Shown here: positions 1-64,000 of the stretch, piece after piece
How positions within the stretch are numbered: the stretch's first letter is position 1
Layout of the letters: each line of letters starts with the position of its first letter
Assembly (NCBI RefSeq): GCF_017745095.1
Contig: NZ_JAGHZZ010000021.1
Coordinates: forward strand, 1 to 64,000
Direction: 5' to 3'
Source of the DNA: Sporocytophaga sp.
Lineage (GTDB): Bacteria > Bacteroidota > Bacteroidia > Cytophagales > Cytophagaceae
DNA length: 64,000 bases
Program-made: the position numbers and the translations under genes
Notes under the pieces: generated by a model
What the model saw: the letters and a program-made list of their open reading frames with translations, nothing else
Told to the model about the DNA's origin: nothing
The model's database searches: none

Positions 1-3000
1 AATTATAATTACCTGAAAAATTAGTTACATTAGATGTTACAGAACCAATATCATAGTTTGCTGTAACATTGTTGTTACCTTCGCTTTTCCATGCTCCTGA
101 AACATTACGAGCAACAGAGATGACGTTTGGATTGATTGGAGTGCAAGCATCTGCATCCCAGCCAAGAGTGACTGAGAACGGATTTGCTGTAACAGCATTA
201 ATATTCCAATATTCGCATTCACTTACATCCATAAGGGGAAGCGTATAAGATGAGCCCGATGGAGATTCGTTAAAATATTCTGCAAATATTTGACTATTCG
301 CTAGTATAGGATCTGAGATTGTTAAAGGTCGGTATTTCCCATTTTTTCCAATAGGAAAAGTAAAAGTGCCTGTTCCAACTCTTCTTACTTTTCCATCTAC
401 AAAACTCTGGTTGGAAGCTCCTGTTATGGTTTGATTATAGTCAAATGCTAAATAGTTATTAAGCAGTGTAATAATATTTCCTTTAACAAAAGTTACACCA
501 TTTCTGACCAGTACAATACAATTTAAATTGACGTGATTAACAGATTTATCAATCTTAAAGCGATCTATTCGTATCCAGTCTTTATTAGAAAAAATAGTCT
601 GTTGTTTATCTCCTTTAAAAACACATAGTCCATCAAGAAATCCTAAATAATCAGCATTTTGATTAGCCGACGTTACATTATAAACTAAGTCTCCATAAAA
701 TTCGCCTGTCCCTGTTTGTACCGGCTTAAGGACTCCAGTACTACCCTTTATAAAGGTACAGTTTTTATAGTAAATATCTCCACCCATTCCCATATCTCCT
801 GTACCCATATTCGCTATTGTAACATCTTCATTAAATACATTACCTCCAGCAATGGAATTCAATGACGATCCAGTTTTTGTAAAAGTTGCTGTCTTTACAA
901 ACGTTGAAGCTTGGAAATACATACCGGGAGCTTCTGCTGTAAGTGAACCATTAAAAACACAATTCTGTACCTGAAAGGTTGAAGATTCCAATAACTTGAT
1001 ATTTTGAGGCTGATCTCCTAGTTGAGTGAAATTTCTAAAATAAAGTTGACCGGCAGTAAATGGACCGGCAATAATTCTTTTCCCTGTCGCTAAAAATGAA
1101 GTCCCAGCTGAAATTTTCACACCACCAGTTCCTGAACTTTCAACATAAATATCACCTTCAAAATTATGAGGCCCTCCGGACATACAAGTCAAAATACCTC
1201 CTGAAGATGTATTAATAAGTTTTACATCTTTAAAATTATCCCCAACCCCATTACCCAGATATAAATACCCAGTTCCCGAATTTTTAATTGTTGTAGTTGT
1301 TCCATAGAATTTATTTCCACCCGATCCAGTAGAGTTATCCTCTCCATTTTTCTCGAAATAAGAAACGCCATTAAAAATACTCCCATTGAAATTTAAATTA
1401 GGGGCAATTACGTTTAGATTTCCATTAAATATAGAGCCTAGGTCAAAGGTAGCTATTGCTTTTCCAGTTAAAGTTAAATTTTGAGTTGTGGTACCTGTTT
1501 GTATACAATTTCTAAACTTCATAGTACCAAAAGAAAATGCATCAGCTGGAACAGAAATTATATTTTCTCCTTCTAATATAACAGAGCCATTTGCTGATCC
1601 TGATCCAATGGTTATGGTAGTATTAGCATTATTTGATATTTCAATATTTGATTTGATTCTGGTGATTCCGCTACCCGAAAAAGTAAATGGCCCTGCTACG
1701 GAATTATTCAGAGATGAAACATTCACACTTACCTTCTTTTCTGGATTAGTAAATAGTGTAGTATTTCCGCTTAAATTAGCCAAATAAATATTTCCGGTCC
1801 CAGTGATATAAAAATAAGTATTTCCTTCAAATGTCCAGGAAGGCGCACCATTTCCCAGGGCAAGATTAGCTGTTCCGGTATTCCTTATATAAGTATCCCC
1901 CTTAAATAAAACAGGCTCAGTATTCTGACTATAAAATGTTCCCGCTGCTCCTGAGTAACAGCAGGTAAAATCAGAAGTTCCTTGAAACGTCCCCCCTTGA
2001 AACAAAATGGTTGGCGCTGTTGCATTTAAGTTTCCCTTAAAATTGCATCCTGCTTGAAAGTAAAGAGAAGCACTATTAGTAGAGCAATCCAATGTAAGGT
2101 TTTGCTCTGTATCTCCTTCCTGAATAAAATTTCTAAAGGCTAATATTCCATTATTGAAACCTAAAGCATTACCGACATAAATTTTTCTGCCTGCTTTTAA
2201 ATATACCTTTCCTGATCCGCTATAAACAGAATAAATTGAACCATTGGCTGTGGAGTTAACCTCAACATCGCAGTTGAAATTGGTTGTTCCGTTTTCAGCA
2301 AACCGGATATTGCTGCGATCCCCACCGACTATAAATTTGGCTTTTGATGAAGTATTATTAAAATTAACTATCGAATTTGAATTATTTGCAATAAGGATAT
2401 AGCCACCGGATTTATTTTCAAATGTTGTATTTCCTTCAAAAATTATATTACCAGAATTTCCTACATATAAATAACCTGTTCCGATATTGGTAAACGTGAC
2501 ATCTTTCTGGAAAATATCTCCATTAAGAGACCATGTATAAGTGTAAGAATTCGCATTATATGTAAAGTAAGCGTTATCTTCATAAATATTCCCTCCAAGC
2601 GATGTAGCAAAAGTCCTAGACGTTAAATTGGCTTCTTTTTTAAACCTAACGCCATTAAGAGATATTCCACCTGCAGAAACAATGAAAGGCCCATTAAATA
2701 CGGTTTGTGGAGTAGTACTTCCAGTTGTTGATACCAACACAAGATTTGAGCCATTATCCAAACTAATGTTCTGTGTAGTTGTAGGATCAAGTTGTATGAA
2801 ATTCTTTAATGTAAGCGTTCCTGCTATAAAATTACTTGCCGAAATAGTTTTACCAATTTCTAGGGTAGAGGTAGTTGTACTATTTGTTGCTGTATTTCCA
2901 AAGCAAACACCTTGTCCTGTTGATTTTACAACTATATTTCCCTTATAAAAGGTGTCATAATTGTAGGAAGTAAAGATTGATGTACTTGTTATCAAAGTTA

Positions 3001-3682
3001 AATCATTGTTAAACTTATCTTCTCCTAAATCTGATAACCTTAAGCCAGATGCACTTGTAGATTCAAAAGTAATAGGACCATTAAACGTATTACCTCCTAT
3101 AGCATTAACATAGTTTGTTGCTCCTGTTGTAACTTTAAAGGACGTTGTAGTATTAATTCCAAATGTGTTGTTTCTCAAGACAAGAGTCCCAACTATAGCA
3201 TTAACAGAGCAGTTAATAATTGCTCCGGAGATAGCACTACCTATAGTTGTACTCAATGTAGATGCCTGGTTTATATTCAATTGACCTGAACCATTAATTG
3301 TAGTGCCCCCTGCAATATTAGTTGTATTTGTCACATTTAAAGTATACCCAAAACCTATTGTAAGGCTTCCAGATGACATAATAAACTGACCTATTATTTG
3401 ATTTGAATTCAGCTCAGGAATATTATTAGATATTTGGATAATGATATTATCTGTAGAAGTAAATACAACCTTATTATCCCCATCTACTGGCACATTAGTT
3501 GCTCCACTATATGACCAGTTTTGAGGATCTTCCCATTTATTATTTGTAGAAGGATTTTTCCAGGTAAAAGTACCAGTGGCATTACAATATCCAGTGAAGA
3601 CCCAAAAGATTACCGCGAAAGTAATTCTTAAAAAGAATGATCCTTTTTTATATGGATCCAGCAATACCATAAAATTTAACAT
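1..3682 (-). CDS. Very large secreted repeat protein (partial, C-terminus outside window)
   Basis: An open frame runs without a stop from a start at 3682 (alternative in-frame ATG at 3670) to the left edge, giving at least 1227 residues. Residues 16-35 form a hydrophobic signal peptide ending at CNA, so the protein is exported. Just after it comes a Trp/Asn-rich segment (TWKNPSTNNKWEDPQNWS) typical of the start of long Bacteroidota surface proteins. The rest is rich in Asn, Thr and Gly, with beta-helix-like short motifs such as F-x-G-N/D and N-x-G-T-G. A phrase of the type RNF-x-Q-x6-QN-x-L recurs about four times (near 2790, 2115, 1490 and 1020). No enzyme domain is visible. Bacteroidota proteins of this kind are usually type IX secretion cargo and adhesins; the sorting domain would lie off the window, so that part is inference. 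Confidence 0.85.
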   Translation of the reverse strand, partial: MLNFMVLLDPYKKGSFFLRITFAVIFWVFTGYCNATGTFTWKNPSTNNKWEDPQNWSYSGATNVPVDGDNKVVFTSTDNIIIQISNNIPELNSNQIIGQFIMSSGSLTIGFGYTLNVTNTTNIAGGTTINGSGQLNINQASTLSTTIGSAISGAIINCSVNAIVGTLVLRNNTFGINTTTSFKVTTGATNYVNAIGGNTFNGPITFESTSASGLRLSDLGEDKFNNDLTLITSTSIFTSYNYDTFYKGNIVVKSTGQGVCFGNTATNSTTTSTLEIGKTISASNFIAGTLTLKNFIQLDPTTTQNISLDNGSNLVLVSTTGSTTPQTVFNGPFIVSAGGISLNGVRFKKEANLTSRTFATSLGGNIYEDNAYFTYNANSYTYTWSLNGDIFQKDVTFTNIGTGYLYVGNSGNIIFEGNTTFENKSGGYILIANNSNSIVNFNNTSSKAKFIVGGDRSNIRFAENGTTNFNCDVEVNSTANGSIYSVYSGSGKVYLKAGRKIYVGNALGFNNGILAFRNFIQEGDTEQNLTLDCSTNSASLYFQAGCNFKGNLNATAPTILFQGGTFQGTSDFTCCYSGAAGTFYSQNTEPVLFKGDTYIRNTGTANLALGNGAPSWTFEGNTYFYITGTGNIYLANLSGNTTLFTNPEKKVSVNVSSLNNSVAGPFTFSGSGITRIKSNIEISNNANTTITIGSGSANGSVILEGENIISVPADAFSFGTMKFRNCIQTGTTTQNLTLTGKAIATFDLGSIFNGNLNVIAPNLNFNGSIFNGVSYFEKNGEDNSTGSGGNKFYGTTTTIKNSGTGYLYLGNGVGDNFKDVKLINTSSGGILTCMSGGPHNFEGDIYVESSGTGGVKISAGTSFLATGKRIIAGPFTAGQLYFRNFTQLGDQPQNIKLLESSTFQVQNCVFNGSLTAEAPGMYFQASTFVKTATFTKTGSSLNSIAGGNVFNEDVTIANMGTGDMGMGGDIYYKNCTFIKGSTGVLKPVQTGTGEFYGDLVYNVTSANQNADYLGFLDGLCVFKGDKQQTIFSNKDWIRIDRFKIDKSVNHVNLNCIVLVRNGVTFVKGNIITLLNNYLAFDYNQTITGASNQSFVDGKVRRVGTGTFTFPIGKNGKYRPLTISDPILANSQIFAEYFNESPSGSSYTLPLMDVSECEYWNINAVTANPFSVTLGWDADACTPINPNVISVARNVSGAWKSEGNNNVTANYDIGSVTSNVTNFSGNYN

Positions 3683-3918
3683 TGAACTATAAAAATATCC
3701 CTATTATCAAAATTAATTCATTTTATCACCAGGAAAAAAGCAGTTCAAATATTCTTTTCCACAATCTTAGTTCAATTCTTACATCCTTTTAAGAATCAAT
3801 TGTCCAAATAAACAAATGGACCGTTTAAGATTTCTTTCTAAAAAAATAAAAAATCATACTTAAAAGGGCTTATCAACTGGTAACACAACCTATAGAAGAA
3901 AGTGTAATTTAAATCACA

Positions 3919-3949
3919 CAAAAAAGGCCTGCTCACTTCTGAACAGACC
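3919..3949 (-). terminator. Rho-independent terminator of the efflux operon
   Basis: On the minus strand a 9-bp stem (GGTCTGTTC / GAGCAGGCC, two G-U pairs) with a 6-base loop is followed by a run of six T. It lies about 30 bases downstream of the stop codon of the emrB-like gene. Confidence 0.75.
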
Positions 3950-3980
3950 CCATGAAACATAGCACAAACAAACCTGAAAC

Positions 3981-5567
3981 TTAGTGGGCGCTGGACAAGT
4001 CCACATTGGCGCCTTTATTTTTTCTTAATAATATCAATACAAAGGGAACACATATAAGGAAAAGAATTCCAAGGTAGAGGAAGGCATCCATATAAGATAA
4101 TACCATCGCTTGTTTGGTTATTCCAAGATCCATCAATTTATATCCTTTAGCAAGCGCTTCTTCTGTTGAAAAACCTTTTGCCGCAAAACCTTGCTGTATC
4201 TGATGAACTCTATCCATCGCTTTCCCTCCATCAACACTTAAATGAGATACTACATCAGAGCGATGCTGTACACTCTTTCTTACAATGAAAGTATTGATAA
4301 TAGCAATTCCGAAAGAACCTCCTAGCTGCCTCATCAAACCTGTAAATGCAGCTCCTTGCCCTATTTCCTGCCCTTTTAATCCGGATAAAGACAAATTGGT
4401 AATCGGCATAAACAACAAAGCAAGTCCAACTCCTCTTATTACAAGTACCCAGAAGAAATCATCTCCAGATGTATAAGGAGACAATATTGAATAGGCCCAG
4501 AAGCTATATATAAAGAACAGAAACATTCCTATTGCCACCAGGTATTGAGCAGGAAATCCCTTTTTCAGCGTGGCTCCCATAATCGGCATCATAAATGCGG
4601 TTGCAAGAGAAGCTGGTACCATCAGAAGTCCGGCCTGAGTAGCTGTCCATCCTAATATTGACTGAGTGTATAAAGGAACAATAAATGTTGATCCGAACAA
4701 ACCAAATCCCAATATAAAAGATAAGATGGTCCCTATCTTCAGATTAAAGTTCCTTAATACTTTAAATGATACGATCGGATTTTTACATACACTTTCTCTC
4801 CAGATAAAGAAAAAGAATCCAAATACGGCCAATACAGTGCATATAACGATACTTTCACTGGTAAACCAATCTTCTTCTTGCCCTTTCTCCAAAACATATT
4901 GTAGAGATCCGATTCCGATGGCAAGAAATATAATTCCCCACCAGTCAATATCCTTTGCTGCAGTTTTTTCTGCATACTTAGGACTCTTCACAAACTGAAT
5001 GGTAAGAATTGCTGCAATGATTCCGATTGGAATATTGATATAGAAAATATATGGCCATGAATAATTGTCCACAATATACCCTCCAAGAGGAGGACCTAAT
5101 GTAGGACCAACAATTACACCAAGACCATAAATAGCCTGAGCCATTCCTCTATCTGCCAAAGGAAAGCTTTCTGTTATGATCGTTTGGGAAGTAACAAGTA
5201 AAGCTCCCCCACCTATCCCTTGCAATAAGCGGAATAGTATCAGTTCATTTATAGATGTTGCATTTCCACAAAGAAATGAACAAATAGTAAAGAGAATAAT
5301 TGATGCTGCAAAGTAATTTCTTCTTCCAAACTGCTGTGATAGCCAGCTGGTCATGGGCATTACGATTACGTTTCCTATGGCATAGGCTGTAATAACCCAG
5401 CTAACTTCAGCCGTAGTACAACCAAGGTTACCACCCATTTCATTGAGTGCAACGTTTACAATTGTTGTATCTACCACTTCCAGAAGAGCGCAAAATATTA
5501 CGGTAATAGTTATGATAACCCGTCGGGCTCCATACTCCACCAGTGAGTCTGACTCTAATAGGGACAT
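3981..5567 (-). CDS. emrB: MFS drug efflux permease, DHA2 (EmrB/QacA) family
   Basis: The 528-residue inner-membrane protein has the length and 14-helix layout of proton-driven DHA2 drug exporters. Visible family motifs are DTTIVNVAL at about residues 33-41, the loop 2-3 signature SQQFGRRNYF at about 77-86, and the antiporter motif GPTLGPPLGGYI at about 153-164. It is the last gene of a minus-strand operon tetR-tolC-emrA-emrB and would form a three-part pump with the two genes before it, moving hydrophobic drugs or bile-salt-like compounds across both membranes. The substrate cannot be read from the sequence. A good terminator follows. The symbol reflects family membership, not proven orthology. 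Confidence 0.92.
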   Translation of the reverse strand: MSLLESDSLVEYGARRVIITITVIFCALLEVVDTTIVNVALNEMGGNLGCTTAEVSWVITAYAIGNVIVMPMTSWLSQQFGRRNYFAASIILFTICSFLCGNATSINELILFRLLQGIGGGALLVTSQTIITESFPLADRGMAQAIYGLGVIVGPTLGPPLGGYIVDNYSWPYIFYINIPIGIIAAILTIQFVKSPKYAEKTAAKDIDWWGIIFLAIGIGSLQYVLEKGQEEDWFTSESIVICTVLAVFGFFFFIWRESVCKNPIVSFKVLRNFNLKIGTILSFILGFGLFGSTFIVPLYTQSILGWTATQAGLLMVPASLATAFMMPIMGATLKKGFPAQYLVAIGMFLFFIYSFWAYSILSPYTSGDDFFWVLVIRGVGLALLFMPITNLSLSGLKGQEIGQGAAFTGLMRQLGGSFGIAIINTFIVRKSVQHRSDVVSHLSVDGGKAMDRVHQIQQGFAAKGFSTEEALAKGYKLMDLGITKQAMVLSYMDAFLYLGILFLICVPFVLILLRKNKGANVDLSSAH

Positions 5568-5612
5568 TTAGTTAAACTTAAATTTAGTAACAATGGCTAA
5601 TGCCTTAAAATA

Positions 5613-6761
5613 TTATTCTTTAAAATGTACTTCGGCAATTACGTTCATACCCGGACGAAGCTCTTTCACCATCGGATCATTATTTAAAAGCTCTATTCTT
5701 ACAGGCACACGCTGTACAACTTTCACAAAGTTACCGCTGGCATTATCCGGAGGAAGCAAAGCAAAACGTGAACCTGTAGCCGGAGAGAATGAAGCTACCT
5801 TTGCTTCAAACTTGTGGTGAGGAAAAGCATCTACTTCTACAGTTACACTCTGTCCGATTTTCATTTTCTCAAGCTGTGTTTCTTTGAAGTTTGCTGTTAC
5901 CCAAACTTTATCACTTACAACGATATTACACAACTGTTGCCCTGCCTGTACCAGCTGACCTGGTTCCAGATTGATTGCAGATACTTGTCCGTCTGCCTGA
6001 GCTGTAATTACTGTATAAGACAAATTCAACAATGCATTGTCAAGGTCTGCTTCTCTTTGTTTGATTACAGAAGATGCAACTTTAATCTGCTGCACAGTAG
6101 CATTAGATTGAGAAGCTACAGCCTTAGACTGGCTTTCAGTTGATCTTTTCTGATCCTCCAATACTTTCAGTTGACGCTCTGCTGTTTGCTTTTCTGCAAG
6201 AGCCTGCTCATATTGTATCTCCGTAATAGAATGATCTTTGATCAGATCTGAATAACGGGCATAGTCCTTCTCTGCTCTCCAAAGACGAACTTTAGCAGCT
6301 TCAATATTAGCTTCAGCGGTGCTGATATTAGATTGAGAAGAAACTGTGTTAGCAGCCGCAGCACTAGTATTTGCATGAGCTACAGACAAACTGCTTTTCG
6401 CATTATCTAGAGCAGCCTGAGCCTGCATAACCTTAATTTTCATTTCACGGTCATCAAGAATAACCAGGGTATCTCCTTTTTTTACAAGTTGATTATCTTT
6501 TATTCTTACAGAAGAAATGTAACCAGCTATACGAGGAATAACCGGGCTTATATTTCCGTTTACCTGCGCATCTTCCGTTTCTTCATTATTTTGACCATGA
6601 ACATATTTACTAACACCGTAATAGCCTCCAAGTGCTATAAGGACTACAAGGATGACAGCAAAAGTTTTATTTTTCTTTTTAACAGCCACCTGGTCATTAG
6701 TGGCATTCTCAATTTTCATTTTTTTCGAAGATTTATTTTCGACAAGGTCTGTAGTTTCCAT
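5613..6761 (-). CDS. emrA: Periplasmic adaptor (HlyD/EmrA family) of the efflux pump
   Basis: 382 residues. A charged N-terminus is followed by one membrane helix at about residues 33-52, then the first half of a biotinyl-lipoyl-like domain (SPVIPRIAGYISSV, about 72-85), a long Ala/Gln/Glu-rich alpha-helical hairpin (about 110-245), the second half of the lipoyl domain, and a beta-barrel domain with WVTANFKETQL. This is the membrane fusion protein that joins the EmrB-like permease to the TolC-like channel. It starts 27 bases after the tolC-like gene and ends 45 bases before emrB, consistent with one transcript. The symbol is by family. Confidence 0.92.
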   Translation of the reverse strand: METTDLVENKSSKKMKIENATNDQVAVKKKNKTFAVILVVLIALGGYYGVSKYVHGQNNEETEDAQVNGNISPVIPRIAGYISSVRIKDNQLVKKGDTLVILDDREMKIKVMQAQAALDNAKSSLSVAHANTSAAAANTVSSQSNISTAEANIEAAKVRLWRAEKDYARYSDLIKDHSITEIQYEQALAEKQTAERQLKVLEDQKRSTESQSKAVASQSNATVQQIKVASSVIKQREADLDNALLNLSYTVITAQADGQVSAINLEPGQLVQAGQQLCNIVVSDKVWVTANFKETQLEKMKIGQSVTVEVDAFPHHKFEAKVASFSPATGSRFALLPPDNASGNFVKVVQRVPVRIELLNNDPMVKELRPGMNVIAEVHFKE

Positions 6762-6788
6762 AATGGAATTGGGAGCTATGTTTAAGAT

Positions 6789-8108
6789 TTATTTTTTAGG
6801 TTCGTTATTAGCAACACCTGATGTTTGCAAAAGCTTGCGATATGCAACTGCCGCATCTGCTTTGGAGTTAGCATAGTCCAGATTGGCTAGTAATTGTTGC
6901 ACAAAAGCATCCAGCAAATCTGTTGTAGTGACCAGGTTATTACGATATTTATTTTTTGTTATTCTATTGTTTTCAGTTGCTTGTTCAAGTGCCTGAGCAT
7001 ACACTTCAATCTTCTTTTTACTCAAAATATAACCTTCAAAGGCCTGAGCAACTTCTATCTTCACTCTATCACTCATCAAATCTTGACTGGCTTTGACCTC
7101 AGCCAGGCGGATTTTAGCGGACTTCACTTTTGCTCCTGTCTTCCATAGTGAAGCTACATTATAACTAAGTCCAAGCCCTGCATTCCAGGCATTTGAAATG
7201 GAAACAAAATTTGGAATATTTGCGGCAAAATATCCACCTGTTATTTTTAAAGAGGGATAATAATCGGCCTTTGCCATTCTAATCCCCGCTGACGCTGATT
7301 GCTCCCTGTATTTAAGAGCTGCAAGATCATGTCTGTTCGTAAGAGCTACCTGTTCAAATTCAGAAAATGTTCTTGCATCAGTAATTTCCATGAAAGAAGT
7401 ACTATCTAGTTGGAGCTGTGTATTTTCATCAAGCCCCAGCATAATGTTCATATTAAGATTTGCCAATCTCTCATTGCTTTCCGCATCCAGCAGTGCAAGC
7501 TGAACGTTTGACTGTTGAAGCTGTACTCTCAGTAGATCGTTTCTAGCTATAACACCATTCTTTTCGAGATTTGCAAAATCAGCAGATCTCAGTTCGGCCT
7601 GTTTCAGATTTTCTCTTACTATTGAAACAGTTGAATGAGCTTTATATAGGTTACTATAGGCTGCAACAGTATTTTGAATTACGGCATCCTTATCATTCTC
7701 AGCATCAAGTTTTGTCGCTTCCTCAAGGTATTTGGCTGACTCTATGCCACTTTTTGTTCTAAACCCTGTAAACAAAGGGATCGAACCACTAACCATTGCA
7801 TAAGCTGCCTCATTGATATCCGGAGATGCCGTATTTCCCAAAGGACCACCAATAGTGGGCTTCGTCAGTCGTATATAGTTTGCGGATCCTCCAAGATCAG
7901 GAAGTCGCTTTTCTCTTGCTTCTACAGTTGAAGCAGTAGCAGCTTCTACTTTTACTTTATTAAGTTTTAGCTGTTTATTATTCTGCAGACACAATTCTAC
8001 AGCCTCACTAAGAGTAAGAAATTTTGTACTCTGAGCGAGAGATACCTCTGAACTAAATCCTGCTATGATTAATGCAGCAGCGATCATTCGTTTTTTTAAT
8101 GGCAGCAT
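6789..8108 (-). CDS. TolC family outer membrane efflux protein
   Basis: 439 residues with a cleavable signal peptide (about 1-25, ending SLAQ) and two copies of the coiled-coil outer membrane efflux repeat. The family pattern LSEAVELCLQNN near residue 33 is the usual opening helix of TolC proteins. Lengths of 420-480 residues are normal. The protein would form the trimeric outer membrane exit duct for the EmrAB-type pump encoded next. The gene lies 15 bases after tetR. Confidence 0.92.
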   Translation of the reverse strand: MLPLKKRMIAAALIIAGFSSEVSLAQSTKFLTLSEAVELCLQNNKQLKLNKVKVEAATASTVEAREKRLPDLGGSANYIRLTKPTIGGPLGNTASPDINEAAYAMVSGSIPLFTGFRTKSGIESAKYLEEATKLDAENDKDAVIQNTVAAYSNLYKAHSTVSIVRENLKQAELRSADFANLEKNGVIARNDLLRVQLQQSNVQLALLDAESNERLANLNMNIMLGLDENTQLQLDSTSFMEITDARTFSEFEQVALTNRHDLAALKYREQSASAGIRMAKADYYPSLKITGGYFAANIPNFVSISNAWNAGLGLSYNVASLWKTGAKVKSAKIRLAEVKASQDLMSDRVKIEVAQAFEGYILSKKKIEVYAQALEQATENNRITKNKYRNNLVTTTDLLDAFVQQLLANLDYANSKADAAVAYRKLLQTSGVANNEPKK

Positions 8109-8123
8109 TGCTTTCTAAAGTCT

Positions 8124-8750
8124 TTATTTGTTTTTAAGTATTCCCATAATAAAAATTTCACCCAGGTTTTTGATGCGCTTTCCAATCAAATCAAAGTCGC
8201 TTTGCTCAAGCTGATAAGAATCTTTGTTCTTAATTGTAATGCCTCTCAACCCATTCATCGTTGCGATAAACAAATCAGCATATTCAGAGACATCAATATC
8301 CCTAAACTCATTATTGTTTATCCCTTCTTTCAAAATATCAGAAACCAATGCTACTTCTGATTGGAAAAAATTGTCCAGGAGATTCCCTAACAAGGGTTTT
8401 ACATTCTCCATAGACATTTTGATTTTTCCAAGATTCACAAACACTTTCAAAAAATATTCATGCCTTTTATCCACATATTGAACAAGCTTATTTTTTGCTG
8501 TGTCTTTACTGTCAACAACTTGCTTTTTAATACCACTAATAAATCCGTCCTGCTCCCTTTTAACTACAGCCTGAAATAAAGCATCTTTATCTGCAAAATA
8601 ATAGTATATGGACGCCTTGGACAATCCGACATCTGAAGCAATTTCTGTCATGGTCGTCTTCGCAAGTCCATAATAACCAAAGCGTTTCATTGCTGCATCC
8701 AGAATTAAATTCACCTTAATATTATCCGTATTTGAAGAAGCTTCGACCAT
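8124..8750 (-). CDS. TetR family transcriptional repressor of the efflux operon
   Basis: 208 residues. The N-terminal helix-turn-helix is clear: AAMKRFGYYGLAKTTMTEIA, then VGLSKASIYYYFADKDALF, about residues 19-60. The C-terminal ligand-binding part is all-helical and divergent, as usual. It is the first gene of the tetR-tolC-emrA-emrB operon, so it most likely represses its own transcript until an exported compound binds. A 15-bp palindrome and three phased half-sites lie directly upstream of its start codon, over the likely transcription start. Confidence 0.92.
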   Translation of the reverse strand: MVEASSNTDNIKVNLILDAAMKRFGYYGLAKTTMTEIASDVGLSKASIYYYFADKDALFQAVVKREQDGFISGIKKQVVDSKDTAKNKLVQYVDKRHEYFLKVFVNLGKIKMSMENVKPLLGNLLDNFFQSEVALVSDILKEGINNNEFRDIDVSEYADLFIATMNGLRGITIKNKDSYQLEQSDFDLIGKRIKNLGEIFIMGILKNK

Positions 8751-8751
8751 T

Positions 8752-8788
8752 TGACTTTTTGACTTTCTGACTTAATAAGTCAAATATA
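8752..8788 (-). promoter_or_regulatory. TetR operator array and -7 promoter element
   Basis: A perfect palindrome TGACTTA-A-TAAGTCA occupies 8768-8782. TGACTT also occurs at 8752, 8760 and 8768, an exact 8-bp period, all between the tetR start codon and a Bacteroidota-type -7 element TATATTTG (minus strand, 8781-8788). A repressor bound here would sit on the transcription start. The assignment to the adjacent TetR protein is inference from position and symmetry. Confidence 0.7.
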
Positions 8789-8992
8789 CAACTAAATTGT
8801 TTATGAAAATGCTCCCGAGAGAAGAATTATTTTTTGGATAATTATTAGAATAGAATGGTAAAATTCTGTAGGAATTCTGAAGTTATATTATAAAATTTAC
8901 CTAATAAAGGTAAAGGCATGTAAGCGGTGCTTTCAAATAGAAAACAATAGTTTGAAGTAGTTGAAATTATAAAATACTCAGGAAAAAAATAC

Positions 8993-9454
8993 TTAATCTC
9001 TTTTCATCAGAACATTCACTCCTTTCCCTCTCCTAGTATAAAAGGTATCATCTGCCACCGAATAAAAATAGGCATAATCCATGCTTAGATATAATCGATT
9101 ATTATTTAGACTGTCAACAATAAAATAGTTGAATATTTCATTTTTATTCATTAAAAATAAAGAATCCCCTTTGATCTTATATTTATCGGAGCGATCAAAT
9201 CCATTTTTATTAGTTAAATAAAATGTCGAATCTGGGTTAAACTCAATAACGAAATTATTTTCCAAAAATCTTTCAAGAATCGCTCCCCTCTCCGAAAATG
9301 GAACATCAAATCCAGAAGACCACCCAGTAAATTTAATATTTTCAATCTTCCATTTCCCCATAAAAAAATCCTGCCCTGAATTCCTGTCCTCCACAACTTT
9401 GGAGCAGGATAGACAAACAATGATGATTGTTAACAACAAAAGCACGTTATTCAT
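8993..9454 (-). CDS. Small lipoprotein of unknown function (lipocalin-like size)
   Basis: 153 residues when started at the ATG at 9454. An upstream in-frame ATG at 9523 would overlap the preceding gene and put a basic, non-secretory stretch in front of the signal peptide, so I reject it. The signal peptide ends at the lipobox LSC, with Cys at residue 17. After it comes GKWKIENIKFTGW and a beta-rich remainder ending VLMKRD, the look of the small lipocalin-like lipoproteins common in Bacteroidota. It is the last gene of a four-gene operon with 10-13 base gaps. The function is unknown. Confidence 0.75.
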   Translation of the reverse strand: MNNVLLLLTIIIVCLSCSKVVEDRNSGQDFFMGKWKIENIKFTGWSSGFDVPFSERGAILERFLENNFVIEFNPDSTFYLTNKNGFDRSDKYKIKGDSLFLMNKNEIFNYFIVDSLNNNRLYLSMDYAYFYSVADDTFYTRRGKGVNVLMKRD

Positions 9455-9464
9455 TATTTCAGGA

Positions 9465-9842
9465 TTACTTTTTCTTCTTCGAAAGTGCTTTTTCATTATT
9501 TTCCACAATCCTAAACTTGACAATCTTTGTTATAAGTCCAATTGGCAATGGTTTATCAATGGGGAATTGTATTGCTCCTTTTGAGGTTTTATAATCTGTC
9601 AATTCATCCGCGAACTCTGTAATACCGGAAGCTGTTGGATAAAAACCGATGTGCTTTTTATAACCAGCATAATAGACCAACATACCTTTCAATTTAAAAG
9701 CAGGCATATTATAACTGATAACCTCTTCTGCTTTGGGAGCAGCTTTACTAATGGTATGTCTCATTTTCTCAAGTATAGGTCTTATTTCCTGAGGAAATGT
9801 ACTTATGTATTCATCTACTGTTGCAAACTTATGAGCTTCCAT
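9465..9842 (-). CDS. DUF1801 (YdhG/frataxin-like fold) protein
   Basis: 125 residues covering the whole DUF1801 domain: FATVDEYISTFP near the start, then EVISYNMPAFK, a Gly/Tyr-rich segment YYAGYKKHIGFYP and SKGAIQFPIDKPLP near the end. These are the conserved blocks of the family, which has a frataxin-like fold and has been linked to iron handling in Bacillus (Fra). No direct role is proven. It is the third gene of the 10536-8993 operon, which also holds a small SRPBCC protein; the two families often neighbour each other. Confidence 0.85.
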   Translation of the reverse strand: MEAHKFATVDEYISTFPQEIRPILEKMRHTISKAAPKAEEVISYNMPAFKLKGMLVYYAGYKKHIGFYPTASGITEFADELTDYKTSKGAIQFPIDKPLPIGLITKIVKFRIVENNEKALSKKKK

Positions 9843-9854
9843 ATATTAAAAATT

Positions 9855-10319
9855 TTATTTTCCATGCTTCATAACTTCTGCAGGAAATTTATCCGCAATC
9901 AGATTAAGATTGATATTATGTTCCAGATAAGCTTTAAGTCCATCCAGCACTGTCGTAAAGCCCCCGGTTGAGTCTTTGATAGCTTCTAATAATTCATCTC
10001 CTGTTTTATTAAATCCAAAGTGTTTAATAGTAACATAAGTAGAACCATCACTCAGAGTTCTAAAATCAAAATCTACAGTTGTTGCCGGTTCATCCCATTC
10101 AATAATGATCTTCTTACCAGGCACAATCTCTTTTGCAATAACTTTGGTGGACACTCCATACATCTCCCATTTCCAGGTGACAATCTTACCTACTTCCAGC
10201 TTGCCACTTCCATGCGTGAACCAGAAATTCTTTGTAATCTCCGGATCAATAAATGCTTCAAATACTTTATTAGCTGGCTTTCTTACGAGCATTTGACATT
10301 CGGAACATTTCATATTCAT
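9855..10319 (-). CDS. SRPBCC / AHSA1-like ligand-binding domain protein
   Basis: 154 residues from the ATG at 10319 (10313 is also possible). A longer start at 10373 would overlap the preceding gene. The fold signature is visible: VRKPANKVFEAFIDPEITKNFW, GKIVTWKWEMYG, a series of beta strands, and a long C-terminal helix GGFTTVLDGLKAYLEHN. This is the START-like cavity fold used for hydrophobic ligands. The ligand is unknown. The gap to the upstream tautomerase gene is 13 bases and to the downstream DUF1801 gene 12 bases. Confidence 0.85.
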   Translation of the reverse strand: MNMKCSECQMLVRKPANKVFEAFIDPEITKNFWFTHGSGKLEVGKIVTWKWEMYGVSTKVIAKEIVPGKKIIIEWDEPATTVDFDFRTLSDGSTYVTIKHFGFNKTGDELLEAIKDSTGGFTTVLDGLKAYLEHNINLNLIADKFPAEVMKHGK

Positions 10320-10332
10320 CTTATTTGACCTA

Positions 10333-10536
10333 TTATTTACCTTTCTTGCGTCTCTCTGTAACCTGCTGACCACCTATTCCCCAGTTATCTGTGGACACTT
10401 CATCGATAACAACAACTGTTGTCTCAGGATTTTTATTAAGAACAATCCTAAGTAACTCCGTAACACCTTCGATTAACTCAGCCTTCTGCTGTGATGTTAC
10501 ATTCTCATCGGTAATTTTTATATTGACGTATGGCAT
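10333..10536 (-). CDS. 4-oxalocrotonate tautomerase family enzyme
   Basis: 67 residues, the normal size for the family. Pro2 directly follows the initiator Met (MPYVNIKITDE), leaving the N-terminal proline that serves as catalytic base after Met removal. The block TEVLRIVLNKNPETTVVVIDEV-like helix and strand and the C-terminal GIGGQ turn match the family. Such enzymes act as small hexameric tautomerases on 2-hydroxymuconate-like substrates, but many have other substrates, so the reaction here is open. It is the first gene of a four-gene minus-strand operon. Confidence 0.88.
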   Translation of the reverse strand: MPYVNIKITDENVTSQQKAELIEGVTELLRIVLNKNPETTVVVIDEVSTDNWGIGGQQVTERRKKGK

Positions 10537-10917
10537 AATGTTTTTTGATCTATAAAAATGAATCTATAAAAAGAATATTAATTATTCAAACCTTTCGTTC
10601 ATAATAGATATCAGTCAAATAGCTATTTACAAATTTCTTAGTGCTAATATTCAGAATAAAGCATTTTCAACTACAAATAAATTCACAATCAAATTGTTTA
10701 TCACAGCAATATCAATCATTTAGCAGACTTCAACGACTAAATTCCCTCTCGATAAATAAGTAAAAATAGTATGTTCAAAAATTTCTGAACTAAATGAATC
10801 TTCATAAAAACCTGAATATAAAAAGCTTCAACCAATAATACTACTTTATATCCTATTCATGCCACCACTCCCTTTTGAAATCCATGCTTACTTGTTTATT
10901 TTTACTATACAACAACT
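10537..10917. other. Intergenic, divergent promoter region, 381 bases
   Basis: AT-rich spacer between the tautomerase operon (minus) and the MscS-like gene (plus). A short near-perfect direct repeat ATCTATAAAAA occurs twice near 10550-10575, close to the tautomerase start. No open frame, RNA gene or strong hairpin is visible. Confidence 0.5.
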
Positions 10918-13341
10918 ATGAACATGCCAAGAATTATTTCCTACTCTTTAATTTTCAGTTTCTGTATCCTATTAATAAACCTGTCCTTTGGCCAAGACAC
11001 GCTCAAAACCCATTCAGACACGTTAAAACCTCACCAAGACTCACTCAATAAAAAGCGGGAAAGAGGATTCCGAAAGAATCGTGATCTGGCAGCAATTTTC
11101 TCTGACTCTGCAAAACTTACAAGCAGTGACTATCAGATTCGCATAGAGAAAAATTATGCTATTCTCTCTATGATTAAAAACAAAAGCGATCTGGGGCCCC
11201 GTATTAGCAACATTCAGGTGAAACTTGCCGACAGTGATTCCGCACTGCTTATATTGAAAGAAAACATCTTGAATAACAGTCAGGCACTAGGACTACGCAA
11301 CCTTCAGATGTTTAGAAGCCTATTAAATGACATTCACAAAGATATAGAAAAACAGAGGCATGTACTTGACAGTGCTGAAGCTACTCTTAGCAGTCTGAAA
11401 AATGAATTAAAGGTGATGATGAAAGATACAGTCATCAGGAGCCTGATGAAAGACTCGGTCAACAGACAGCTTTTTGCGCCACAACTTAAGGACATGCGGG
11501 AAGCTTGGCGCTCCGGAACTTCCAAATTAAAGGAAAGTATCACCCTCATCAACTTACTCCAGACACATAATTCAGCAAATGCTGTGACGACCGCTGCATT
11601 ACTCGAAAAGGTTAATAACCTGCTTCTTACTTCATTCTCCAGAGTATTCAGCAAAGAATATAATTACCTGTGGGAACCGTTACAAAACAGATCTCTAGAT
11701 CAGCTACGTAAATCACATGAGAAAGCACGTAATGGTGAGCACAAAGCACTCAATTATTACTTCAAGGATAGTCTTAACAACAGGCTATTCCTACTTGTTA
11801 TCGGATTTATTTTTGGGATTTGGCTATACAGAAATATATACAGGCTAAAAAAATCAGATGCATTGGATAAGATTCAATATCTTCAGATTGAATATTTATA
11901 TCCTCACTTCATTGCATCTTCATTTGTTGTAATATTTACGTTGGCTCCTTTTTTTGATCTGGATGCTCCATCTGTTTATATAGAATCCATGCAGTTTCTG
12001 TTAATATTGACACTTACTTTTATATGCTTAAAAAAATGGCCAAGAAACCTCTTTATCTATTGGCTTGCAATGGTTGTCCTTTACATTTGTTTTTCATTTA
12101 CACATCATATTCTTCTCCCTGGTCTTTTCCAGAGATTCGGACTGATTTTACTTAATGTACTTTCTGTTGTATTCGGATCTTTGTTTCTGAGGGGATTAAA
12201 AAATCATTTACAATTGCGTGGATTCCTAAGATTCGTGATCATCCTTCACAATGTAATGAACATCCTGGCAATACTATGCAATATATTCGGTCGATTCTCT
12301 CTGGCACAAATTCTTGGCAACACAGCTATATTCTCCTTTACGCAGGCTATCGGACTTGCTGTATTCAGCAAGATATGTATAGAAGCCATTCTGCTTCAGA
12401 TCGAAACCAGCAGGATCAAGCAAGGCTTTAAAACTACTTTTGATTTTCAATCAGTGATAAAAGACTTTCAGGGGCTTGTAATGTTCACAGTTGTTTTGCT
12501 ATGGGTGATTGTATTTACAACTAACCTGAATATTTATAATACTTCTAAAGATGCCGTTGCAACCCTTATGACCAAACAACGTGCTATAGGCAGCGCTAAC
12601 TTTACACTTGGAGGAATAGTACTATTTTTTATTATTATCTGGATAGCTCATTTGCTACAGAAATATGTTGGATATTTCTTTGGTGATACAGGCAATGACG
12701 ATGTTCAGAACAAAAACCAACGCTCTAGAATGCTTATCGCAAGACTTGTAGTTCTTTGTGCTGGATATCTACTTGCAGTCACAGCTTCAGGCCTTCCTGT
12801 TGACAAGATCACGATTGTATTAGGAGCTCTTGGTGTTGGTATCGGTCTTGGCTTGCAGAATATTGTAACAAACTTTGTATCGGGCATTATTCTAATCTTT
12901 GACAGACCACTTCAAGTGGGAGATTCTATAGAAATCGGCAATAAAACAGGTAAAGTCAGAGAAATCGGTATTCGTTCAAGCACACTATTAACAAGCGATG
13001 GAGCTGAAGTAATTATACCGAACGGTGACATATTATCTCAACACATCACTAACTGGACCTTAAGCAATACTCAGCAAAGATTATCCATTTCTGTCTCCGT
13101 TAACGGTAATCAGGATATTGAAAAAATCTCCAATAACATTAAGTCAAGTATATCTTCTTCTTCATATGTTTTGGCCAATACAACTCCAGGAATTGAATTT
13201 GTTGCTCTTAAAAAAGATGTATGCGAATTAAAAATACACTTCTGGTGTAAAGATGTTTACAAGGCAGAGGAAGCTAAAAGCAGCATCATATATGATTTAT
13301 ATAAAGAATTTGGAGAAAGCAATATTTCAATAAAGGGATAA
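10918..13341 (+). CDS. MscS-like mechanosensitive channel with large N-terminal periplasmic domain
   Basis: 807 residues. A signal peptide (1-25, ending SFGQ) leads to a helical, coiled-coil-prone periplasmic region (about 60-280), then about ten membrane segments, and a C-terminal MscS core. The core is unmistakable: the pore helix LGALGVGIGLGLQNIVTN (about 638-655), then FVSGIILIFDRPLQVGDSIE and the beta domain with VIIPNGDILS. This layout matches the large MscK/MscM class rather than small MscS. The role is release of solutes on hypo-osmotic shock, in the inner membrane. The gene stands alone and is followed by a strong terminator. Confidence 0.93.
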   Translation: MNMPRIISYSLIFSFCILLINLSFGQDTLKTHSDTLKPHQDSLNKKRERGFRKNRDLAAIFSDSAKLTSSDYQIRIEKNYAILSMIKNKSDLGPRISNIQVKLADSDSALLILKENILNNSQALGLRNLQMFRSLLNDIHKDIEKQRHVLDSAEATLSSLKNELKVMMKDTVIRSLMKDSVNRQLFAPQLKDMREAWRSGTSKLKESITLINLLQTHNSANAVTTAALLEKVNNLLLTSFSRVFSKEYNYLWEPLQNRSLDQLRKSHEKARNGEHKALNYYFKDSLNNRLFLLVIGFIFGIWLYRNIYRLKKSDALDKIQYLQIEYLYPHFIASSFVVIFTLAPFFDLDAPSVYIESMQFLLILTLTFICLKKWPRNLFIYWLAMVVLYICFSFTHHILLPGLFQRFGLILLNVLSVVFGSLFLRGLKNHLQLRGFLRFVIILHNVMNILAILCNIFGRFSLAQILGNTAIFSFTQAIGLAVFSKICIEAILLQIETSRIKQGFKTTFDFQSVIKDFQGLVMFTVVLLWVIVFTTNLNIYNTSKDAVATLMTKQRAIGSANFTLGGIVLFFIIIWIAHLLQKYVGYFFGDTGNDDVQNKNQRSRMLIARLVVLCAGYLLAVTASGLPVDKITIVLGALGVGIGLGLQNIVTNFVSGIILIFDRPLQVGDSIEIGNKTGKVREIGIRSSTLLTSDGAEVIIPNGDILSQHITNWTLSNTQQRLSISVSVNGNQDIEKISNNIKSSISSSSYVLANTTPGIEFVALKKDVCELKIHFWCKDVYKAEEAKSSIIYDLYKEFGESNISIKG

Positions 13342-13374
13342 TCTCTGATCACAAGTTACACTCTATTAATTTTG

Positions 13375-13429
13375 CCTTCCTTAAGTTTCGAGTTTAAAAT
13401 TCAAACTTTAGGAAGGTATATTTTTTTTA
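13375..13429 (+). terminator. Rho-independent terminator after the MscS-like gene
   Basis: A 14-bp stem with one mismatch (CCTTCCTTAAGTTT against AAACTTTAGGAAGG) and a 14-base loop is followed within a few bases by eight T (13421-13428). Confidence 0.85.
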
Positions 13430-13458
13430 TTATCCCCATTCATTAGATTAAAAACATT

Positions 13459-13481
13459 CATATAAACGAACAGTTTATATG
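13459..13481. repeat. Perfect inverted repeat before the DUF202 gene (possible operator)
   Basis: CATATAAAC-gaaca-GTTTATATG is a perfect 9-5-9 inverted repeat, 35 bases upstream of the DUF202 start codon. It is AT-rich and followed by A rather than T, so it is a better candidate for a protein binding site than for a terminator. No regulator is encoded next to it. Confidence 0.5.
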
Positions 13482-13516
13482 AAAAAAAATGAAGTCAACG
13501 AGACTACAGGGAACCT

Positions 13517-14002
13517 ATGCAAGACGACGATAAATCCCAACTTTCCTTTAACAAGCTTCTTACCAAAAACCCTGTACATGCTTCATTTCTTTTTGCATCT
13601 CAGCGGACAGGATTAGCTTTTCAGAGAACACGTCTGAGTGCTGACAGGACATTAATGTCTGTGATAAGGACTTCTCTGTCTCTGATAAGTTTCGGGTTCA
13701 CAATTTTTCAGATTTTCTTGCACCTAAGAGAGGAATTCCATAAACACTGGAGATCATTGATGCCTAGAACATTAGGGTTTATCCTTGTTATACTTGGCAT
13801 CTTAATGCTGATCATTGGGATAGCTTATCATGTTAGGTTTATGAAACAAATCCGTATTGAAAGAGAAGAGATGATGAACAAAGGCCTCCTTCCTGATGAG
13901 GATAAATTTCCAGTTTCTTTTACCTTAATTGTTGCTACGCTTTTGCTTCTTGCTGGGATTTCTGCTGCAATTTATATGATAATCCAGGCAATGAAAATTT
14001 AA
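13517..14002 (+). CDS. DUF202 inner membrane protein (YidH-like)
   Basis: 161 residues. The family signature is present near the N-terminus: LAFQRTRLSADRTLMSVIRTSLSLISFGF split over residues 36-62, with the conserved R-T-x-L-A/S-x-x-R-T-x-L arrangement. Three membrane helices follow (about 52-72, 88-110 and 133-158), with a charged cytoplasmic loop REEMMNKG. In other organisms DUF202 proteins occur as small membrane proteins or as membrane parts of polyphosphate-synthesis (VTC) complexes. No function can be assigned from this sequence alone. Confidence 0.85.
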   Translation: MQDDDKSQLSFNKLLTKNPVHASFLFASQRTGLAFQRTRLSADRTLMSVIRTSLSLISFGFTIFQIFLHLREEFHKHWRSLMPRTLGFILVILGILMLIIGIAYHVRFMKQIRIEREEMMNKGLLPDEDKFPVSFTLIVATLLLLAGISAAIYMIIQAMKI

Positions 14003-14145
14003 CCATCCCTACATCAAAACAGACACCCACCCTATAAAAACACAATAAATATAAAAAAATCAATAGAAATTTTAACATAAAAAACTTCTTACGCATACAT
14101 TTCTACAAACATCCATCAAAATTTTGACCTAAAACCAAAAAGGTT

Positions 14146-14208
14146 ATTTTTATCCTATACAAGGGAATTTTTGTCCTGCAACTTCCCTATGATTAATCTT
14201 TACCTTTA
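14146..14208 (+). promoter_or_regulatory. Direct repeats with 21-bp spacing upstream of araC-type gene
   Basis: ATTTTTATCCT (14146-14156) and ATTTTTGTCCT (14167-14177) differ at one base and start exactly 21 bp apart, two helical turns, the usual geometry of AraC-family half-sites. A weaker copy ATTTTGACCT is at 14121-14130. A -7-like TACCTTTA lies at 14201-14208, so the repeats would flank the -33 region, where an activator can contact RNA polymerase. Autoregulation by the adjacent protein is inference. Confidence 0.55.
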
Positions 14209-14223
14209 AATCAAATAAGCAAC

Positions 14224-15120
14224 ATGAAAGATCTGCCTGTCTTGACTATCAGTAATTTTGAAGACTACAATCATTGTCAGCATTGCGGCAATAGTTTCTA
14301 CATCAGAACTTTTGACAAGCACCTACAGGACAATCTGTTTCTGGATAAGCCCCATGGCCATGATTTCTTTATATTGCTTTTCATAACCAATGGTTCAGGA
14401 ACGCACAGTATTGATTTTAAAAACTATGAAATAAAGACTGGTAGTTTATTCTTGCTATCTCCGGGACAAGTCCATCACTGGAATTTATCTTCAGACATCA
14501 ATGGATATATTCTATTCTTTACAAAAGAATACTTTCTATTAGACTTTAACTATAACAAGCTTTTAACACTGCCTTTCTTTTACACTCATATCAATTCGCC
14601 TTGTATGGAGATTAAAGTAGAGGATATTGAGCAAGTATCAAACATCTTTAAAAAAATTGATGATGAGTATCTGACCAAAAGAAGGTTTTTCCATGATGTC
14701 ATTAGGCTCAATCTTAAAATGCTACTGATTGAACTTGAAAGAAAATATACAGCAAATCAACAAACTCCTGGCCTTATGCAATATCAGATCAATCAGTTGC
14801 ATAAGCTGGAGACATTGATCGATGCACATTATAAAGAGCACAAACAGATTTCTGAATATGCAGACATGATGAATATCTCTCTAAAACAGTTGAACAGTCT
14901 ATGCAAAAAGGCACTTAATAAAACACCGGGAGACTTACTACAGGAGCGACTCATCCTTGAAGCCAAGAGACTTCTGGTTTATTCGGATAAGTCAGTCAGC
15001 TCTATTGCCGCTATTCTAAATTATACTGACAATTCATATTTCATAAGATTATTCAGAAAGCTGACTAGCGTGACACCAGAGCAATTCAGGACAATTCAAC
15101 TATCAGAATACATTAATTAA
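14224..15120 (+). CDS. AraC family transcriptional regulator
   Basis: 298 residues. The N-terminal half is a cupin-type sensor: HGHDFFILLFITNGSGTHSID, then GSLFLLSPGQVHHW, about residues 40-86. The C-terminal 100 residues contain two helix-turn-helix units: ISEYADMMNISLKQLNSLCKK, then VSSIAAILNYTDNSYFIRLFRK and the closing VTPEQFR. Cupin-type AraC proteins usually respond to a small molecule. The next gene, 83 bases downstream on the same strand, is cyanase, so cyanate or a derived signal is a reasonable but unproven ligand. Phased direct repeats upstream suggest self-control. Confidence 0.92.
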   Translation: MKDLPVLTISNFEDYNHCQHCGNSFYIRTFDKHLQDNLFLDKPHGHDFFILLFITNGSGTHSIDFKNYEIKTGSLFLLSPGQVHHWNLSSDINGYILFFTKEYFLLDFNYNKLLTLPFFYTHINSPCMEIKVEDIEQVSNIFKKIDDEYLTKRRFFHDVIRLNLKMLLIELERKYTANQQTPGLMQYQINQLHKLETLIDAHYKEHKQISEYADMMNISLKQLNSLCKKALNKTPGDLLQERLILEAKRLLVYSDKSVSSIAAILNYTDNSYFIRLFRKLTSVTPEQFRTIQLSEYIN

Positions 15121-15203
15121 AATACCTGTGGCAGACAATTTTGCTTTTGACGCAGACTTGAAATTCGGAATAAAATTATACATAACCCTTTACTATATTA
15201 ATT

Positions 15204-15647
15204 ATGATCACCAAAATTGAAATGACTGAAGCCATCATTGCAGCAAAAGCAAAAAAGAACACCACATGGACAGAAATCTCCAAATGCATTGGCTTATCTG
15301 AAATATTTACTACCTCTGCATGTCTTGGTCAGAACACGCTATCTAAAACAGAAGCGGAACAATTAGGCTCATACCTGGAGCTGAGTCCAGATGTCGTAAA
15401 AACGTTACAAGTCTTCCCAAGCAAAGGACCAGGTCAAGAAATATCTACAGACCCACTTATATATAGATTCTTTGAAATCTGTTTTGTATATGGACCAACT
15501 CTTAAAGAAGTTATTCAGGAAAAAATGGGAGACGGTATTATGAGTGCAATTGATTTCACTATGAATGTAGATAAAGTAGAAGATCCAAAAGGAGATCGAG
15601 TGATCGTTACCATGAACGGGAAATTTTTACCTTATAAGAAATGGTAA
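15204..15647 (+). CDS. cynS: Cyanase (cyanate hydratase)
   Basis: 147 residues, close to the 156 of Escherichia coli CynS. The N-terminal five-helix part (KNTTWTEISKCIGLSEIFTTSA) and the C-terminal dimer part are both complete. The active-site residues can be seen: Arg and Glu in YRFFEICFVYG (about 92-102) and Ser in DGIMSAIDF. The enzyme converts cyanate and bicarbonate to ammonia and carbon dioxide (two molecules) in the cytoplasm. No carbonic anhydrase (cynT) or cyanate transporter (cynX) accompanies it. It probably detoxifies cyanate or yields nitrogen. A good terminator follows. Confidence 0.95.
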   Translation: MITKIEMTEAIIAAKAKKNTTWTEISKCIGLSEIFTTSACLGQNTLSKTEAEQLGSYLELSPDVVKTLQVFPSKGPGQEISTDPLIYRFFEICFVYGPTLKEVIQEKMGDGIMSAIDFTMNVDKVEDPKGDRVIVTMNGKFLPYKKW

Positions 15648-15674
15648 AACAATAAATTACAAACAAATTATACT

Positions 15675-15713
15675 ATCCCTGCAATAGATTTAAATCTGGC
15701 AGGGATTTTTTTT
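15675..15713 (+). terminator. Rho-independent terminator after cynS
   Basis: ATCCCTGC pairs perfectly with GCAGGGAT over a 16-base loop and is followed directly by eight T. Confidence 0.88.
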
Positions 15714-15749
15714 CAATAAAATAAACCTACAATTATTCTGCACTACGCT

Positions 15750-15771
15750 TAACACCGCCTTAACATTAAGG
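15750..15771. promoter_or_regulatory. TTAACA direct repeat / CCTTAA palindrome upstream of TPR regulator
   Basis: TTAACA occurs at 15750 and again 11 bp later at 15761, and the second copy is part of a palindrome CCTTAA-CA-TTAAGG (15758-15771). An 11-bp direct-repeat period is the geometry of PHO boxes in other phyla. A related sequence lies before the phytase gene (about 17568) and another at 61261-61277. The binding protein is unknown. Confidence 0.35.
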
Positions 15772-15824
15772 TAATAATTAGGAAATAATATTGTATCTGA
15801 CAATGGATAACTTGCTCAGCATAC

Positions 15825-17477
15825 ATGAAAAGATTTACTAAATTCATTTTTTACTTACTTTTTCAACTATCATATATTCATTTACTTGCTTCTCCATCAA
15901 ACGACACTCCTGAAGAGAAGATAGAAATATTATTAAAACAAGCGGAAGCATTACTACCTTCCAAACCCGACTCATCAATCTTTATAGCAGACCTTATCCT
16001 TGAGCTCTCAAAACAGGAGAACTATAAAACAGGACAAGCTAAGGCTCATCAGCTTATAGGATCTGTATTTTATCATCAAGGTGTTTATCATGAAGCTCTC
16101 ATACACCTCCAGCAGGCAGAAGTTTTATTAAAAGATATCGGAAACGAATCCGGAATAGCTGAAAACCATGGGCAGCTGGGATTGCTGTATGCTACTATCA
16201 AACAACCGGAACTTGCTCATAAATATCAGGAAGAGGCTCTTAATATATACGAAAAGCTGGGAGATAAAAAGGGACTTGCCTATGCTTATGGAAATCTTGG
16301 AAGGTTATATGAGAAGAAACAGCAATACGTACAGGCAATAAATTATCAGGAGAAAGCACTTAATTTTTATACTGAGATTAATGATTCTGCTGGTTTGGCC
16401 ACAATAATGGAGAACATCGGTAGTATCTATGAAGACAAGGAGATGTTTACAATTGCCCACTCATTTTTTATAAAATCACTCCATTTGTCTGCTAATAACA
16501 AAGATAGCCTCTTAATGGCTATCAACTTTAATAATATAGCTGACATTTATCGCAAAACCGGTATTTATGATTCTGCAATACATTATACAAATCAATCGCT
16601 TCAAATTGCAATCAAAATTAAAGACAAATATCAGATTAGCAGTGCTTATAAGGATCTAAGCAAAATATATTCGGGATTAAAAGACTACCAAAATGCATAT
16701 AAGAATCTTGAGCTTGGAAGAACAATTTATGAAGACATGTATAAATCAGAAACTGCCCGTCAGGTTTCACTTATGCAGAGCCTGTTCCAGATGGAGCGCA
16801 AAAACAGCGAAATACAAAAACTAGAACTTGACAGGAAGTTCAATTATCTAATCAAATCTATGCTGATCGCTGGTCTGTTCATAGTAGTTCTTGTAGGAGT
16901 CTTAATAATAAGCAGACAGAAAAACAGATTATTAAATAAAGAAAAGCAATTAAAGTCTGACAAAGAACAGTTTGATGCCCATAAAAGCCGCATGAGCAAT
17001 GAACTTGAGACAATCAACATAAAACAACAACAATTACAAACTGAACTCGACACAAAGGCTAAGTCATTGACAGCACACACCCTACATATTATAGGTAAAA
17101 ATAAAATGCTGGAAGAAATCAGAGAGATGCTGACCATTACTATTAAAGAAGATCCGAAAGTTCAAAAAATGAATTTGAAAAATCTTATTAAACAGATAGA
17201 TCAGAGTTTCATTCAGGATAAAGACTGGACTGATTTCAGAACAATCTTCGAACAGGTGCATCAGGATTTTTTTATAAAGCTTCAACAAATAAACGCTGAC
17301 CTCACCCCTGCTGATTTAAGATTGGCAGCCTTGATTAAACTCAATTTACCTTCAAAGGATATTGCAACTACACTTGGTATATCTCAGGATAGTTTGAGAA
17401 TTGCTCGATACAGACTCAGAAAAAAAATGAACTTATCAGAAGGTGAAAACCTCATTAATTTTATCCTTAATCTTTAA
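15825..17477 (+). CDS. Membrane-bound TPR sensor-regulator with C-terminal HTH
   Basis: 550 residues. A signal peptide (1-22) is followed by six or seven tetratricopeptide repeats (about 35-310; for example GLAYAYGNLGRLYEKKQQY), a membrane helix (about 345-364), a Lys/Gln-rich coiled coil (365-430) and a C-terminal DNA-binding region with a LuxR-like helix-turn-helix (LTPADLRLAALIKLNLPSKD, then ATTLGISQDSLRIARYRLRKK). This periplasmic TPR - membrane - cytoplasmic HTH layout is common in Bacteroidota and its signals are mostly unknown. It lies just upstream of the phytase gene on the same strand, 200 bases away, and could regulate that cluster. Confidence 0.85.
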   Translation: MKRFTKFIFYLLFQLSYIHLLASPSNDTPEEKIEILLKQAEALLPSKPDSSIFIADLILELSKQENYKTGQAKAHQLIGSVFYHQGVYHEALIHLQQAEVLLKDIGNESGIAENHGQLGLLYATIKQPELAHKYQEEALNIYEKLGDKKGLAYAYGNLGRLYEKKQQYVQAINYQEKALNFYTEINDSAGLATIMENIGSIYEDKEMFTIAHSFFIKSLHLSANNKDSLLMAINFNNIADIYRKTGIYDSAIHYTNQSLQIAIKIKDKYQISSAYKDLSKIYSGLKDYQNAYKNLELGRTIYEDMYKSETARQVSLMQSLFQMERKNSEIQKLELDRKFNYLIKSMLIAGLFIVVLVGVLIISRQKNRLLNKEKQLKSDKEQFDAHKSRMSNELETINIKQQQLQTELDTKAKSLTAHTLHIIGKNKMLEEIREMLTITIKEDPKVQKMNLKNLIKQIDQSFIQDKDWTDFRTIFEQVHQDFFIKLQQINADLTPADLRLAALIKLNLPSKDIATTLGISQDSLRIARYRLRKKMNLSEGENLINFILNL

Positions 17478-17614
17478 AGAACATAGATATAACAATTTGA
17501 TAACACTTCACATTATACTGAACTTTAATCACTTAATTACTAAAAACTCTACTTTGTTGCCCTTCTGTTAACGCCGTCAAACATCAATGTTGCCCAAATG
17601 TATACATCAAAATA

Positions 17615-17645
17615 TTGCAGCCCCTGCCCTGTTAAACTAACCTTG
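17615..17645 (+). promoter_or_regulatory. Promoter of the phytase gene cluster
   Basis: TTG (17615-17617), 20 bases, then TAACCTTG (17638-17645), one mismatch from TAnnTTTG. The same 20-base spacing is seen at the ArsR and Lrp promoters in this window. The start codon follows 32 bases downstream. About 40 bases upstream is the sequence TTAACGCCGTC, similar to the site before the TPR regulator. Confidence 0.55.
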
Positions 17646-17677
17646 CAATGAAATTTTAAAAACACAAAAAGGATTCT

Positions 17678-18811
17678 ATGCAAAAGTTTTTGAACTGGAG
17701 TTTAATATTAAGCCTCCTTTCATCCTGTAATACTTCACACCCCTTAAATGAAAAAATTCCGGAACAGCCTATTGTTAGTACTTCTGTTATAAAACCACTT
17801 TATATCTCAGAGGCCGTTCAATTTGATACTGATGATCCTGCCATCTGGATCAACAAGGATGATCCAGCCCAAAGTCTTATTATCGGAACAGATAAAAATG
17901 AAGATGGTGCTCTTTACACATTTGATCTTAAAGGAAGAATCCATACCAATAAAGTCATAAAAGGCTTAAAACGCCCTAATAATGTGGACATTGAATATGG
18001 ACTGCCGATTAAAGGAATAACAACTGATATTGCAGTAGTCACTGAAAGATTTACACATAACTTAAGAATATATGCACTTCCATCAATGACACCGGTTGAT
18101 GGGGGTGGCATTCCTGTATTCGAAGGAGAAACGGCTCCCGAAAGCAGAGATTTGATGGGTATCGCCTTATATAAAGATCCTGTTACTTCTAAAATATTTG
18201 CAATTGTTGGCAGAAAGACGGGAACAGATGGCGACTACCTGTGGCAATATGAGCTTTGGTCTGACGAACATGGAATAGTAAAAGCATCACTTGTAAGAAA
18301 ATTCGGTTCCTACAGTGGCAATAAAGAGATTGAAGCAATTGCTGTAGATGATGAGCTTGGGTATGTATACTATTCTGATGAAGGCGTAGGCGTGAAGAAA
18401 TACTATGCAAATCCTGCGAAAGGTAATAAAGAACTAGCACTCTTTGCAACAAAGGGTTTTACTGCTGACCATGAAGGTATCTCTATTTATAAAACCAGTG
18501 AGAAAGAAGGTTATATTCTGGTTTCTGACCAGGGAGCAAATAAATTTCAGATCTTCTCAAGAGAAGGTACACCCTCCAATCCCAATGAACACAAGCATTT
18601 AAAAACCATTCAGGTAGCTGCAATGGAAAGTGATGGTTCTGAAATCACTAATGTGTCATTAAATCAAGAGTTTAAATCCGGCCTGTTTGTGGTAATGTCT
18701 ACTGACAAAACTTTTCATTATTACCGCTGGGAAGATATCGCAGAAAATGATCTGAAATCGTCTCCCGATACAGTTTACAAGAATGGATCTATATCACTCA
18801 AAAGAGAATAA
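17678..18811 (+). CDS. Beta-propeller phytase lipoprotein (3-phytase)
   Basis: 377 residues. A lipoprotein signal peptide ends at LSSC (Cys17). The mature part has the beta-propeller phytase hallmarks: DTDDPAIWINKDDP (about 49-62), a calcium and substrate segment GTDKNEDGALYTFDL, RPNNVDIEYG, EAIAVDDELGYVYYSDEG and DHEGISIY. These enzymes are calcium-dependent alkaline phytases that release phosphate from inositol hexakisphosphate outside the inner membrane. The gene precedes a TonB receptor gene by 41 bases, then a lipoprotein and, after a terminator, a phosphatase, making a coherent organic-phosphate scavenging set. Confidence 0.94.
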   Translation: MQKFLNWSLILSLLSSCNTSHPLNEKIPEQPIVSTSVIKPLYISEAVQFDTDDPAIWINKDDPAQSLIIGTDKNEDGALYTFDLKGRIHTNKVIKGLKRPNNVDIEYGLPIKGITTDIAVVTERFTHNLRIYALPSMTPVDGGGIPVFEGETAPESRDLMGIALYKDPVTSKIFAIVGRKTGTDGDYLWQYELWSDEHGIVKASLVRKFGSYSGNKEIEAIAVDDELGYVYYSDEGVGVKKYYANPAKGNKELALFATKGFTADHEGISIYKTSEKEGYILVSDQGANKFQIFSREGTPSNPNEHKHLKTIQVAAMESDGSEITNVSLNQEFKSGLFVVMSTDKTFHYYRWEDIAENDLKSSPDTVYKNGSISLKRE

Positions 18812-18852
18812 TCGAGCATTAAAAACTCTCCAGAAGATTAAAATATTAACTG

Positions 18853-21648
18853 ATGAAACAGATCATTTACTTCAGGAATATCTTATCACTTGCAATATTC
18901 TGCTTGTTGATTGCTAAGTATTCTGAAGCTGCTACATTTAAAGGTAAAATCAACGGACCAGATAAGGAACCACTTACCGGCGCTCAGATCTCAATACCTG
19001 GTCTTCAGAGTGGAACGATTGCTGGTTTGGACGGCTCATTCCATCTTAGTGATATTCCCATTGGCATACATGAAGTTCGTGTCACATTCATCGGCTTTAA
19101 AGATATCATTGATATCATTGAGATTAAACAGAACGACGAAACGATGATCAAGTCATTTCTTATGGAAGCTCATCTCCAAGAGCTCAAAGAAGTAGTCGTT
19201 ACTGCTCATACTGACAAAGGCACCGATACAGAAGCCAGAAGCATTGAGAAAAAAGCTACACAAACAATGAATGTTGTTTCAGCTAAAACCATTGCCCTTT
19301 CTCCTGACATCACTGTTGCCAATGTAATTCAACGCGTTTCCGGATTATCATCTGAAAGAAGCAGTAATGGAGATCCACAGTATGCTATCGTAAGAGGTAT
19401 GGACAAAAGATATAGTTATACCCTTGTAAACGGATTAAAAATACCCAGCCCTGAAAATAAAAACAGATATGTTCCTTTAGACATCTTTCCTGCTAATCTA
19501 CTTGAACGGCTTGAAGTATATAAGAGTCTTACCGCAGACCAGGAAGGTGATGCCATCGCCGGAGGTATAAACATGGTTATGAAGAGTGCTCCTGAAACCT
19601 TCGAAGTTAAAGGAGATGTACAAACAGGTTATAATTACATCAATAAGATACAGGGCTTTCAAACATATAATGCTTCAGCTATCCAGAAGCTCTCACCTAG
19701 AGAATTATATGGCTCAGATTATCAAGCTCAGCCATTGGATTTTACAATTAAGAATCTGGAAACTCAAAAGATAAATCCTATGCCTGACTTTAATGGTTCT
19801 TTGTCTGCTGGCAGCAGACTAGTTAATAAACGCCTGGGAATAATGATAGGTCTTAGCGGCCAAAACTCTTATCGTGGTACTAAAAGCACATGGTTTGATG
19901 TTGCAACCGATCGCTTTGGATCCAACAGGCCAGCCCTTCAGAGCATGCAGGAAAGGAACTACAGCACCAGACAATTCAGGACAGGAGTACATGGACGAAT
20001 AGATTTCAGAATTAATGAAAACCATAAAATAGGGAACTACACAGGATTTTATAATCTGAATTTATTCGAAGTAAGAGATATCAGGCAGACTATGCTTGAT
20101 GGAAGAAACTATGATGACAAAGCAGGAAATGCAATTCTTTCATACAAGACAAGAGTAAAAACTACTTACCAAAAAATTTTCATTACTAATTTCCAAGGAA
20201 ATCATAAGCTCGCAAAATCATTCAAATTTCACTGGTCAATTGCGCTTTCTCAAGCCAATATGGAGCGCCCGGACAATGCTACATTCCTAAGAAACGGTGA
20301 ACTTAAAAACTTTGTAGAACAACCACAGAATATAGAAAGAGGTAATTCAAGAAGGTGGGAACACAATCAGGACAAAGATATTTCAGGTTATCTTAATTTA
20401 ATTTATCAGCCGGAGCAATGGAAGAAAACATTTCTTAAAACAGGCATGATGTTCCGTAATAAAAACAGAGATAATTATTTCAACAAATACGCATTCGACC
20501 CTAATCCAAGTCTTCAATTGCAGGGAAAAGACTGGAATAGTTATTCAGATGTTCAATGGGACCTTTTAAATCCTGCCGGAAGTACATCTGATGAGCTTAA
20601 TTATCAAGCCCGAGAAAACATTACAGCATGTTACCTCCTTGGAAAAAGTGAAGTTTTAAATACAGAAGTTAATATTGGTGTCAGAGTTGAAAACACTAAT
20701 CAGGGCTATACTTTAAAAAGTCCTAAAGAAAATCAGACAGCTGACAGTTCACAACATTATACTGATGTATTGTCAAGTCTAAGTTTAAAATATAAAATCT
20801 CACCAATCCAAAATCTAAGATTAACTTATTACAAAGCTATTTCAAGGCCAGGCTTCTTTGAGATTGTTCCTTATCAGCTAGAAGATGATGATTATAAAGA
20901 AGCCGGAAACCCAGGGCTAAAGAGAGTAAAAGCAGACAATATAGATCTTAGATGGGAATTATTTCCCTCTCCTTCAGAACAAATACTTATAGGTGGATTT
21001 TACAAAAGAATTAAAGACCCTATAGAATATGCTCTGATAAGAAGCGGAGTCAACAATGCCCCTATGATTGTTCCGGGTAACTATGGTACTGCTTTTAACA
21101 CAGGAATAGAAGTAGACTTCACAAAGTATTTTAATAAAATAGGTATCAGAGGTAATTACACCTTTACACATTCACAGATCAGTGCGCCAAAAGCTTTACG
21201 AACAAGGGAAAACCCTGCAGATCCTACAAGTAATCTTATACTGACGAATGTGATGCAGAAGAGAACATTACAAGGACAGGCCAAACATATTGCAAATATT
21301 TCCATACTCTTCAAAGATCTGAAGCATGGTCTCGAAGCTCAACTTTCCGGTATATATACAGGAGAAAGACTTGAGGTCATCTCTCCTTTTCTTGATAATG
21401 ATATGTATGCTAAGCCCGTCTTTCAGTTAGATTTTTCATTTGAGAAAAAATTATTGAAAAAGTTAGAAGTCCTTCTTAAAATAAATAATCTTCTTAACTC
21501 TCCTTATGAAGTATACATCAAGAAGCCTGTATATAAAGACGAAGGAAGCACTCTTAGTTACCCGATGCAGACATCATCCACTAAGACTCTGGTAAGAAAA
21601 GATCAGTTTTATCAATCATTCCGATTGGGCATAAGATTCGAATTTTAA
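18853..21648 (+). CDS. TonB-dependent outer membrane receptor next to phytase
   Basis: 931 residues. A signal peptide (1-26), then a carboxypeptidase-regulatory-like beta sandwich (about 27-112), a plug domain (about 135-240, containing NVIQRVSGLSSERSSNGDPQ and VRGMDKRYSYTLVNGLKIP) and a 22-strand type barrel ending in the terminal aromatic FRLGIRFEF. The plug and its RGM-x-x-R-Y segment resemble the receptors found beside beta-propeller phytase genes in Bacteroidota and Caulobacter-like bacteria. It probably takes up inositol phosphates or a calcium-phytate product using TonB energy. The substrate is inferred only from the neighbour. Confidence 0.92.
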   Translation: MKQIIYFRNILSLAIFCLLIAKYSEAATFKGKINGPDKEPLTGAQISIPGLQSGTIAGLDGSFHLSDIPIGIHEVRVTFIGFKDIIDIIEIKQNDETMIKSFLMEAHLQELKEVVVTAHTDKGTDTEARSIEKKATQTMNVVSAKTIALSPDITVANVIQRVSGLSSERSSNGDPQYAIVRGMDKRYSYTLVNGLKIPSPENKNRYVPLDIFPANLLERLEVYKSLTADQEGDAIAGGINMVMKSAPETFEVKGDVQTGYNYINKIQGFQTYNASAIQKLSPRELYGSDYQAQPLDFTIKNLETQKINPMPDFNGSLSAGSRLVNKRLGIMIGLSGQNSYRGTKSTWFDVATDRFGSNRPALQSMQERNYSTRQFRTGVHGRIDFRINENHKIGNYTGFYNLNLFEVRDIRQTMLDGRNYDDKAGNAILSYKTRVKTTYQKIFITNFQGNHKLAKSFKFHWSIALSQANMERPDNATFLRNGELKNFVEQPQNIERGNSRRWEHNQDKDISGYLNLIYQPEQWKKTFLKTGMMFRNKNRDNYFNKYAFDPNPSLQLQGKDWNSYSDVQWDLLNPAGSTSDELNYQARENITACYLLGKSEVLNTEVNIGVRVENTNQGYTLKSPKENQTADSSQHYTDVLSSLSLKYKISPIQNLRLTYYKAISRPGFFEIVPYQLEDDDYKEAGNPGLKRVKADNIDLRWELFPSPSEQILIGGFYKRIKDPIEYALIRSGVNNAPMIVPGNYGTAFNTGIEVDFTKYFNKIGIRGNYTFTHSQISAPKALRTRENPADPTSNLILTNVMQKRTLQGQAKHIANISILFKDLKHGLEAQLSGIYTGERLEVISPFLDNDMYAKPVFQLDFSFEKKLLKKLEVLLKINNLLNSPYEVYIKKPVYKDEGSTLSYPMQTSSTKTLVRKDQFYQSFRLGIRFEF

Positions 21649-21690
21649 CAAAAAAACATAACATATACCATTTACTCAAAAGTTAACAAC

Positions 21691-23274
21691 ATGAAAAAAG
21701 TAACACATTATCTTTTAATGCTTACTGCGGCACTTTTCCTTTTTGCTGCATGTAAGAAGGAGGAAAAAGTAAATCCTACCCCTCCTCAAATTTCATCAGA
21801 TGTTTCCATGCTTGCGGCAAAGTTCGGAGAGACTAAAACGATTACTATATCTGTATCAGCAGCTGGAAAGTTAAAAGACATTACAGCAACGACAACTATT
21901 GGAACAATACAAACTTCCAATCTTACAGGCGTGGGTACTGCCACAGGAACTGTTACTATTACATTCAATGCTCCATTTGAGGAAGGAACAGGTAAAATAA
22001 CAGTTATCGCTTCAGACGAGGGCGGCCTTACAAAGACTTCAGAAATAGATGTAACTGTTTCAGCAGCAGCACCAGTAGAATTGACCGCCGGAGATGTTGA
22101 AGGTGTGTGGGGACCAAATATGACTTATATCGTTCGTGGCAACATTAAAATCCCCAAAGGAAAATCACTGACGATTAAAGAAGGTGTAACTGTAATCGTT
22201 GAAGGTGATGGCACACAAGCAAACAGTCCAGAGATCGCTGTTTACGGTAAACTATATAGCTATGGTACAGAGCAGAAACCAATACTTATAACAGTGGCAG
22301 AAAGCAAAAGAACAGAAGCAAATATTTTTGCAGGTCTATGGGGTGGAATATGCGGAGTTGAAGATGTAGAAGAAATGGCAATCATTTACACCAGAATAGA
22401 ATATGCAGGTGCTCCGGCTCCTGCAAACAGCCCAATGGTGACGACAGGAGAAGTTGAAGAAGGAGATCCGAGATATAGCATATATTTCAATAACCCAAAT
22501 GGAAGATTTGTAATGATGCATTCAACCATTGCTAATTCTAAAGATGATGGAATGAGAATCAATCAGGGACAATTACTAGTAGCTTACAACACATATATCA
22601 ACACTGGAAAAACAGGTGGCGAGGCTTTAAACGTAAAAAGTGGTTGTATAGGAGATGTTGCGTACAATACAATGGTTAATGCGGCAACAAATGGTTTAAA
22701 ATGTTCTAACTCAGATGACAGATCACCTCAGACAGATATATACATTTATAACAACACTATAGTAAATTCAGGATGGAGACAAACCAAAGCAGGTCGTGGT
22801 GGATCTTTAAATCTTGAAAAAGGCGGAAGAGGAAAAGTATATAACAATATGATTGTGAACTGTCGTTATGGAGTGCGTTTCCCTAAGTCACCAGATAACC
22901 CGGATCTAGTAAACTCATACGCAGGATACAACTATTATTTCGGAAACAATGCAGATATCGCAGATCAGTTCTATCCATCAACAGGTTCATTGGTTAAAGG
23001 CGACCTAGAAACAGGTAATGATGTATCAGGAAACGCAAATGAAAATGATCCTAAATTCGTTAATTTCAACATATCAGGATTCGATTCAGAAGCAGCTAAA
23101 AATTCTGATAACATTAAAGATCCTGGAACTTTTAACCTTAAACTACAGGCGGGTTCTCCAGCATTAGGAAAAGGCAAGGAAGGATTTACTTCCAGACTAT
23201 CTTCATTGACGATAGATGGAAAGACATATTCAGCTCCTGCACCTTCTTCTTTTATAGGATCATCAGGAAATTAA
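21691..23274 (+). CDS. Beta-helix surface lipoprotein downstream of the TonB receptor
   Basis: 527 residues. A lipoprotein signal peptide ends at LFAAC (Cys21). Residues 40-130 form an Ig-like or cadherin-like domain rich in Thr and Val. The C-terminal part (about 135-500) has the look of a right-handed parallel beta helix: repeated short strands with GRFVMMHSTIANSKDDGMRI and YIYNNTIVNSG, and an opening GNIKIPKGKSLTIKEGVTV typical of such repeats. By position, 42 bases after the receptor gene, it may serve as the receptor's surface partner in binding substrate, in the manner of SusD-like proteins, although it is not a SusD homologue. No catalytic residues are recognised. Confidence 0.82.
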   Translation: MKKVTHYLLMLTAALFLFAACKKEEKVNPTPPQISSDVSMLAAKFGETKTITISVSAAGKLKDITATTTIGTIQTSNLTGVGTATGTVTITFNAPFEEGTGKITVIASDEGGLTKTSEIDVTVSAAAPVELTAGDVEGVWGPNMTYIVRGNIKIPKGKSLTIKEGVTVIVEGDGTQANSPEIAVYGKLYSYGTEQKPILITVAESKRTEANIFAGLWGGICGVEDVEEMAIIYTRIEYAGAPAPANSPMVTTGEVEEGDPRYSIYFNNPNGRFVMMHSTIANSKDDGMRINQGQLLVAYNTYINTGKTGGEALNVKSGCIGDVAYNTMVNAATNGLKCSNSDDRSPQTDIYIYNNTIVNSGWRQTKAGRGGSLNLEKGGRGKVYNNMIVNCRYGVRFPKSPDNPDLVNSYAGYNYYFGNNADIADQFYPSTGSLVKGDLETGNDVSGNANENDPKFVNFNISGFDSEAAKNSDNIKDPGTFNLKLQAGSPALGKGKEGFTSRLSSLTIDGKTYSAPAPSSFIGSSGN

Positions 23275-23290
23275 TCTTTAACTTATGAAA

Positions 23291-23326
23291 AACAGCTCTG
23301 CACATTGGTGACAGAGCTGTTTTATT
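23291..23326 (+). terminator. Terminator after the beta-helix lipoprotein gene
   Basis: AACAGCTCTG pairs perfectly with CAGAGCTGTT over an 11-base loop and is followed by TTATTTT. It closes the phytase-receptor-lipoprotein unit. Confidence 0.85.
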
Positions 23327-23451
23327 TTGAATTACTAAAGAGATTCCCATCTTCTGAAGGTGGTATTCTATCCGCATTCATCTGTCTTTTCATATCTTTG
23401 GTGAATTCCTATAGAAAGATTATTTAATTTATAATAAACTATTAATTTCCA

Positions 23452-24417
23452 ATGCACTTCACAATCCATTTAAATTCCTTACTAAAAAAAACTTTACTGA
23501 TCCATCTCATTTTAATATCACTATTTGCTTCTACTTGTCTTGCTCAAATAAAAAAAGCTGATAAAATCCCTGTGGAATCCAATGCTATTCGTTTCTTCTT
23601 TGTAGGCGATTGGGGAAGAAATGGAGAACATAATCAGCAGGAGGTGGCTGATCAAATGGGAAAAACAGGAGAAACATTTGATCCCAAATTTATTATTTCT
23701 GCAGGAGATAATTTCTACTGCTGTGGAGTAGCAAGTACTGAAGATCCACAATGGAAATATTCTTTTGAAGATGTATACAGAGCTCATTCCCTTAATATTC
23801 CATGGTTTCCTATTCTTGGTAACCATGATTACCTCGGTAACCCTCAAGCTCAAATAGACTATTCCCAAATCAGCAGAAGATGGAGAATGCCGGCCAGATA
23901 TTACACGGTGAATATGAAAGATGTTATATTTATTTTTCTTGACACCAATCCTTTTATCAAAAAGCATTATAAAAAACAAGGAGAATATGCGGATGTGGCC
24001 CGTCAGGATACATTAAGGCAACTTCAATGGCTGGATAGTACATTAGTCAACAGTAAAGAAAAATGGAAGATCGTTGTGGGCCATCATCCTGTTTATTCCA
24101 CAGGAAGCAAGCATGGCAGTACCCCAGAACTTATTCAAACATTAAAACCTGTTTTAGAAAAACATCATGTTCAATTATATCTTGCCGGGCATGATCATGA
24201 CTTGCAATTTCAAAAACCAGTCAATAGCAGTGTAAATTATCTGATCAGCGGAGCGGGTTCAGAAGTAAGACCAAATACTCCTGATCCAGCAATGACTAAA
24301 TATGCAGCTGCAGTGGCGGGATTTATGGCATTCTCTATACTTGACAATAAACTCATTGTATATTTCATTGATAAAAAAGGAAATGTGATTTATCAAACTG
24401 AAATATTACAGAATTAA
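23452..24417 (+). CDS. Secreted metallophosphatase, purple (tartrate-resistant) acid phosphatase type
   Basis: 321 residues with a signal peptide (1-31). All five calcineurin-like metallophosphoesterase blocks are present: GDWG (52-55), GDNFY (85-89), GNHDY (123-127), GHHPVYS (210-216) and GHDH (246-249). The Tyr after GDNF and the spacing match the small purple acid phosphatases, which use a two-metal centre to hydrolyse phosphate monoesters outside the inner membrane. The position next to the phytase cluster suggests it finishes phosphate release from partly dephosphorylated inositol phosphates. A -7-like TATCTTTG lies at 23393-23400, so it likely has its own promoter. Confidence 0.92.
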   Translation: MHFTIHLNSLLKKTLLIHLILISLFASTCLAQIKKADKIPVESNAIRFFFVGDWGRNGEHNQQEVADQMGKTGETFDPKFIISAGDNFYCCGVASTEDPQWKYSFEDVYRAHSLNIPWFPILGNHDYLGNPQAQIDYSQISRRWRMPARYYTVNMKDVIFIFLDTNPFIKKHYKKQGEYADVARQDTLRQLQWLDSTLVNSKEKWKIVVGHHPVYSTGSKHGSTPELIQTLKPVLEKHHVQLYLAGHDHDLQFQKPVNSSVNYLISGAGSEVRPNTPDPAMTKYAAAVAGFMAFSILDNKLIVYFIDKKGNVIYQTEILQN

Positions 24418-24427
24418 AAAGTGAATT

Positions 24428-24466
24428 ATGAAAGAGTTGAAAGCCCTAACATTTCAGCTCTTTCAT
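24428..24466. terminator. Long inverted repeat between convergent genes (bidirectional terminator)
   Basis: ATGAAAGAGTTGAAA and TTTCAGCTCTTTCAT pair over 15 bp (one G-U) around a 9-base loop. It lies between the stop of the phosphatase gene and the stop of the convergent oxidoreductase gene. The T-runs are not adjacent, so the termination strength is uncertain. Confidence 0.6.
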
Positions 24467-24496
24467 ATCAATCTAAGATCAATCATTAAAGGAATT

Positions 24497-25489
24497 TTAA
24501 GGAAAAACACTCGCAAACAACTCATAAGATTTCAATCTGTCTTCAAAATCAAATGCGGCATTTACAGCCATTATTTCATTAACATCATATTCATCGGCAA
24601 GTGTTGTAAGTTGCTTCCTGAGTTCTTCCGGAGTGCCAATTGCAAAGCGTTGACTGTTCAAAGCGATCCTTTGCTCCTCAGCCGGACCGTATTTTACATC
24701 TTTTATTTCTTCGAAGGTAACAGGATCAAAACGACCTTTTGTTTCTAGCTGCAAAAATCTATAATTCAATACCGCTTTCACTTGTTCATTTCTTTCTTTT
24801 GAATCAGAACAAAACATAAAAAGTGCAACCAGTACCCTTGGCATTCTGAGTTGTTCGGAAGGTTTAAAATAGTTCCTGTAAACTTCTACAGCCCTAGCAC
24901 CTCCATTCGGATTAATAAAATGAGCAAACGCGAATGCCATTCCCAAATGGGCAGCAAATAGACCGCTTTGTCCACTGGAACTTAATACCCACTGTTCTGG
25001 AATACCTTTAACTACGGGAGTTGCAAGTACCTTTCCCCTATCAGATTCAGATCTTAGAGAATCATTAAGATAACCTTGAAGATCTTGAAGTTGCTCTATA
25101 AAATCCTGTTCACTGAAATGATTATGAGGGTTAAGCAATGAAGCTGTAAGCCTATCCCCTCCGGGAGCCCGTCCAACACCCAAGTCTATGCGTCCAGGAG
25201 CAAGAGCCTCCAATATCCTGAAATTTTCCGCTACTTTTAAAGCACTGTAATGAGGCAACATTACACCACCCGACCCTATTCTTATCTTTTTTGTCTGAGC
25301 TGCCAGATAACCCAATAATACCTCTGGCGATGAGCCCGCAACAGAATACATATTATGATGCTCTGAAACCCAGAATCTTTGATATCCTAGATTATCTGCA
25401 AGCTTGGCAAGCTCAATTGTCGATGCCAATGCCTGCTCTGCTGTTCCACCTTTAGGGATATGAGATTGATCTAATACACTTATATACAT
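24497..25489 (-). CDS. Luciferase-like (LLM class) flavin-dependent oxidoreductase
   Basis: 330 residues from the ATG at 25489. A GTG seven codons further upstream is possible, but family members begin MxxSVLDQ directly. Conserved blocks are ELAKLADNLGYQRFWVSEHHN, AGSSPEVLLGYLAAQT, IRIGSGGVMLPHYSALKVAE, PGRIDLGVGRAPGGD and SSSGQSGLFAAHLG. It belongs to the YhbW-like subgroup that uses reduced FMN without a fixed partner. Its substrate is unknown. It stands alone, convergent with the phosphatase gene. Confidence 0.92.
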   Translation of the reverse strand: MYISVLDQSHIPKGGTAEQALASTIELAKLADNLGYQRFWVSEHHNMYSVAGSSPEVLLGYLAAQTKKIRIGSGGVMLPHYSALKVAENFRILEALAPGRIDLGVGRAPGGDRLTASLLNPHNHFSEQDFIEQLQDLQGYLNDSLRSESDRGKVLATPVVKGIPEQWVLSSSGQSGLFAAHLGMAFAFAHFINPNGGARAVEVYRNYFKPSEQLRMPRVLVALFMFCSDSKERNEQVKAVLNYRFLQLETKGRFDPVTFEEIKDVKYGPAEEQRIALNSQRFAIGTPEELRKQLTTLADEYDVNEIMAVNAAFDFEDRLKSYELFASVFP

Positions 25490-25692
25490 TTCGAAAAACT
25501 TTTTTTTCACAATCTACTGATATTCAACAACAGTACTACCTAATTTGGTTTCCCTTGTACCACTGGGTATCAAGAAGCCTAATGTAAAACACATAATGTC
25601 ATTTTTCAACCTATAAACTTTAATTTTAGCAGTCAACTTCAGAATTACAACCAAAAAATTTTCTAACTTTAAATAACCAATATTATTTAAAT

Positions 25693-26076
25693 ATGAGAGC
25701 ATTACATTTAGCTATCGTCTTCATGGTACTTCTTTCGGTTCAATCATTTTCCCAAAGCAATTTTGATTCCTATAAAATGGCCGAAAAGACAGTGCAAGAG
25801 CTTAATGATCGCATGCTGCTAACTTCTCAGAAGAAAGATTCTCTCATCCTTATTTTTAACAGATACTATTCTGACAAAAATCTCAATAAAACCAAAGACA
25901 ACGAAAAATTCGCCAAAGCGATAGAACAGAGTAGAGACATGAGTGTGAAACAAGTGCTATCTCCATTTAGCTATCAGGAGTACTTGAGATATATCGAAGA
26001 ACAGAAGGGGAAAGTAAAAACAAAAGAAAGATTAAGACACGGAGAAAGAGAATCCACCAATCTAATTGACTTTTAA
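25693..26076 (+). CDS. Small secreted protein of unknown function
   Basis: 127 residues with a signal peptide (about 1-20, ending SFSQ). The mature part is helical and highly charged, with QELNDRMLLTSQKKDSLILIFNRYY and a basic C-terminus KGKVKTKERLRHGERES. The helical, Leu/Gln/Asp pattern recalls small periplasmic Spy/LTXXQ-like proteins, but I cannot confirm this. It precedes the haem-binding-domain gene by 31 bases on the same strand and may be co-transcribed with it. Confidence 0.65.
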   Translation: MRALHLAIVFMVLLSVQSFSQSNFDSYKMAEKTVQELNDRMLLTSQKKDSLILIFNRYYSDKNLNKTKDNEKFAKAIEQSRDMSVKQVLSPFSYQEYLRYIEEQKGKVKTKERLRHGERESTNLIDF

Positions 26077-26107
26077 TAAAATATAGGTATTGTATTTATT
26101 CGCTTAA

Positions 26108-26569
26108 ATGAAGAAAAAAATTATTTATGGAGCATTGCTCCTGCTTATTGCAATTCAGTTTGTAAGACCAGAAAAAAATGAAGGTATAGCGGATACTCCA
26201 AATGATGTAACACATCATGTTGATGTTCCGGAGAGTACATTAAAAATTCTGAAAACCTCTTGTTACGATTGCCATTCTAATCATACCAATTACCCTTTGT
26301 ATTCGGAGATAATGCCTTTTGGATGGTTCCTTGCAAGCCATGTAAAGGATGGTAAAAGACATTTAAACTTTTCAGACTTTTCAAAATACACAAAAAAGAA
26401 AATTGATCATAAACTAGAGGAGACAGCGGAAGAAGTTGAAAAACATGATATGCCTCTTTCAACTTATCTGATCATGCATTCTGAGGCAAAGCTAAATGAA
26501 AGTCAGACTCAGGAAATTATTGAGTGGGTAAATAGAGAAAGAGCTAAGCTGCAGGCATCGGGACTTTGA
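26108..26569 (+). CDS. Haem-binding domain protein (CXXCH)
   Basis: 153 residues. An N-terminal membrane anchor or signal (about 1-20) is followed by the block SCYDCHSNHTNYPLYSEI (residues 51-68), which has the haem-attachment motif CYDCH (52-56), and then PFGWFLASHVKDGKRHLNFS. This is the Bacteroidota haem_bd domain, normally found alone or next to peroxidases and cytochromes. It is a probable periplasmic mono-haem c-type protein. Its redox partner is unknown. Confidence 0.88.
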   Translation: MKKKIIYGALLLLIAIQFVRPEKNEGIADTPNDVTHHVDVPESTLKILKTSCYDCHSNHTNYPLYSEIMPFGWFLASHVKDGKRHLNFSDFSKYTKKKIDHKLEETAEEVEKHDMPLSTYLIMHSEAKLNESQTQEIIEWVNRERAKLQASGL

Positions 26570-26598
26570 TAATAATTTGCTAATAAAAATGCGTAAAT

Positions 26599-26630
26599 AA
26601 AAAGGAGTAAGCTTGATGCTACTCCTTTTT
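26599..26630. terminator. Bidirectional terminator between convergent genes
   Basis: AAAAAGGAGTA pairs perfectly with TACTCCTTTTT over a 10-base loop, giving a T-run on both strands. It serves the haem-binding gene (plus) and the TonB receptor gene (minus). Confidence 0.88.
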
Positions 26631-26658
26631 AATTATCCCAAATCAAACTCATTTTCGA

Positions 26659-29262
26659 TTATTTACTTCTATTATCTTTCCCACCTTTTCCTCTTACCGG
26701 GCCTTGTCTCTGCTCACTTCCTCCCTGACCTCCTGACGGCATATCTGACATGTTTGTACCATCACCACCTCCTCCATCTTTCAGGTCATCATTATTGATA
26801 AGCTTCCTTCTCTTTTTAGGCTTAGCATCTTCCATTGACATCTTTCCTATTTTATAAGTGAAGGTTACCTTAAAGTTCATATTATGAAGAACATTGGTAC
26901 TCTTCTGATTGATGACTGGAGATACTAGTTCACTTCTGATTCTATATGAAGTGTTGAAAAAGTTTTCTGCACCAAATCCGATACTTCCTTTATCATCCTT
27001 AAGTTGTTTTCTGAAATTAAGACTATAAATACCAAATCCTCCCTGATAGCCTTGCAACTGTACCTTCCTCCCTCTATAAAAACCAAAAAACTGTACTTCC
27101 CAACTTTTAGGTAATTTATAACCTGCCATCATTCTATAATTAGCAACCCATCCCTCATTGCTTGCATTATAAATAGGATCAGGTACATTATTTCTTAATA
27201 CTGCATAGTACACATCAGTTCCTCCGTTCAAGGTAAACTTATCTGATAACTTAATATTGGCAAAAATACTGAAGCCATAAGTGTTTTCGCTCCCTATATT
27301 CTGATATGTAGTAACGATGGTATCTCCCTTTACATTTCTTACACTTTGAATGGCATTGTTAGAGTTTTTTGCAAAAGTTGAAATCGTCAAAGAACTTCTT
27401 TTAATATACGCATTGTAAGCCAGCTCAAAGTTGTTGGTATATTCCGGATCAAGATTTGGATTACCAAACGATACATTAAGTGGATTAGATGCCTGAAGAT
27501 TGGGATTCAAATATCTCAATGATGGTCTCTGAATTCTTCTGTTGTAAGAGGCTTTGACAATATTTCCACTTTTCAGTTTTCTTGATATATTGATACTTGG
27601 AACAAGTATTCCATATGATGGAATATCGATAGCATCACCTCCGTTTTGAAGTCTTGCATCAATTGTGGTGTATTCATAACGCAATCCAACTTTCGCACTA
27701 TACACTTTCTTCAGAGTTACCGTTGCAGCGGAATAAGCAGAAGCAACATTCTGATTATAATTCAGCTTATTACTTAAAGTATTATTACTAAGTTCAGTAA
27801 AGCTTCCGTCGCTTCCAGGAGCGGAGAAGTACTTATAGTTACTTGTAACGTTTCTATATATATTTTTCACTCCTGCTTCAAGCATGATCATTGAATCTAT
27901 CGGAGTCTGATAATCCGCCTGGAAGGTTACTTCCTGATTATAACTATTATTTATGTTCTTTAACCTACTTGTTGTTGAAAGACCTAAACTGTCCATGATG
28001 GAATTTGTAAAGTCATTAACACTTTTGTCTCTGCTGTACAATGCCATAAAACTCAACTCTCTCATTGGCTTCTTAAAGAGGTGAGTATAGTTTAAATTCA
28101 GGTCCAGGTTGTTATTATTGTTTTTAGTGAATACATTCCTTATTCCTATATTCTCTAAGATTCCACTCTGATAAGTTTCAGTAGTAAGATTATCCTGATA
28201 GTTTTTACCATTTCTGAAACCAAACTTGGCAGAGGCTGTAAGCAAGTTATTTTTATCAATATCATAATCCCACCCGAATTGATAATTACCAAATCCATGA
28301 AAATTTCTAGTGTTCGCATACTGAACATTTTCATTCACTTCACCTGTTTCACTAACCGTTGTCTGAGTGTTTCTAAAGCTACCTGGTGTATTATAACTCC
28401 ATCTTCCGTTTCCTCCAAGAGAGAAACCCATCTTCCCTTTTCTATAACTCCCATTTAAACCCAGGCTGGAAGCTCTGAGTCCCGTACTTCCGTCAATGCT
28501 AAGCATTGCACCTTGCAAATTATTTTTTTTGGTAATGATATTAATAATACCTGCTGAACCTTCAGCATCATATTTAGCAGAAGGAGAAGTGATCACTTCA
28601 ACAGACTTGATCATATCTGCTGGTATCTGTCTTAAAGCATCAGCAACACTGGTAGCTGTGATTGTCGATGGCTTATTATTTATGAGTACCTTTACATTTT
28701 CACTACCTCTCAAGGAAACATTACCATCAAGGTCTACAGAAAGCATTGGTACCTTTCTTAGTACATCAGCTGCGTCACCACCTTTGTTACCTGCATCATT
28801 TTCTGCATTATACACGGTGCGGTCCACCTTTTCTTCAAATAAAGGTTTTTCACCCATCACAGTAACTTCTTTTAATTGCTGAACAGTCTGACTTAATTTA
28901 ATCTCACCAAGCTCAATATTTTCTTTGCCATCAGATACAGAGATTCCTTTTATTACTTTAGTATCATAACCGATAAAAGAAATTTCAACATTATAAACTC
29001 CGGCTTCAATTTTAGTAATTTCAAATTTACCATTTTCGTCTGCCATGGTTCCATTAACCGGATTACCGGATTCCTGGCTTATCAGTGCAACAGTCGCAAA
29101 AGGAACAGACGCACTATTGGCAGAATCTTTAATCACACCCTCAATCTTACCTTTACCTTTAGGAACTGTCGGAATAGCATTATTTGCTCCAGATGGAGGA
29201 GTTTGGGCTAAAATAATATTTGTAAATGCCAATAGAATGCAAAAAACGATTGAGTACTTCAC
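26659..29262 (-). CDS. TonB-dependent receptor with outer membrane beta-barrel 3 domain
   Basis: 867 residues, starting at a GTG at 29262; no in-frame ATG precedes the signal peptide (about 1-19, ending ILAQ). Domains are a carboxypeptidase-regulatory-like fold (about 38-125), a plug (about 140-240; DAADVLRKVPMLSVDLDGNV and SAKYDAEGSAGIINIITKK) and a barrel with the family block NIVKASYNRRIQRPSLRYLN. The C-terminus is unusual: after the last strand come about 60 residues rich in Lys, Gly, Asp and Ser (GGGGDGTNMSDMPSGGQGGS), probably a flexible tail. The substrate is unknown, and no SusD-like partner is adjacent. Confidence 0.92.
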   Translation of the reverse strand: MKYSIVFCILLAFTNIILAQTPPSGANNAIPTVPKGKGKIEGVIKDSANSASVPFATVALISQESGNPVNGTMADENGKFEITKIEAGVYNVEISFIGYDTKVIKGISVSDGKENIELGEIKLSQTVQQLKEVTVMGEKPLFEEKVDRTVYNAENDAGNKGGDAADVLRKVPMLSVDLDGNVSLRGSENVKVLINNKPSTITATSVADALRQIPADMIKSVEVITSPSAKYDAEGSAGIINIITKKNNLQGAMLSIDGSTGLRASSLGLNGSYRKGKMGFSLGGNGRWSYNTPGSFRNTQTTVSETGEVNENVQYANTRNFHGFGNYQFGWDYDIDKNNLLTASAKFGFRNGKNYQDNLTTETYQSGILENIGIRNVFTKNNNNNLDLNLNYTHLFKKPMRELSFMALYSRDKSVNDFTNSIMDSLGLSTTSRLKNINNSYNQEVTFQADYQTPIDSMIMLEAGVKNIYRNVTSNYKYFSAPGSDGSFTELSNNTLSNKLNYNQNVASAYSAATVTLKKVYSAKVGLRYEYTTIDARLQNGGDAIDIPSYGILVPSINISRKLKSGNIVKASYNRRIQRPSLRYLNPNLQASNPLNVSFGNPNLDPEYTNNFELAYNAYIKRSSLTISTFAKNSNNAIQSVRNVKGDTIVTTYQNIGSENTYGFSIFANIKLSDKFTLNGGTDVYYAVLRNNVPDPIYNASNEGWVANYRMMAGYKLPKSWEVQFFGFYRGRKVQLQGYQGGFGIYSLNFRKQLKDDKGSIGFGAENFFNTSYRIRSELVSPVINQKSTNVLHNMNFKVTFTYKIGKMSMEDAKPKKRRKLINNDDLKDGGGGDGTNMSDMPSGGQGGSEQRQGPVRGKGGKDNRSK

Positions 29263-29695
29263 CTCTTTTAATTTTATTTTAAAAACAGTTTAAAATTAGT
29301 ATTTATAGTTGAAAGTATATAACCATTCATATTTGAAAATCAGCGGTTGGTATATTAACAGGGCTAAAGATTCTGAAACCCAAAGATCTTTATAAGGTTA
29401 TGATTGATTAAATCTTCATTAAAACTTTTAATCATACAATCAATGAGACAATTATACTTTACACCTGTCAAAAAAATAATTAACTAAAACAATACAAACC
29501 ACTAAAAATAAAGCACATACACATAAATATCCTTCTAATTAACATCTTTTCTTACCTCTTTTACTTTTGCAATTACATTTTTGCTAAGTTTGAAGTCTTT
29601 AATGTTAAAAAATTGTTAAAACTTAAACATTTTTTAGCTTTCAGAATTAAGGTTAAGTTAGGTCGGGCAAAACAATTGAAATAAAATATAAATTC
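29263..29695. other. Intergenic, divergent promoter region, 433 bases
   Basis: Between the TonB receptor (minus) and a small plus-strand gene. Two TAnnTTTG elements, TACTTTTG (29562-29569) and TAAGTTTG (29585-29592), stand 23 bp apart about 105 bases before the small gene. No open frame or RNA gene is visible in the rest. Confidence 0.45.
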
Positions 29696-30037
29696 ATGGC
29701 GATTTCTAAAGAAGATACCATTCAGGCTATCAAATTATCCCAAATCATTCAAGACCATTTTGACAAAAACAAAAATTGTGGTTCACTTAGTACAAATGAC
29801 ATGTATGAGTTTATCTACAAAAAAGGAATAAGTAACTGGGATAAAAACAGCACTGGTAAATTCAAAGATTTTCTAAAAAAATTATCTAACAACAACGCAC
29901 TGGACCTGATCCCTCAATGCAGAGCAGAAAGTACTGGCAGATCTGTTAGCTGGTATTTTGAATCTACTCCCGGGAAAGTCATTAAAGCAAGGAAGTTAGT
30001 TCCACTTTCTGAAGCAAAAAATGTAGTTGCTAACTAA
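29696..30037 (+). CDS. Small conserved-looking cytoplasmic protein, function unknown
   Basis: 113 residues without a signal peptide or membrane helix. It is charged and helical at the start (AISKEDTIQAIKLSQIIQDHF) and has a basic, Ser-containing middle (CRAESTGRSVSWYF) and a Lys/Arg-rich end (GKVIKARKLVP). I do not recognise a family. Gene status is supported by the ATG start, good codon use, an own leader with -7-like elements and a strong terminator directly after the stop codon. It could be a small nucleic-acid-binding protein, but nothing here shows this. Confidence 0.7.
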   Translation: MAISKEDTIQAIKLSQIIQDHFDKNKNCGSLSTNDMYEFIYKKGISNWDKNSTGKFKDFLKKLSNNNALDLIPQCRAESTGRSVSWYFESTPGKVIKARKLVPLSEAKNVVAN

Positions 30038-30044
30038 GACACTT

Positions 30045-30072
30045 GAGACCTTTAATCGGGTCTCTTTTTTTT
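30045..30072 (+). terminator. Terminator after the 113-residue gene
   Basis: GAGACC pairs with GGTCTC over an 8-base loop and is followed by eight T. Confidence 0.85.
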
Positions 30073-30141
30073 GTCTTTAAATATCTTTTTTTCAATAATT
30101 TCCGTAATATTTTTACCTTGAAATAAACAAATCAAATACAT

Positions 30142-30729
30142 ATGCATCCTATTTTAAATAGAAATTTATTTTTCATAAAGGAAAAAGTCGGCATGTTTAA
30201 AGCATCTAATAACTACGACATTTTTAATCCTGAAACACAAGAATTGATTCTAACATGTACTGAAGAGAAACTTGGCTTTTTTACCAAAATTTTCAGATTT
30301 ACAAAATATAAAAGGAATACTCCATTTAATGTTGTAGTAAAAACGACCTCTGGAGAAACTGTTTTAACAGTTAAAAGAGGTATTTCAATATTCTTATCGA
30401 AGGTTGAAGTATTTGACGAAAAGGATAACCTGATTGGTAAATTCAAGCAAAAATTCTTCTCTATTGGAGGAAAATTTGACGTGTTGGATGCCAATGACAA
30501 CCTAGTTTGTACCCTTAAAGGAAAATGGACAAGCTGGGATTTTAAGTTTATGAAGGAGAATCAGGAGCTTGCTGAAGTGAATAAAAAATGGAGTGGACTT
30601 GGTAAAGAATTATTTACTACAGCTGATAACTATATGCTTTGCATCAGCGAAATGCTACCGGAAAATGCTCCTGCAAGAATACTTATTCTTGGAGCTGTGA
30701 TGTGTATAGATATGGTGTTGAAAGAGTAA
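30142..30729 (+). CDS. Scramblase / LURP-one-related (tubby-like fold) protein
   Basis: 195 residues. The sequence shows the twelve-strand pattern of the LURP-one and scramblase group: FFIKEKVGMFKASNNYDIFN at the start, NVVVKTTSGETVLTVKRG, VFDEKDNLIGKFKQKFFSIGGKFDVLDANDN in the middle and a C-terminal hydrophobic helix ILILGAVMCIDMVL. The pattern DxxDNLIGxxKQxxxxxxxxFxVxDxxxN is the family's most conserved region. Bacterial members are cytoplasmic or membrane-associated and of unknown role; lipid scrambling is not shown for them. No operon partner is visible. Confidence 0.8.
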   Translation: MHPILNRNLFFIKEKVGMFKASNNYDIFNPETQELILTCTEEKLGFFTKIFRFTKYKRNTPFNVVVKTTSGETVLTVKRGISIFLSKVEVFDEKDNLIGKFKQKFFSIGGKFDVLDANDNLVCTLKGKWTSWDFKFMKENQELAEVNKKWSGLGKELFTTADNYMLCISEMLPENAPARILILGAVMCIDMVLKE

Positions 30730-30771
30730 TAAAAGCTGAAAGCTTAAAGTTTAAAAGTATAGATACAAAAA

Positions 30772-30804
30772 TGCCGGTAATAAAAGCTTGCTTTTATACC
30801 GGCA
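30772..30804. terminator. Bidirectional terminator between convergent genes
   Basis: TGCCGGTAATAAAAGC pairs with GCTTTTATACCGGCA over 15 bp with one bulged base. Five or more A precede it and T follows, so it can stop transcription in both directions, including the glnK-amtB transcript. Confidence 0.8.
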
Positions 30805-30824
30805 ACATTTTTATATAGCCACCT

Positions 30825-31778
30825 TTAAATTACCTGAAAACTTGTAGCTCCAGAAAGCTTTCCATCTAGATAAACCTGCATAAAGTGTTTGCCTGGTTTG
30901 TACTCGCTTCCTTTTTCAAAAACAAAGTTAATATTTTTACTTCCTGAATATTCAAAATCTTTATTAACAGTATAAGGAATTTCCTTTTCTCCAACTTTTA
31001 GCATACCTCCTCCTTCAAAAGGGTTGTATAAAGTTTTACCTCCTGGTTCAACCAAACGTACAGTAACCTCTACATGGCCTCTGGATGATTCCGGAAAAGC
31101 TGCCAAAGCTATTCTGAATTTAAGCTTATCTTTCGGCTGTAAAGATATTGCGTCTGCTTTTATTTCTTTGCCATTGACAATAGCTACAATATTTATTTCC
31201 CTTACTTTTAAAGTTGTTTTTGCAGGTGTTGATCTGGAAGATGATGCATCAGAAACTTCGTCCGGATTCTCGGAATCAAAACCACCAGCTGCATTGGCTT
31301 CAAACTCGACACCCGCTTCTGCTTCTTCAGCTTTTTTGGAAATCGAATCTTCAAATTTCACAAGCTCTTTAATCAGATACTTTACATTCGCTTCATTTCG
31401 GGCATACTCTTTTTCCTTTAACTTACGAGTAGCCTTCTGTTTTTGAATTTCTTCAAAAATGTATTCAAGTTCAGTTTCTTTTGATCTCAATTCACCCAAA
31501 ACCAAAGCAAATTTATTTGACTCTTGCTTTACCGAATCTTTCATTACTTCATTCTCCAGTTGCAGTGCAAGCAAATCAGCTTTTAATTTTTCAATTTCGC
31601 TTGATTTTTTAACAATAAGGAGACTGTCCTGTAAGATGCGGTTTCTCTGGGACATGATAATTGAATTCTTCTCTACTCCGCTATATATAAAATAAGCAAG
31701 AGCAATAGAGATTGATAAAAAAGCTATAAAAATCAGCTTTTTCAAATCACTTTTGGTTGAATTTTCATTAGTGGACAT
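30825..31778 (-). CDS. Membrane-anchored coiled-coil protein linked to glnK-amtB
   Basis: 317 residues, family not recognised. A short polar N-terminus is followed by one membrane helix (about 14-34), a coiled coil rich in Glu, Lys and Leu (about 45-155), an acidic Ser linker (about 160-185) and a C-terminal beta-rich domain (about 190-317). That domain has the phrase RLVEPGGKTLYNPFEGGG and ends with GSEYKPGKHFMQVYLDGKLS. It starts only 6 bases after the amtB stop, so it belongs to a glnK-amtB-orf3 operon. A paralogue with the same plan lies at 38606-39865. The charged N-terminus suggests the coiled coil and C-domain are periplasmic. A role in ammonium uptake is inference from the operon only. 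Confidence 0.8.
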   Translation of the reverse strand: MSTNENSTKSDLKKLIFIAFLSISIALAYFIYSGVEKNSIIMSQRNRILQDSLLIVKKSSEIEKLKADLLALQLENEVMKDSVKQESNKFALVLGELRSKETELEYIFEEIQKQKATRKLKEKEYARNEANVKYLIKELVKFEDSISKKAEEAEAGVEFEANAAGGFDSENPDEVSDASSSRSTPAKTTLKVREINIVAIVNGKEIKADAISLQPKDKLKFRIALAAFPESSRGHVEVTVRLVEPGGKTLYNPFEGGGMLKVGEKEIPYTVNKDFEYSGSKNINFVFEKGSEYKPGKHFMQVYLDGKLSGATSFQVI

Positions 31779-31784
31779 ATAAAT

Positions 31785-33164
31785 TTATTTAGGGAGAAAA
31801 TTGGGATAAGCTTCCATTCCATGCTCCAGAGCATCCAGACCTTCAACTTCTTCTTCTATAGTTATTCTGATACCAATGGTATATTTTAGAGTCAGGAATA
31901 CAATAAATGAAAAGACAAATGATGCAAAGCCTGCAGCGCACATTCCTATAAGTTGGGCAATTAGCTGATCAACTCCGGCTTTATTTCCAAACAGGCCAAC
32001 AGCAAGTGTACCCCACAACCCACAGGACAGATGCACTGATAATGCTCCCACAGGATCATCTATCCTAAGTCTATCAAAAACCATAACTGAAAACACCACT
32101 ACCATCCCTGCCACAGTTCCTATGATGATGCTGTCCAGAACTCCCATTTGATTCGCACCTGCAGTAATACCTACTAGTCCAGCAAGAATACCGTTCAATG
32201 TCATACTCAAGTCGAAAGATCTGCTTATGGAATAGATTGTAATACTTGATGCAATACCTCCCGCACATGCCGAAAGGCAGGTCATAACGAGCACCCTCGA
32301 TACTTCTCCAGGATCTGCTGAAAGAACAGAACCTCCATTAAAACCAAACCATCCCAACCATAACATAAATGTACCAATCACTGCCGATGTCATACTATGG
32401 CCAGGAATTGGATAAATATTATTGCCTTCATATTTGCCAAACCTTGGACCTAACAACAATACTGCTGCGAGTCCTGCCCAGCCCCCAACTGAATGGACCA
32501 ATGTTGAACCTGCAAAATCGTAAAAACCTATTGTATTCAGCCAACCATTTCCCCATTTCCAACTACCGATTATGGGATAGGCAAAACTCACAAATAGAGC
32601 AGAAAATATAATAAAACTGATCAGCTTGATCCTTTCAGCAACAGCGCCGGAGACAATTGTAGCACAGGTAGCTGCAAACATTCCTTGAAATAAAAACTCA
32701 GTCCAGAACGTGTAACTGGAGCTATAATCGATTCCTTCACCGCCATCCGGAAGGAATATTCCAAATCCTTTAAAACCTATAAAATCATATGAGACCCCTT
32801 TCTGAAAGCCTGGATACATTAGGCTATACCCAACTAAAGCAAAAGAAAGCAAACCAATGCAAGGAATAATTACATTCTTAAATAAGATATTGGTGGTATT
32901 TTTTGCTCTTGATAAACCTGATTCAAGTGTAGCAAAACCAAGATGCATGATAAATACTAGGCTTGTAGCTATCATCATCCAAAGGTTATTAATTACAAAA
33001 CCACTTTTCTGAATTTCGCTTGTTTGAGCAAGTTCTGCATTTTTTGCAGCAGCAACAGAATCTTTTATAGATTGAATTGCCTGCAGAAGTTCTGTTCGAA
33101 TCAGCTCCGTCTGGTAAGAATTTGTTGCAGATCCCTGAATGGTGTCGTAAATAATATCCTGCAT
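31785..33164 (-). CDS. amtB: Ammonium transporter (Amt/MEP/Rh family)
   Basis: 459 residues with about eleven membrane helices. Family blocks are HLGFATLESGLSRAKNTTNI, GSTLVHSVGGWAGLAAVLLLGPR, WLGWFGFNGGS (the pore-lining signature), and VGALSVHLSCGLWGTLAVGLFG with the second pore His. Unusually, about 50 polar, helical residues (1-52) precede the first membrane helix; canonical AmtB has only a short signal-like segment there. It lies 11 bases after the PII gene, the classical glnK-amtB pair, in which GlnK blocks the channel when nitrogen is plentiful. A second amt gene is at 42762. Confidence 0.95.
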   Translation of the reverse strand: MQDIIYDTIQGSATNSYQTELIRTELLQAIQSIKDSVAAAKNAELAQTSEIQKSGFVINNLWMMIATSLVFIMHLGFATLESGLSRAKNTTNILFKNVIIPCIGLLSFALVGYSLMYPGFQKGVSYDFIGFKGFGIFLPDGGEGIDYSSSYTFWTEFLFQGMFAATCATIVSGAVAERIKLISFIIFSALFVSFAYPIIGSWKWGNGWLNTIGFYDFAGSTLVHSVGGWAGLAAVLLLGPRFGKYEGNNIYPIPGHSMTSAVIGTFMLWLGWFGFNGGSVLSADPGEVSRVLVMTCLSACAGGIASSITIYSISRSFDLSMTLNGILAGLVGITAGANQMGVLDSIIIGTVAGMVVVFSVMVFDRLRIDDPVGALSVHLSCGLWGTLAVGLFGNKAGVDQLIAQLIGMCAAGFASFVFSFIVFLTLKYTIGIRITIEEEVEGLDALEHGMEAYPNFLPK

Positions 33165-33175
33165 ATTGTAATAAT

Positions 33176-33487
33176 TTAGATTCTTACTAATTCCGCGACA
33201 TCGAAAATTACAATTTTTCCGTCTCCAACCTGACCTGTACTCGCTGCCAATTTTATACTTTTTACTACCTCTTCACAATCCTCAGATGGAACTATAATTT
33301 CTATAGACCTCCTTAGCACAGAAGCATTATCAACAATAGAAGTACCCCTATAAGCACCTTTACTTTCACGATGAAAAACAGCATCCTTCACATCGTAATA
33401 GGTAAAAATCTCTATCCCAGTTTTGTGCAATGCGTTGCGCACTTCTTCAAATTTCGATGCCCTAATAAATGCCTGAATTTTTTTCAT
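33176..33487 (-). CDS. glnK: PII nitrogen regulatory protein (GlnK-like), without the uridylylation Tyr
   Basis: 103 residues with the PII fold: MKKIQAFIRASKFEEVRNAL, the T-loop (37-55) and the B-loop TGQVGDGKI (84-92). Numbering matches Escherichia coli PII: Tyr46-Arg47-Gly48 are present, but position 51, the Tyr uridylylated by GlnD, is Ile (YRGTSI). The protein also ends at VRI, without the usual C-terminal RTGE extension. It should bind ATP, ADP and 2-oxoglutarate and gate the AmtB encoded 11 bases downstream, but covalent control by GlnD at Tyr51 is not possible. It is the first gene of the three-gene operon. Confidence 0.93.
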   Translation of the reverse strand: MKKIQAFIRASKFEEVRNALHKTGIEIFTYYDVKDAVFHRESKGAYRGTSIVDNASVLRRSIEIIVPSEDCEEVVKSIKLAASTGQVGDGKIVIFDVAELVRI

Positions 33488-33780
33488 GAAGTTAGAATAA
33501 TCAAAATCTATTCGTTTTCAATTTATATAATTTTTTTTATATTCATAAATTAGACCCAAAAATTTAAATTTTACAAACATCCTCTTTTATATAGTCTTGA
33601 CCACTTTTTCTGAAATTTTAGCATGATTTTGACCGTATATTTTAACAGAAATTTAATATTTAACCTACTTTTACATTTTAATTCCATTGAAATTAAACAA
33701 TAAGTCCAATCTTCTTTTTTGAACTAATCCAATATTGAAAATAAAAGAATAATTAAAAATAAAATTAAAATAATCCTAAA

Positions 33781-34134
33781 ATGAAGCAATATAAGCATCA
33801 TGCAATCCTCATTACCGCAAGGGATAGAAAGCTTATGGATGAATTAAGAATAAAGGCAAAGGATTTTTTTCTAAAAGGTATGCAAGCCAAAACGGGCTAT
33901 AAATTGATAGGAGAAATCACTTCAAGCATTATTGGTGAATTTTATACAATGGTAATTTTTCCTGATGGAAGTATAGAAGGATATGAAACTTCTGATGAAG
34001 CCGATAAGATCAGAGTTAAAATCATTGATGCTATAAAAGAAATCAATCAAAAAAAGGGAAGTCAGGAAATCAGTTATGCAGAAGTATCTTATGGTTCAGG
34101 AACAGAATCTCCTGCCATTGAAAATACAAATTAA
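33781..34134 (+). CDS. Conserved-looking small protein, function unknown
   Basis: 117 residues, no signal peptide or membrane helix. The middle FYTMVIFPDGSIEGYETSDEADKIRVKIID alternates strand and helix, and the start has HHAILITARDRKLMDELRIKAKDFF. It looks like a compact alpha/beta protein. I do not recognise a family. Its stop codon is separated by only three bases from the stop codon of the convergent gene 34138-34515. The 293-base gap before it is AT-rich with no clear promoter match. Confidence 0.7.
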   Translation: MKQYKHHAILITARDRKLMDELRIKAKDFFLKGMQAKTGYKLIGEITSSIIGEFYTMVIFPDGSIEGYETSDEADKIRVKIIDAIKEINQKKGSQEISYAEVSYGSGTESPAIENTN

Positions 34135-34137
34135 TAG

Positions 34138-34515
34138 TCAGTTCAGGATATCTACTTCATCTACAATATATTTAGTATCTCCTCTCCAGGCAAACTGAAA
34201 AAACTTCTCATCATAATGTACCTTAACTCTTTTTCCTTTAAGCAAAGCTTCCTGCAACTTGCGATGCAACTCATCTTCAGAACCTTTTACAGAAAATTTC
34301 CAGATATTTGCAACACTTACACCTGGTTGTTGATCATTAAGGACCATTCCCAGATTGAGTTCCCCTTCATACGTTTTAAATATTACTCCTTTTTTACTGA
34401 ATTTTATCAACGTTCCGGCCCTATAGCCATCACTGTAGTTGCCAAATAAAAAATATCCTCCTACCCCTACAACTAATACAATAAGAATAAGCGCTATTAT
34501 CTTAAGTTTTGCCAT
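34138..34515 (-). CDS. Small membrane-anchored protein, Bacteroidota type, function unknown
   Basis: 125 residues. One N-terminal membrane helix (about 5-24) is followed by a beta-rich domain with GYRAGTLIKFSKKGVIFKTYEGELN (about 30-54) and GKRVKVHYDEKFFQFAWRGDTKY (about 94-116). The first phrase is strongly conserved in a Bacteroidota family of unknown role, as far as I recall, sometimes mislabelled as 6-phosphogluconate dehydrogenase. Nothing here supports an enzyme. It probably faces the periplasm. Confidence 0.72.
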   Translation of the reverse strand: MAKLKIIALILIVLVVGVGGYFLFGNYSDGYRAGTLIKFSKKGVIFKTYEGELNLGMVLNDQQPGVSVANIWKFSVKGSEDELHRKLQEALLKGKRVKVHYDEKFFQFAWRGDTKYIVDEVDILN

Positions 34516-34602
34516 GTGATCATTGAAATTCCCAAAAAAACTGTTTAGATATACTTTTGTTCTTTAAAGTTGTCTACCTTTGTTCGACCTAAAAATTCTA
34601 TA

Positions 34603-34824
34603 GTGCAACCTAATCCGGAAATTCTAATCAAAATTGTAAAGACCAAAATGCCATTTGGCAAATATAAAGGCACTTTGCTTTGTGACCTCCCGGTCTCATA
34701 CCTTGAATGGTTTCAAAAAGAAGGATTTCCTGACAACAGCCTTGGAATGATGTTAGCTACGGTATTCGAAATAAAAATTAACGGACTTCAGGACATCCTG
34801 AATAATCTGAAAAAAATGTATTGA
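34603..34824 (+). CDS. DUF3820 small protein
   Basis: 73 residues if translation starts at the GTG at 34603. The DUF3820 core is complete: MPFGKYKGTLLCDLPVSYLEWF, then KEGFPDNSLGMMLATVFEIKINGL. The conserved region in this family starts about 13 residues before MPFGKYKG, so the ATG at 34648 would be too late, while a TTG at 34570 would fall upstream of the -7 element TACCTTTG (34575-34582). Function is unknown; the fold is described as a small helical protein seen in many bacteria. Confidence 0.8.
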   Translation: MQPNPEILIKIVKTKMPFGKYKGTLLCDLPVSYLEWFQKEGFPDNSLGMMLATVFEIKINGLQDILNNLKKMY

Positions 34825-34858
34825 GCCGGTCTACTCAAATCCCGGCCTTACATAAAAT

Positions 34859-36667
34859 TTAAGAAAGCTCAAACTGAAGTTTATTTAGGTTCTTATACAA
34901 TCCATTATCAATAAGGATTAACTCCTCATGCGTTCCGCTTTCCTTTACAAATCCTTTTTCCAGCACTACAATTTTATCTGCATTGCGAATAGTTGAAAGT
35001 CTGTGTGCTATCACTATTGAAGTACGCCCTTTCATCAAGCTATCTAAAGCTTTCTGCACCAGCTGTTCGGACTCGCTATCAAGAGAACTTGTAGCCTCAT
35101 CAAGAATCAGGATTGCAGGATCTTTTAAGATAGCTCTCGCAATAGCCACCCTCTGTCTTTGTCCACCGGAAAGTTTAACTCCTCTTTCTCCTACTACTGT
35201 ATTATAGCCTTCAGGGAAGCTGCTTATAAAGCCATGCGCATAAGCTTTCCGGGCTGCCTCTTCAACTTCTTCTTTAGTAGCTTCTGGCTTTCCATAAGCT
35301 ATGTTTTCAAAAATTGTTCCTCCGAAAAGCAGTACATCCTGAGGAACAAAAGCCATTTGCTTTCTTAATTGAGATAAAGGAAAACTCCCTGCATCTTTCC
35401 CATCGAATAACAGCACCCCTTCAGCAGGATTATAAAACCCTAACAGCAGAGATACCAGAGTGCTTTTGCCCGCCCCACTGGGACCAACAATGGCAATCTG
35501 CTGACCAAGACCTGCTTTAAAGCTCACATCTTTTAAGATCTGCATTTCAGGACGAGATGGATAGCTGAAAGCAATATGCTTCAACTCTACAGTTCCTTCA
35601 ATCCTGAAAATATCCTGAATAGGTTCATCCTTGATATTAACATTTTCGGTAACTTCATCAAACAACTCTTTAACTCTTTGTGTAGCTCCCAATGTTTTCT
35701 GCAATTGAGAATACAGTTCTGCAAATCCTGCCATAGATCCTCCGATGAATGCAGTATATACCACGAAAGCTGTAAGCTCTCCAAACTGAAGTATACTTGT
35801 ACCATACCATACAACCATTACAATTGCAGCAAAGACACTGAATATCATAACAGATATAAATATCCCTCTAAGCTGTGCGCTTTTGATGGCAAGCTTTACT
35901 ACCTTTTCAATACTGCTGCTATAACGTTTCAACTCATAAGCTTCATTAGAGAATGCTTTTACATTTGCTATTCCTTGCAAAGTTTCCTGAACAATCACAC
36001 CTGAATCGGCAAGCTGATCCTGTGCTTCTTTGGATTCTTTTCTTATTCTTCTGCTGAAGACTACAGCAACCACAACAATCACTGGTACTACGGAAAGCAT
36101 CACCAGAGTAAGCTTCCATGACAAATAGAAAATCAATCCGATACCAATGATCAGAACGACTACTCCCCTTAGCAACTCTGCAAGCACTGAAGAAACGGTA
36201 TCCTGTATCTGAGATATATCTGCTGATAATCTATTTGATAGTTCTCCTACCCTTCTTTGAGCAAAAAACTCCATAGGCATCATGATCATCTGCTTGTAAA
36301 TATCTTTTCTGAGATCAGACACAGCATGCTCTCCAACAAAAGAAAAAAGATAGACTCTTGAAAATGAAAAAAACATTTGAATAGATAGTACACCAAGCAT
36401 TGTCAGAGCAACGAGTCCAGGAGCAATGGCATCTTCCCCAAGACTTATCTTATGGGCATTATCTATAAGCTCCTTCAGCAGATATGGAAAAGCCATAGTT
36501 GTAATTCCAGAAAGCGCTATAAACACCAGTCCTAATATAAACCTTAATCTATAAGGTATGATGTATTTAAATACCCATAAATTTTCCTTGATACTTTCTT
36601 TACTTAACTTAACCTTTGGTAATTCTTCTTTAATAGATCCGTTGCTGCTATAATTAGGTCTTGCCAT
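34859..36667 (-). CDS. ABC exporter, fused membrane and ATPase domains (MsbA/BmrA-like)
   Basis: 602 residues. Six membrane helices (about 38-320) are followed by one nucleotide-binding domain: Walker A GPSGAGKST (about 395-403), Q-loop FVPQDVLLFGG, signature LSGGQRQRVAIARAI, Walker B ILILDEATSSLD and the switch His in VIAHRLSTI. It works as a homodimer, or with a half-transporter encoded elsewhere, to export lipids, drugs or peptides. No peptidase C39 domain and no nearby bacteriocin gene point to a peptide role. It stands alone between short unrelated genes. Confidence 0.93.
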   Translation of the reverse strand: MARPNYSSNGSIKEELPKVKLSKESIKENLWVFKYIIPYRLRFILGLVFIALSGITTMAFPYLLKELIDNAHKISLGEDAIAPGLVALTMLGVLSIQMFFSFSRVYLFSFVGEHAVSDLRKDIYKQMIMMPMEFFAQRRVGELSNRLSADISQIQDTVSSVLAELLRGVVVLIIGIGLIFYLSWKLTLVMLSVVPVIVVVAVVFSRRIRKESKEAQDQLADSGVIVQETLQGIANVKAFSNEAYELKRYSSSIEKVVKLAIKSAQLRGIFISVMIFSVFAAIVMVVWYGTSILQFGELTAFVVYTAFIGGSMAGFAELYSQLQKTLGATQRVKELFDEVTENVNIKDEPIQDIFRIEGTVELKHIAFSYPSRPEMQILKDVSFKAGLGQQIAIVGPSGAGKSTLVSLLLGFYNPAEGVLLFDGKDAGSFPLSQLRKQMAFVPQDVLLFGGTIFENIAYGKPEATKEEVEEAARKAYAHGFISSFPEGYNTVVGERGVKLSGGQRQRVAIARAILKDPAILILDEATSSLDSESEQLVQKALDSLMKGRTSIVIAHRLSTIRNADKIVVLEKGFVKESGTHEELILIDNGLYKNLNKLQFELS

Positions 36668-36868
36668 TTTGTTTGATTCTGATTTCTCGATCTTTTTCTT
36701 TTAGAGACGATTAAATGGAATAAATATTTTAAAGAAAAGAAAACTAATGTATCTGAAATACCAATTTACAAAAACATTCTGAACACATCCTGTACTTAAA
36801 GTAAGCATCTCTACTCAAAGCCCTAAAATTCAGAATACTTTAGCTAGTAGAATGTAGTATTCTGAAAA

Positions 36869-37504
36869 TTAAAATTTATAATTATCAGAGAAGATCCCTT
36901 CCGGATAATGCTTATCATATAACTCGATCAGATTCAGTAGAAATCTGAGCCCTACATCCAGCATTTCCTTTATCAGGTTGCCACTTATTTTTATAGGACC
37001 ACTGTTTTCAGGATCAATATAATTATCAACTGCTAATACTAATTTGGTTTTTGACGTTGTATTTCCTGGAACAATAGAGTTATGATGCACTATTATATTT
37101 CTTATTTCTCTATAAATAACTAGTCTTCCCCAATCCTCTGAAATAACCGACTCGCTTAAAGGAAGAATATTCGTAACGAGCGAATGATATTGATAAACTT
37201 TATCCATATCGGACAACTTCCTTTTAAAACCCGAATGCTCAGTCACTATGATTTCACAATACTTTCTGAATGAATACTCAAAGAATGAATAAGCTGTAAC
37301 CAAAAAAGAATTTTTTATAATGGAAGATGTGAAAGAATAAAAATGAACTTCTTCAATAGCATGAGTGTTGACATCATTATTTATAAAAAATCCGTCTTTA
37401 AAGTCGGAGAGCGCCTTTCCAGCTTCAATTGCCACTAGTATAGACTTTTCACAATTACTGAATTGAGTTTCTAAAATTTGGCTAAATTGTTGCTTGTAAT
37501 TCAT
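36869..37504 (-). CDS. HEPN-like alpha-helical protein
   Basis: 211 residues, all-helical, no signal peptide. The segment RLVIYREIRNIIVHHNSIVPG (split about residues 127-146) contains the R-N-x3-H-H arrangement typical of HEPN nuclease or nucleotide-binding domains. The helix ahead of it (SFLVTAYSFFEYSFRKYCEII) also fits the RiboL-PSP or MAE_28990-type HEPN families, which sense or cut RNA. No partner (nucleotidyltransferase or antitoxin) is adjacent, so it may be a stand-alone member. Assignment to HEPN rests on this motif only. Confidence 0.6.
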   Translation of the reverse strand: MNYKQQFSQILETQFSNCEKSILVAIEAGKALSDFKDGFFINNDVNTHAIEEVHFYSFTSSIIKNSFLVTAYSFFEYSFRKYCEIIVTEHSGFKRKLSDMDKVYQYHSLVTNILPLSESVISEDWGRLVIYREIRNIIVHHNSIVPGNTTSKTKLVLAVDNYIDPENSGPIKISGNLIKEMLDVGLRFLLNLIELYDKHYPEGIFSDNYKF

Positions 37505-37704
37505 ACTGAAATTTTATCACAAATTACCATTCTTCATAATGGCAATAAAAGTTGCTAAATTAAATAAAGCAATCATATTTAATGAAAGACGAAATGACTA
37601 TGTGGATAAAATAAAACCCTTGAAATACAATATTTACCCACATATGCTATAATCGTCATAACATTACGAACATAAAGCCGTATAATTATTAAAATTTAAA
37701 AGTT

Positions 37705-37992
37705 ATGAGCTCAGCATTAGAAACGATAGCAAAGGAAAAACTTAGCGAAATTCATTTTACTAAAGATGACGTTCTAAGCGATCCAGCAAAGAGAAGGCTT
37801 AGAAACATTTACCTAAAAAAAGCGGAGCTTCTTGGAAATGCGTACAAAGGAAAGGTAAAGATGTTTTTCAAAACACTTGAAGGAAATGTGCTTTGTGTTG
37901 AAACCACCATTTGGGAAGCAAATGAAGAATATATAACGCTTAAAGGCGGTATTAATATTCCAACCAAGTCGATCTTAGAAATCGAATTTTAA
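37705..37992 (+). CDS. Small cytoplasmic protein of unknown function
   Basis: 95 residues, no membrane segment. An N-terminal helical, charged part (about 1-45, DPAKRRLRNIYLKKAELLGN) is followed by a beta-rich part VKMFFKTLEGNVLCVETTIWEA and GGINIPTKSILEIEF, which looks like a small barrel of five strands. I do not recognise a family, although the plan resembles short Cytophagales hypothetical proteins. A clear terminator 30 bases after the stop supports a real gene. Confidence 0.72.
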   Translation: MSSALETIAKEKLSEIHFTKDDVLSDPAKRRLRNIYLKKAELLGNAYKGKVKMFFKTLEGNVLCVETTIWEANEEYITLKGGINIPTKSILEIEF

Positions 37993-38021
37993 TCTGCATC
38001 TTAAAAGAAAAAATTTAAACG

Positions 38022-38045
38022 GCCTCCGATAAGAGGCTTTTTTTA
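38022..38045 (+). terminator. Terminator after the 95-residue gene
   Basis: GCCTC pairs with GAGGC over a 6-base loop and is followed by seven T. The stem is short but the T-run is good. Confidence 0.75.
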
Positions 38046-38127
38046 TTTCTTCTACACAGTTCATTAGGCTTTAACAATAATTACATCAGGGCCACCTTTA
38101 CCCTTTTAAAGAACTATAAGGATAAAC

Positions 38128-38511
38128 TTATTCTCCTTCATAAAAATCTTGCAAAGCGCCAAAGTATATCTCATTCCAACCTTCTACAATATCGCTATAA
38201 TCTTCGTCTGGTATATTCGTATGTCTCAGTTCTGCAGAGGTTCCTTTTTTATCCTGATGTAAAATTATAGTTACTATGGATTGGGCTTTCTGATCTCCGA
38301 AATACCACTCCTGCACAATCTTTTTACCTTCTGTAAACTCTATATTTTTTCCGGAAATACTTCCATCCCAAAGAGAAAATTCAGACCCAGGAACAGTTGA
38401 CATCTCTGCAGGTTCTCCTGACCAAAGCTGAATGGTGGCAGGGTTTGTCAATGCAGCAAACACCTCTTCTGGTTCAGCCGGAATAATAAAGTACTTTTTA
38501 TAATCTTTCAC
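38128..38511 (-). CDS. SRPBCC / AHSA1-like protein
   Basis: 127 residues, a complete single domain: YFIIPAEPEEVFAALTNPATIQLW at the start, GSISGKNIEFTEGKKIVQEW in the middle and a C-terminal helix GWNEIYFGALQDFYE. This is the activator-of-Hsp90-ATPase-like branch of the START fold, very common in Bacteroidota; the ligand is unknown. It is followed by no obvious T-run terminator. Two other SRPBCC genes occur in the window (9855 and 45425), each in a different operon context. Confidence 0.85.
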   Translation of the reverse strand: MKDYKKYFIIPAEPEEVFAALTNPATIQLWSGEPAEMSTVPGSEFSLWDGSISGKNIEFTEGKKIVQEWYFGDQKAQSIVTIILHQDKKGTSAELRHTNIPDEDYSDIVEGWNEIYFGALQDFYEGE

Positions 38512-38546
38512 TTCTTATTAACTTTTATTATTGAATCAATATAAAA

Positions 38547-38582
38547 CTTAAAAAGCATGCCTGAAAGATCAGACATGCTTTT
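38547..38582 (-). terminator. Terminator of the 419-residue coiled-coil gene
   Basis: On the minus strand AAAAGCATG pairs with CATGCTTTT and, after one mismatch, TCTGA-type bases extend the stem by 4 bp around a 4-base loop. A T-rich tail follows. It lies 24 bases past the stop codon at 38606. Confidence 0.75.
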
Positions 38583-38605
38583 AATATTTTCAGTATCAAT
38601 GATAC

Positions 38606-39865
38606 TTATTTAGATAACGTTAAAGCGCCTACGCCGATTTTTTTACCATCGCAATAGAATTCGATAGTATATTTACCTGGCTTATATCTGCTCCCTTTCA
38701 TATAAAGAAAACCAGTTGAGTGCGAAGACTCAAGATCTAAGGTTTGCTTATCAGTATAGAATGTCTTTTTCCCATTAACAAGGAAAGTTTTATCACCTTC
38801 AAATAGAGTTGCTCCACCTGGCTCAATAAAGCGCATGTAGATCTCTTTTTTACCTTGAGCAAGGTCATTCTGTGCAAGAGAAATAGACATTTTAACCTGT
38901 TGAACTACCATTGCTTTATAAGCTGGAGCTTGTTTAAGCTCTTTACCTCCATGACCCAAAGCTGTAATATGAACTGACTCAACTTTTAATGCAGAAGCTA
39001 CAGACACTTTCTCAGACAACTCCACTTTTTCAGTTACAAGAGCTTTGATAGAATCATCTTTCTCCTGAAGCTGTTTGTAAAGTGTTTCTTTTTCATATTG
39101 CAAGTGCTTGTTTTCAGCGGATAATGACTGAAGGCTTGCACTTGCCATGATATAATCCTTTTTGAAATGTGAGAGCTTTTTGTTCAATTGATTGATTGAT
39201 ACCTGCTTGTTCTGAATCTGTGATTTTAAATCATCAAGTTCAGCAAGCTTAGCTCTCTCTTCACTAAGTTCTAAACCAAGCTTTTGCTTTTCTGCAATTA
39301 CAATCTTAAGACTGTCCTGAAGTCTAGTTATCTCTGCTAACTTACCGTTAATATCAGATTTAAAAGTTTCTGTAGTGCTTTGAAGCTCAGCTTCAGCAAT
39401 TTTTGCCTGATCCGCTTTGCTGTAGACAAAAAATGCAAGTGCTCCTAGTAACAAAACGTTAGTAATCAAACTCGCAACTTTTACAAAATCAGTACCTCCT
39501 CCATTTGATTTTGGCTTAGCTTCTCTTGAAGCTTTCTCCGGTTTCGATTTCACTTCCGGTTTTGTTTCCTTTGGCTCTGATTTAACAACTGCCTTTACCT
39601 CTGGTTTCGCTTCAACTTTAGGCTCTTGTCTTGTCTCAACTTTAGGCTCTTGTTTAGTTTCAATTCTTTCCAAAGGTGTTGATTCTGATTGTACAACCGG
39701 AGCTGAATCAAACTTTATTTCGTCAGTTTTTTTTGATTCAATCTTGGTCTCCTTTTTAACATCAGAACTAGCTGCCTGATTTTTTTTGTCATTCGGATCA
39801 GCAGGTTTCTTCTTGACTGGTCTCATGATCGGTCTGGGACCATTCATTCTAGGTTCTGGGCTCAT
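38606..39865 (-). CDS. Membrane-anchored coiled-coil protein, paralogue of the amtB-linked protein
   Basis: 419 residues. Residues 1-125 are disordered and rich in Lys, Glu and Pro (for example KQEPKVETRQEPKVEAKPEV, a short imperfect repeat). A membrane helix follows at 128-148, then a long coiled coil (150-285) and a beta-rich C-terminal domain (290-419). That domain shares with the protein at 30825-31778 the phrases (F/V)xEPGGxTL(F/Y) and GSxYKPGKxxxxxYxDGKxxG at the same distance from the end. The disordered part is probably cytoplasmic and the rest periplasmic. No family is recognised. A single-gene transcript is suggested by the terminator after it. Confidence 0.8.
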   Translation of the reverse strand: MSPEPRMNGPRPIMRPVKKKPADPNDKKNQAASSDVKKETKIESKKTDEIKFDSAPVVQSESTPLERIETKQEPKVETRQEPKVEAKPEVKAVVKSEPKETKPEVKSKPEKASREAKPKSNGGGTDFVKVASLITNVLLLGALAFFVYSKADQAKIAEAELQSTTETFKSDINGKLAEITRLQDSLKIVIAEKQKLGLELSEERAKLAELDDLKSQIQNKQVSINQLNKKLSHFKKDYIMASASLQSLSAENKHLQYEKETLYKQLQEKDDSIKALVTEKVELSEKVSVASALKVESVHITALGHGGKELKQAPAYKAMVVQQVKMSISLAQNDLAQGKKEIYMRFIEPGGATLFEGDKTFLVNGKKTFYTDKQTLDLESSHSTGFLYMKGSRYKPGKYTIEFYCDGKKIGVGALTLSK

Positions 39866-40053
39866 GAATTATAAAGCTTTTGTTAATTGTACTAAAATGT
39901 GATTTTTTATAAAAAGATTGACAATTTACATAAACTGTGAAACATCTACAATGTTTTTTAAGTATAAATCTTTTTTTTTGATTAAGTAGATTTTTACCCA
40001 GCCAAATGCATAAAATGCCTCTATCAAAGTCATTTTTAAAATTTTATTTGACT

Positions 40054-40668
40054 TTATAACCTTTCATTAAATGTCCTAACAGGGTTACCGCGCTCCAAAC
40101 AGTTGTGCTGATTCCATTGATTTTGTGTCTTTTTTGCGGCTTCATCAGCATTCCAGGCTAAAACCTTAGTTTTCAATCTCTCCAAAGCTTCAGCTTTATT
40201 TTGATGCTGTGATCTTCTTTCTGAGGCAACAACTGATATTCCTGAAGGCAAATGCTTTGCACGAATGGCTGACTCTGTTTTATTGACGTGCTGACCTCCC
40301 GGACCAGAAGCTCTGAGACTTTCAATCACTACTTCTTTGTCATTCCAGGCAAAAAAATCAGCTACATCATATGCCTTTATTCCCACAAACCAATTTTTCC
40401 TTTTATGAAATTTCCTGTAAGGACTAGGTGAGATCCACAAAATAGAGCCTTCCCAGTTTGTTAAAAACTCTTTTATTTTTCTACCTTTTACCAATACTGA
40501 AACCGACAATAAGGTGCCATTCAATGGCCCATTCTCCTTGTCCATGATACTCACAAACAGATCTTCTTTTTTCGCTTCTTTAAGGAAGATTTCCAGCACC
40601 TTTGCCACCACCTTCCAGCATTCCTCCGGACCGCGTCCGGAGGAAATTTGTACTAAATATTCATTCAT
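40054..40668 (-). CDS. prfH: Peptide chain release factor H homologue
   Basis: 204 residues, far shorter than RF1 or RF2 (about 360), as expected for PrfH, which lacks the N-terminal domain and the stop-codon recognition motifs. The catalytic loop SGPGGQHVNKTESAIRA (GGQ at 124-126) is intact, and the C-terminus has SQHQNKAEALERL. PrfH is found with an RtcB paralogue and is understood to release peptides from ribosomes damaged in the decoding centre so the rRNA can be repaired. Its ATG is one base after the rtcB stop codon, so translation is coupled. Codons 8-16 contain a perfect GC-rich hairpin (40621-40645). Confidence 0.94.
   Translation of the reverse strand: MNEYLVQISSGRGPEECWKVVAKVLEIFLKEAKKEDLFVSIMDKENGPLNGTLLSVSVLVKGRKIKEFLTNWEGSILWISPSPYRKFHKRKNWFVGIKAYDVADFFAWNDKEVVIESLRASGPGGQHVNKTESAIRAKHLPSGISVVASERRSQHQNKAEALERLKTKVLAWNADEAAKKTQNQWNQHNCLERGNPVRTFNERL
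40621..40645 (-). other. Perfect 11-bp hairpin in the early coding region of prfH
   Basis: TTCCTCCGGAC and GTCCGGAGGAA pair perfectly around a 3-base loop. The stem begins 23 bases after the A of the prfH start codon and is far more GC-rich than its surroundings. One arm contains CCTCC, the anti-Shine-Dalgarno core of 16S rRNA, and the other GGAGG. Confidence 0.75.
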
Positions 40669-40669
40669 C

Positions 40670-42073
40670 TTATTCCTTATTCATTCTTACTATTTTTGGA
40701 AAAAACTTTCCATGAACATCCACAAGTGATTGCTGAGCAGCCATTACTTTTTCTATATCCTTATAAGCCTGAGGTGTTTCTTCCACAGTACCTCCGAGAA
40801 GGGTTACTCCTGCTGAAGAAAGCTGTTTCTTCAATGCAGACATAGTGAAGGTTTCACGGGCCGCGCCTCTTGATAGCCGTCTACCTGCACCGTGTGATGC
40901 AGAATTCAGAGAATCATTGCTGCCTTTACCTACAACCAAGTAACCAGGGGAGATCATATTGCCGGGAATAATACCCAATTCGCCTTTACTTGCAGGGGTT
41001 GCTCCTTTTCTGTGAACTATTACCTTCTTATCATTATGCCATTCCTCCCATGCAAAATTGTGATGGTTTTCAACTCTTGCTATTGGCTTTTCTCCGATTG
41101 CTTTAGCAAGATTATAATGAATGCGGTCATGACAAGCACTTGCATAGTCCCCGGCAAGGTTCATACTAAGCCAATATTCTTGTCCTGCTGAACTATCGAG
41201 CGACAACCAGGCCAAATGCTGAGCCTCTTTTGGCAGCTTACAAGTATCCATTGCTACTTTCATATAATGTTTGGCAACCTCAGCACCTAAGCCGCGAGAG
41301 CCAGAATGAGAAAGGACCGAAAGATATCGTCCTTCAGGAAGACCGAGTATATTACCGGCAAACAGTTCTATCAGACCAAACTCCACAAAGTGATTTCCAC
41401 CACCAGAAGATCCGAGCTGCTTCACAGCCTTCCCTTGAAGCTTTTTAAGTAAATCAGTATGACCAAATTCGCTTCTCTCAAGAATTGCATGATCTTGAGC
41501 AAAGGCAAGGCCACCATCCATACCAAAATGAGTGTATTCACCCAGTGCCTTTTTCAAACCATAGGCATTCATTTGCAGATATTTTTCAGAAAGATCAAAT
41601 ACCGATAGCGCCATTCTGCAACCTATATCAACACCTACTGCATATGGAATAACTGCATTATCAGCAGACAACACCCCACCAACAGGCAATCCATAACCTG
41701 TGTGTGCATCAGGCATTAGAGCTCCTTGAAGCGCTATAGGCAAGCGCATGGCAAGATCTATCTGCCTTTTGGCATTGCCATCTATATCTTTCCCTCCGAA
41801 AACTTTATATAATGCAGGCTTTTCAAGCAAATCATAAGATTCAAATGACTTCGCCTTTACCTTTGTGACAAATGTGTTTGCTAATGACCCTAACAAGTCA
41901 TCATTTAAGTAGTCATCAGGACGCTCTTTTACAAGAGACAGCATCTGCAATATTTCTTCTTTGGCAATGTGTTTAAAATGACGCATTACTACAGCTATTG
42001 CCACGCTGCGGGATACATCGTTATGATAACCTATTTTAGTCAGGTCTTTCGTTTTAATAGTTTGTCTTCCCAT
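40670..42073 (-). CDS. rtcB: RtcB family RNA ligase (PrfH-linked RtcB2 type)
   Basis: 467 residues. The metal and GMP-binding residues of RtcB are visible: PDAHTGYGLPVGG (121-133), the Asp and Cys of GVDIGCRM (147-154), GGGNHFVEFG, LSHSGSRGLG, HHNFAWEE, HRKGATPA and the SASHGAGRRLSR segment with the guanylylated His region. RtcB seals 2',3'-cyclic phosphate or 3'-phosphate ends to 5'-OH ends. No archease gene is nearby. The operon rtcB-prfH, with one base between the genes, matches the known repair pair acting on cleaved 16S rRNA. In this window the pair is not next to a toxin. Confidence 0.94.
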   Translation of the reverse strand: MGRQTIKTKDLTKIGYHNDVSRSVAIAVVMRHFKHIAKEEILQMLSLVKERPDDYLNDDLLGSLANTFVTKVKAKSFESYDLLEKPALYKVFGGKDIDGNAKRQIDLAMRLPIALQGALMPDAHTGYGLPVGGVLSADNAVIPYAVGVDIGCRMALSVFDLSEKYLQMNAYGLKKALGEYTHFGMDGGLAFAQDHAILERSEFGHTDLLKKLQGKAVKQLGSSGGGNHFVEFGLIELFAGNILGLPEGRYLSVLSHSGSRGLGAEVAKHYMKVAMDTCKLPKEAQHLAWLSLDSSAGQEYWLSMNLAGDYASACHDRIHYNLAKAIGEKPIARVENHHNFAWEEWHNDKKVIVHRKGATPASKGELGIIPGNMISPGYLVVGKGSNDSLNSASHGAGRRLSRGAARETFTMSALKKQLSSAGVTLLGGTVEETPQAYKDIEKVMAAQQSLVDVHGKFFPKIVRMNKE

Positions 42074-42761
42074 TTGGGTATTGACTTTTTATAATATTTG
42101 AAATAAAAATCTGTTGTGTCCTTGTTGGTACAAGGAGTATATTCTGAAGCCTCTGAGACTAATTCAGAAAAAACACTAAACACCATCATAAAACTTTGGA
42201 TTTAAAACAGTTAATCATTTAACAAAAACTGAAATTTCAAATTCAGAAGGCACAAAAAGTACCACCCTTCCCGTAGGAAAGTATTTGAAAACAACTTAGC
42301 AGGTAAGGAAAACAGGACAAAAACAGGAAATTAATACCGTTTAAAAATCAGTATTAAACTCTATCGTAAAATCATTCTTTAACAAAGTGTATAATAAGAC
42401 CATACAGAATATGACTTCTTAGCACTTCCGTCTATTGATTTTCTTTTAATAAATAAATGAAGCCCTGAACTTAAAACTAAGCTCTCAGTTGAATGGGTGA
42501 TATGTATAAAGAGGTTTGCAACATAATATCCTCCTTTCAAAAAATTTAGGAGATTTGCTTTGCAAAGATAAACGTTTTTTTTCAAAGCACATAAATGATC
42601 GATATTATTTTACACAATAATCACTTAAAAAACTTCAGCTTCAAATTATGACCAACTTGTAAGAAATATCCGGTTATTCCCCTATAAATACATCGTAATT
42701 TTACCTAAATTTGATCCGTTTTTTTACGAAACCTAACCAGGTAACTCAAAAAATTAACCAA
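42074..42761. other. Long intergenic region between rtcB and the second amt gene
   Basis: 688 bases, AT-rich. Near rtcB (42119-42136) is a hairpin TCCTTGT-tggt-ACAAGGA, 46 bases before the start codon. TTAATAC and GTATTAA form a 7-bp inverted repeat around 42331-42357. Near the amt gene a -7 element TAAATTTG (42706-42713) is present without a clear -33 TTG. Short open frames exist here but have no coding character. Confidence 0.5.
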
Positions 42762-44135
42762 ATGACCAGAAAATTATCAGTTATTCCATTTATCGTTTTA
42801 ATTGGCATTGCCTTAATCACTTTATTAATAACAGGCATTCCGAGTGTAAATACAATTGACTATTGGACCAAATACAAAGATCAGTTAAGTGCGGGAGATA
42901 CGGCCTGGATGCTCACAGCTGCCGCATTGGTTTTATTAATGACACCAGGACTTGCATTTTTCTATGGGGGAATGGTTAATCCGAGAAACGTCATTTCCAC
43001 GATGCTTCAAAGCTTTATTTGCATGGCTGTCATTTCCGTCCTATGGATTGTTGTAGGCTTTAGCCTTTCTTTCGGTGAAAGTATTGACGGATGGATCGGC
43101 AATCCTTTTACGCATTTTTTTCTTAGTGGGGTAGCTGAAGGTAAACCATGGGTAAACGCTCCAACTATTCCACTTCTGTTATTTGCACTTTATCAGCTGA
43201 AATTTGCTATCATCACACCGGCTTTAATTACAGGAGCTTTTGCAGAGCGTATTCGTTTTACTTCATATATTCTGTTCATTTGTCTTTTTTCCATTTTCAT
43301 TTATACCCCTCTTGCCCACTGGACATGGCATCCTGAAGGTATATTGTACAACCTTGGCGTTCTGGACTTTGCAGGAGGGACTGTTGTCCATATGTCTGCA
43401 GGTTGGGCCGCTCTGGCTTCTGCCCTATATCTGCATCAGAGGAAAGAAGCAGAACATAATCCAGCCAACATTCCATTAGTTATGTTGGGAACCGGATTAT
43501 TATGGTTTGGTTGGTTTGGTTTCAATGCAGGATCTGCACTTGGTGCTAATCAGCTTGCAGTATCTGCTGCCATGACTACAACAGGTGCTTCTGCAGCTGC
43601 AGCTCTTGCCTGGATTTTCTTTGATTCTGTAAAAGGTAAAAAACCAAGTGCACTGGGAATGTGTATCGGAGCAGTAGTAGGGCTTGTGGCAATTACTCCT
43701 GCTGCAGGATTCGTTACAGTTCCACACTCTATTTTCATAGGTGTTATTGCAAGTCTTATCTCCAACAAACTTGTTGACTGGAGAACCAGCAAAACTTCAC
43801 TTGATGACACTCTTGATGTATTTCCCTGCCATGGTGTAGGTGGAATGGTTGGAATGGTTTTAACCGGCGTATTTGCTACCAGTGCTGTAAATCCAATTAT
43901 ACCCGATGGAGACAATGGTTTATTCTTTGGAGAAACGAAACTATTCCTTCATCATTTGGCTGCCCTCATTGGTGTTTCTGTCTTCGCATTCGGAGGATCT
44001 TACCTCCTGTTAATGTTTACCAACTGGATTTCTCCACTTAGAGTCAATGAGGATGATGAAAAAGCTGGCTTAGATGCAAGTCAACACGGGGAAGGTTATT
44101 TATCCTGGGTAAAAAATGACTTTGAGCATTCATAA
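42762..44135 (+). CDS. Ammonium transporter (second copy in the window)
   Basis: 457 residues from the ATG at 42762. An upstream in-frame TTG at 42711 is inside the -7 element TAAATTTG and is unlikely to be translated. A signal-like first helix (MTRKLSVIPFIVLIGIALI) is followed by eleven helices with AAALVLLMTPGLAFFYGGMV, GGTVVHMSAGWAALASALYL and GLLWFGWFGFNAGSALGANQ. The later pore His is in DTLDVFPCHGVGGMVG. This is a classical AmtB-like protein and differs clearly from the one at 31785, which has a long polar N-terminus. No PII gene adjoins it. It is followed by a terminator. Confidence 0.94.
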   Translation: MTRKLSVIPFIVLIGIALITLLITGIPSVNTIDYWTKYKDQLSAGDTAWMLTAAALVLLMTPGLAFFYGGMVNPRNVISTMLQSFICMAVISVLWIVVGFSLSFGESIDGWIGNPFTHFFLSGVAEGKPWVNAPTIPLLLFALYQLKFAIITPALITGAFAERIRFTSYILFICLFSIFIYTPLAHWTWHPEGILYNLGVLDFAGGTVVHMSAGWAALASALYLHQRKEAEHNPANIPLVMLGTGLLWFGWFGFNAGSALGANQLAVSAAMTTTGASAAAALAWIFFDSVKGKKPSALGMCIGAVVGLVAITPAAGFVTVPHSIFIGVIASLISNKLVDWRTSKTSLDDTLDVFPCHGVGGMVGMVLTGVFATSAVNPIIPDGDNGLFFGETKLFLHHLAALIGVSVFAFGGSYLLLMFTNWISPLRVNEDDEKAGLDASQHGEGYLSWVKNDFEHS

Positions 44136-44166
44136 ACCTAACATCTCAAAAGGTATTTAAATAAAG

Positions 44167-44198
44167 AGGGCAGAAGACTTTATCATTTGCCCTTTTTA
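44167..44198 (+). terminator. Terminator after the second amt gene
   Basis: AGGGCA pairs with TGCCCT over a 15-base loop and runs into five T. Confidence 0.75.
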
Positions 44199-44212
44199 TA
44201 TTTAACTTGAAG

Positions 44213-44431
44213 CTAGTAAGCCTTTTTTATTTTCACTTTCTCACCCTGAAATTCTACAACATCCCCATCTCTCAATTTTTTCCTTTTCTGAGTTTCAACT
44301 GCACCATTTACAATCACTTCTCCATTAACGATAAATGTATTTGCCTCACCCCCTGTCCCGGTAAGACCGGTAATTTTAAGCAACTTATTCAATTCAATAA
44401 ATTCGTAGCCTTCTAATTCAAATTCAGTCAT
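44213..44431 (-). CDS. S4-domain RNA-binding protein (YbcJ-like)
   Basis: 72 residues, a single S4 domain: FIELNKLLKITGLTGTGGEANTFI, then VNGEVIVNGAVETQKRKKLRDGDVVEF. Stand-alone S4 proteins of this size (YbcJ family) bind structured RNA and have no settled role. A -7 element TATCTTTG-like CAAAGGTA (read on the minus strand as TACCTTTG) lies at 44452-44459, so a short leader and its own promoter are likely. Confidence 0.88.
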   Translation of the reverse strand: MTEFELEGYEFIELNKLLKITGLTGTGGEANTFIVNGEVIVNGAVETQKRKKLRDGDVVEFQGEKVKIKKAY

Positions 44432-44508
44432 ATTATTTCTATTAACATCTTCAAAGGTAGTGATTATTAAATAACTTATCCATACCCAAATTTACACCTG
44501 TTCAAAAA

Positions 44509-45399
44509 CTACTTTTCGTCTAAAAACTCTTCAATCATTGGAATAGCCAACGGCACACGATGACCCTGATCCTTTATAGTTGTAATTTCTCCAATATATT
44601 TTCCATGTCCACCTGGTACAATTGCAAGTTGGCAATTGGGAATTAGCCTATACATTTCAACAGCATGTTCAGGTGTCATCACATCGGTATCACCTATGAT
44701 CAATAATGTCTTTGCAGTAATTGACTTAAGTTGCTCCTCTTTCCAGTCTTTAAATTCGGCCATTCTTTTTGCGCACTTATCATGCATATTCTGCAAGCCT
44801 TGAGGATTAGATGAAACTTTTACATAAGCATCTTTATATTGCTGAGGCATATAATCTAATGTGGCCTTTTTCATAAACTCCCAAAATTCAGGAGGTGCCC
44901 CGCTCCTTTTATACAATGCAGAAGCCACAATGATTCTGTTTACCAATTGTGGATGCCGGATGGCTAATTGTAAAGTGGTCATCCCTCCATTACTAAAACC
45001 TAAGAAATCAGCCTTAGGTATTCCTAAATTCTTCAGAAGCATAGCAGTATCATCAGCATCTTGTTCGAATGTCAGATCAGTATTTCTATCGCTTGTTCTT
45101 CCATGGGCTTGCAATTCAACACCAATTAATTTCCTATGCTTTGACAGCTCCGGGATTACTTGTCCAAAAGTAGTTTGTATAGTCGATCCTCCACCATGAA
45201 TCAATACGAGCGGCTCTCCTTCTCCATAAATTTCATAATACATCTTTAAACCATTTACTTCAGAATACCCGGTTTTGGGAATAATACTGTCAACACTTGC
45301 AATCTTGGAAGAAGCACCTTCGTTGGTTTCATTTTTCCTGACACTGCAGCTGATTAATAATAAAACTATCCCTATAATATATACTGCTAGATGTTTCAT
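44509..45399 (-). CDS. Alpha/beta hydrolase lipoprotein
   Basis: 296 residues. A lipoprotein signal peptide ends at LLISC (Cys18). The fold's markers are the oxyanion segment LIHGGGSTIQ, the nucleophile elbow GFSNGG, the acid in GDTDVMTPEHA and the His in GGHGKY. The catalytic triad is therefore complete. It most resembles esterase or haloperoxidase-like hydrolases; the substrate is unknown. It follows the SRPBCC gene by 25 bases and ends the ArsR-SRPBCC-hydrolase group. Confidence 0.9.
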   Translation of the reverse strand: MKHLAVYIIGIVLLLISCSVRKNETNEGASSKIASVDSIIPKTGYSEVNGLKMYYEIYGEGEPLVLIHGGGSTIQTTFGQVIPELSKHRKLIGVELQAHGRTSDRNTDLTFEQDADDTAMLLKNLGIPKADFLGFSNGGMTTLQLAIRHPQLVNRIIVASALYKRSGAPPEFWEFMKKATLDYMPQQYKDAYVKVSSNPQGLQNMHDKCAKRMAEFKDWKEEQLKSITAKTLLIIGDTDVMTPEHAVEMYRLIPNCQLAIVPGGHGKYIGEITTIKDQGHRVPLAIPMIEEFLDEK

Positions 45400-45424
45400 T
45401 TTAATTCTTTTTATAATGTGGTTA

Positions 45425-45913
45425 CTAAAGCTCTGTTTCTAACCTCTCCAACATTTGTATCCAGCTTGGATAAGCTCCAGTCTTAGTTGCCAGTTGCTGT
45501 GAAACCGTTTGACGAAGCACAATAGTAGTTTTACCATCATGTTCAGAAAAGGCAATGGAGACCAGAGTCTCTATTGGCCAATCCGGATCCATTCCAGCCC
45601 TTACAGGGTCTACAGTATTCCCATGCTCATCTGACACTACCATAGTAAATTCGATAAGTTCAGGAAAAATCACTTCCTTATAAACACCTTTACACCAGCA
45701 GTCTCCATATTGGGGATTATTAATGCAAGACAGATAAGTTCCTCCTTTTCTTATATCCAGTTGTTTATAACTAATAGTGCAATTATGCGGTGCAAACCAT
45801 TTGACTAATTGCTTTGGATCGGTCCATGCTTTAAAGACCATTTCACGTGGTGCATTAAAAGTATAGGTCAGATATACTTCACGGTCTGTAGTCGCTTTAT
45901 TTCTTTCTTCCAT
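45425..45913 (-). CDS. SRPBCC (AHSA1-like) protein paired with an ArsR regulator
   Basis: 162 residues. Family blocks: VYLTYTFNAPREMVFKAWTDPKQLVKWFAPH split at the start, DIRKGGTYLSCI, and the closing helix WIQMLERLETEL with Trp and Leu. Its start overlaps the ArsR gene by 17 bases, a very common arrangement in which a winged-helix regulator and an AHSA1 protein are made together. In such pairs the SRPBCC protein is thought to bind the signal ligand, but this has not been generally shown. Residues CINNPQYGDCWC include a Cys cluster that could bind a metal, noted only as a possibility. Confidence 0.9.
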   Translation of the reverse strand: MEERNKATTDREVYLTYTFNAPREMVFKAWTDPKQLVKWFAPHNCTISYKQLDIRKGGTYLSCINNPQYGDCWCKGVYKEVIFPELIEFTMVVSDEHGNTVDPVRAGMDPDWPIETLVSIAFSEHDGKTTIVLRQTVSQQLATKTGAYPSWIQMLERLETEL

Positions 45914-46247
45914 GTTTTTTCTTTTTAGTTTGTATGTCTTCCAGAAAATTATCTAATGATTTAAACTGGTTTGTCCAGAATACTTTATATTGGTCAACCC
46001 AATTTGAAACTTCGCTCAGTTTGTCCAGCCTGGCCTCGCAATAGCGCTCTCGACCTTGCTGGGTAATATTTACCAACCCGCATTCTTCCAAAATTTTTAT
46101 TTGTTGAGATATTGCTGGTCGACTTATATCAAAGTTCTCTGCAATTGTATTAAGATTCATTGGCTGCTTTGAAAGCAAACTGATAATCTGCCGTCTGGTT
46201 GGATCAGCAATTGCCTGAAAAACATCTCTCCTGGCTTCTACAGTCAT
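45897..46247 (-). CDS. ArsR family winged-helix regulator
   Basis: 116 residues. The winged helix is complete: VFQAIADPTRRQIISLLSKQ, MNLNTIAENFDISRPAISQQ, IKILEECGLV and the wing TQQGRERYCEA, with the C-terminal extension (WVDQYKVFWTNQFKSLDNFL) typical of the branch that partners AHSA1 proteins. The metal Cys motif of classical ArsR/SmtB is absent, so it is not an arsenic sensor by that motif. It should act as a dimer on the palindrome in its own promoter. Confidence 0.93.
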   Translation of the reverse strand: MTVEARRDVFQAIADPTRRQIISLLSKQPMNLNTIAENFDISRPAISQQIKILEECGLVNITQQGRERYCEARLDKLSEVSNWVDQYKVFWTNQFKSLDNFLEDIQTKKKKHGRKK

Positions 46248-46266
46248 TATTATAAATTTTCTTAAG

Positions 46267-46297
46267 CAAAGATATATGTAAGTATTTACTTACGCAA
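46267..46297 (-). promoter_or_regulatory. ArsR promoter with operator palindrome in the spacer
   Basis: On the minus strand TTG (46297-46295), 20 bases, then TATCTTTG (46274-46267). In the spacer is a perfect palindrome GTAAGTAAATACTTAC (46278-46293). A dimer bound there would exclude RNA polymerase, so this is very probably the ArsR autoregulatory site. Confidence 0.75.
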
Positions 46298-46418
46298 TTT
46301 TTTACAGGATTTTTTTAATAACAATAAGTGTAAAAAGGTTGGATTAATTATTTAAAATGACCTAATCATACCTGATAACATTGTGGATTTAAAACCTATT
46401 CAAATTATGTATTTATCT

Positions 46419-46781
46419 TTAATCCTCAACCCATAGAAAAAATTCCGAAAAACTGTATCGAAAAATAATAACACTTATCAATCCTGTAATATACAGTATA
46501 ACAGAAAGCTTATTTAATACAATATTCTTTTCATTGGGAATAGATAATATCGAACCTGTAAATACTGGCCATATTAAGAAAGAAAAAAACGTAAAAAGGC
46601 ATAAACAACACTCAAAAAAACCAATCCAAGCCAACCCTATGCTATAAGGGTCAAAGTGATTTCCATATTTAGGAATATAACCTAAATAAAAACTACCAAT
46701 TAATAGAATTATTAAGAGTGAGAAAAGCCAGGCAATAGGAATTGAACTAATAACCAAGTAAAGTATTCTAACATTTTTCAT
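46419..46781 (-). CDS. Small integral membrane protein, function unknown
   Basis: 120 residues with three membrane helices (about 7-33, 50-78 and 90-110) joined by short polar loops (GYIPKYGNHFDPYSIG and NEKNIVLNKL). It has no known domain. It lies between the lrp gene and the ArsR promoter, 46 bases after the lrp stop on the same strand, and could be read from the lrp transcript. I cannot name a function. Confidence 0.65.
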   Translation of the reverse strand: MKNVRILYLVISSIPIAWLFSLLIILLIGSFYLGYIPKYGNHFDPYSIGLAWIGFFECCLCLFTFFSFLIWPVFTGSILSIPNEKNIVLNKLSVILYITGLISVIIFRYSFSEFFLWVED

Positions 46782-46827
46782 TATAAATTTAAATTGAATA
46801 CCAATAAACGACGACTACAATACATTC

Positions 46828-47289
46828 TTATATCGGCAATTCTGTCGAATTCTTAATTTCTCCCATCACGAATACACTATGAGTACTTCCTATATTTTCT
46901 ATGGAAGCCAATTTATTCATTATGAAATTTTGATATTCGGGCATATCCTTTACCATCACCTTCAACATAAAATCATATTGTCCCGAAACGTTATAGCACT
47001 CCGTCACTTCTTTTAGTGAGACTATATCATTTACAAACTTCTTCCCTATACCTTTTTCATGCTGCTTTAAGGTCACATTACAAAAGACAACCAGTCCTTT
47101 GTTTAATTTATGGTTATCTAATAAAGCAACATATTTCTTAATATATCCATCACGTTCCAGCCGCTTGATGCGCTCATGAACAGGAGTTGGAGTGAGATTA
47201 AGCTTATTTGCCAATTCCTTTGTAGTAAGTGTTGAATCCTTCTGTAGCAATTTCAACAGTCTGATATCCAAATCATCAAGTTCGGTCAT
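46828..47289 (-). CDS. Lrp/AsnC family transcriptional regulator
   Basis: 153 residues. The N-terminal helix-turn-helix (DIRLLKLLQKDSTLTTKELA, LNLTPTPVHERIKRLERDGYI) and the C-terminal amino-acid-binding RAM domain (TECYNVSGQYDFMLKVMVKD) are both full length. It is transcribed away from metE, sharing the 157-base intergenic region. Lrp-like proteins often control amino-acid genes in response to leucine, methionine or others. Regulation of the neighbouring metE is a reasonable inference. Confidence 0.93.
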   Translation of the reverse strand: MTELDDLDIRLLKLLQKDSTLTTKELANKLNLTPTPVHERIKRLERDGYIKKYVALLDNHKLNKGLVVFCNVTLKQHEKGIGKKFVNDIVSLKEVTECYNVSGQYDFMLKVMVKDMPEYQNFIMNKLASIENIGSTHSVFVMGEIKNSTELPI

Positions 47290-47344
47290 AGATAAATTTT
47301 CTTTTTAAGATCATTTCGAATAAAAAAAACAGATTTTTATTCCA

Positions 47345-47375
47345 CAAAAATAAACAAAATAGATATTTATTTCAA
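47345..47375 (-). promoter_or_regulatory. Promoter of the lrp gene
   Basis: On the minus strand TTG (47375-47373), 20 bases, then TATTTTTG (47352-47345), an exact fit to TTG-N20-TAnnTTTG. The spacer is AT-rich, and the region between the two divergent genes would suit Lrp binding. Confidence 0.65.
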
Positions 47376-47401
47376 TTTTAAATCAAAATTATAGTATTAA
47401 G

Positions 47402-47443
47402 ATCTACAAACATAGATTTGCAAAGAATTTATATCTACAAACA
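47402..47443 (+). promoter_or_regulatory. metE upstream region: two 11-bp direct repeats and a -7 element
   Basis: ATCTACAAACA occurs at 47402-47412 and again at 47433-47443, starts 31 bp apart (three helical turns). A -7 element TAGATTTG (47413-47420) lies between them. The second copy ends 3 bases before the metE start codon. The repeats could be the binding sites of a regulator of metE. Confidence 0.55.
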
Positions 47444-47446
47444 ACT

Positions 47447-49783
47447 ATGCTAACACAAAATTTAGGATACCCGAGAATTGGCGCTTTCAGAGAGCTCAAA
47501 AAAGCTTCTGAGCAATATTGGTCAGGCAAAGAGAGCCTTCTGAACCTTTTAACAACCGGAAAGAAAATCAGAGAAGCTAACTGGACCCTTCAAAAAGATG
47601 CACAGATTGATCTTATCCCTTCTAATGACTTTTCTTATTATGATCAGGTATTAGATATGTCTCTCACCGTAAATGCTATTCCTGAACGCTACCATGATAT
47701 TGCTGAAGACAGAAATAACACCGAGACAGACTTGTATTTTGCAATGGCCAGAGGCTATCAGAAAGATGGGAAAGATATCATAGCAATGGAGATGACCAAA
47801 TGGTTTGATACCAACTATCATTATATCGTTCCTGAGTTCCATAAAAATCAAAAGTTCAGCCTGTTTTCAAATAAGATCACTAATGAATACCAAGAAGCTA
47901 AAGTATTGGGAATGGAAACCAAACCAGTGATTATCGGTCCTGTATCTTATCTGCTGCTTGGAAAAGAGAAAGAAGACGGATTTCATAGAATAGAACTCAT
48001 TAAAAATCTTCTACCTGTTTACATAGAAGTCATTGAAAAGCTTGAAAAAATGGGCGCTCAGTGGATTCAGCTGGATGAGCCATTCCTGACAATGGATTTG
48101 AATGATGCAGAAAAAAAAGCTTACCATCTCGTTTACGATCAACTAAGAAAGAAATTCCCTTATCTGAAAATTATGGTTGCTACTTACTTTGACTGCACTG
48201 GAGACAACCTAGGGCTGGCAGTAGTACTTCCAATAGATGCTTTGCATATTGATCTTGTAAGGTGTCCTTCACAGCTTAATGACATACTCCAGACTTCATT
48301 TATACTTTCTAAAACCTGCCTTTCCCTGGGAGTTGTAGACGGTAGAAATATTTGGGCCAATGATTTTGAAAAGTCTTTATCTTTTATTCATAAAGCTGTT
48401 GAAATATTAGGAGAAGACAGAGTGATGATTGCTCCATCATGCTCATTGCTGCATTCTCCTTGTGATTTAGAAAATGAAAAAGATGAAACGGTTCTAACCG
48501 CTGAAATCAAACAATGGATGGCTTTTGCAAAGCAAAAGATTCAAGAAGTTGCTAATTTGAAAAAGCTAGCATCAATTAAGGATCCTCAACAGCTTGCAAT
48601 CATAATTAAACCAAACAAAGATATTATCGAAAGCAGAAAGAAATCAACTCTGATTCACAAACCACATGTAAAAGAAAGAGTTAAGAACATTACGGATGCA
48701 GACAGCAGAAGGGCCAGCACATTTGATATAAGACAAAAGAAACAGGAAAAAGCATTAAATCTTCCCCTCTTTCCTACTACTACAATCGGTTCATTTCCGC
48801 AGACTGATGAGATAAGACAACTCAGAGCAAAGTTGAAGAATGGTACTTTGTCACAAGCAGATTATGAGCAAAAAGTAAAAGCAGAGATTGACCGCTCGAT
48901 TGTATGGCAGGAAGAAATTGGTATAGATGTGTTGGTGCATGGAGAATTTGAGCGCAATGATATGGTGGAATATTTCGGGGAACAATTAAACGGTTATGTA
49001 TTCTCGCAGAATGGTTGGGTACAAAGCTATGGCTCAAGATGCGTAAAACCTCCAATCATATATGGCGATATTGAAAGAAGCAAACCTATGACTGTAAAAT
49101 GGTCTCAGTATGCTCAATCAAAAACCAATCACTATATGAAAGGCATGCTTACCGGTCCTGTTACTATTTCACAATGGTCATTCGTACGCGATGATCAGCC
49201 GAGATCCGAAACTACTATGCAGATAGCACTTGCTATAAGAGATGAAGTTACAGACCTTGAAAAAGCAGGCATAAAAATCATCCAGATAGATGAGCCGGCA
49301 ATTAGAGAAGGGCTACCACTGCATAAAGCGGACTGGGATAGGTATTTGAACTGGGCTGTAACAGCATTTAGAATAAGTGCATCCGGAGTAAAAGATGAAA
49401 CGCAAATTCATACTCATATGTGTTATTCTGAATTCAACGACATTATCTCACATATTGCTGATATGGATGCTGATGTGATTACGATAGAAACATCAAGATC
49501 TCAGATGGAGCTGCTTGATGCTTTTGCTGACTTCAACTATCCAAATGAAATAGGTCCCGGCGTATATGATATTCACTCACCAAGAGTACCAGGAGTTCAA
49601 GAGATAGAAGACTTACTAGAGAAGGCTCTTGCTGTAATTCCTGCAAGAAATCTATGGGTGAATCCTGATTGTGGGTTAAAGACAAGAAAATGGGCCGAAA
49701 CAGAGCTTGCATTAAAGAACATGATGATTGCTACAAAGAAACTTAGGCAAAGAGTAAATGAGCCATCCAGGATTGAAGCTTAA
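47447..49783 (+). CDS. metE: Cobalamin-independent methionine synthase
   Basis: 778 residues, full length (Escherichia coli MetE has 753). Both (beta-alpha)8 halves are present. The N-terminal half starts LGYPRIGAFRELKKASEQYW; the C-terminal half starts LPLFPTTTIGSFPQTDEIRQ. Zinc ligands can be located: His657 and Cys659 in HTHMCYSEF and Cys742 in NPDCGL. The enzyme transfers a methyl group from 5-methyltetrahydropteroyl-triglutamate to homocysteine, giving methionine. It is divergent from an lrp gene and preceded by paired direct repeats. No SAM riboswitch is visible in the 157-base leader. Confidence 0.96.
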   Translation: MLTQNLGYPRIGAFRELKKASEQYWSGKESLLNLLTTGKKIREANWTLQKDAQIDLIPSNDFSYYDQVLDMSLTVNAIPERYHDIAEDRNNTETDLYFAMARGYQKDGKDIIAMEMTKWFDTNYHYIVPEFHKNQKFSLFSNKITNEYQEAKVLGMETKPVIIGPVSYLLLGKEKEDGFHRIELIKNLLPVYIEVIEKLEKMGAQWIQLDEPFLTMDLNDAEKKAYHLVYDQLRKKFPYLKIMVATYFDCTGDNLGLAVVLPIDALHIDLVRCPSQLNDILQTSFILSKTCLSLGVVDGRNIWANDFEKSLSFIHKAVEILGEDRVMIAPSCSLLHSPCDLENEKDETVLTAEIKQWMAFAKQKIQEVANLKKLASIKDPQQLAIIIKPNKDIIESRKKSTLIHKPHVKERVKNITDADSRRASTFDIRQKKQEKALNLPLFPTTTIGSFPQTDEIRQLRAKLKNGTLSQADYEQKVKAEIDRSIVWQEEIGIDVLVHGEFERNDMVEYFGEQLNGYVFSQNGWVQSYGSRCVKPPIIYGDIERSKPMTVKWSQYAQSKTNHYMKGMLTGPVTISQWSFVRDDQPRSETTMQIALAIRDEVTDLEKAGIKIIQIDEPAIREGLPLHKADWDRYLNWAVTAFRISASGVKDETQIHTHMCYSEFNDIISHIADMDADVITIETSRSQMELLDAFADFNYPNEIGPGVYDIHSPRVPGVQEIEDLLEKALAVIPARNLWVNPDCGLKTRKWAETELALKNMMIATKKLRQRVNEPSRIEA

Positions 49784-50113
49784 GTTTTTTGGTAAAAAAT
49801 TTAAAATAGGTCTCATTCATAATCTTTCTATAAAAGGGGAACAACTTTAATTCACAAGAGTTTTGGTGCTGCTCATATGTATGGTGAGTTGCTGTAAGGT
49901 CTTTATTGATTTTCAGCAACTCTCACACGTAAAAAGCAAATAGTATTTAGTAAGAAACGGATCCAAAAGTATCATATTTTCCATTGTACTTTTCTGTTTC
50001 ATTTTATTCTTTCAGGAAAAGACTATCCATTATCTTGCATAAAGCTCAAATAATTTTCCACATACAACAACACTTTTTCTAAACAGTCGTATGTTTCGAA
50101 AAATTACAACAAT
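49784..50113. other. Intergenic after metE with one hairpin
   Basis: 330 bases. GAGTTGCTG (49886-49894) pairs perfectly with CAGCAACTC (49914-49922) around a 19-base loop. There is no T-run behind it, so it is not a standard terminator. The remainder is AT-rich and empty. A -7-like TATGTTTC lies near 50089 in front of the next gene. Confidence 0.5.
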
Positions 50114-50368
50114 ATGAGAAATCGTTTTCTATTTACTTCAGCTTTTATTATTCTGTTTGCAATACTAAGCCAGTTTGCTAACGCACAGACAGTATATGTT
50201 ACAGAGAAAGGTAAAAAATATCACAAGAAGAACTGCTCCGTTGTAAGTGAAGGCAAAAAAGGCCAGGAACTTGCTGAGGCAAAAAAGAATGGCTACGAGC
50301 CTTGTTCCGTTTGCAAACCAGATGAGAAAAAGAAGCAAGAAGCTACAGATCCAAAGAAAAAAAAGTAA
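50114..50368 (+). CDS. Small secreted Cys/His-motif protein
   Basis: 84 residues. A signal peptide (1-24, ending ANAQ) precedes a short domain YVTEKGKKYHKKNCSVVSEG (about 28-47) and AKKNGYEPCSVCKPD (about 56-70). The pattern YVT-x2-G-x2-YH-x3-C, then GY-x-PC-x2-C-x-P, is a recurrent module in Bacteroidota and in some endonuclease tails, probably a zinc-binding or surface-binding knuckle. The last 15 residues are almost all Lys, Glu and Asp. Function unknown. A perfect terminator follows 13 bases after the stop. Confidence 0.8.
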   Translation: MRNRFLFTSAFIILFAILSQFANAQTVYVTEKGKKYHKKNCSVVSEGKKGQELAEAKKNGYEPCSVCKPDEKKKQEATDPKKKK

Positions 50369-50381
50369 CCCTAAAATAACC

Positions 50382-50411
50382 AGAGGCCGGAGCTGCAAAG
50401 TTCCGGCCTCT
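50382..50411. terminator. Bidirectional terminator between convergent genes
   Basis: AGAGGCCGGA pairs perfectly with TCCGGCCTCT over a 10-base loop, with T-rich sequence after it on the plus strand. It also lies just past the end of the convergent T9SS gene. Confidence 0.85.
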
Positions 50412-50435
50412 TTTAGTTTTATACTTTCGATAAAT

Positions 50436-51881
50436 TTATTTCACTATAATAGGCACTGACCTTCTCCCTGCCTGATTGTTTACTTCCAGAATATACATAC
50501 CATCTTCTAATCCTGATAATGAAAGTGTATTCTGAGATCCGTCTAACAACTTAACCACTCTTCCCGACAAATCCATTATACTTACTGCATCACCAGCTTG
50601 AAGGCCTTCCACAGATATATATTCCCTCGCAGGGTTAGGATAAACATTAATTTTACCTGCAGCTAACTTTTGCAAAGACGTGATTACATTTTCTACCTCC
50701 AGCAAATTAGAACTTAGGTCTACATCTTCTGAAGTACGTGCAGAAGGGAAACAGCTTACCCAGTGCATTTCAATCTGGTAAAACAATTTTTCAGCAACAG
50801 GTGGATTTAAATCAGTAAATGAATAAATACCATCAGAAACTGTTGTAACCAATTCCAGAGCATCTTTGGCTGTGCCTCTGTAAATTGCATATTCTGTAAT
50901 ACCAGCACCTTCATAGGCATTCCAGTTAATAGTGATTGCACTTTCTTGTTCATCTTGAGAAAGCAAGACCGTTTTGTGCGCTTGAGCTAATGGCGTCACA
51001 TTACCATCAAAACCTCTTACTGCAATACTGTAAGAATAAGACTCCGATTCTGGATGTGAACTGTTATCTATAAATACACTATAATCACTTCCTACCATAC
51101 GCCCTATCTGAAGACCATCTCTGTATACTCTGAAGCTATCAATTACAGGATAATTTTCCGATTTATCCAATGCTATTACAATCACATTCTTTCCAGAACT
51201 CTTATCATAGCTTGCCATACATAGAGAAGCTTGATGTACACTAAGCTCTGCAGATGCAGAAGTAATTGTTCCGCAACTTGAGATTACGTCACACGTATAA
51301 CTCTGCCCCCTTAGATCAGTTCCTACTTTGTTCAATGTTAGTTTTGAAGAATTAGCTCCTTCTATGTATTCAGGACCAGCACCCCTATCTGTAAACCAAG
51401 CATATGATAAGCCTCCGCCAGTTGCAGCAACCTCAAAAACTGCTGTTCCATTTTCCCATAGAGAAACAGACTCTGGATCAGAGATAATAGTCGGGTTCAC
51501 ACTTACTGTAAGCTTCCCTGATTCAGAATAAATTTTAGTTTCGCTCCCATCTGTAATGACACATCTGTAAAGGCTACCATTCATTTCAGTTTCTACCGGA
51601 GGGGAAAGATATGAATCCGATTCAGCTCCATTTATATCTACATAAGCAAAGCCTGTATAAACCTGCCATTGATAGGATAAATTTTCACCTTCCGCCTGAA
51701 TATAAAATAATGCACCAGTACCAACACATACAGCAACATCCTCCGGCTGTTTCGTTATCAAGATTTCATTGGCTTTCAGATTATGCTTCGCCGAGGATTT
51801 GATTACTTCTGCTTTTACAAATGAGGATACAGAAGTTGATGAAGCTGAAATCAGCAAAGAGAGCAGTAGTTGTTTTTTCAT
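50436..51881 (-). CDS. Secreted protein with Ig-like domains and T9SS type A sorting domain
   Basis: 481 residues. A signal peptide (about 1-24) leads to two Ig-like domains (about 40-125, ITKQPEDVAVCVGTGALFYI; and about 130-215, IISDPESVSLWENGTAVFEV), one or two fibronectin-like domains (about 220-375), and a C-terminal sorting domain (about 400-481). The last carries the type A hallmarks INVYPNPAREYISVEG, IMDLSGRVVK, LSGLEDGMYILEV and the final IIVK. The protein therefore leaves the cell through the type IX system and is probably attached to the surface. No enzyme domain is seen. Confidence 0.92.
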   Translation of the reverse strand: MKKQLLLSLLISASSTSVSSFVKAEVIKSSAKHNLKANEILITKQPEDVAVCVGTGALFYIQAEGENLSYQWQVYTGFAYVDINGAESDSYLSPPVETEMNGSLYRCVITDGSETKIYSESGKLTVSVNPTIISDPESVSLWENGTAVFEVAATGGGLSYAWFTDRGAGPEYIEGANSSKLTLNKVGTDLRGQSYTCDVISSCGTITSASAELSVHQASLCMASYDKSSGKNVIVIALDKSENYPVIDSFRVYRDGLQIGRMVGSDYSVFIDNSSHPESESYSYSIAVRGFDGNVTPLAQAHKTVLLSQDEQESAITINWNAYEGAGITEYAIYRGTAKDALELVTTVSDGIYSFTDLNPPVAEKLFYQIEMHWVSCFPSARTSEDVDLSSNLLEVENVITSLQKLAAGKINVYPNPAREYISVEGLQAGDAVSIMDLSGRVVKLLDGSQNTLSLSGLEDGMYILEVNNQAGRRSVPIIVK

Positions 51882-52137
51882 TTAAGAATTCAATAAATAA
51901 AAGTGTTTATCATTCACAAAAGTAACCTTAACTTTCTAATTGTCAAAGTGCTTTACTTAAAGCAAGCACCCATATAGCAGAGTATTTTTTATTCTAATGC
52001 AGAATTTGTTAAATATTCCCATCAACATATAAACCTGTCGGATTAACATTGAGAAATAAATCATGAGATTTTTTTTCCACTTATCAGACTTTCTCTAATC
52101 CTTGATTAACTTTGCTTTTTCAAAAAAACATAATCAC

Positions 52138-54294
52138 TTGTCATTTAATCCATTATCAATAGACCTTCCTGTAAGGGAAATTATTCCTGCTGTACAGGAG
52201 CACCTTAGCAAATCAAATACACTTATTGTAAATGCACCTCCTGGAGCGGGAAAAAGTACCTTATTACCATTGGCAATTTTTAATGAGCCATGGCTTGAAG
52301 GTAAAAAGGTGCTGATGCTTGAACCGAGAAGACTGGCTGCCAAAACGATAGCAGAACGAATGTCTTCACTGCTTGGAGAAGACATTGGACAAAGCATAGG
52401 TTATAGGATAAGGTTTGAAAATAAAGTCAGCAATAAAACAAGAATAGAAGTTCTGACCGAAGGAATTTTAACCCGCTTCATACACAGTGATAACAGTCTT
52501 GAAGGCGTAGGTCTTGTAATCTTTGACGAGTTCCACGAGCGCAGCATTCATGCTGATGTTGCAATGGCTCTTTGTAGAGAAGCTCAACAAAGGTTACGTC
52601 CTGATCTCCGCATTATGGTAATGTCGGCAACCCTTGATATGCCTCAACTGACTCAGGTCCTTAAAGCTCCTGTTGCACAGAGTCAGGGCAAACAATATCC
52701 AGTAGAAATCAAATATACTGGAGAAGCTGATCAGTTTCTGCTTCCGGAAATGACAGCGAAAGTCGTCACCAAAGCTGTGAAAGAAAAAGATGGAGATACA
52801 CTTGTATTTCTTCCCGGAGAAGCTGATATCAAGCAATGCGAAGGCATTCTAAGAAAAGAACTCAAGGGTTTTGTTATTCATCCTTTGTATGGCATGTTGC
52901 CCCCAGGAAAACAATATAGCGCTATTATGCCTGACAAGACCGGAAAGCGTAAGATTGTGCTCGCCACTTCTATTGCAGAAACAAGTTTAACAATCGAAGG
53001 CATTAAAATAGTTGTTGACTCTGGTTTTGGAAAGACCTCTAAGTTCGATCCTCAATCAGGACTATCAAGGCTTGTGACTCAAAGAATTTCGAAAGATTCT
53101 GCAGCTCAACGTGCAGGCCGAGCAGGAAGACTTAGTCCTGGAACCTGCTACAGAATGTGGTCAGAAAGCATTCAGGAAAATATGACCGAGCACAGGATTC
53201 CTGAAATTATGGAGGCTGACTTATCTTCATTGGTGCTGGATATGGCTCAATGGGGAATAGTTGATCCGCATCAGCTCACCTGGCTAACTCCTCCACCTAA
53301 AGCAACTGTCGCTCAGGCTGTAGAAACTTTACATCAGCTGAATGCTTTGGAAAATGGCCGTATTACAGAACATGGAAAGAAAATTCACTCACTTCCATGT
53401 CACCCGAGAATTGCGCATATGCTTCTGATGGCTGAAGAAGAAAACAGACTTCCGCTTGCTACTGACCTTGCTGCTCTTCTGGAAGAGCGAGATCCATTAA
53501 AAAGAGAAGCTGGGATTGACATTAACGTCAGAATTGAAGCACTAAGAAGGTACCGTAAAGAAAAGGGTCAGGGTAAGCAATTGGGAAGGATTGAAAAGGT
53601 AGCGGCGTCTTACAGAAAGCTTTTTGATATAAAAGAAGACAATGGCCAGCAAGATCCTTATGAGACAGGTGTCTTATTAGCGCATTGCCATCCGGAACGC
53701 ATAGCCTTTGCCAGACCTGGTAATAATGCCCAGTTTCAGCTTGCCAATGGTAAATATGCTTCCGCAAGTCATAAAGATGAATTGGCTCATGAATCCTGGC
53801 TTGCCATTGCCAACCTTGATGCCAGGGAAGGTATGGGCAAAATATTTTTAGCCTCTCCTTTAAATCCAAAAGATCTGGCACCATTGGTAAAAGAACAGGA
53901 AGTCATTTCATGGGATACTGAAGATGGCACCTTAAAAGCTTCTAAAGATTTAAGAATCGGAAGCATCATACTTAAATCAAAGCCTTTGCCTTCGCCTAGT
54001 GATAAATTCAGAATTAAAGCTATTTCAGATGCGATCAAAAAAGAAGGAGACTTTTTACTTCCGTTTACAGAAGACGTAAAGGAATGGCAGGAAAGGATAT
54101 TACATTTAAAAAAATCTGAGCCTCAGGCAGGATGGCCGGATGTAAGTACCTCTACGCTATTACTTACAAACTATGAATGGCTGACACCATATCTTACAGA
54201 CATTGAACACCCTGATGATCTATATGAACTGGACCTGCTGGAGATCCTTCAAAAGTTCCTGACCAAGGAACAGAAAGAACGGTTACTGAAATGA
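52138..54294 (+). CDS. hrpB: HrpB-type DEAH helicase, C-terminal domain missing
   Basis: About 718 residues from a TTG at 52138; a TTG at 52102 is also in frame but overlaps a -7 element TAACTTTG (52107-52114), so the later one is preferred. Motifs: Walker A APPGAGKST, DEFHER (motif II, DEAH variant), MSATLD, and motif VI QRAGRAGRL. HrpB family members are usually about 800-850 residues with a C-terminal HrpB_C domain of about 90-130 residues (LAPxH, IPVxY, WPED). Here the protein stops directly after FLTKEQKERLLK, and no matching sequence follows in any frame. The helicase core looks intact, but its normal C-terminal domain is lost. Confidence 0.9.
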   Translation: MSFNPLSIDLPVREIIPAVQEHLSKSNTLIVNAPPGAGKSTLLPLAIFNEPWLEGKKVLMLEPRRLAAKTIAERMSSLLGEDIGQSIGYRIRFENKVSNKTRIEVLTEGILTRFIHSDNSLEGVGLVIFDEFHERSIHADVAMALCREAQQRLRPDLRIMVMSATLDMPQLTQVLKAPVAQSQGKQYPVEIKYTGEADQFLLPEMTAKVVTKAVKEKDGDTLVFLPGEADIKQCEGILRKELKGFVIHPLYGMLPPGKQYSAIMPDKTGKRKIVLATSIAETSLTIEGIKIVVDSGFGKTSKFDPQSGLSRLVTQRISKDSAAQRAGRAGRLSPGTCYRMWSESIQENMTEHRIPEIMEADLSSLVLDMAQWGIVDPHQLTWLTPPPKATVAQAVETLHQLNALENGRITEHGKKIHSLPCHPRIAHMLLMAEEENRLPLATDLAALLEERDPLKREAGIDINVRIEALRRYRKEKGQGKQLGRIEKVAASYRKLFDIKEDNGQQDPYETGVLLAHCHPERIAFARPGNNAQFQLANGKYASASHKDELAHESWLAIANLDAREGMGKIFLASPLNPKDLAPLVKEQEVISWDTEDGTLKASKDLRIGSIILKSKPLPSPSDKFRIKAISDAIKKEGDFLLPFTEDVKEWQERILHLKKSEPQAGWPDVSTSTLLLTNYEWLTPYLTDIEHPDDLYELDLLEILQKFLTKEQKERLLK

Positions 54295-54524
54295 AAGTGT
54301 GTTTTAATTGCGCGAATCTTAAGACCTATAAGGCATTTAAGAAAATTACCGATAGTATCATATTGACTGAAACATAAGCAACAAGGGCTTAACTACTAAA
54401 TATAAAAGAACTAAAAGTAATGAAAAAGCGAAAAATTGCAAGGGATGCAAACATATTTATAATTTAATTTTATAAAGCTATAAACAGCTTGAACTTCCAA
54501 TAAATGGATTTGAAGAATAAAAAA

Positions 54525-54540
54525 TTTACTGTTCAGTAAA
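54525..54540. repeat. Perfect palindrome in convergent intergenic region
   Basis: TTTACTG-TT-CAGTAAA is a perfect 16-bp palindrome between the 3' ends of hrpB and the M20 peptidase gene. Its two-base centre suits a dimeric regulator, not a terminator, yet no promoter of a neighbouring gene is close. It may be a relic or a site controlling a small unannotated transcript. Confidence 0.4.
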
Positions 54541-54581
54541 GAATAGATAATCTTTTAGTTCAGGTAACAAATTACTTTACT

Positions 54582-56126
54582 TTATTGCTTCTCCATCATT
54601 CCCCTGAAGTAATGAATCATCTTTCTATAATTATCAATGCTGATATATTCGTTATAGCCATGAATAATTTTTTGTTCGTTTTCATTAATTTCAAGAGGCA
54701 GAAAACGGTAAATATTTTTACTTACTATTTGATACCTGTAAGCATCTGTACCTCCAACAGTCAGATAAGATGTAGTAATAGCAGACGGATAAAGTCTTGA
54801 TATCTGCTTCTTCATATTATTAAATCCATCCGTATTCTCAGGAGAAATATCTGAAGCTTCCCGTTCGGAAAGGATCTCTATATCTGTATCATACCCCTGG
54901 CATATATCTTCTACATGATTTACAACTTGCACCACTTTTGTACCTGGAAGCAAACGGAAATTAACTACCACTTCTGAAACAGTTGGTAAAACATTTGCAG
55001 CATCGCTTCCTTTAGCCATAGTAACTGCAGTCGTAGTACGTACCAGTGCATTAGTATTAGCTGATTTTGTTAAAGTACTTGTCAGCAGTGGTTTTAACAG
55101 CCATTGATTTGCAATTGCCACTCGGGAAATAAAACTCATTTCACCTCCTACATTCCGTAAAAAATTTTCCATAGGAGGAATAATTTCTGACTTCATTTGA
55201 TCCTTCTCTAATTGTTGAATAATATTAGCAGCTTGCACGAGTGAAGTATTTTGTGGAGGCATAGATGAATGTCCTCCTGTTCCCTTCACTTTAATTTTTA
55301 AAGTAAGAAAACCTTTTTCTGCTGTACCTATCAATGCAATGGATTTTCCTATACCTGCAAGTCCTGGTGCAGCGATAATACCACCTTCATCATATACAGC
55401 ATCAAACTCAATATTTTTCGATTTAAAATATTCAGCAATTTTGGCAGCTCCATTTAAACCACCTACCTCTTCATCCTGTCCAAAAGCAAAAAAAACATCT
55501 CTATCAGGCTGAAATCCTTTGTTTATGAGCTGAGATGAAGCTTCCATCAGTCCAAACAACATACACTTCATATCAAGTGTCCCTCTGCCATATACTCGGC
55601 CATTGGTAATAGCACCGGAAAATGGAGGGAAATCCCATTTGGTTTGAATATCTGTAATTGGAGGAGATGGTTTGTCATCAACATTAAATATAACAGGTGC
55701 TTTTATTTCTGAAGAAGGATTATAGTTATTTACAGGAACTACATCATAATGCGCTAAATATAAAACTGGTTTTAAGGAGGCGTTTTTTCCTTTCCAATGA
55801 TAAACAAGGCCATAACCATTGATGATTGCTGTATCCATTGATTTGTAGACTTCAGGATAACTTTGGCGCAGATAGACCTTGAACTCATCAAATGGTTTGA
55901 AATTTGTTTGACTGTAATCCGGATTACTAATGGTGGGTATTCTAATGCCACCTGAAAATCTTTTCAGTTCTGCAGAAGAAGTGTCTGTATCTCTATAATC
56001 GCTTTGCGTAGCTACGTTTTTTGCAAAAGGATATAGTATTGTTTTTATGAGAATAATTATTGTCAGTATAACTAACAACAATAACATACCAATGAAAATA
56101 TTCTTAAGCAAACTTAATACACTCAT
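54582..56126 (-). CDS. M20 family metallopeptidase, PM20D1 / carboxypeptidase S type
   Basis: 514 residues. An N-terminal membrane helix (about 9-33) precedes the M20 catalytic domain: YLAHYDVVPV with the metal His and Asp (about 123-132), GRGTLDMKC (about 173-181), FGQDEEVGG with the catalytic Glu pair, and a dimerisation domain with GTGGHSSMPPQNTS. The long N-terminal section with SGGIRIPTIS and the anchor match the PM20D1 group, which hydrolyse N-acyl amino acids or peptides. The active site faces the periplasm. It stands alone. Confidence 0.93.
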   Translation of the reverse strand: MSVLSLLKNIFIGMLLLLVILTIIILIKTILYPFAKNVATQSDYRDTDTSSAELKRFSGGIRIPTISNPDYSQTNFKPFDEFKVYLRQSYPEVYKSMDTAIINGYGLVYHWKGKNASLKPVLYLAHYDVVPVNNYNPSSEIKAPVIFNVDDKPSPPITDIQTKWDFPPFSGAITNGRVYGRGTLDMKCMLFGLMEASSQLINKGFQPDRDVFFAFGQDEEVGGLNGAAKIAEYFKSKNIEFDAVYDEGGIIAAPGLAGIGKSIALIGTAEKGFLTLKIKVKGTGGHSSMPPQNTSLVQAANIIQQLEKDQMKSEIIPPMENFLRNVGGEMSFISRVAIANQWLLKPLLTSTLTKSANTNALVRTTTAVTMAKGSDAANVLPTVSEVVVNFRLLPGTKVVQVVNHVEDICQGYDTDIEILSEREASDISPENTDGFNNMKKQISRLYPSAITTSYLTVGGTDAYRYQIVSKNIYRFLPLEINENEQKIIHGYNEYISIDNYRKMIHYFRGMMEKQ

Positions 56127-56897
56127 AAAGGAATCATAAAAGATTTAATAATTTAAAATTTAGTAACAGCTTTATTAAATTAATGTTCCTTTATAAAAGC
56201 CTCAGGCAGAATTCTGCTAGGTATTACCTTTGTAATTTGGATTAAATGGATTCTATACTTTTATTTCAGTTCCGAAATTTCATCCCTGCATGAAAATAAT
56301 GGTTTTAAGTGGATTCATATATTTTGAAAGAGGTCTTTGAAGTTGCCGCTGGTGCTCTTTATTGTTCAACAGATATTTAATGGCGGCTTTACTATTACTA
56401 GGCCCTGTTGTTGTCAATAATTCTTGTATCTCATCCTTAAAAATCACAGAACCTGTCCAATAGCAATCATCATTTTAGTGCTATATGCTATTTTAATAAA
56501 AAATATTTGCCATACTTTAAGATTTATAAAAAGCAAAAGTAGATTAAATGGGAGGCGATTTCAATTAGTAATTTAAATCTTTATAAACTATTAAAACAAG
56601 ATACTTGGACTTCATTTACTAAATTGATATTATTGTTTATCTCAATATTGTTCATAATACCGAAATTCTGAATTAATTACTCCATTAGTTTCAAACCATC
56701 AAGGAGTATTTCTATCATCAAAGTAAGACAATTGATTTTTCCAATAATATAATTGGAAAGTTTACTAGTCTGAAGCAATAACGAAGAGCGAAAATACTCT
56801 TCCTGAATTTTACGATATATTACTTTCAAGAAATCACAACAGTTCTCCATCCAAGGAGTTATCTCATTATTCCTAGTTTGTACCTTTTAATGTAGCT
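56127..56897. other. Long intergenic region
   Basis: 771 bases between an M20 peptidase gene (minus) and a barrel-protein gene (plus). Apart from one short coding-like fragment on the minus strand (56280-56474), listed separately, I see no RNA gene, repeat or strong hairpin. Confidence 0.5.
56280..56474 (-). pseudogene. Short coding-like fragment, possibly a gene remnant
   Basis: A 64-codon open stretch with no ATG at its start (a GTG is at 56447) reads WTGSVIFKDEIQELLTTT, then GPSSNKAAIKYLLNNKEHQR and ends LKTIIFMQG. The codon and residue use look like real protein, and stops block any extension upstream. I do not recognise a family. It may be the tail of a lost gene or a real gene of 55 residues. 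Confidence 0.3.
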
Positions 56898-57833
56898 ATG
56901 AAAACTCTTAATTTAAGTATTCTTCTTTGTACACTGATTCTACTAAGCTTGGAATTTCCTTTAAAAGCCGGAATTGAAAATAATGAACAAAAAGAAAGTT
57001 ACTGGTCAAAATGGAGCAAAGGGAAAAAATCAAATAGATTTAAAAATACTTCCGATACGAACCAAACTTATTATCCCCGACCCTTCCTGACGATACACCT
57101 CGGCGTTTCACATACAACAAACTTCGGAAATGTTCGCCTAAATTCTGAACATGGTCAAGGCACTCAGATAAGTTTACGCAAGGATTTAGGTTTTCCAGTA
57201 ACCACATTTTCACCCAGGTTGAATTTCATTTTTAATTATGGAAACGTTTCTCATATAGCTTTTGATATGTATAGTACCAATCGAAATGAAAGAGAAGTAA
57301 TCACCAGAGATATAAAGTATGGTAACGCTACTTTCCTTGCTGGAAGCGAGGTCCAAACTACTTTACGCTTAACCTATGCAAGTTTATGCTATTCTAATTT
57401 TTTCTATAATAATGGAAGAAGCAGATTAGCATTTCTTGCCGGAGTTGCCGGAATATTCTATCACTTAAATATCAAAAGCACTACAGTTGCAGATTTAATC
57501 CAAAAGAAGAGCCTTTTTGTTCCCCTTCCTACCATTGGTCTTAATGGATCTGTTTTTCTGACTAAGAATCTTTTTTTAAGAGGCGTGATAAAGTATTCTG
57601 CCTGGTGGTCTAAAAACTATAATTGCAACGTAATAGAGTTTGTTCCATACTTTGAATATTATATTTTCAGAAATTTTGGAGTAGGAATGAGGTATAACTT
57701 TGGATACACCAACTTTCAAAACCTTCCTGATAAAAAATTTAACGGAAACATGGAAAACTCCTTTAATGCGATATCAGGAATATTGGTATTCAGATTTCTC
57801 AAAAAAGATTCAAAAGTTCTCAATAAATTTTAG
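56898..57833 (+). CDS. Predicted outer membrane beta-barrel protein, function unknown
   Basis: 311 residues. A signal peptide (1-24) is followed by a basic linker (WSKWSKGKKSNRFKNTSD) and then alternating strands with glycine and aromatic turns (YYPRPFLTIHLGVSHTTNFG; FGVGMRYNFGYTNF) and a final strand ISGILVFRFL near the C-terminus. This is the pattern of Bacteroidota outer membrane barrel proteins of ten to twelve strands. I do not recognise a specific family. No adjacent plus-strand gene. Confidence 0.7.
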   Translation: MKTLNLSILLCTLILLSLEFPLKAGIENNEQKESYWSKWSKGKKSNRFKNTSDTNQTYYPRPFLTIHLGVSHTTNFGNVRLNSEHGQGTQISLRKDLGFPVTTFSPRLNFIFNYGNVSHIAFDMYSTNRNEREVITRDIKYGNATFLAGSEVQTTLRLTYASLCYSNFFYNNGRSRLAFLAGVAGIFYHLNIKSTTVADLIQKKSLFVPLPTIGLNGSVFLTKNLFLRGVIKYSAWWSKNYNCNVIEFVPYFEYYIFRNFGVGMRYNFGYTNFQNLPDKKFNGNMENSFNAISGILVFRFLKKDSKVLNKF

Positions 57834-58147
57834 GCTTCACACCAGTAAGAGTTTGAACACAGCAAAAGATATTTCTAAAAATCTTCTATAGCTCTTGCCC
57901 AACTGCTATTCATAAATTATGGATAAAGGATTAAAATACTTCTTTAAGAAGAGACCAGTAATACCCTACCCTATTATTATCTATATTTTTCTCCTGAAGA
58001 GGACCTTTGCTGCATCGGACAATAGTCAGCATTATTATGGTAAATACAAAAAGGGACAAGTACATTTTCCATGTTTTCATTTTATCTGATCTTGTTCCTT
58101 TATAAATTGTGATACTAATTAAACTTCCCTTTATACACCATTTGATT
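57834..58147. other. Intergenic region with one small possible ORF
   Basis: 314 bases. An ATG at 57919 opens a 56-residue frame to 58089 (MDKGLKYFFKKRPVIPYPII, then a hydrophobic and a polar part). It has no recognisable promoter or terminator, and I give it low weight. Otherwise empty. Confidence 0.3.
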
Positions 58148-58777
58148 TTAATAAAAAGCAGGTTTATCAGCGTCTGTATCTGGTTTATTCACTCCAAGGC
58201 TTCTATTGATTGCAGATTCCGGATGTTGGATCAGTTTTACGATTAACTCAGCAACACTCTTTCTCGATACCTCCGTTCCCTTAAAAGGTTCACCCTTTTG
58301 AGTAGTTTCATAGTCTATTTCATCATAGTCTGTTAACCAAGCTGGTCTTATTATGGTATAATCCAGACCTGAATTTTCAATAATTTCTGCCGCTTTTCCA
58401 TATGGACCTAAGTATTGACTGATCATGCTTTTATTCCATTCACCGAAAGCTCCTGGAACCTCATCATAGATACCTAAAGAAGTAATAAAGATTAATCGTT
58501 TTACACCAACATCCTTCATTACTTCTATTATGACCTTTGCCATCTTATCCACTTCCCCTGCAAGGTTTGCATATACGATATCCTGTCCGGACATTGCCTC
58601 TTTTAATTTCAAATGATCCATCACATCTCCATCGATCACGATTGAAGAGTCTGTCTTTCCAATCCTGCTGGCATTTCTCAGAAATAAAGTTAGCTTCGCA
58701 TCCGTCTCTTCTAACAATTGATTTATTGCATGTTTTGCAATCCGACCACCTGCTCCTAAAATTAATACTTTAGTCAT
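58148..58777 (-). CDS. NAD(P)-binding SDR / NmrA-like protein
   Basis: 209 residues. The Rossmann start MTKVLILGAGGRIAKHAINQL has the G-x-x-G-x-x-A dinucleotide loop. IDGDVMDHLKLKEAM marks the second strand and loop, and LIFITSLGIYDEVPGAFG with the LDYTIIRPAWLTD block is characteristic of atypical extended-type SDR (NAD(P)H-binding) proteins such as YwnB. The active-site Tyr-x3-Lys is weak (GPYGKAAEII), so it may act as a redox sensor or a reductase. Substrate unknown. The neighbour 132 bases upstream on the same strand is a cupin. Confidence 0.88.
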   Translation of the reverse strand: MTKVLILGAGGRIAKHAINQLLEETDAKLTLFLRNASRIGKTDSSIVIDGDVMDHLKLKEAMSGQDIVYANLAGEVDKMAKVIIEVMKDVGVKRLIFITSLGIYDEVPGAFGEWNKSMISQYLGPYGKAAEIIENSGLDYTIIRPAWLTDYDEIDYETTQKGEPFKGTEVSRKSVAELIVKLIQHPESAINRSLGVNKPDTDADKPAFY

Positions 58778-58909
58778 TATGTAAATCCTCTGTTATAGCT
58801 ATTGAAACCGCTTTCAGTTATTATTTCAAATCATATAAAAAACTGATATTTCTATTGAAGAGTAAGAGTATAATATGTATATGTATATCCACTCCCACTA
58901 TGACATCAT

Positions 58910-59329
58910 TTAATTTCCATTGGCTGGCTGGTTATAGACTTCATCAGTTACTCGCTCCATCCATACTACGATTCCGTTCTGTGTATTGGTAGTAATTGCA
59001 ATATGAGTACACTCACTTTCAGGGGAAGCTCCATGCCAGTGTTCTACATCAGGAGGAATATTAATTACTTCACCTTTTTTGATTATTTGTATTGGCTGCC
59101 CTCTCTCCTGGAAATATCCGATACCCTCAGTTACAATCAATATCTGACCACCCGGATGTCTATGCCAGTTGTTTCTGGCCCCTGGCTCAAATACGACATT
59201 TCCCACCTGGCAATGCAACATTCCATCATTCGGAACAAGCAATTTCATCCAGGCATTACCAATACAATGTTCTGCCGAAATTTTCCCCCCTTTGGGAAAG
59301 ATCTCCGTTTGAGTTCCAGTTAAAGTCAT
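58910..59329 (-). CDS. Cupin-domain protein
   Basis: 139 residues, one cupin 2 barrel: FEPGARNNWHRHPGGQILIVTEG with metal ligands His, His and Gln/Glu (first motif), then GEVINIPPDVEHWHGASPESECTH with the final His (second motif). Small cupins of this kind with the QxWH(R)HPGGQ pattern include carboxymuconolactone-decarboxylase-like and quercetinase-like proteins. The precise reaction is unknown. It may share a transcript with the SDR gene downstream. Confidence 0.88.
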   Translation of the reverse strand: MTLTGTQTEIFPKGGKISAEHCIGNAWMKLLVPNDGMLHCQVGNVVFEPGARNNWHRHPGGQILIVTEGIGYFQERGQPIQIIKKGEVINIPPDVEHWHGASPESECTHIAITTNTQNGIVVWMERVTDEVYNQPANGN

Positions 59330-59515
59330 AGTTCCCTTATCATTATAATTCAGTTAAATACCAGAAATGAGCCTCTTTGTTAAAAAAAATCACAATCAAC
59401 TGAATATAAGAGCAATATAACATTTAACTTTCCCATTGAATCGGCAAATTGGCATATCACCAAAAACAAACAAAAAATCCCATTACCACAAATTGACTAA
59501 GGGATATTCATCCGT

Positions 59516-60260
59516 TTATTTCAGAATATTTACCTTGCCTATTCGTAATAATACAGGAAACCTAATCTCTCTTATCTCTTTTGCGTCCCAATATTGCTCA
59601 ATACTTTGTTTTATATCGTTGCAACCGGATTGCAGTGATTCTGACTACTGTAGTGTTTTACAGCAGACCAGTATTTAAGTAACCTACGAAATATTCTATT
59701 GTCCATTGAACCTCATTCACAAAATAAGGCGTTTTGATTTCTTCAAATGGGAACGGAATGTTAGCATAATGCTCATCAACATATTTCCTTTCTTTATCCC
59801 AGTAACTTCCGATTGTATTAATGTAAAATTCAGTAATAACGCTGTCTATATGTGGTGATATCTGTATTCTGCCATATCCGATGACGGCTATTATAGCGTT
59901 ACTTCTTGCTGTGCGTCTCACTTCTGAATAGAATTTATCAAAATCAAACCTGTGAATTGCTTGAGCAACTGTTATCAGATCAAAATGATGAGACGGGAAG
60001 CCTGTATCTTCTGCTGACTGAACAGAATAAGCAATATTTGGGCTCTTCTTGCATGATCAATTTGAGATTTGCTGATATCCGTAACAAAAACATTTTCAAA
60101 AGTTTTGGCTAATTCATATGCAACTTGTCCGTTTCCCGTTCCACAATCCCATGCATACTCTTTGCTTACAACAATTGAATTTAAAAAATTAAAAGCTCAT
60201 CCGGATAGGTCGGTCGGTATTTTGCATACTGATCAGATGAGTTGAAAAATTATCTTTCAT
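59516..60260 (-). pseudogene. Class I SAM-dependent methyltransferase gene with five frameshifts
   Basis: The minus strand codes in pieces for one protein of about 249 residues. Pieces read: SSDQYAKYRPTYPDEL; AWDCGTGNGQVAYELA (SAM-binding motif I); NVFVTDISKSQIDHA (motif II); AYSVQSAEDTGFPSHHFDLI; FYSEVRRTARSNAIIAVIGY; NEVQWTIEYFVGYLNT; WSAVKHYSS; SIEQYWDAKEIREIRFPVLL and the stop at 59516. Each junction needs one added A or T: near 60243, 60183-60188, 60049, 59669 and 59618. Restoring five bases to the 745 makes exactly 250 codons. It is either a decayed gene or a stretch of poor sequence. The longest intact remaining frame (59658-59921) has no start. Confidence 0.8.
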
Positions 60261-60366
60261 GCACTTTGATTTAAGCTGCCTGAATAGCTTAATTCATTAT
60301 ATTGAACATTTGAATATGTTTGAATTATTGGCATGTTCTCCTAGAAGAAGATTGCATCATTCCTGC

Positions 60367-61143
60367 TTATTTAAGATATCTTTCTTCAATAAAATTATGC
60401 CATTGCATTTCAAAATCCTTCTGCTCTATCCCAAAAGATGCTTTAATATTTCCATTGTTTACAATCAAAGACCGTAAACCATCATAAGACCATGTATTCA
60501 CTATAAACTCACTGATACAATATCCCAACGGGTAAATTCTTTGCATGGAGCCTTGTTCCTTACTAAGCTCATCCAATGAGGGATATTCTCCATTCACTAT
60601 GAAAGAGAATTTTTTGAGATCTGTTTTTTCACCACATTCATATTGAGCAACTGATTCCCATAACCACCGTGGATTATTGGCAATGCTCCCCGAAATGAAT
60701 AAGGTAACAGCATGAGTGAATTCATGGACAGCACCTCTGAGCATCCCCGGTGCACCAGTATATAATAAACGAACCTCTTCTTTGTCATAAACATATCCTG
60801 CGGCACCGGGCGCCCATCCCCCCATATCTTTTTCAAATTGATTCTTTTCAGACCATATAACGATTCTAATTTTCGGTATAGATCCAGGTTTCAGATGATT
60901 GATGACAGAATCGTAACTGGCCTCCAATGCTTCCGCTATTAATTGTGCTTTTGAAGTGTCCAATCCATCGTCATAGTAGAATATGAAATGGTCACTTTCA
61001 CTTTTTTTATTGAAGTAAAGGGCTTTGGCAAAATGTTCCTCTTTATCTTTTTTGCACATCATCATGCTGAAAGCCAGAAAAGGCAATAATACTATCAGGA
61101 TGTAGGAATGATGTCCTTGTGACAAATTTCTTTTTTGAAGCAT
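60367..61143 (-). CDS. Secreted peptidase MA-like metalloprotease (gluzincin)
   Basis: 258 residues. A signal or anchor with a lipobox-like end (SMMMC, Cys at about 30) leads to a metallopeptidase domain. HEFTHAVTLF (HExxH zinc site) is followed by WLWESVAQYECG, where the downstream Glu is the third zinc ligand, as in gluzincins. GAAGYVYDKEEVRLLYTG upstream and YPLGYCISEFIV downstream fit the peptidase MA family. It probably acts at the cell surface. It lies 106 bases upstream of the broken methyltransferase gene on the same strand. Confidence 0.85.
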   Translation of the reverse strand: MLQKRNLSQGHHSYILIVLLPFLAFSMMMCKKDKEEHFAKALYFNKKSESDHFIFYYDDGLDTSKAQLIAEALEASYDSVINHLKPGSIPKIRIVIWSEKNQFEKDMGGWAPGAAGYVYDKEEVRLLYTGAPGMLRGAVHEFTHAVTLFISGSIANNPRWLWESVAQYECGEKTDLKKFSFIVNGEYPSLDELSKEQGSMQRIYPLGYCISEFIVNTWSYDGLRSLIVNNGNIKASFGIEQKDFEMQWHNFIEERYLK

Positions 61144-61484
61144 AGCTAGGATATCTGATTGTTGGTGTAATTTAAAAATAAGTACCTGATTTTCAACCAG
61201 ACTCTAAAAATATTCAATTATACAGGAGGTCCATCCCGACACACTCCTCCCTTTATGCATCCGCCTTAATGTTAAAGTATAAATTCAAGGTGAAAACCCC
61301 TCTTAAAAGTAATCGTCCCAGCTAAATTATTTTTTATCAATATAGAATATTGTCCGCATGTAATAAAACTTTTCTCTTATGATCAACTATTCTTTTAATA
61401 GATGAAAAGATTATCTACCTTCCAATAAACTCATTGATATAAAAAACACCGACAGGTTTATAAATATTTAAAACATACTTATAA
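61144..61484. other. Intergenic, divergent region with a shared motif
   Basis: 341 bases between the peptidase gene (minus) and rnhA (plus). At 61261-61277 the plus strand has CCGCCTTAATGTTAAAG, matching at 14 of 17 positions the site at 15755-15771 (CCGCCTTAACATTAAGG). No RNA gene or open frame of weight is visible in the rest. Confidence 0.4.
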
Positions 61485-61949
61485 TTGAACATACCAATCA
61501 TAGAAATCTTTACTGATGGAAGCTGCCATACAGAATTAAAAACAGGAGGTTGGGCAGCACTACTTTTGATTAATAATAAAGAAATAATTTTAAAGGGAAC
61601 TGTTATGAATACTAGCCACAATAGAATGGAATTGGTGGCTGTATTAAAAGCATTTGAGTATATAAAAAATCAAAACGTTAATTTTGATAGGGCGCGTGTT
61701 TATTCAGATAGCCAGTATGTCGTGAATATCAGTGACAGAAAAGACAAATTAAAAAAAAAGAGCTACTTATCTAACAAAGGTATTCCCATTCAAAATTCAG
61801 ATCTGGTAAAAGAACTCATACACTTGATTGAAAACAATAACATTGAACTAATAAAAGTAAAAGCTCACCAAAAAAAATCAGATACGGAAAATTATAATCG
61901 CAAAGTGGATAAGATCGCCCGCAACCTGGTAAGGGAAGCCATTGCATAA
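61485..61949 (+). CDS. rnhA: Ribonuclease H (type 1)
   Basis: 154 residues. All four acidic active-site residues are visible: Asp in IEIFTDGS (about 11), Glu in NRMELVAV (about 49), Asp in ARVYSDSQYV (about 76) and Asp in NRKVDKIAR (about 142). It begins with TTG at 61485, directly after an in-frame stop (61482-61484). No in-frame ATG precedes the first catalytic Asp, so the TTG start is nearly certain. The enzyme cuts RNA in RNA-DNA hybrids, as in Okazaki primers and R-loops. A bidirectional terminator follows. Confidence 0.95.
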   Translation: MNIPIIEIFTDGSCHTELKTGGWAALLLINNKEIILKGTVMNTSHNRMELVAVLKAFEYIKNQNVNFDRARVYSDSQYVVNISDRKDKLKKKSYLSNKGIPIQNSDLVKELIHLIENNNIELIKVKAHQKKSDTENYNRKVDKIARNLVREAIA

Positions 61950-62014
61950 TCAAAATTCTGGAGTCGCATAAACCCAGAGACTATTAAAACTATTAATCTT
62001 TGAAAGTAAAAATA

Positions 62015-62037
62015 AAAGCCTATTATTCATAGGCTTT
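62015..62037. terminator. Bidirectional terminator between rnhA and the small convergent gene
   Basis: AAAGCCTAT pairs perfectly with ATAGGCTTT over a 5-base loop; the flanks are A- and T-rich on the two sides. Confidence 0.8.
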
Positions 62038-62053
62038 GTATCGTTTCTGTTTA

Positions 62054-62221
62054 TTATTGATCGTTCTCTTTTTCTTTATCTTTATCCTCCTCATGAGGCT
62101 CATGTTGTGCAAGAACACTTCCTGCTAATGATTTAGCCCTCTTACTTGAATTTTCATCCTGAAGCACATGGGAGGCCATAGTCGCTAACTTATCACTTGA
62201 TGCCTTATGTACCTTTTTCAT
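62054..62221 (-). CDS. Small helical protein (KLATMASHVLxD/SLAGSVLxQ family)
   Basis: 55 residues from the ATG at 62221. An earlier in-frame ATG at 62284 would add 21 non-conserved residues and seems less likely. The core KLATMASHVLQDENSSKRAKSLAGSVLAQ is recognisable as a widespread small uncharacterised protein, often seen in proteobacterial and phage genomes. The tail is acidic and basic (HEEDKDKEKENDQ). No function is known. It is convergent with rnhA. Confidence 0.75.
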   Translation of the reverse strand: MKKVHKASSDKLATMASHVLQDENSSKRAKSLAGSVLAQHEPHEEDKDKEKENDQ

Positions 62222-62571
62222 ATCAAAATATCGTCTTTTATTGTTCCTTACCATACAGGGTGGAACTATACCTGTTTGCCACAAGAATGCTTTAAGCTAT
62301 TAATGCCACAAAGCAATCAAGCCCTTTAAAAAGCAACAATGTTAAATTTTGATAAGTTGCAAGGGGTGAATCATTTTATCAAAGGATTCGTTTGTAAACA
62401 TCCAAGAGCCTCCCATATCAGAGAAAATATTTGTGCATACCAATACTCCCTTAAATAAGATTCAATTTAATTCCGTATATTATCTAAAAATCAAAGCAAT
62501 TAGACAACTGACAAATTTGATTTTTTGTAATATTGTTGAATACATTATCCCAGTTCATAGACTGACATTTC

Positions 62572-62875
62572 ATGAAACAACTATTAATTATCATAGGCCT
62601 CTTATTTGCTACCTCCTGTGAGCCTAAGCTTAAAAATCAAAGGAGGGAAAGCAGATATTCAGAGTATGATTAAAGAAGGAAACTACAAGGTAGAATACAG
62701 TTTTTATGGATGTTTTGGCGGCGGAACAGAAACACTTGAGGTTGAAAATAATGAAGATAATAAAGATACCTTTGAATACTTTACAACCACATATGAATAT
62801 AGATTAGTCAATGATTCCAAGTATGTTGAATTCAAAGAATCACGTGTTGGTTCTAAAAGACTAGCCCCCTGCTGA
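62572..62875 (+). pseudogene. Small lipoprotein gene with a one-base frameshift
   Basis: An ATG at 62572 opens MKQLLIIIGLLFATSCEPKL, a lipoprotein signal with Cys16. It then stops early after 33 codons. A second frame takes over at the A5 run (62632-62636), reading IKGGKADIQSMIKEGNYKVE, YSFYGCFGGGTETLEVENN and ending APC. Removing one A from the run joins them into one frame of exactly 100 residues plus stop. The gene is broken, or the base run is a sequence error or a slippery site. Confidence 0.75.
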
Positions 62876-62946
62876 AATAAATAAGATTAGTGCATTAAGT
62901 GTCCTGTATGCATAAACCATGTATGGCGTCTCTATTATGATGAAAA

Positions 62947-63438
62947 TTATTCAATAGAAGCAAGTTTACTGTGATTATTAATAAGCTTAATCTTTGAATA
63001 AACTTTTACATTAAAGACCAGATAGTCAACAAAATCTTCATATTGATTATTTTTAATAATATCCTCCAGAGAGTATGAACTCTTTTTGCCGTTATGCTCG
63101 ATCTTGATAACTATTCCATTTCTTCTTGAAGAATATATGCAAAATCCACCTAATAAAGCAGGTAGAACAGGAACCATCAATTCTTCAATATATATCTTTC
63201 TAGTAGACGGATCATTTAAAACATCTATAAGTACAAACGCATAATAAATACTGAATGCGATCAGGCTTATTCCAAAAATGAAAACAAAAATCCAATTTCT
63301 TATTAGCTTTCCTCTTCCTATCTCCAGCGATGTAATATCTTTAAAATTTATCGTATTGTAATTAAAATTATTTCTTAACAAATGAATCCCAATATCTGAT
63401 ATACCAAACTCTCTGGTGTAGAACTTATAATGCTTCAT
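62947..63438 (-). CDS. Membrane protein with PH-like domain character, function unknown
   Basis: 163 residues. Two adjacent membrane helices at about 48-70 (WIFVFIFGISLIAFSIYYAF) and about 88-105 (VPVLPALLGGFCIYSSRRNG), with beta-strand-like flanks (EFGISDIGIHLLRNNFNY; NGIVIKIEHNGKKSSYSLED). The arrangement of short strands around a two-helix membrane hairpin is reminiscent of bacterial PH (YdbT-like) membrane proteins, but I cannot confirm membership. It stands alone. Confidence 0.65.
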   Translation of the reverse strand: MKHYKFYTREFGISDIGIHLLRNNFNYNTINFKDITSLEIGRGKLIRNWIFVFIFGISLIAFSIYYAFVLIDVLNDPSTRKIYIEELMVPVLPALLGGFCIYSSRRNGIVIKIEHNGKKSSYSLEDIIKNNQYEDFVDYLVFNVKVYSKIKLINNHSKLASIE

Positions 63439-63707
63439 AGTATAAAAAAGCTAATTGCTGTTATATAAATATAAGTAAAAAACAGGAGGTTATAAAATAT
63501 ATACGAAGTTTTTCAGGATAAATACGGATCAATAAAAACAAGGTCAATATTCTTTTGCGCTCAATATTGCAAGCGTCCTTCATTGCTTGAGACCTAAAGT
63601 ATGTCAAGCATCTTTTAACAACGTGTAGCCTAAAATCAGGATACTTTAAATTACTCCTGCTGATTATATTGACTGTTTTGTAGAAAAGGAGATCCCCCAT
63701 GGCATCT

Positions 63708-63989
63708 CTAAGATTTTTTCAATATCCTGTATAAATGAATTAACTTATCAATCTCTTTCTGAATGCTGGTAATAATAGTATCAGCAGCTATCTCAGGATC
63801 ATTAGCAGCATAACTCCTAGCTATGATAAAAGTATATTGAAGATGATCAGCATTAGTAAAATTCCATAAGGCTTGTTCATCTTCAAATGAATCTGCCTGC
63901 TTCTTCTCCCCCGCAACCTCTACCCAATAACCTTTACCTAATCCCTTTAACAGATCATAGAATTTTTTTCTGTACTCTTCACTATTCAT
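63708..63989 (-). CDS. Small soluble protein, function unknown
   Basis: 93 residues, no signal peptide or membrane helix. N-terminal helix (SEEYRKKFYDLLKGLGKGYW), then a central LQYTFIIARSYAANDPEIAADTII and a helical C-terminus. It starts close to the right edge of the window with an ATG at 63989. I do not recognise a family. The gene is supported by its coding character and a normal start only. Confidence 0.6.
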   Translation of the reverse strand: MNSEEYRKKFYDLLKGLGKGYWVEVAGEKKQADSFEDEQALWNFTNADHLQYTFIIARSYAANDPEIAADTIITSIQKEIDKLIHLYRILKKS

Positions 63990-64000
63990 TTCTTTCTGAA

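Follow-up and report, generated by a model that had tools for sequence, protein, structure and literature searches.

Phytate is one of the principal forms in which soils store organic phosphorus, and, to our knowledge, the way in which Gram-negative bacteria carry it across the outer membrane has not been settled. A 64,000-nucleotide stretch of Sporocytophaga sp. DNA (here called the window) carries five genes, all open and on the plus strand at 15825-24417 as the initial annotation had placed them, which encode a candidate regulator, a beta-propeller phytase, a TonB-dependent receptor (TBDT), a lipoprotein with a predicted beta-helix and a purple acid phosphatase. On balance, we favour reading this block as a five-gene uptake system for organophosphates, most likely phytate, in which a surface lipoprotein and the TBDT would deliver the substrate for dephosphorylation in the periplasm. 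With this block the bacterium can probably take hold of phytate, or of some comparable phosphorus compound, on its surface and remove the phosphate. A literature search covering open-licence papers found no report of the five-gene block.

The five genes constitute one accessory, removable block (15706..24492, no strand assigned; limits approximate, with the start at 15654-15706 and the end at 24492-24502). Genomes G000 and G016 carry the block, and their congeners G017 and G018 lack it as one unit, so that in two of the three congeners covered by the search the flanking genes are direct neighbours: window positions 13449-15653 and 24493/24503 onward adjoin in G017, and positions 13450-15706 and 24493/24503 onward adjoin in G018. 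The conserved gene order and the empty site in two congeners indicate that this arrangement is more than chance and, combined with the pairing counts presented below, they support the earlier proposal of an island for organic phosphate that comes with a candidate regulator. Scans for sigma-70 promoters (34 against 34.7) and terminators (5 against 6.3) were at chance level and the Bacteroidota-type -33/-7 pattern had no match on the plus strand of 15001-24600; no promoters were therefore assigned.

Both phosphatases in the block resemble known phosphoesterases, which we count in favour of the uptake reading. The phytase (17678..18811, plus strand), a predicted lipoprotein (C17), matches PF02333 with 140.5 bits (family cut-off 21) and aligns to Bacillus phytase structures (8e-31). 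Residues D52, D53, K73, N101-D104, E219, D264 and E266 are identical to the Bacillus chain, while N74 replaces the second Lys and E322 replaces Asp; we take these aligned residues to be calcium- and substrate-site positions. The phosphatase (23452..24417, plus strand), which lies inside the presence/absence block and has a start that by eye resembles a signal peptide, was rightly labelled purple-acid-type, since it matches PF00149 and the rat/human TRAP purple acid phosphatase at 6e-46 (1qhw). Its GDWG, GDNFY, GNHD, GHHP (GHYP in rat) and GHDH motifs, presumably those of the metal site, align with solved members.

The TBDT (18853..21648, plus strand) combines a CarboxypepD-reg-like N-terminal domain with plug and barrel domains. 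It matched no SusC model in Pfam or NCBIfam and no solved structure by sequence (both at E 0.001), and the only NCBIfam matches listed, TIGR01782 (249.8 bits, cut-off 310) and TIGR01785 (43.8 bits, cut-off 316.85), fall under their cut-offs. The gene that follows encodes a surface-type lipoprotein (21691..23274, plus strand), in the position that a SusD-like partner would occupy, and this juxtaposition is conserved. Among 439 relatives ranked by lipoprotein similarity, the best 80 loci, in some of which the receptor is split or cut by contig ends, all have a TBDT directly upstream of the lipoprotein (80/80). Independently of how those loci were chosen, two separate searches of 291 genomes recovered 47 lipoproteins (counted at >100 bits, the weaker matches, of at most 58.8 bits, being set aside) and 47 TBDTs (counted at E<=1e-80, the weakest kept at 8e-147), paired in 47/47 cases and present in 41/291 genomes. 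In every pair the receptor lies upstream, on the same strand and within 3 kb, with ~1.2 kb between the matches in two of them. The case that the initial annotation had named as refuting its proposal, a lipoprotein whose gene is not kept beside the receptor, was not encountered. That annotation had also suggested that the lipoprotein would be a receptor partner of a new kind, a description that we do not retain: the partner is genuine, but its kind was known before and this is a phytase-linked variant, because such pairing is already in print for ElpS-Cc0171 of Caulobacter crescentus and for the FI and FII lipoproteins of Flavobacterium johnsoniae, because the wider family is mostly TBDT-adjacent, and because a lid outside the SusD family is already reported for BtuB-BtuG.

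The constant core of these loci is thus the TBDT and lipoprotein, and not the whole five-gene set. The phytase shares an operon with the pair in 53 of the best 80 loci and lies <=6 kb from it in 17/47 cases across the order; the other 30/47 pairs are without a phytase inside 6 kb, so phytate need not be the sole cargo. The 27/80 loci without a phytase nearby (a few of them, L089 and L112 included, stop just after the lipoprotein) and the 54 of the order's 71 phytases located away from the pair both count against the uptake reading of the block. In 15 regions hand-picked from those 54, a different TBDT directly adjoins the phytase in nine and lies <=2 genes off in two more, and a lipoprotein of the window type was found near none. 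Pairing of phytase and TBDT does not, then, require the lipoprotein, and the idea that the phytase always needs it was rejected.

The gene downstream of the pair varies, which speaks for a general importer of organophosphates or phosphate polymers, in which the neighbouring enzyme would set the cargo and phytate would be one case. Besides the 53 phytases, the best 80 loci include, among the 27 without phytase, 20 with a beta-propeller protein, identified through a motif common to its members, two with a purple-acid-type phosphatase directly behind the pair (L108, L140) and one with an inorganic pyrophosphatase (L107). A second phytase in phytase-less loci was unsupported, the one propeller that was modelled having E. 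coli YjiK as its nearest solved fold (Z 21.2) vs a Z of 13.4 for Bacillus phytase, itself among many propellers. Purple acid phosphatase homologues stand beside the pair in only three of the best 80 other loci (L108, L117, L140). Moreover, the order-wide count and the tree indicate that the pair was kept where the phytase was lost or relocated; in the tree the window row bears a long end branch, and its five-row group with L071-L074 has support of 90/95, under the starred level. We nonetheless regard a general importer as rather unlikely here, as the window phytase lies inside the block and is tracked by the regulator. A homologue of that regulator lies upstream in 47/53 loci with phytase vs 1/27 without it (best 80 of 439), a distribution that speaks for a version of the system dedicated to phytate.

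This candidate regulator (15825..17477, plus strand) comprises a TPR_12 match (Pfam, 5e-28), a single hydrophobic segment from about residue 338 and a putative C-terminal LuxR-type HTH, whose match falls under the Pfam cut-off (GerE, E 0.0026, 17.8 bits vs 23.5); it may thus be a membrane-bound one-component regulator of TPR-HTH type. Six response-regulator-like candidates were tested, five of them of OmpR type, within which Pfam cannot separate PhoB from other members.

Sequence look-ups gave nothing useful for the lipoprotein, with no match in Pfam, NCBIfam (E 0.001) or the PDB and a best E of only 0.65 for its profile against the PDB, and its fold therefore had to be predicted. The AlphaFold2 model (mean pLDDT 94.1) places an Ig-like domain at residues ~28-125 and a right-handed beta-helix at ~126-451. 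Foldseek matches to this model were weak and badly superposed (best E 5.7e-6, TM 0.16), so the beta-helix assignment rests on VIA-align, in which the best-aligned solved folds are beta-helices of tailspikes and of proteins active on polysaccharides (Z up to 23.1). These folds lend some credence to an alternative in which the lipoprotein acts not as a receptor partner but as an enzyme, such as a cell-wall glycan lyase or hydrolase freeing bound phytate, or as a phosphatase activator. A glycan role has indeed been proposed for FI and FII, which their authors' modelling likened to polygalacturonase (PMC8115612), and overexpression of ElpS, a protein released from the cell, is reported to raise extracellular phosphatase activity, which its deletion leaves unchanged (PMC2996285). 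However, likeness of fold does not establish what a protein does, Pfam, NCBIfam, PDB sequence and profile searches matched no catalytic family, and the lipoprotein is paired in 47/47 cases with one receptor type while the enzymes vary; we consider this alternative improbable. TBDTs classically import metal complexes, and the weakly matched TIGR01785 is a heme-receptor model. Import of iron, or of some other metal, bound to phytate or phosphate, which these two points would favour, is nevertheless very improbable, given that the neighbours are phosphatases, that none of the five is an iron gene and that three F. johnsoniae TBDTs are reported to be induced only when Pi is depleted (PMC8115612).

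The lipobox cysteine of the lipoprotein is residue 21, and the sequence that starts there, CKKEEK, matches the C-X-K-(D/E)2-X pattern described as the optimal export signal in Capnocytophaga (PMC5080379). That rule was drawn up in other Bacteroidota, and the match is a sequence sign and not a localisation. At least two acidic residues occur within six positions after the cysteine in 53/70 relatives with a detected lipobox (from the best 80 of 439) and in 0/20 phytases with one, the window phytase likewise being without an acidic signal; these lipoboxes were called with a custom pattern applied to mechanically set ORF starts, and 10/80 lipoproteins and 32/52 phytases either lack one or escaped the pattern.

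Gene families, strict pairing in close relatives, unity of the block and an export-signal-like start on the lipoprotein and not on the phytase can be read from the sequence, and on them we would build a scheme of regulation, complex formation, substrate, locations and order of steps. In the phytate uptake system that we favour, the membrane regulator would control the block, and the beta-helix lipoprotein would bind the polyanionic substrate on the cell surface and, as partner and probably lid of the TBDT, hand it to the receptor. The TBDT would then move the substrate through the outer membrane with TonB energy, and in the periplasm the lipid-anchored phytase, followed by the purple acid phosphatase, would take off the phosphates. 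The lid role and phytate as the cargo are what we infer. A strict receptor-lipoprotein gene pair with exchangeable enzymes offers a candidate, open to testing, for organophosphate import aided by a lipoprotein outside SusCD/BtuBG, and the neighbouring enzyme offers a way to predict the cargo of such pairs.

By its sequence profile, the window lipoprotein appears to be remotely related to a larger family of lipoproteins resembling ElpS and FI/FII. The profile matched family-like relatives, and not the ElpS and Fjoh sequences themselves, at 99.6% (E 1.6e-23, 287 columns), a value that repeats may inflate. Within that family the lipoprotein lies beside a TBDT in 74/112 places, and 38/112 lipoprotein places and 19/103 receptor places are without a listed partner within 3 kb; these counts consider only the best candidates per genome, some of the places being fragments or repeats of a single gene. 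Three of 20 regions hand-picked from the hit lists (L181, L183, L198) are without a TBDT by the lipoprotein, and the L191 lipoprotein, matched in an earlier search, falls below the cut-off of the script used on these regions. Several plasmid relatives (in L201, L203 and L205) are much longer (933-1356 aa). These observations tell against a neatly bounded wider family. We tentatively extend the proposal to beta-helix lipoproteins in general, which might join SusD and BtuG as another class of lid for TBDTs, in Bacteroidota and Pseudomonadota, devoted to organic phosphorus, with the window branch specialised for phytate through a captured phytase and a dedicated regulator.

Among known systems, SusC-SusD shares with the window the placing of a surface-type lipoprotein gene after that of the receptor, but neither SusC nor SusD models in Pfam or NCBIfam (E 0.001) match the window pair. 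BtuG folds as a beta-propeller, whereas the window lipoprotein is predicted to be a beta-helix. Both BtuB-BtuG and the window couple a TBDT with a non-SusD lipoprotein; lid role and B12 binding are reported as shown for the Bacteroides system (PMC10404256), and in the window a lid role is proposed. ElpS, described as a surface lipoprotein made under phosphate starvation, is encoded next to the TBDT Cc0171, as in the window, and its authors read this co-occurrence as a sign of interaction (PMC2996285). That system has type II secretion genes where the window has a phytase and a TPR regulator. Plasmid members of the family in Indioceanicola and Sphingomonas follow the order lipoprotein, TBDT, type II secretion, and in the window the lipoprotein comes after the TBDT. 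IPR011050, which we take to be the pectin-lyase fold, is the entry listed for F. johnsoniae FII. Expression of cc0171 is reported as constitutive, not following phosphate (PMC2996285), and this, together with ElpS release and its effects on phosphatase activity, partly points away from the uptake reading. In F. johnsoniae, FI, FII and FIII are described as Pi-induced lipoproteins, of which FI and FII (the latter in the phoBR operon) stand, like the window lipoprotein, beside TBDTs, in their case Pi-induced, and FIII is an orphan (PMC8115612). Deletions of Fjoh_0546 and Fjoh_3856 have been described in this species (PMC7807042). The phytase Fjoh_1367 and the TBDT Fjoh_1368 are reported as induced by low phosphate, which we count in favour of the uptake reading; Table 1 of that report gives only these two genes as the phytase context, whereas the window unites phytase, TBDT and lipoprotein in one block (PMC8115612).

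The five genes proposed by the initial annotation are real and all lie on the plus strand: a candidate TPR-HTH regulator, a phytase, a TonB-dependent receptor (TBDT; 18853-21648), a beta-helix lipoprotein (21691-23274) and a purple acid phosphatase, separated by 200, 41, 42 and 177 bp, respectively. Their family assignments are established by sequence. The phytase passes PF02333 at 140.5 bits, with an alignment that runs along the Bacillus phytase, and the last gene finds its nearest match in the TRAP-type purple acid phosphatases of rat and human (6e-46). The receptor contains plug and barrel domains and gave no match in a SusC model search; the lipoprotein had none in Pfam, NCBIfam or PDB sequences. 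No recombinase was detected by Pfam among the five proteins.

Three congeners (G016, G017 and G018) were compared by DNA search with window positions 13500-26600. G016 holds the whole block at 89% DNA identity; in G017 and G018 both flanks match adjacent to one another, 99 and 25 bp apart, with nothing between them (one extra short match in G017 is situated elsewhere). Local alignment with these two genomes sets the block joint between 15653/15706 and 24493/24503, 3' of a cyanase gene and a terminator-like hairpin identified by eye, and 5' of a convergent luciferase-like gene. The block is one unit. The phosphatase lies inside it and was therefore gained or lost together with the other block genes, gain and loss being indistinguishable here; a homologue of this enzyme adjoins the pair of receptor and lipoprotein in just 3 of 80 other loci. 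An AraC-type regulator and the cyanase lie directly upstream of the block (14224-15647, plus strand), in a stretch matched at 83% DNA identity in the two block-less congeners, and another outer-membrane receptor, an OMP_b-brl_3 type protein, lies outside it (26659-29262, minus strand).

The lipoprotein is conserved beside the receptor. All 80 named loci, the best 80 of 439 lipoprotein relatives, have a window-receptor homologue immediately upstream of the lipoprotein and on its strand, in some cases split or cut by a contig end. Because these loci were picked by lipoprotein similarity, we queried 291 genomes from the order with the two proteins separately, obtaining 47 lipoprotein places above 100 bits (the next match, at 58.8 bits, and other such weaker matches were dropped) and 47 receptor places with E no higher than 1e-80, the weakest at 8e-147. 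With up to five lipoprotein and three receptor candidates scored per genome, which leaves weaker unpaired ones possible, the two sets pair in 47 of 47 cases, at most 3 kb apart, receptor upstream and on the same strand.

The enzymes around the pair vary. A phytase belongs to its operon in 53 of the 80 loci, 3' of the lipoprotein in 47 and 5' of the receptor in six; the window has the latter, rarer layout, which requires two changes on the lipoprotein tree. A TPR-HTH homologue lies upstream in 47 phytase loci (two of the other six, L073 and L143, are at contig ends) and in one of the 27 phytase-less loci, where it is divergent. Across the order, 17 of the 47 pairs are found within 6 kb of a phytase, and of 71 phytases 54 are situated away from a pair. 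Among 15 of these 54 selected for a neighbourhood check, nine directly adjoin a different type of TBDT, scoring 156-194 bits against the window receptor, and two more have one at most two genes away (192 and 196 bits); no lipoprotein of the window type, or of the remotely related wider family, appears in the listed neighbourhoods. Phytase-TBDT neighbours have already been reported in Citromicrobium (PMC3400609) and F. johnsoniae (PMC8115612). At locus L214 a purple-acid-type phosphatase homologue sits between a different-type TBDT and a phytase, so that the two enzymes co-occur once more in the absence of the lipoprotein.

In 20 of the 27 phytase-less loci (L075-L088, L100, L109, L117, L125, L139 and L142) the gene directly 3' of the lipoprotein encodes a beta-propeller-like protein of 312-362 aa, identified by a shared motif. 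The model of one member (mean pLDDT 90.1) is a beta-propeller nearest YjiK, and the five members tested had no match in Pfam. An inorganic pyrophosphatase (PF00719) lies directly 3' of the lipoprotein at L107:11200-11904, and a pyrophosphatase-like gene, judged by eye, takes that place at L129.

The lipoprotein model (mean pLDDT 94.1, pTM 0.89) comprises an Ig-like domain (~28-125) and a right-handed beta-helix (~126-451). Plain Foldseek gave poor superposition; the best aligned solved folds are a phage tailspike (Z 23.1, 259 residues, 2.9 A) and the AlgG epimerase (Z 22.6, 255 residues, 2.8 A). The mature lipoprotein begins C-K-K-E-E-K, in keeping with the surface-export signal described as optimal in Capnocytophaga (PMC5080379). 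A lipobox was detected in 70 of the 80 relatives, 53 of which carry at least two acidic residues within the six positions that follow it, whereas none of the 20 phytases with a lipobox (of 52) has an acidic start; this contrast suggests that the lipoprotein lies outside and the phytase inside. Eleven of 22 propeller proteins have a lipobox, seven of them with an acidic start.

In the tree of the 80 lipoproteins, the window protein joins that of Chryseolinea lacunae (support 100/99), deeper joins being unsure because of long branches. The lipoprotein of L114, from a MAG titled Clostridiaceae, groups among Bacteroidales, and that label is probably a binning error.

The wider family resembles Caulobacter ElpS and Flavobacterium FI/FII. 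Profile comparison relates it to the window family (99.6%, E 1.6e-23, 287 columns, run without a control family). A class search with the lipoprotein profile matched 314 of 395 genomes at E 1e-5, with 34 strong places above 240 bits followed by a drop to 75 bits or less, where matches are mostly short and N-terminal. A TBDT adjoins the lipoprotein in 17 of 20 hand-selected regions, five of these TBDT-lipoprotein regions having an OmpR/PhoB-type response regulator near. Searches with both proteins covered 119 genomes: a listed receptor lies no more than 3 kb from 74 of the 112 wider-family lipoprotein places, and 84 of the 103 receptor places are accompanied by a lipoprotein of the wider or the window type. 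The window genome itself has two more wider-family pairs (C22:213036-217191 and C44:276865-281204, the latter L182). Two wider-type lipoproteins, one gene apart, lie 3' of a single TBDT at L184:7995-11863, and open frames of ~1147-1293 aa, each with two wider-profile matches, occur in five genomes (G293:C5, G331:C47, G339:C77, G366:C6 and G375:C2). On plasmids, a TBDT is the annotated neighbour in all six records examined out of 21 matching; type II secretion genes lie beside the pair on two Alphaproteobacteria plasmids, and PhoR and a phosphate-binding protein near it on an Alteromonas plasmid.

The simplest account, in which cargo, complex, location and regulation are all putative, is that the lipoprotein would capture a substrate at the cell surface and hand it over to the TBDT for import, the phytase and purple acid phosphatase then dephosphorylating it in the periplasm. 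Results reported for ElpS count against this account: the protein is released, its deletion leaves phosphatase activity unchanged, and cc0171 is constitutive (PMC2996285). A non-SusD lipoprotein can act as a TBDT lid, as demonstrated for BtuB-BtuG (PMC10404256), and a comparable complex may form here. The plasmid layout of lipoprotein and TBDT is that of ElpS-Cc0171 (PMC2996285) and resembles FI/FII (PMC8115612); the lipoprotein, put forward in the initial annotation as a new kind of receptor partner, thus exemplifies a partnership already hinted at in print for these two systems.
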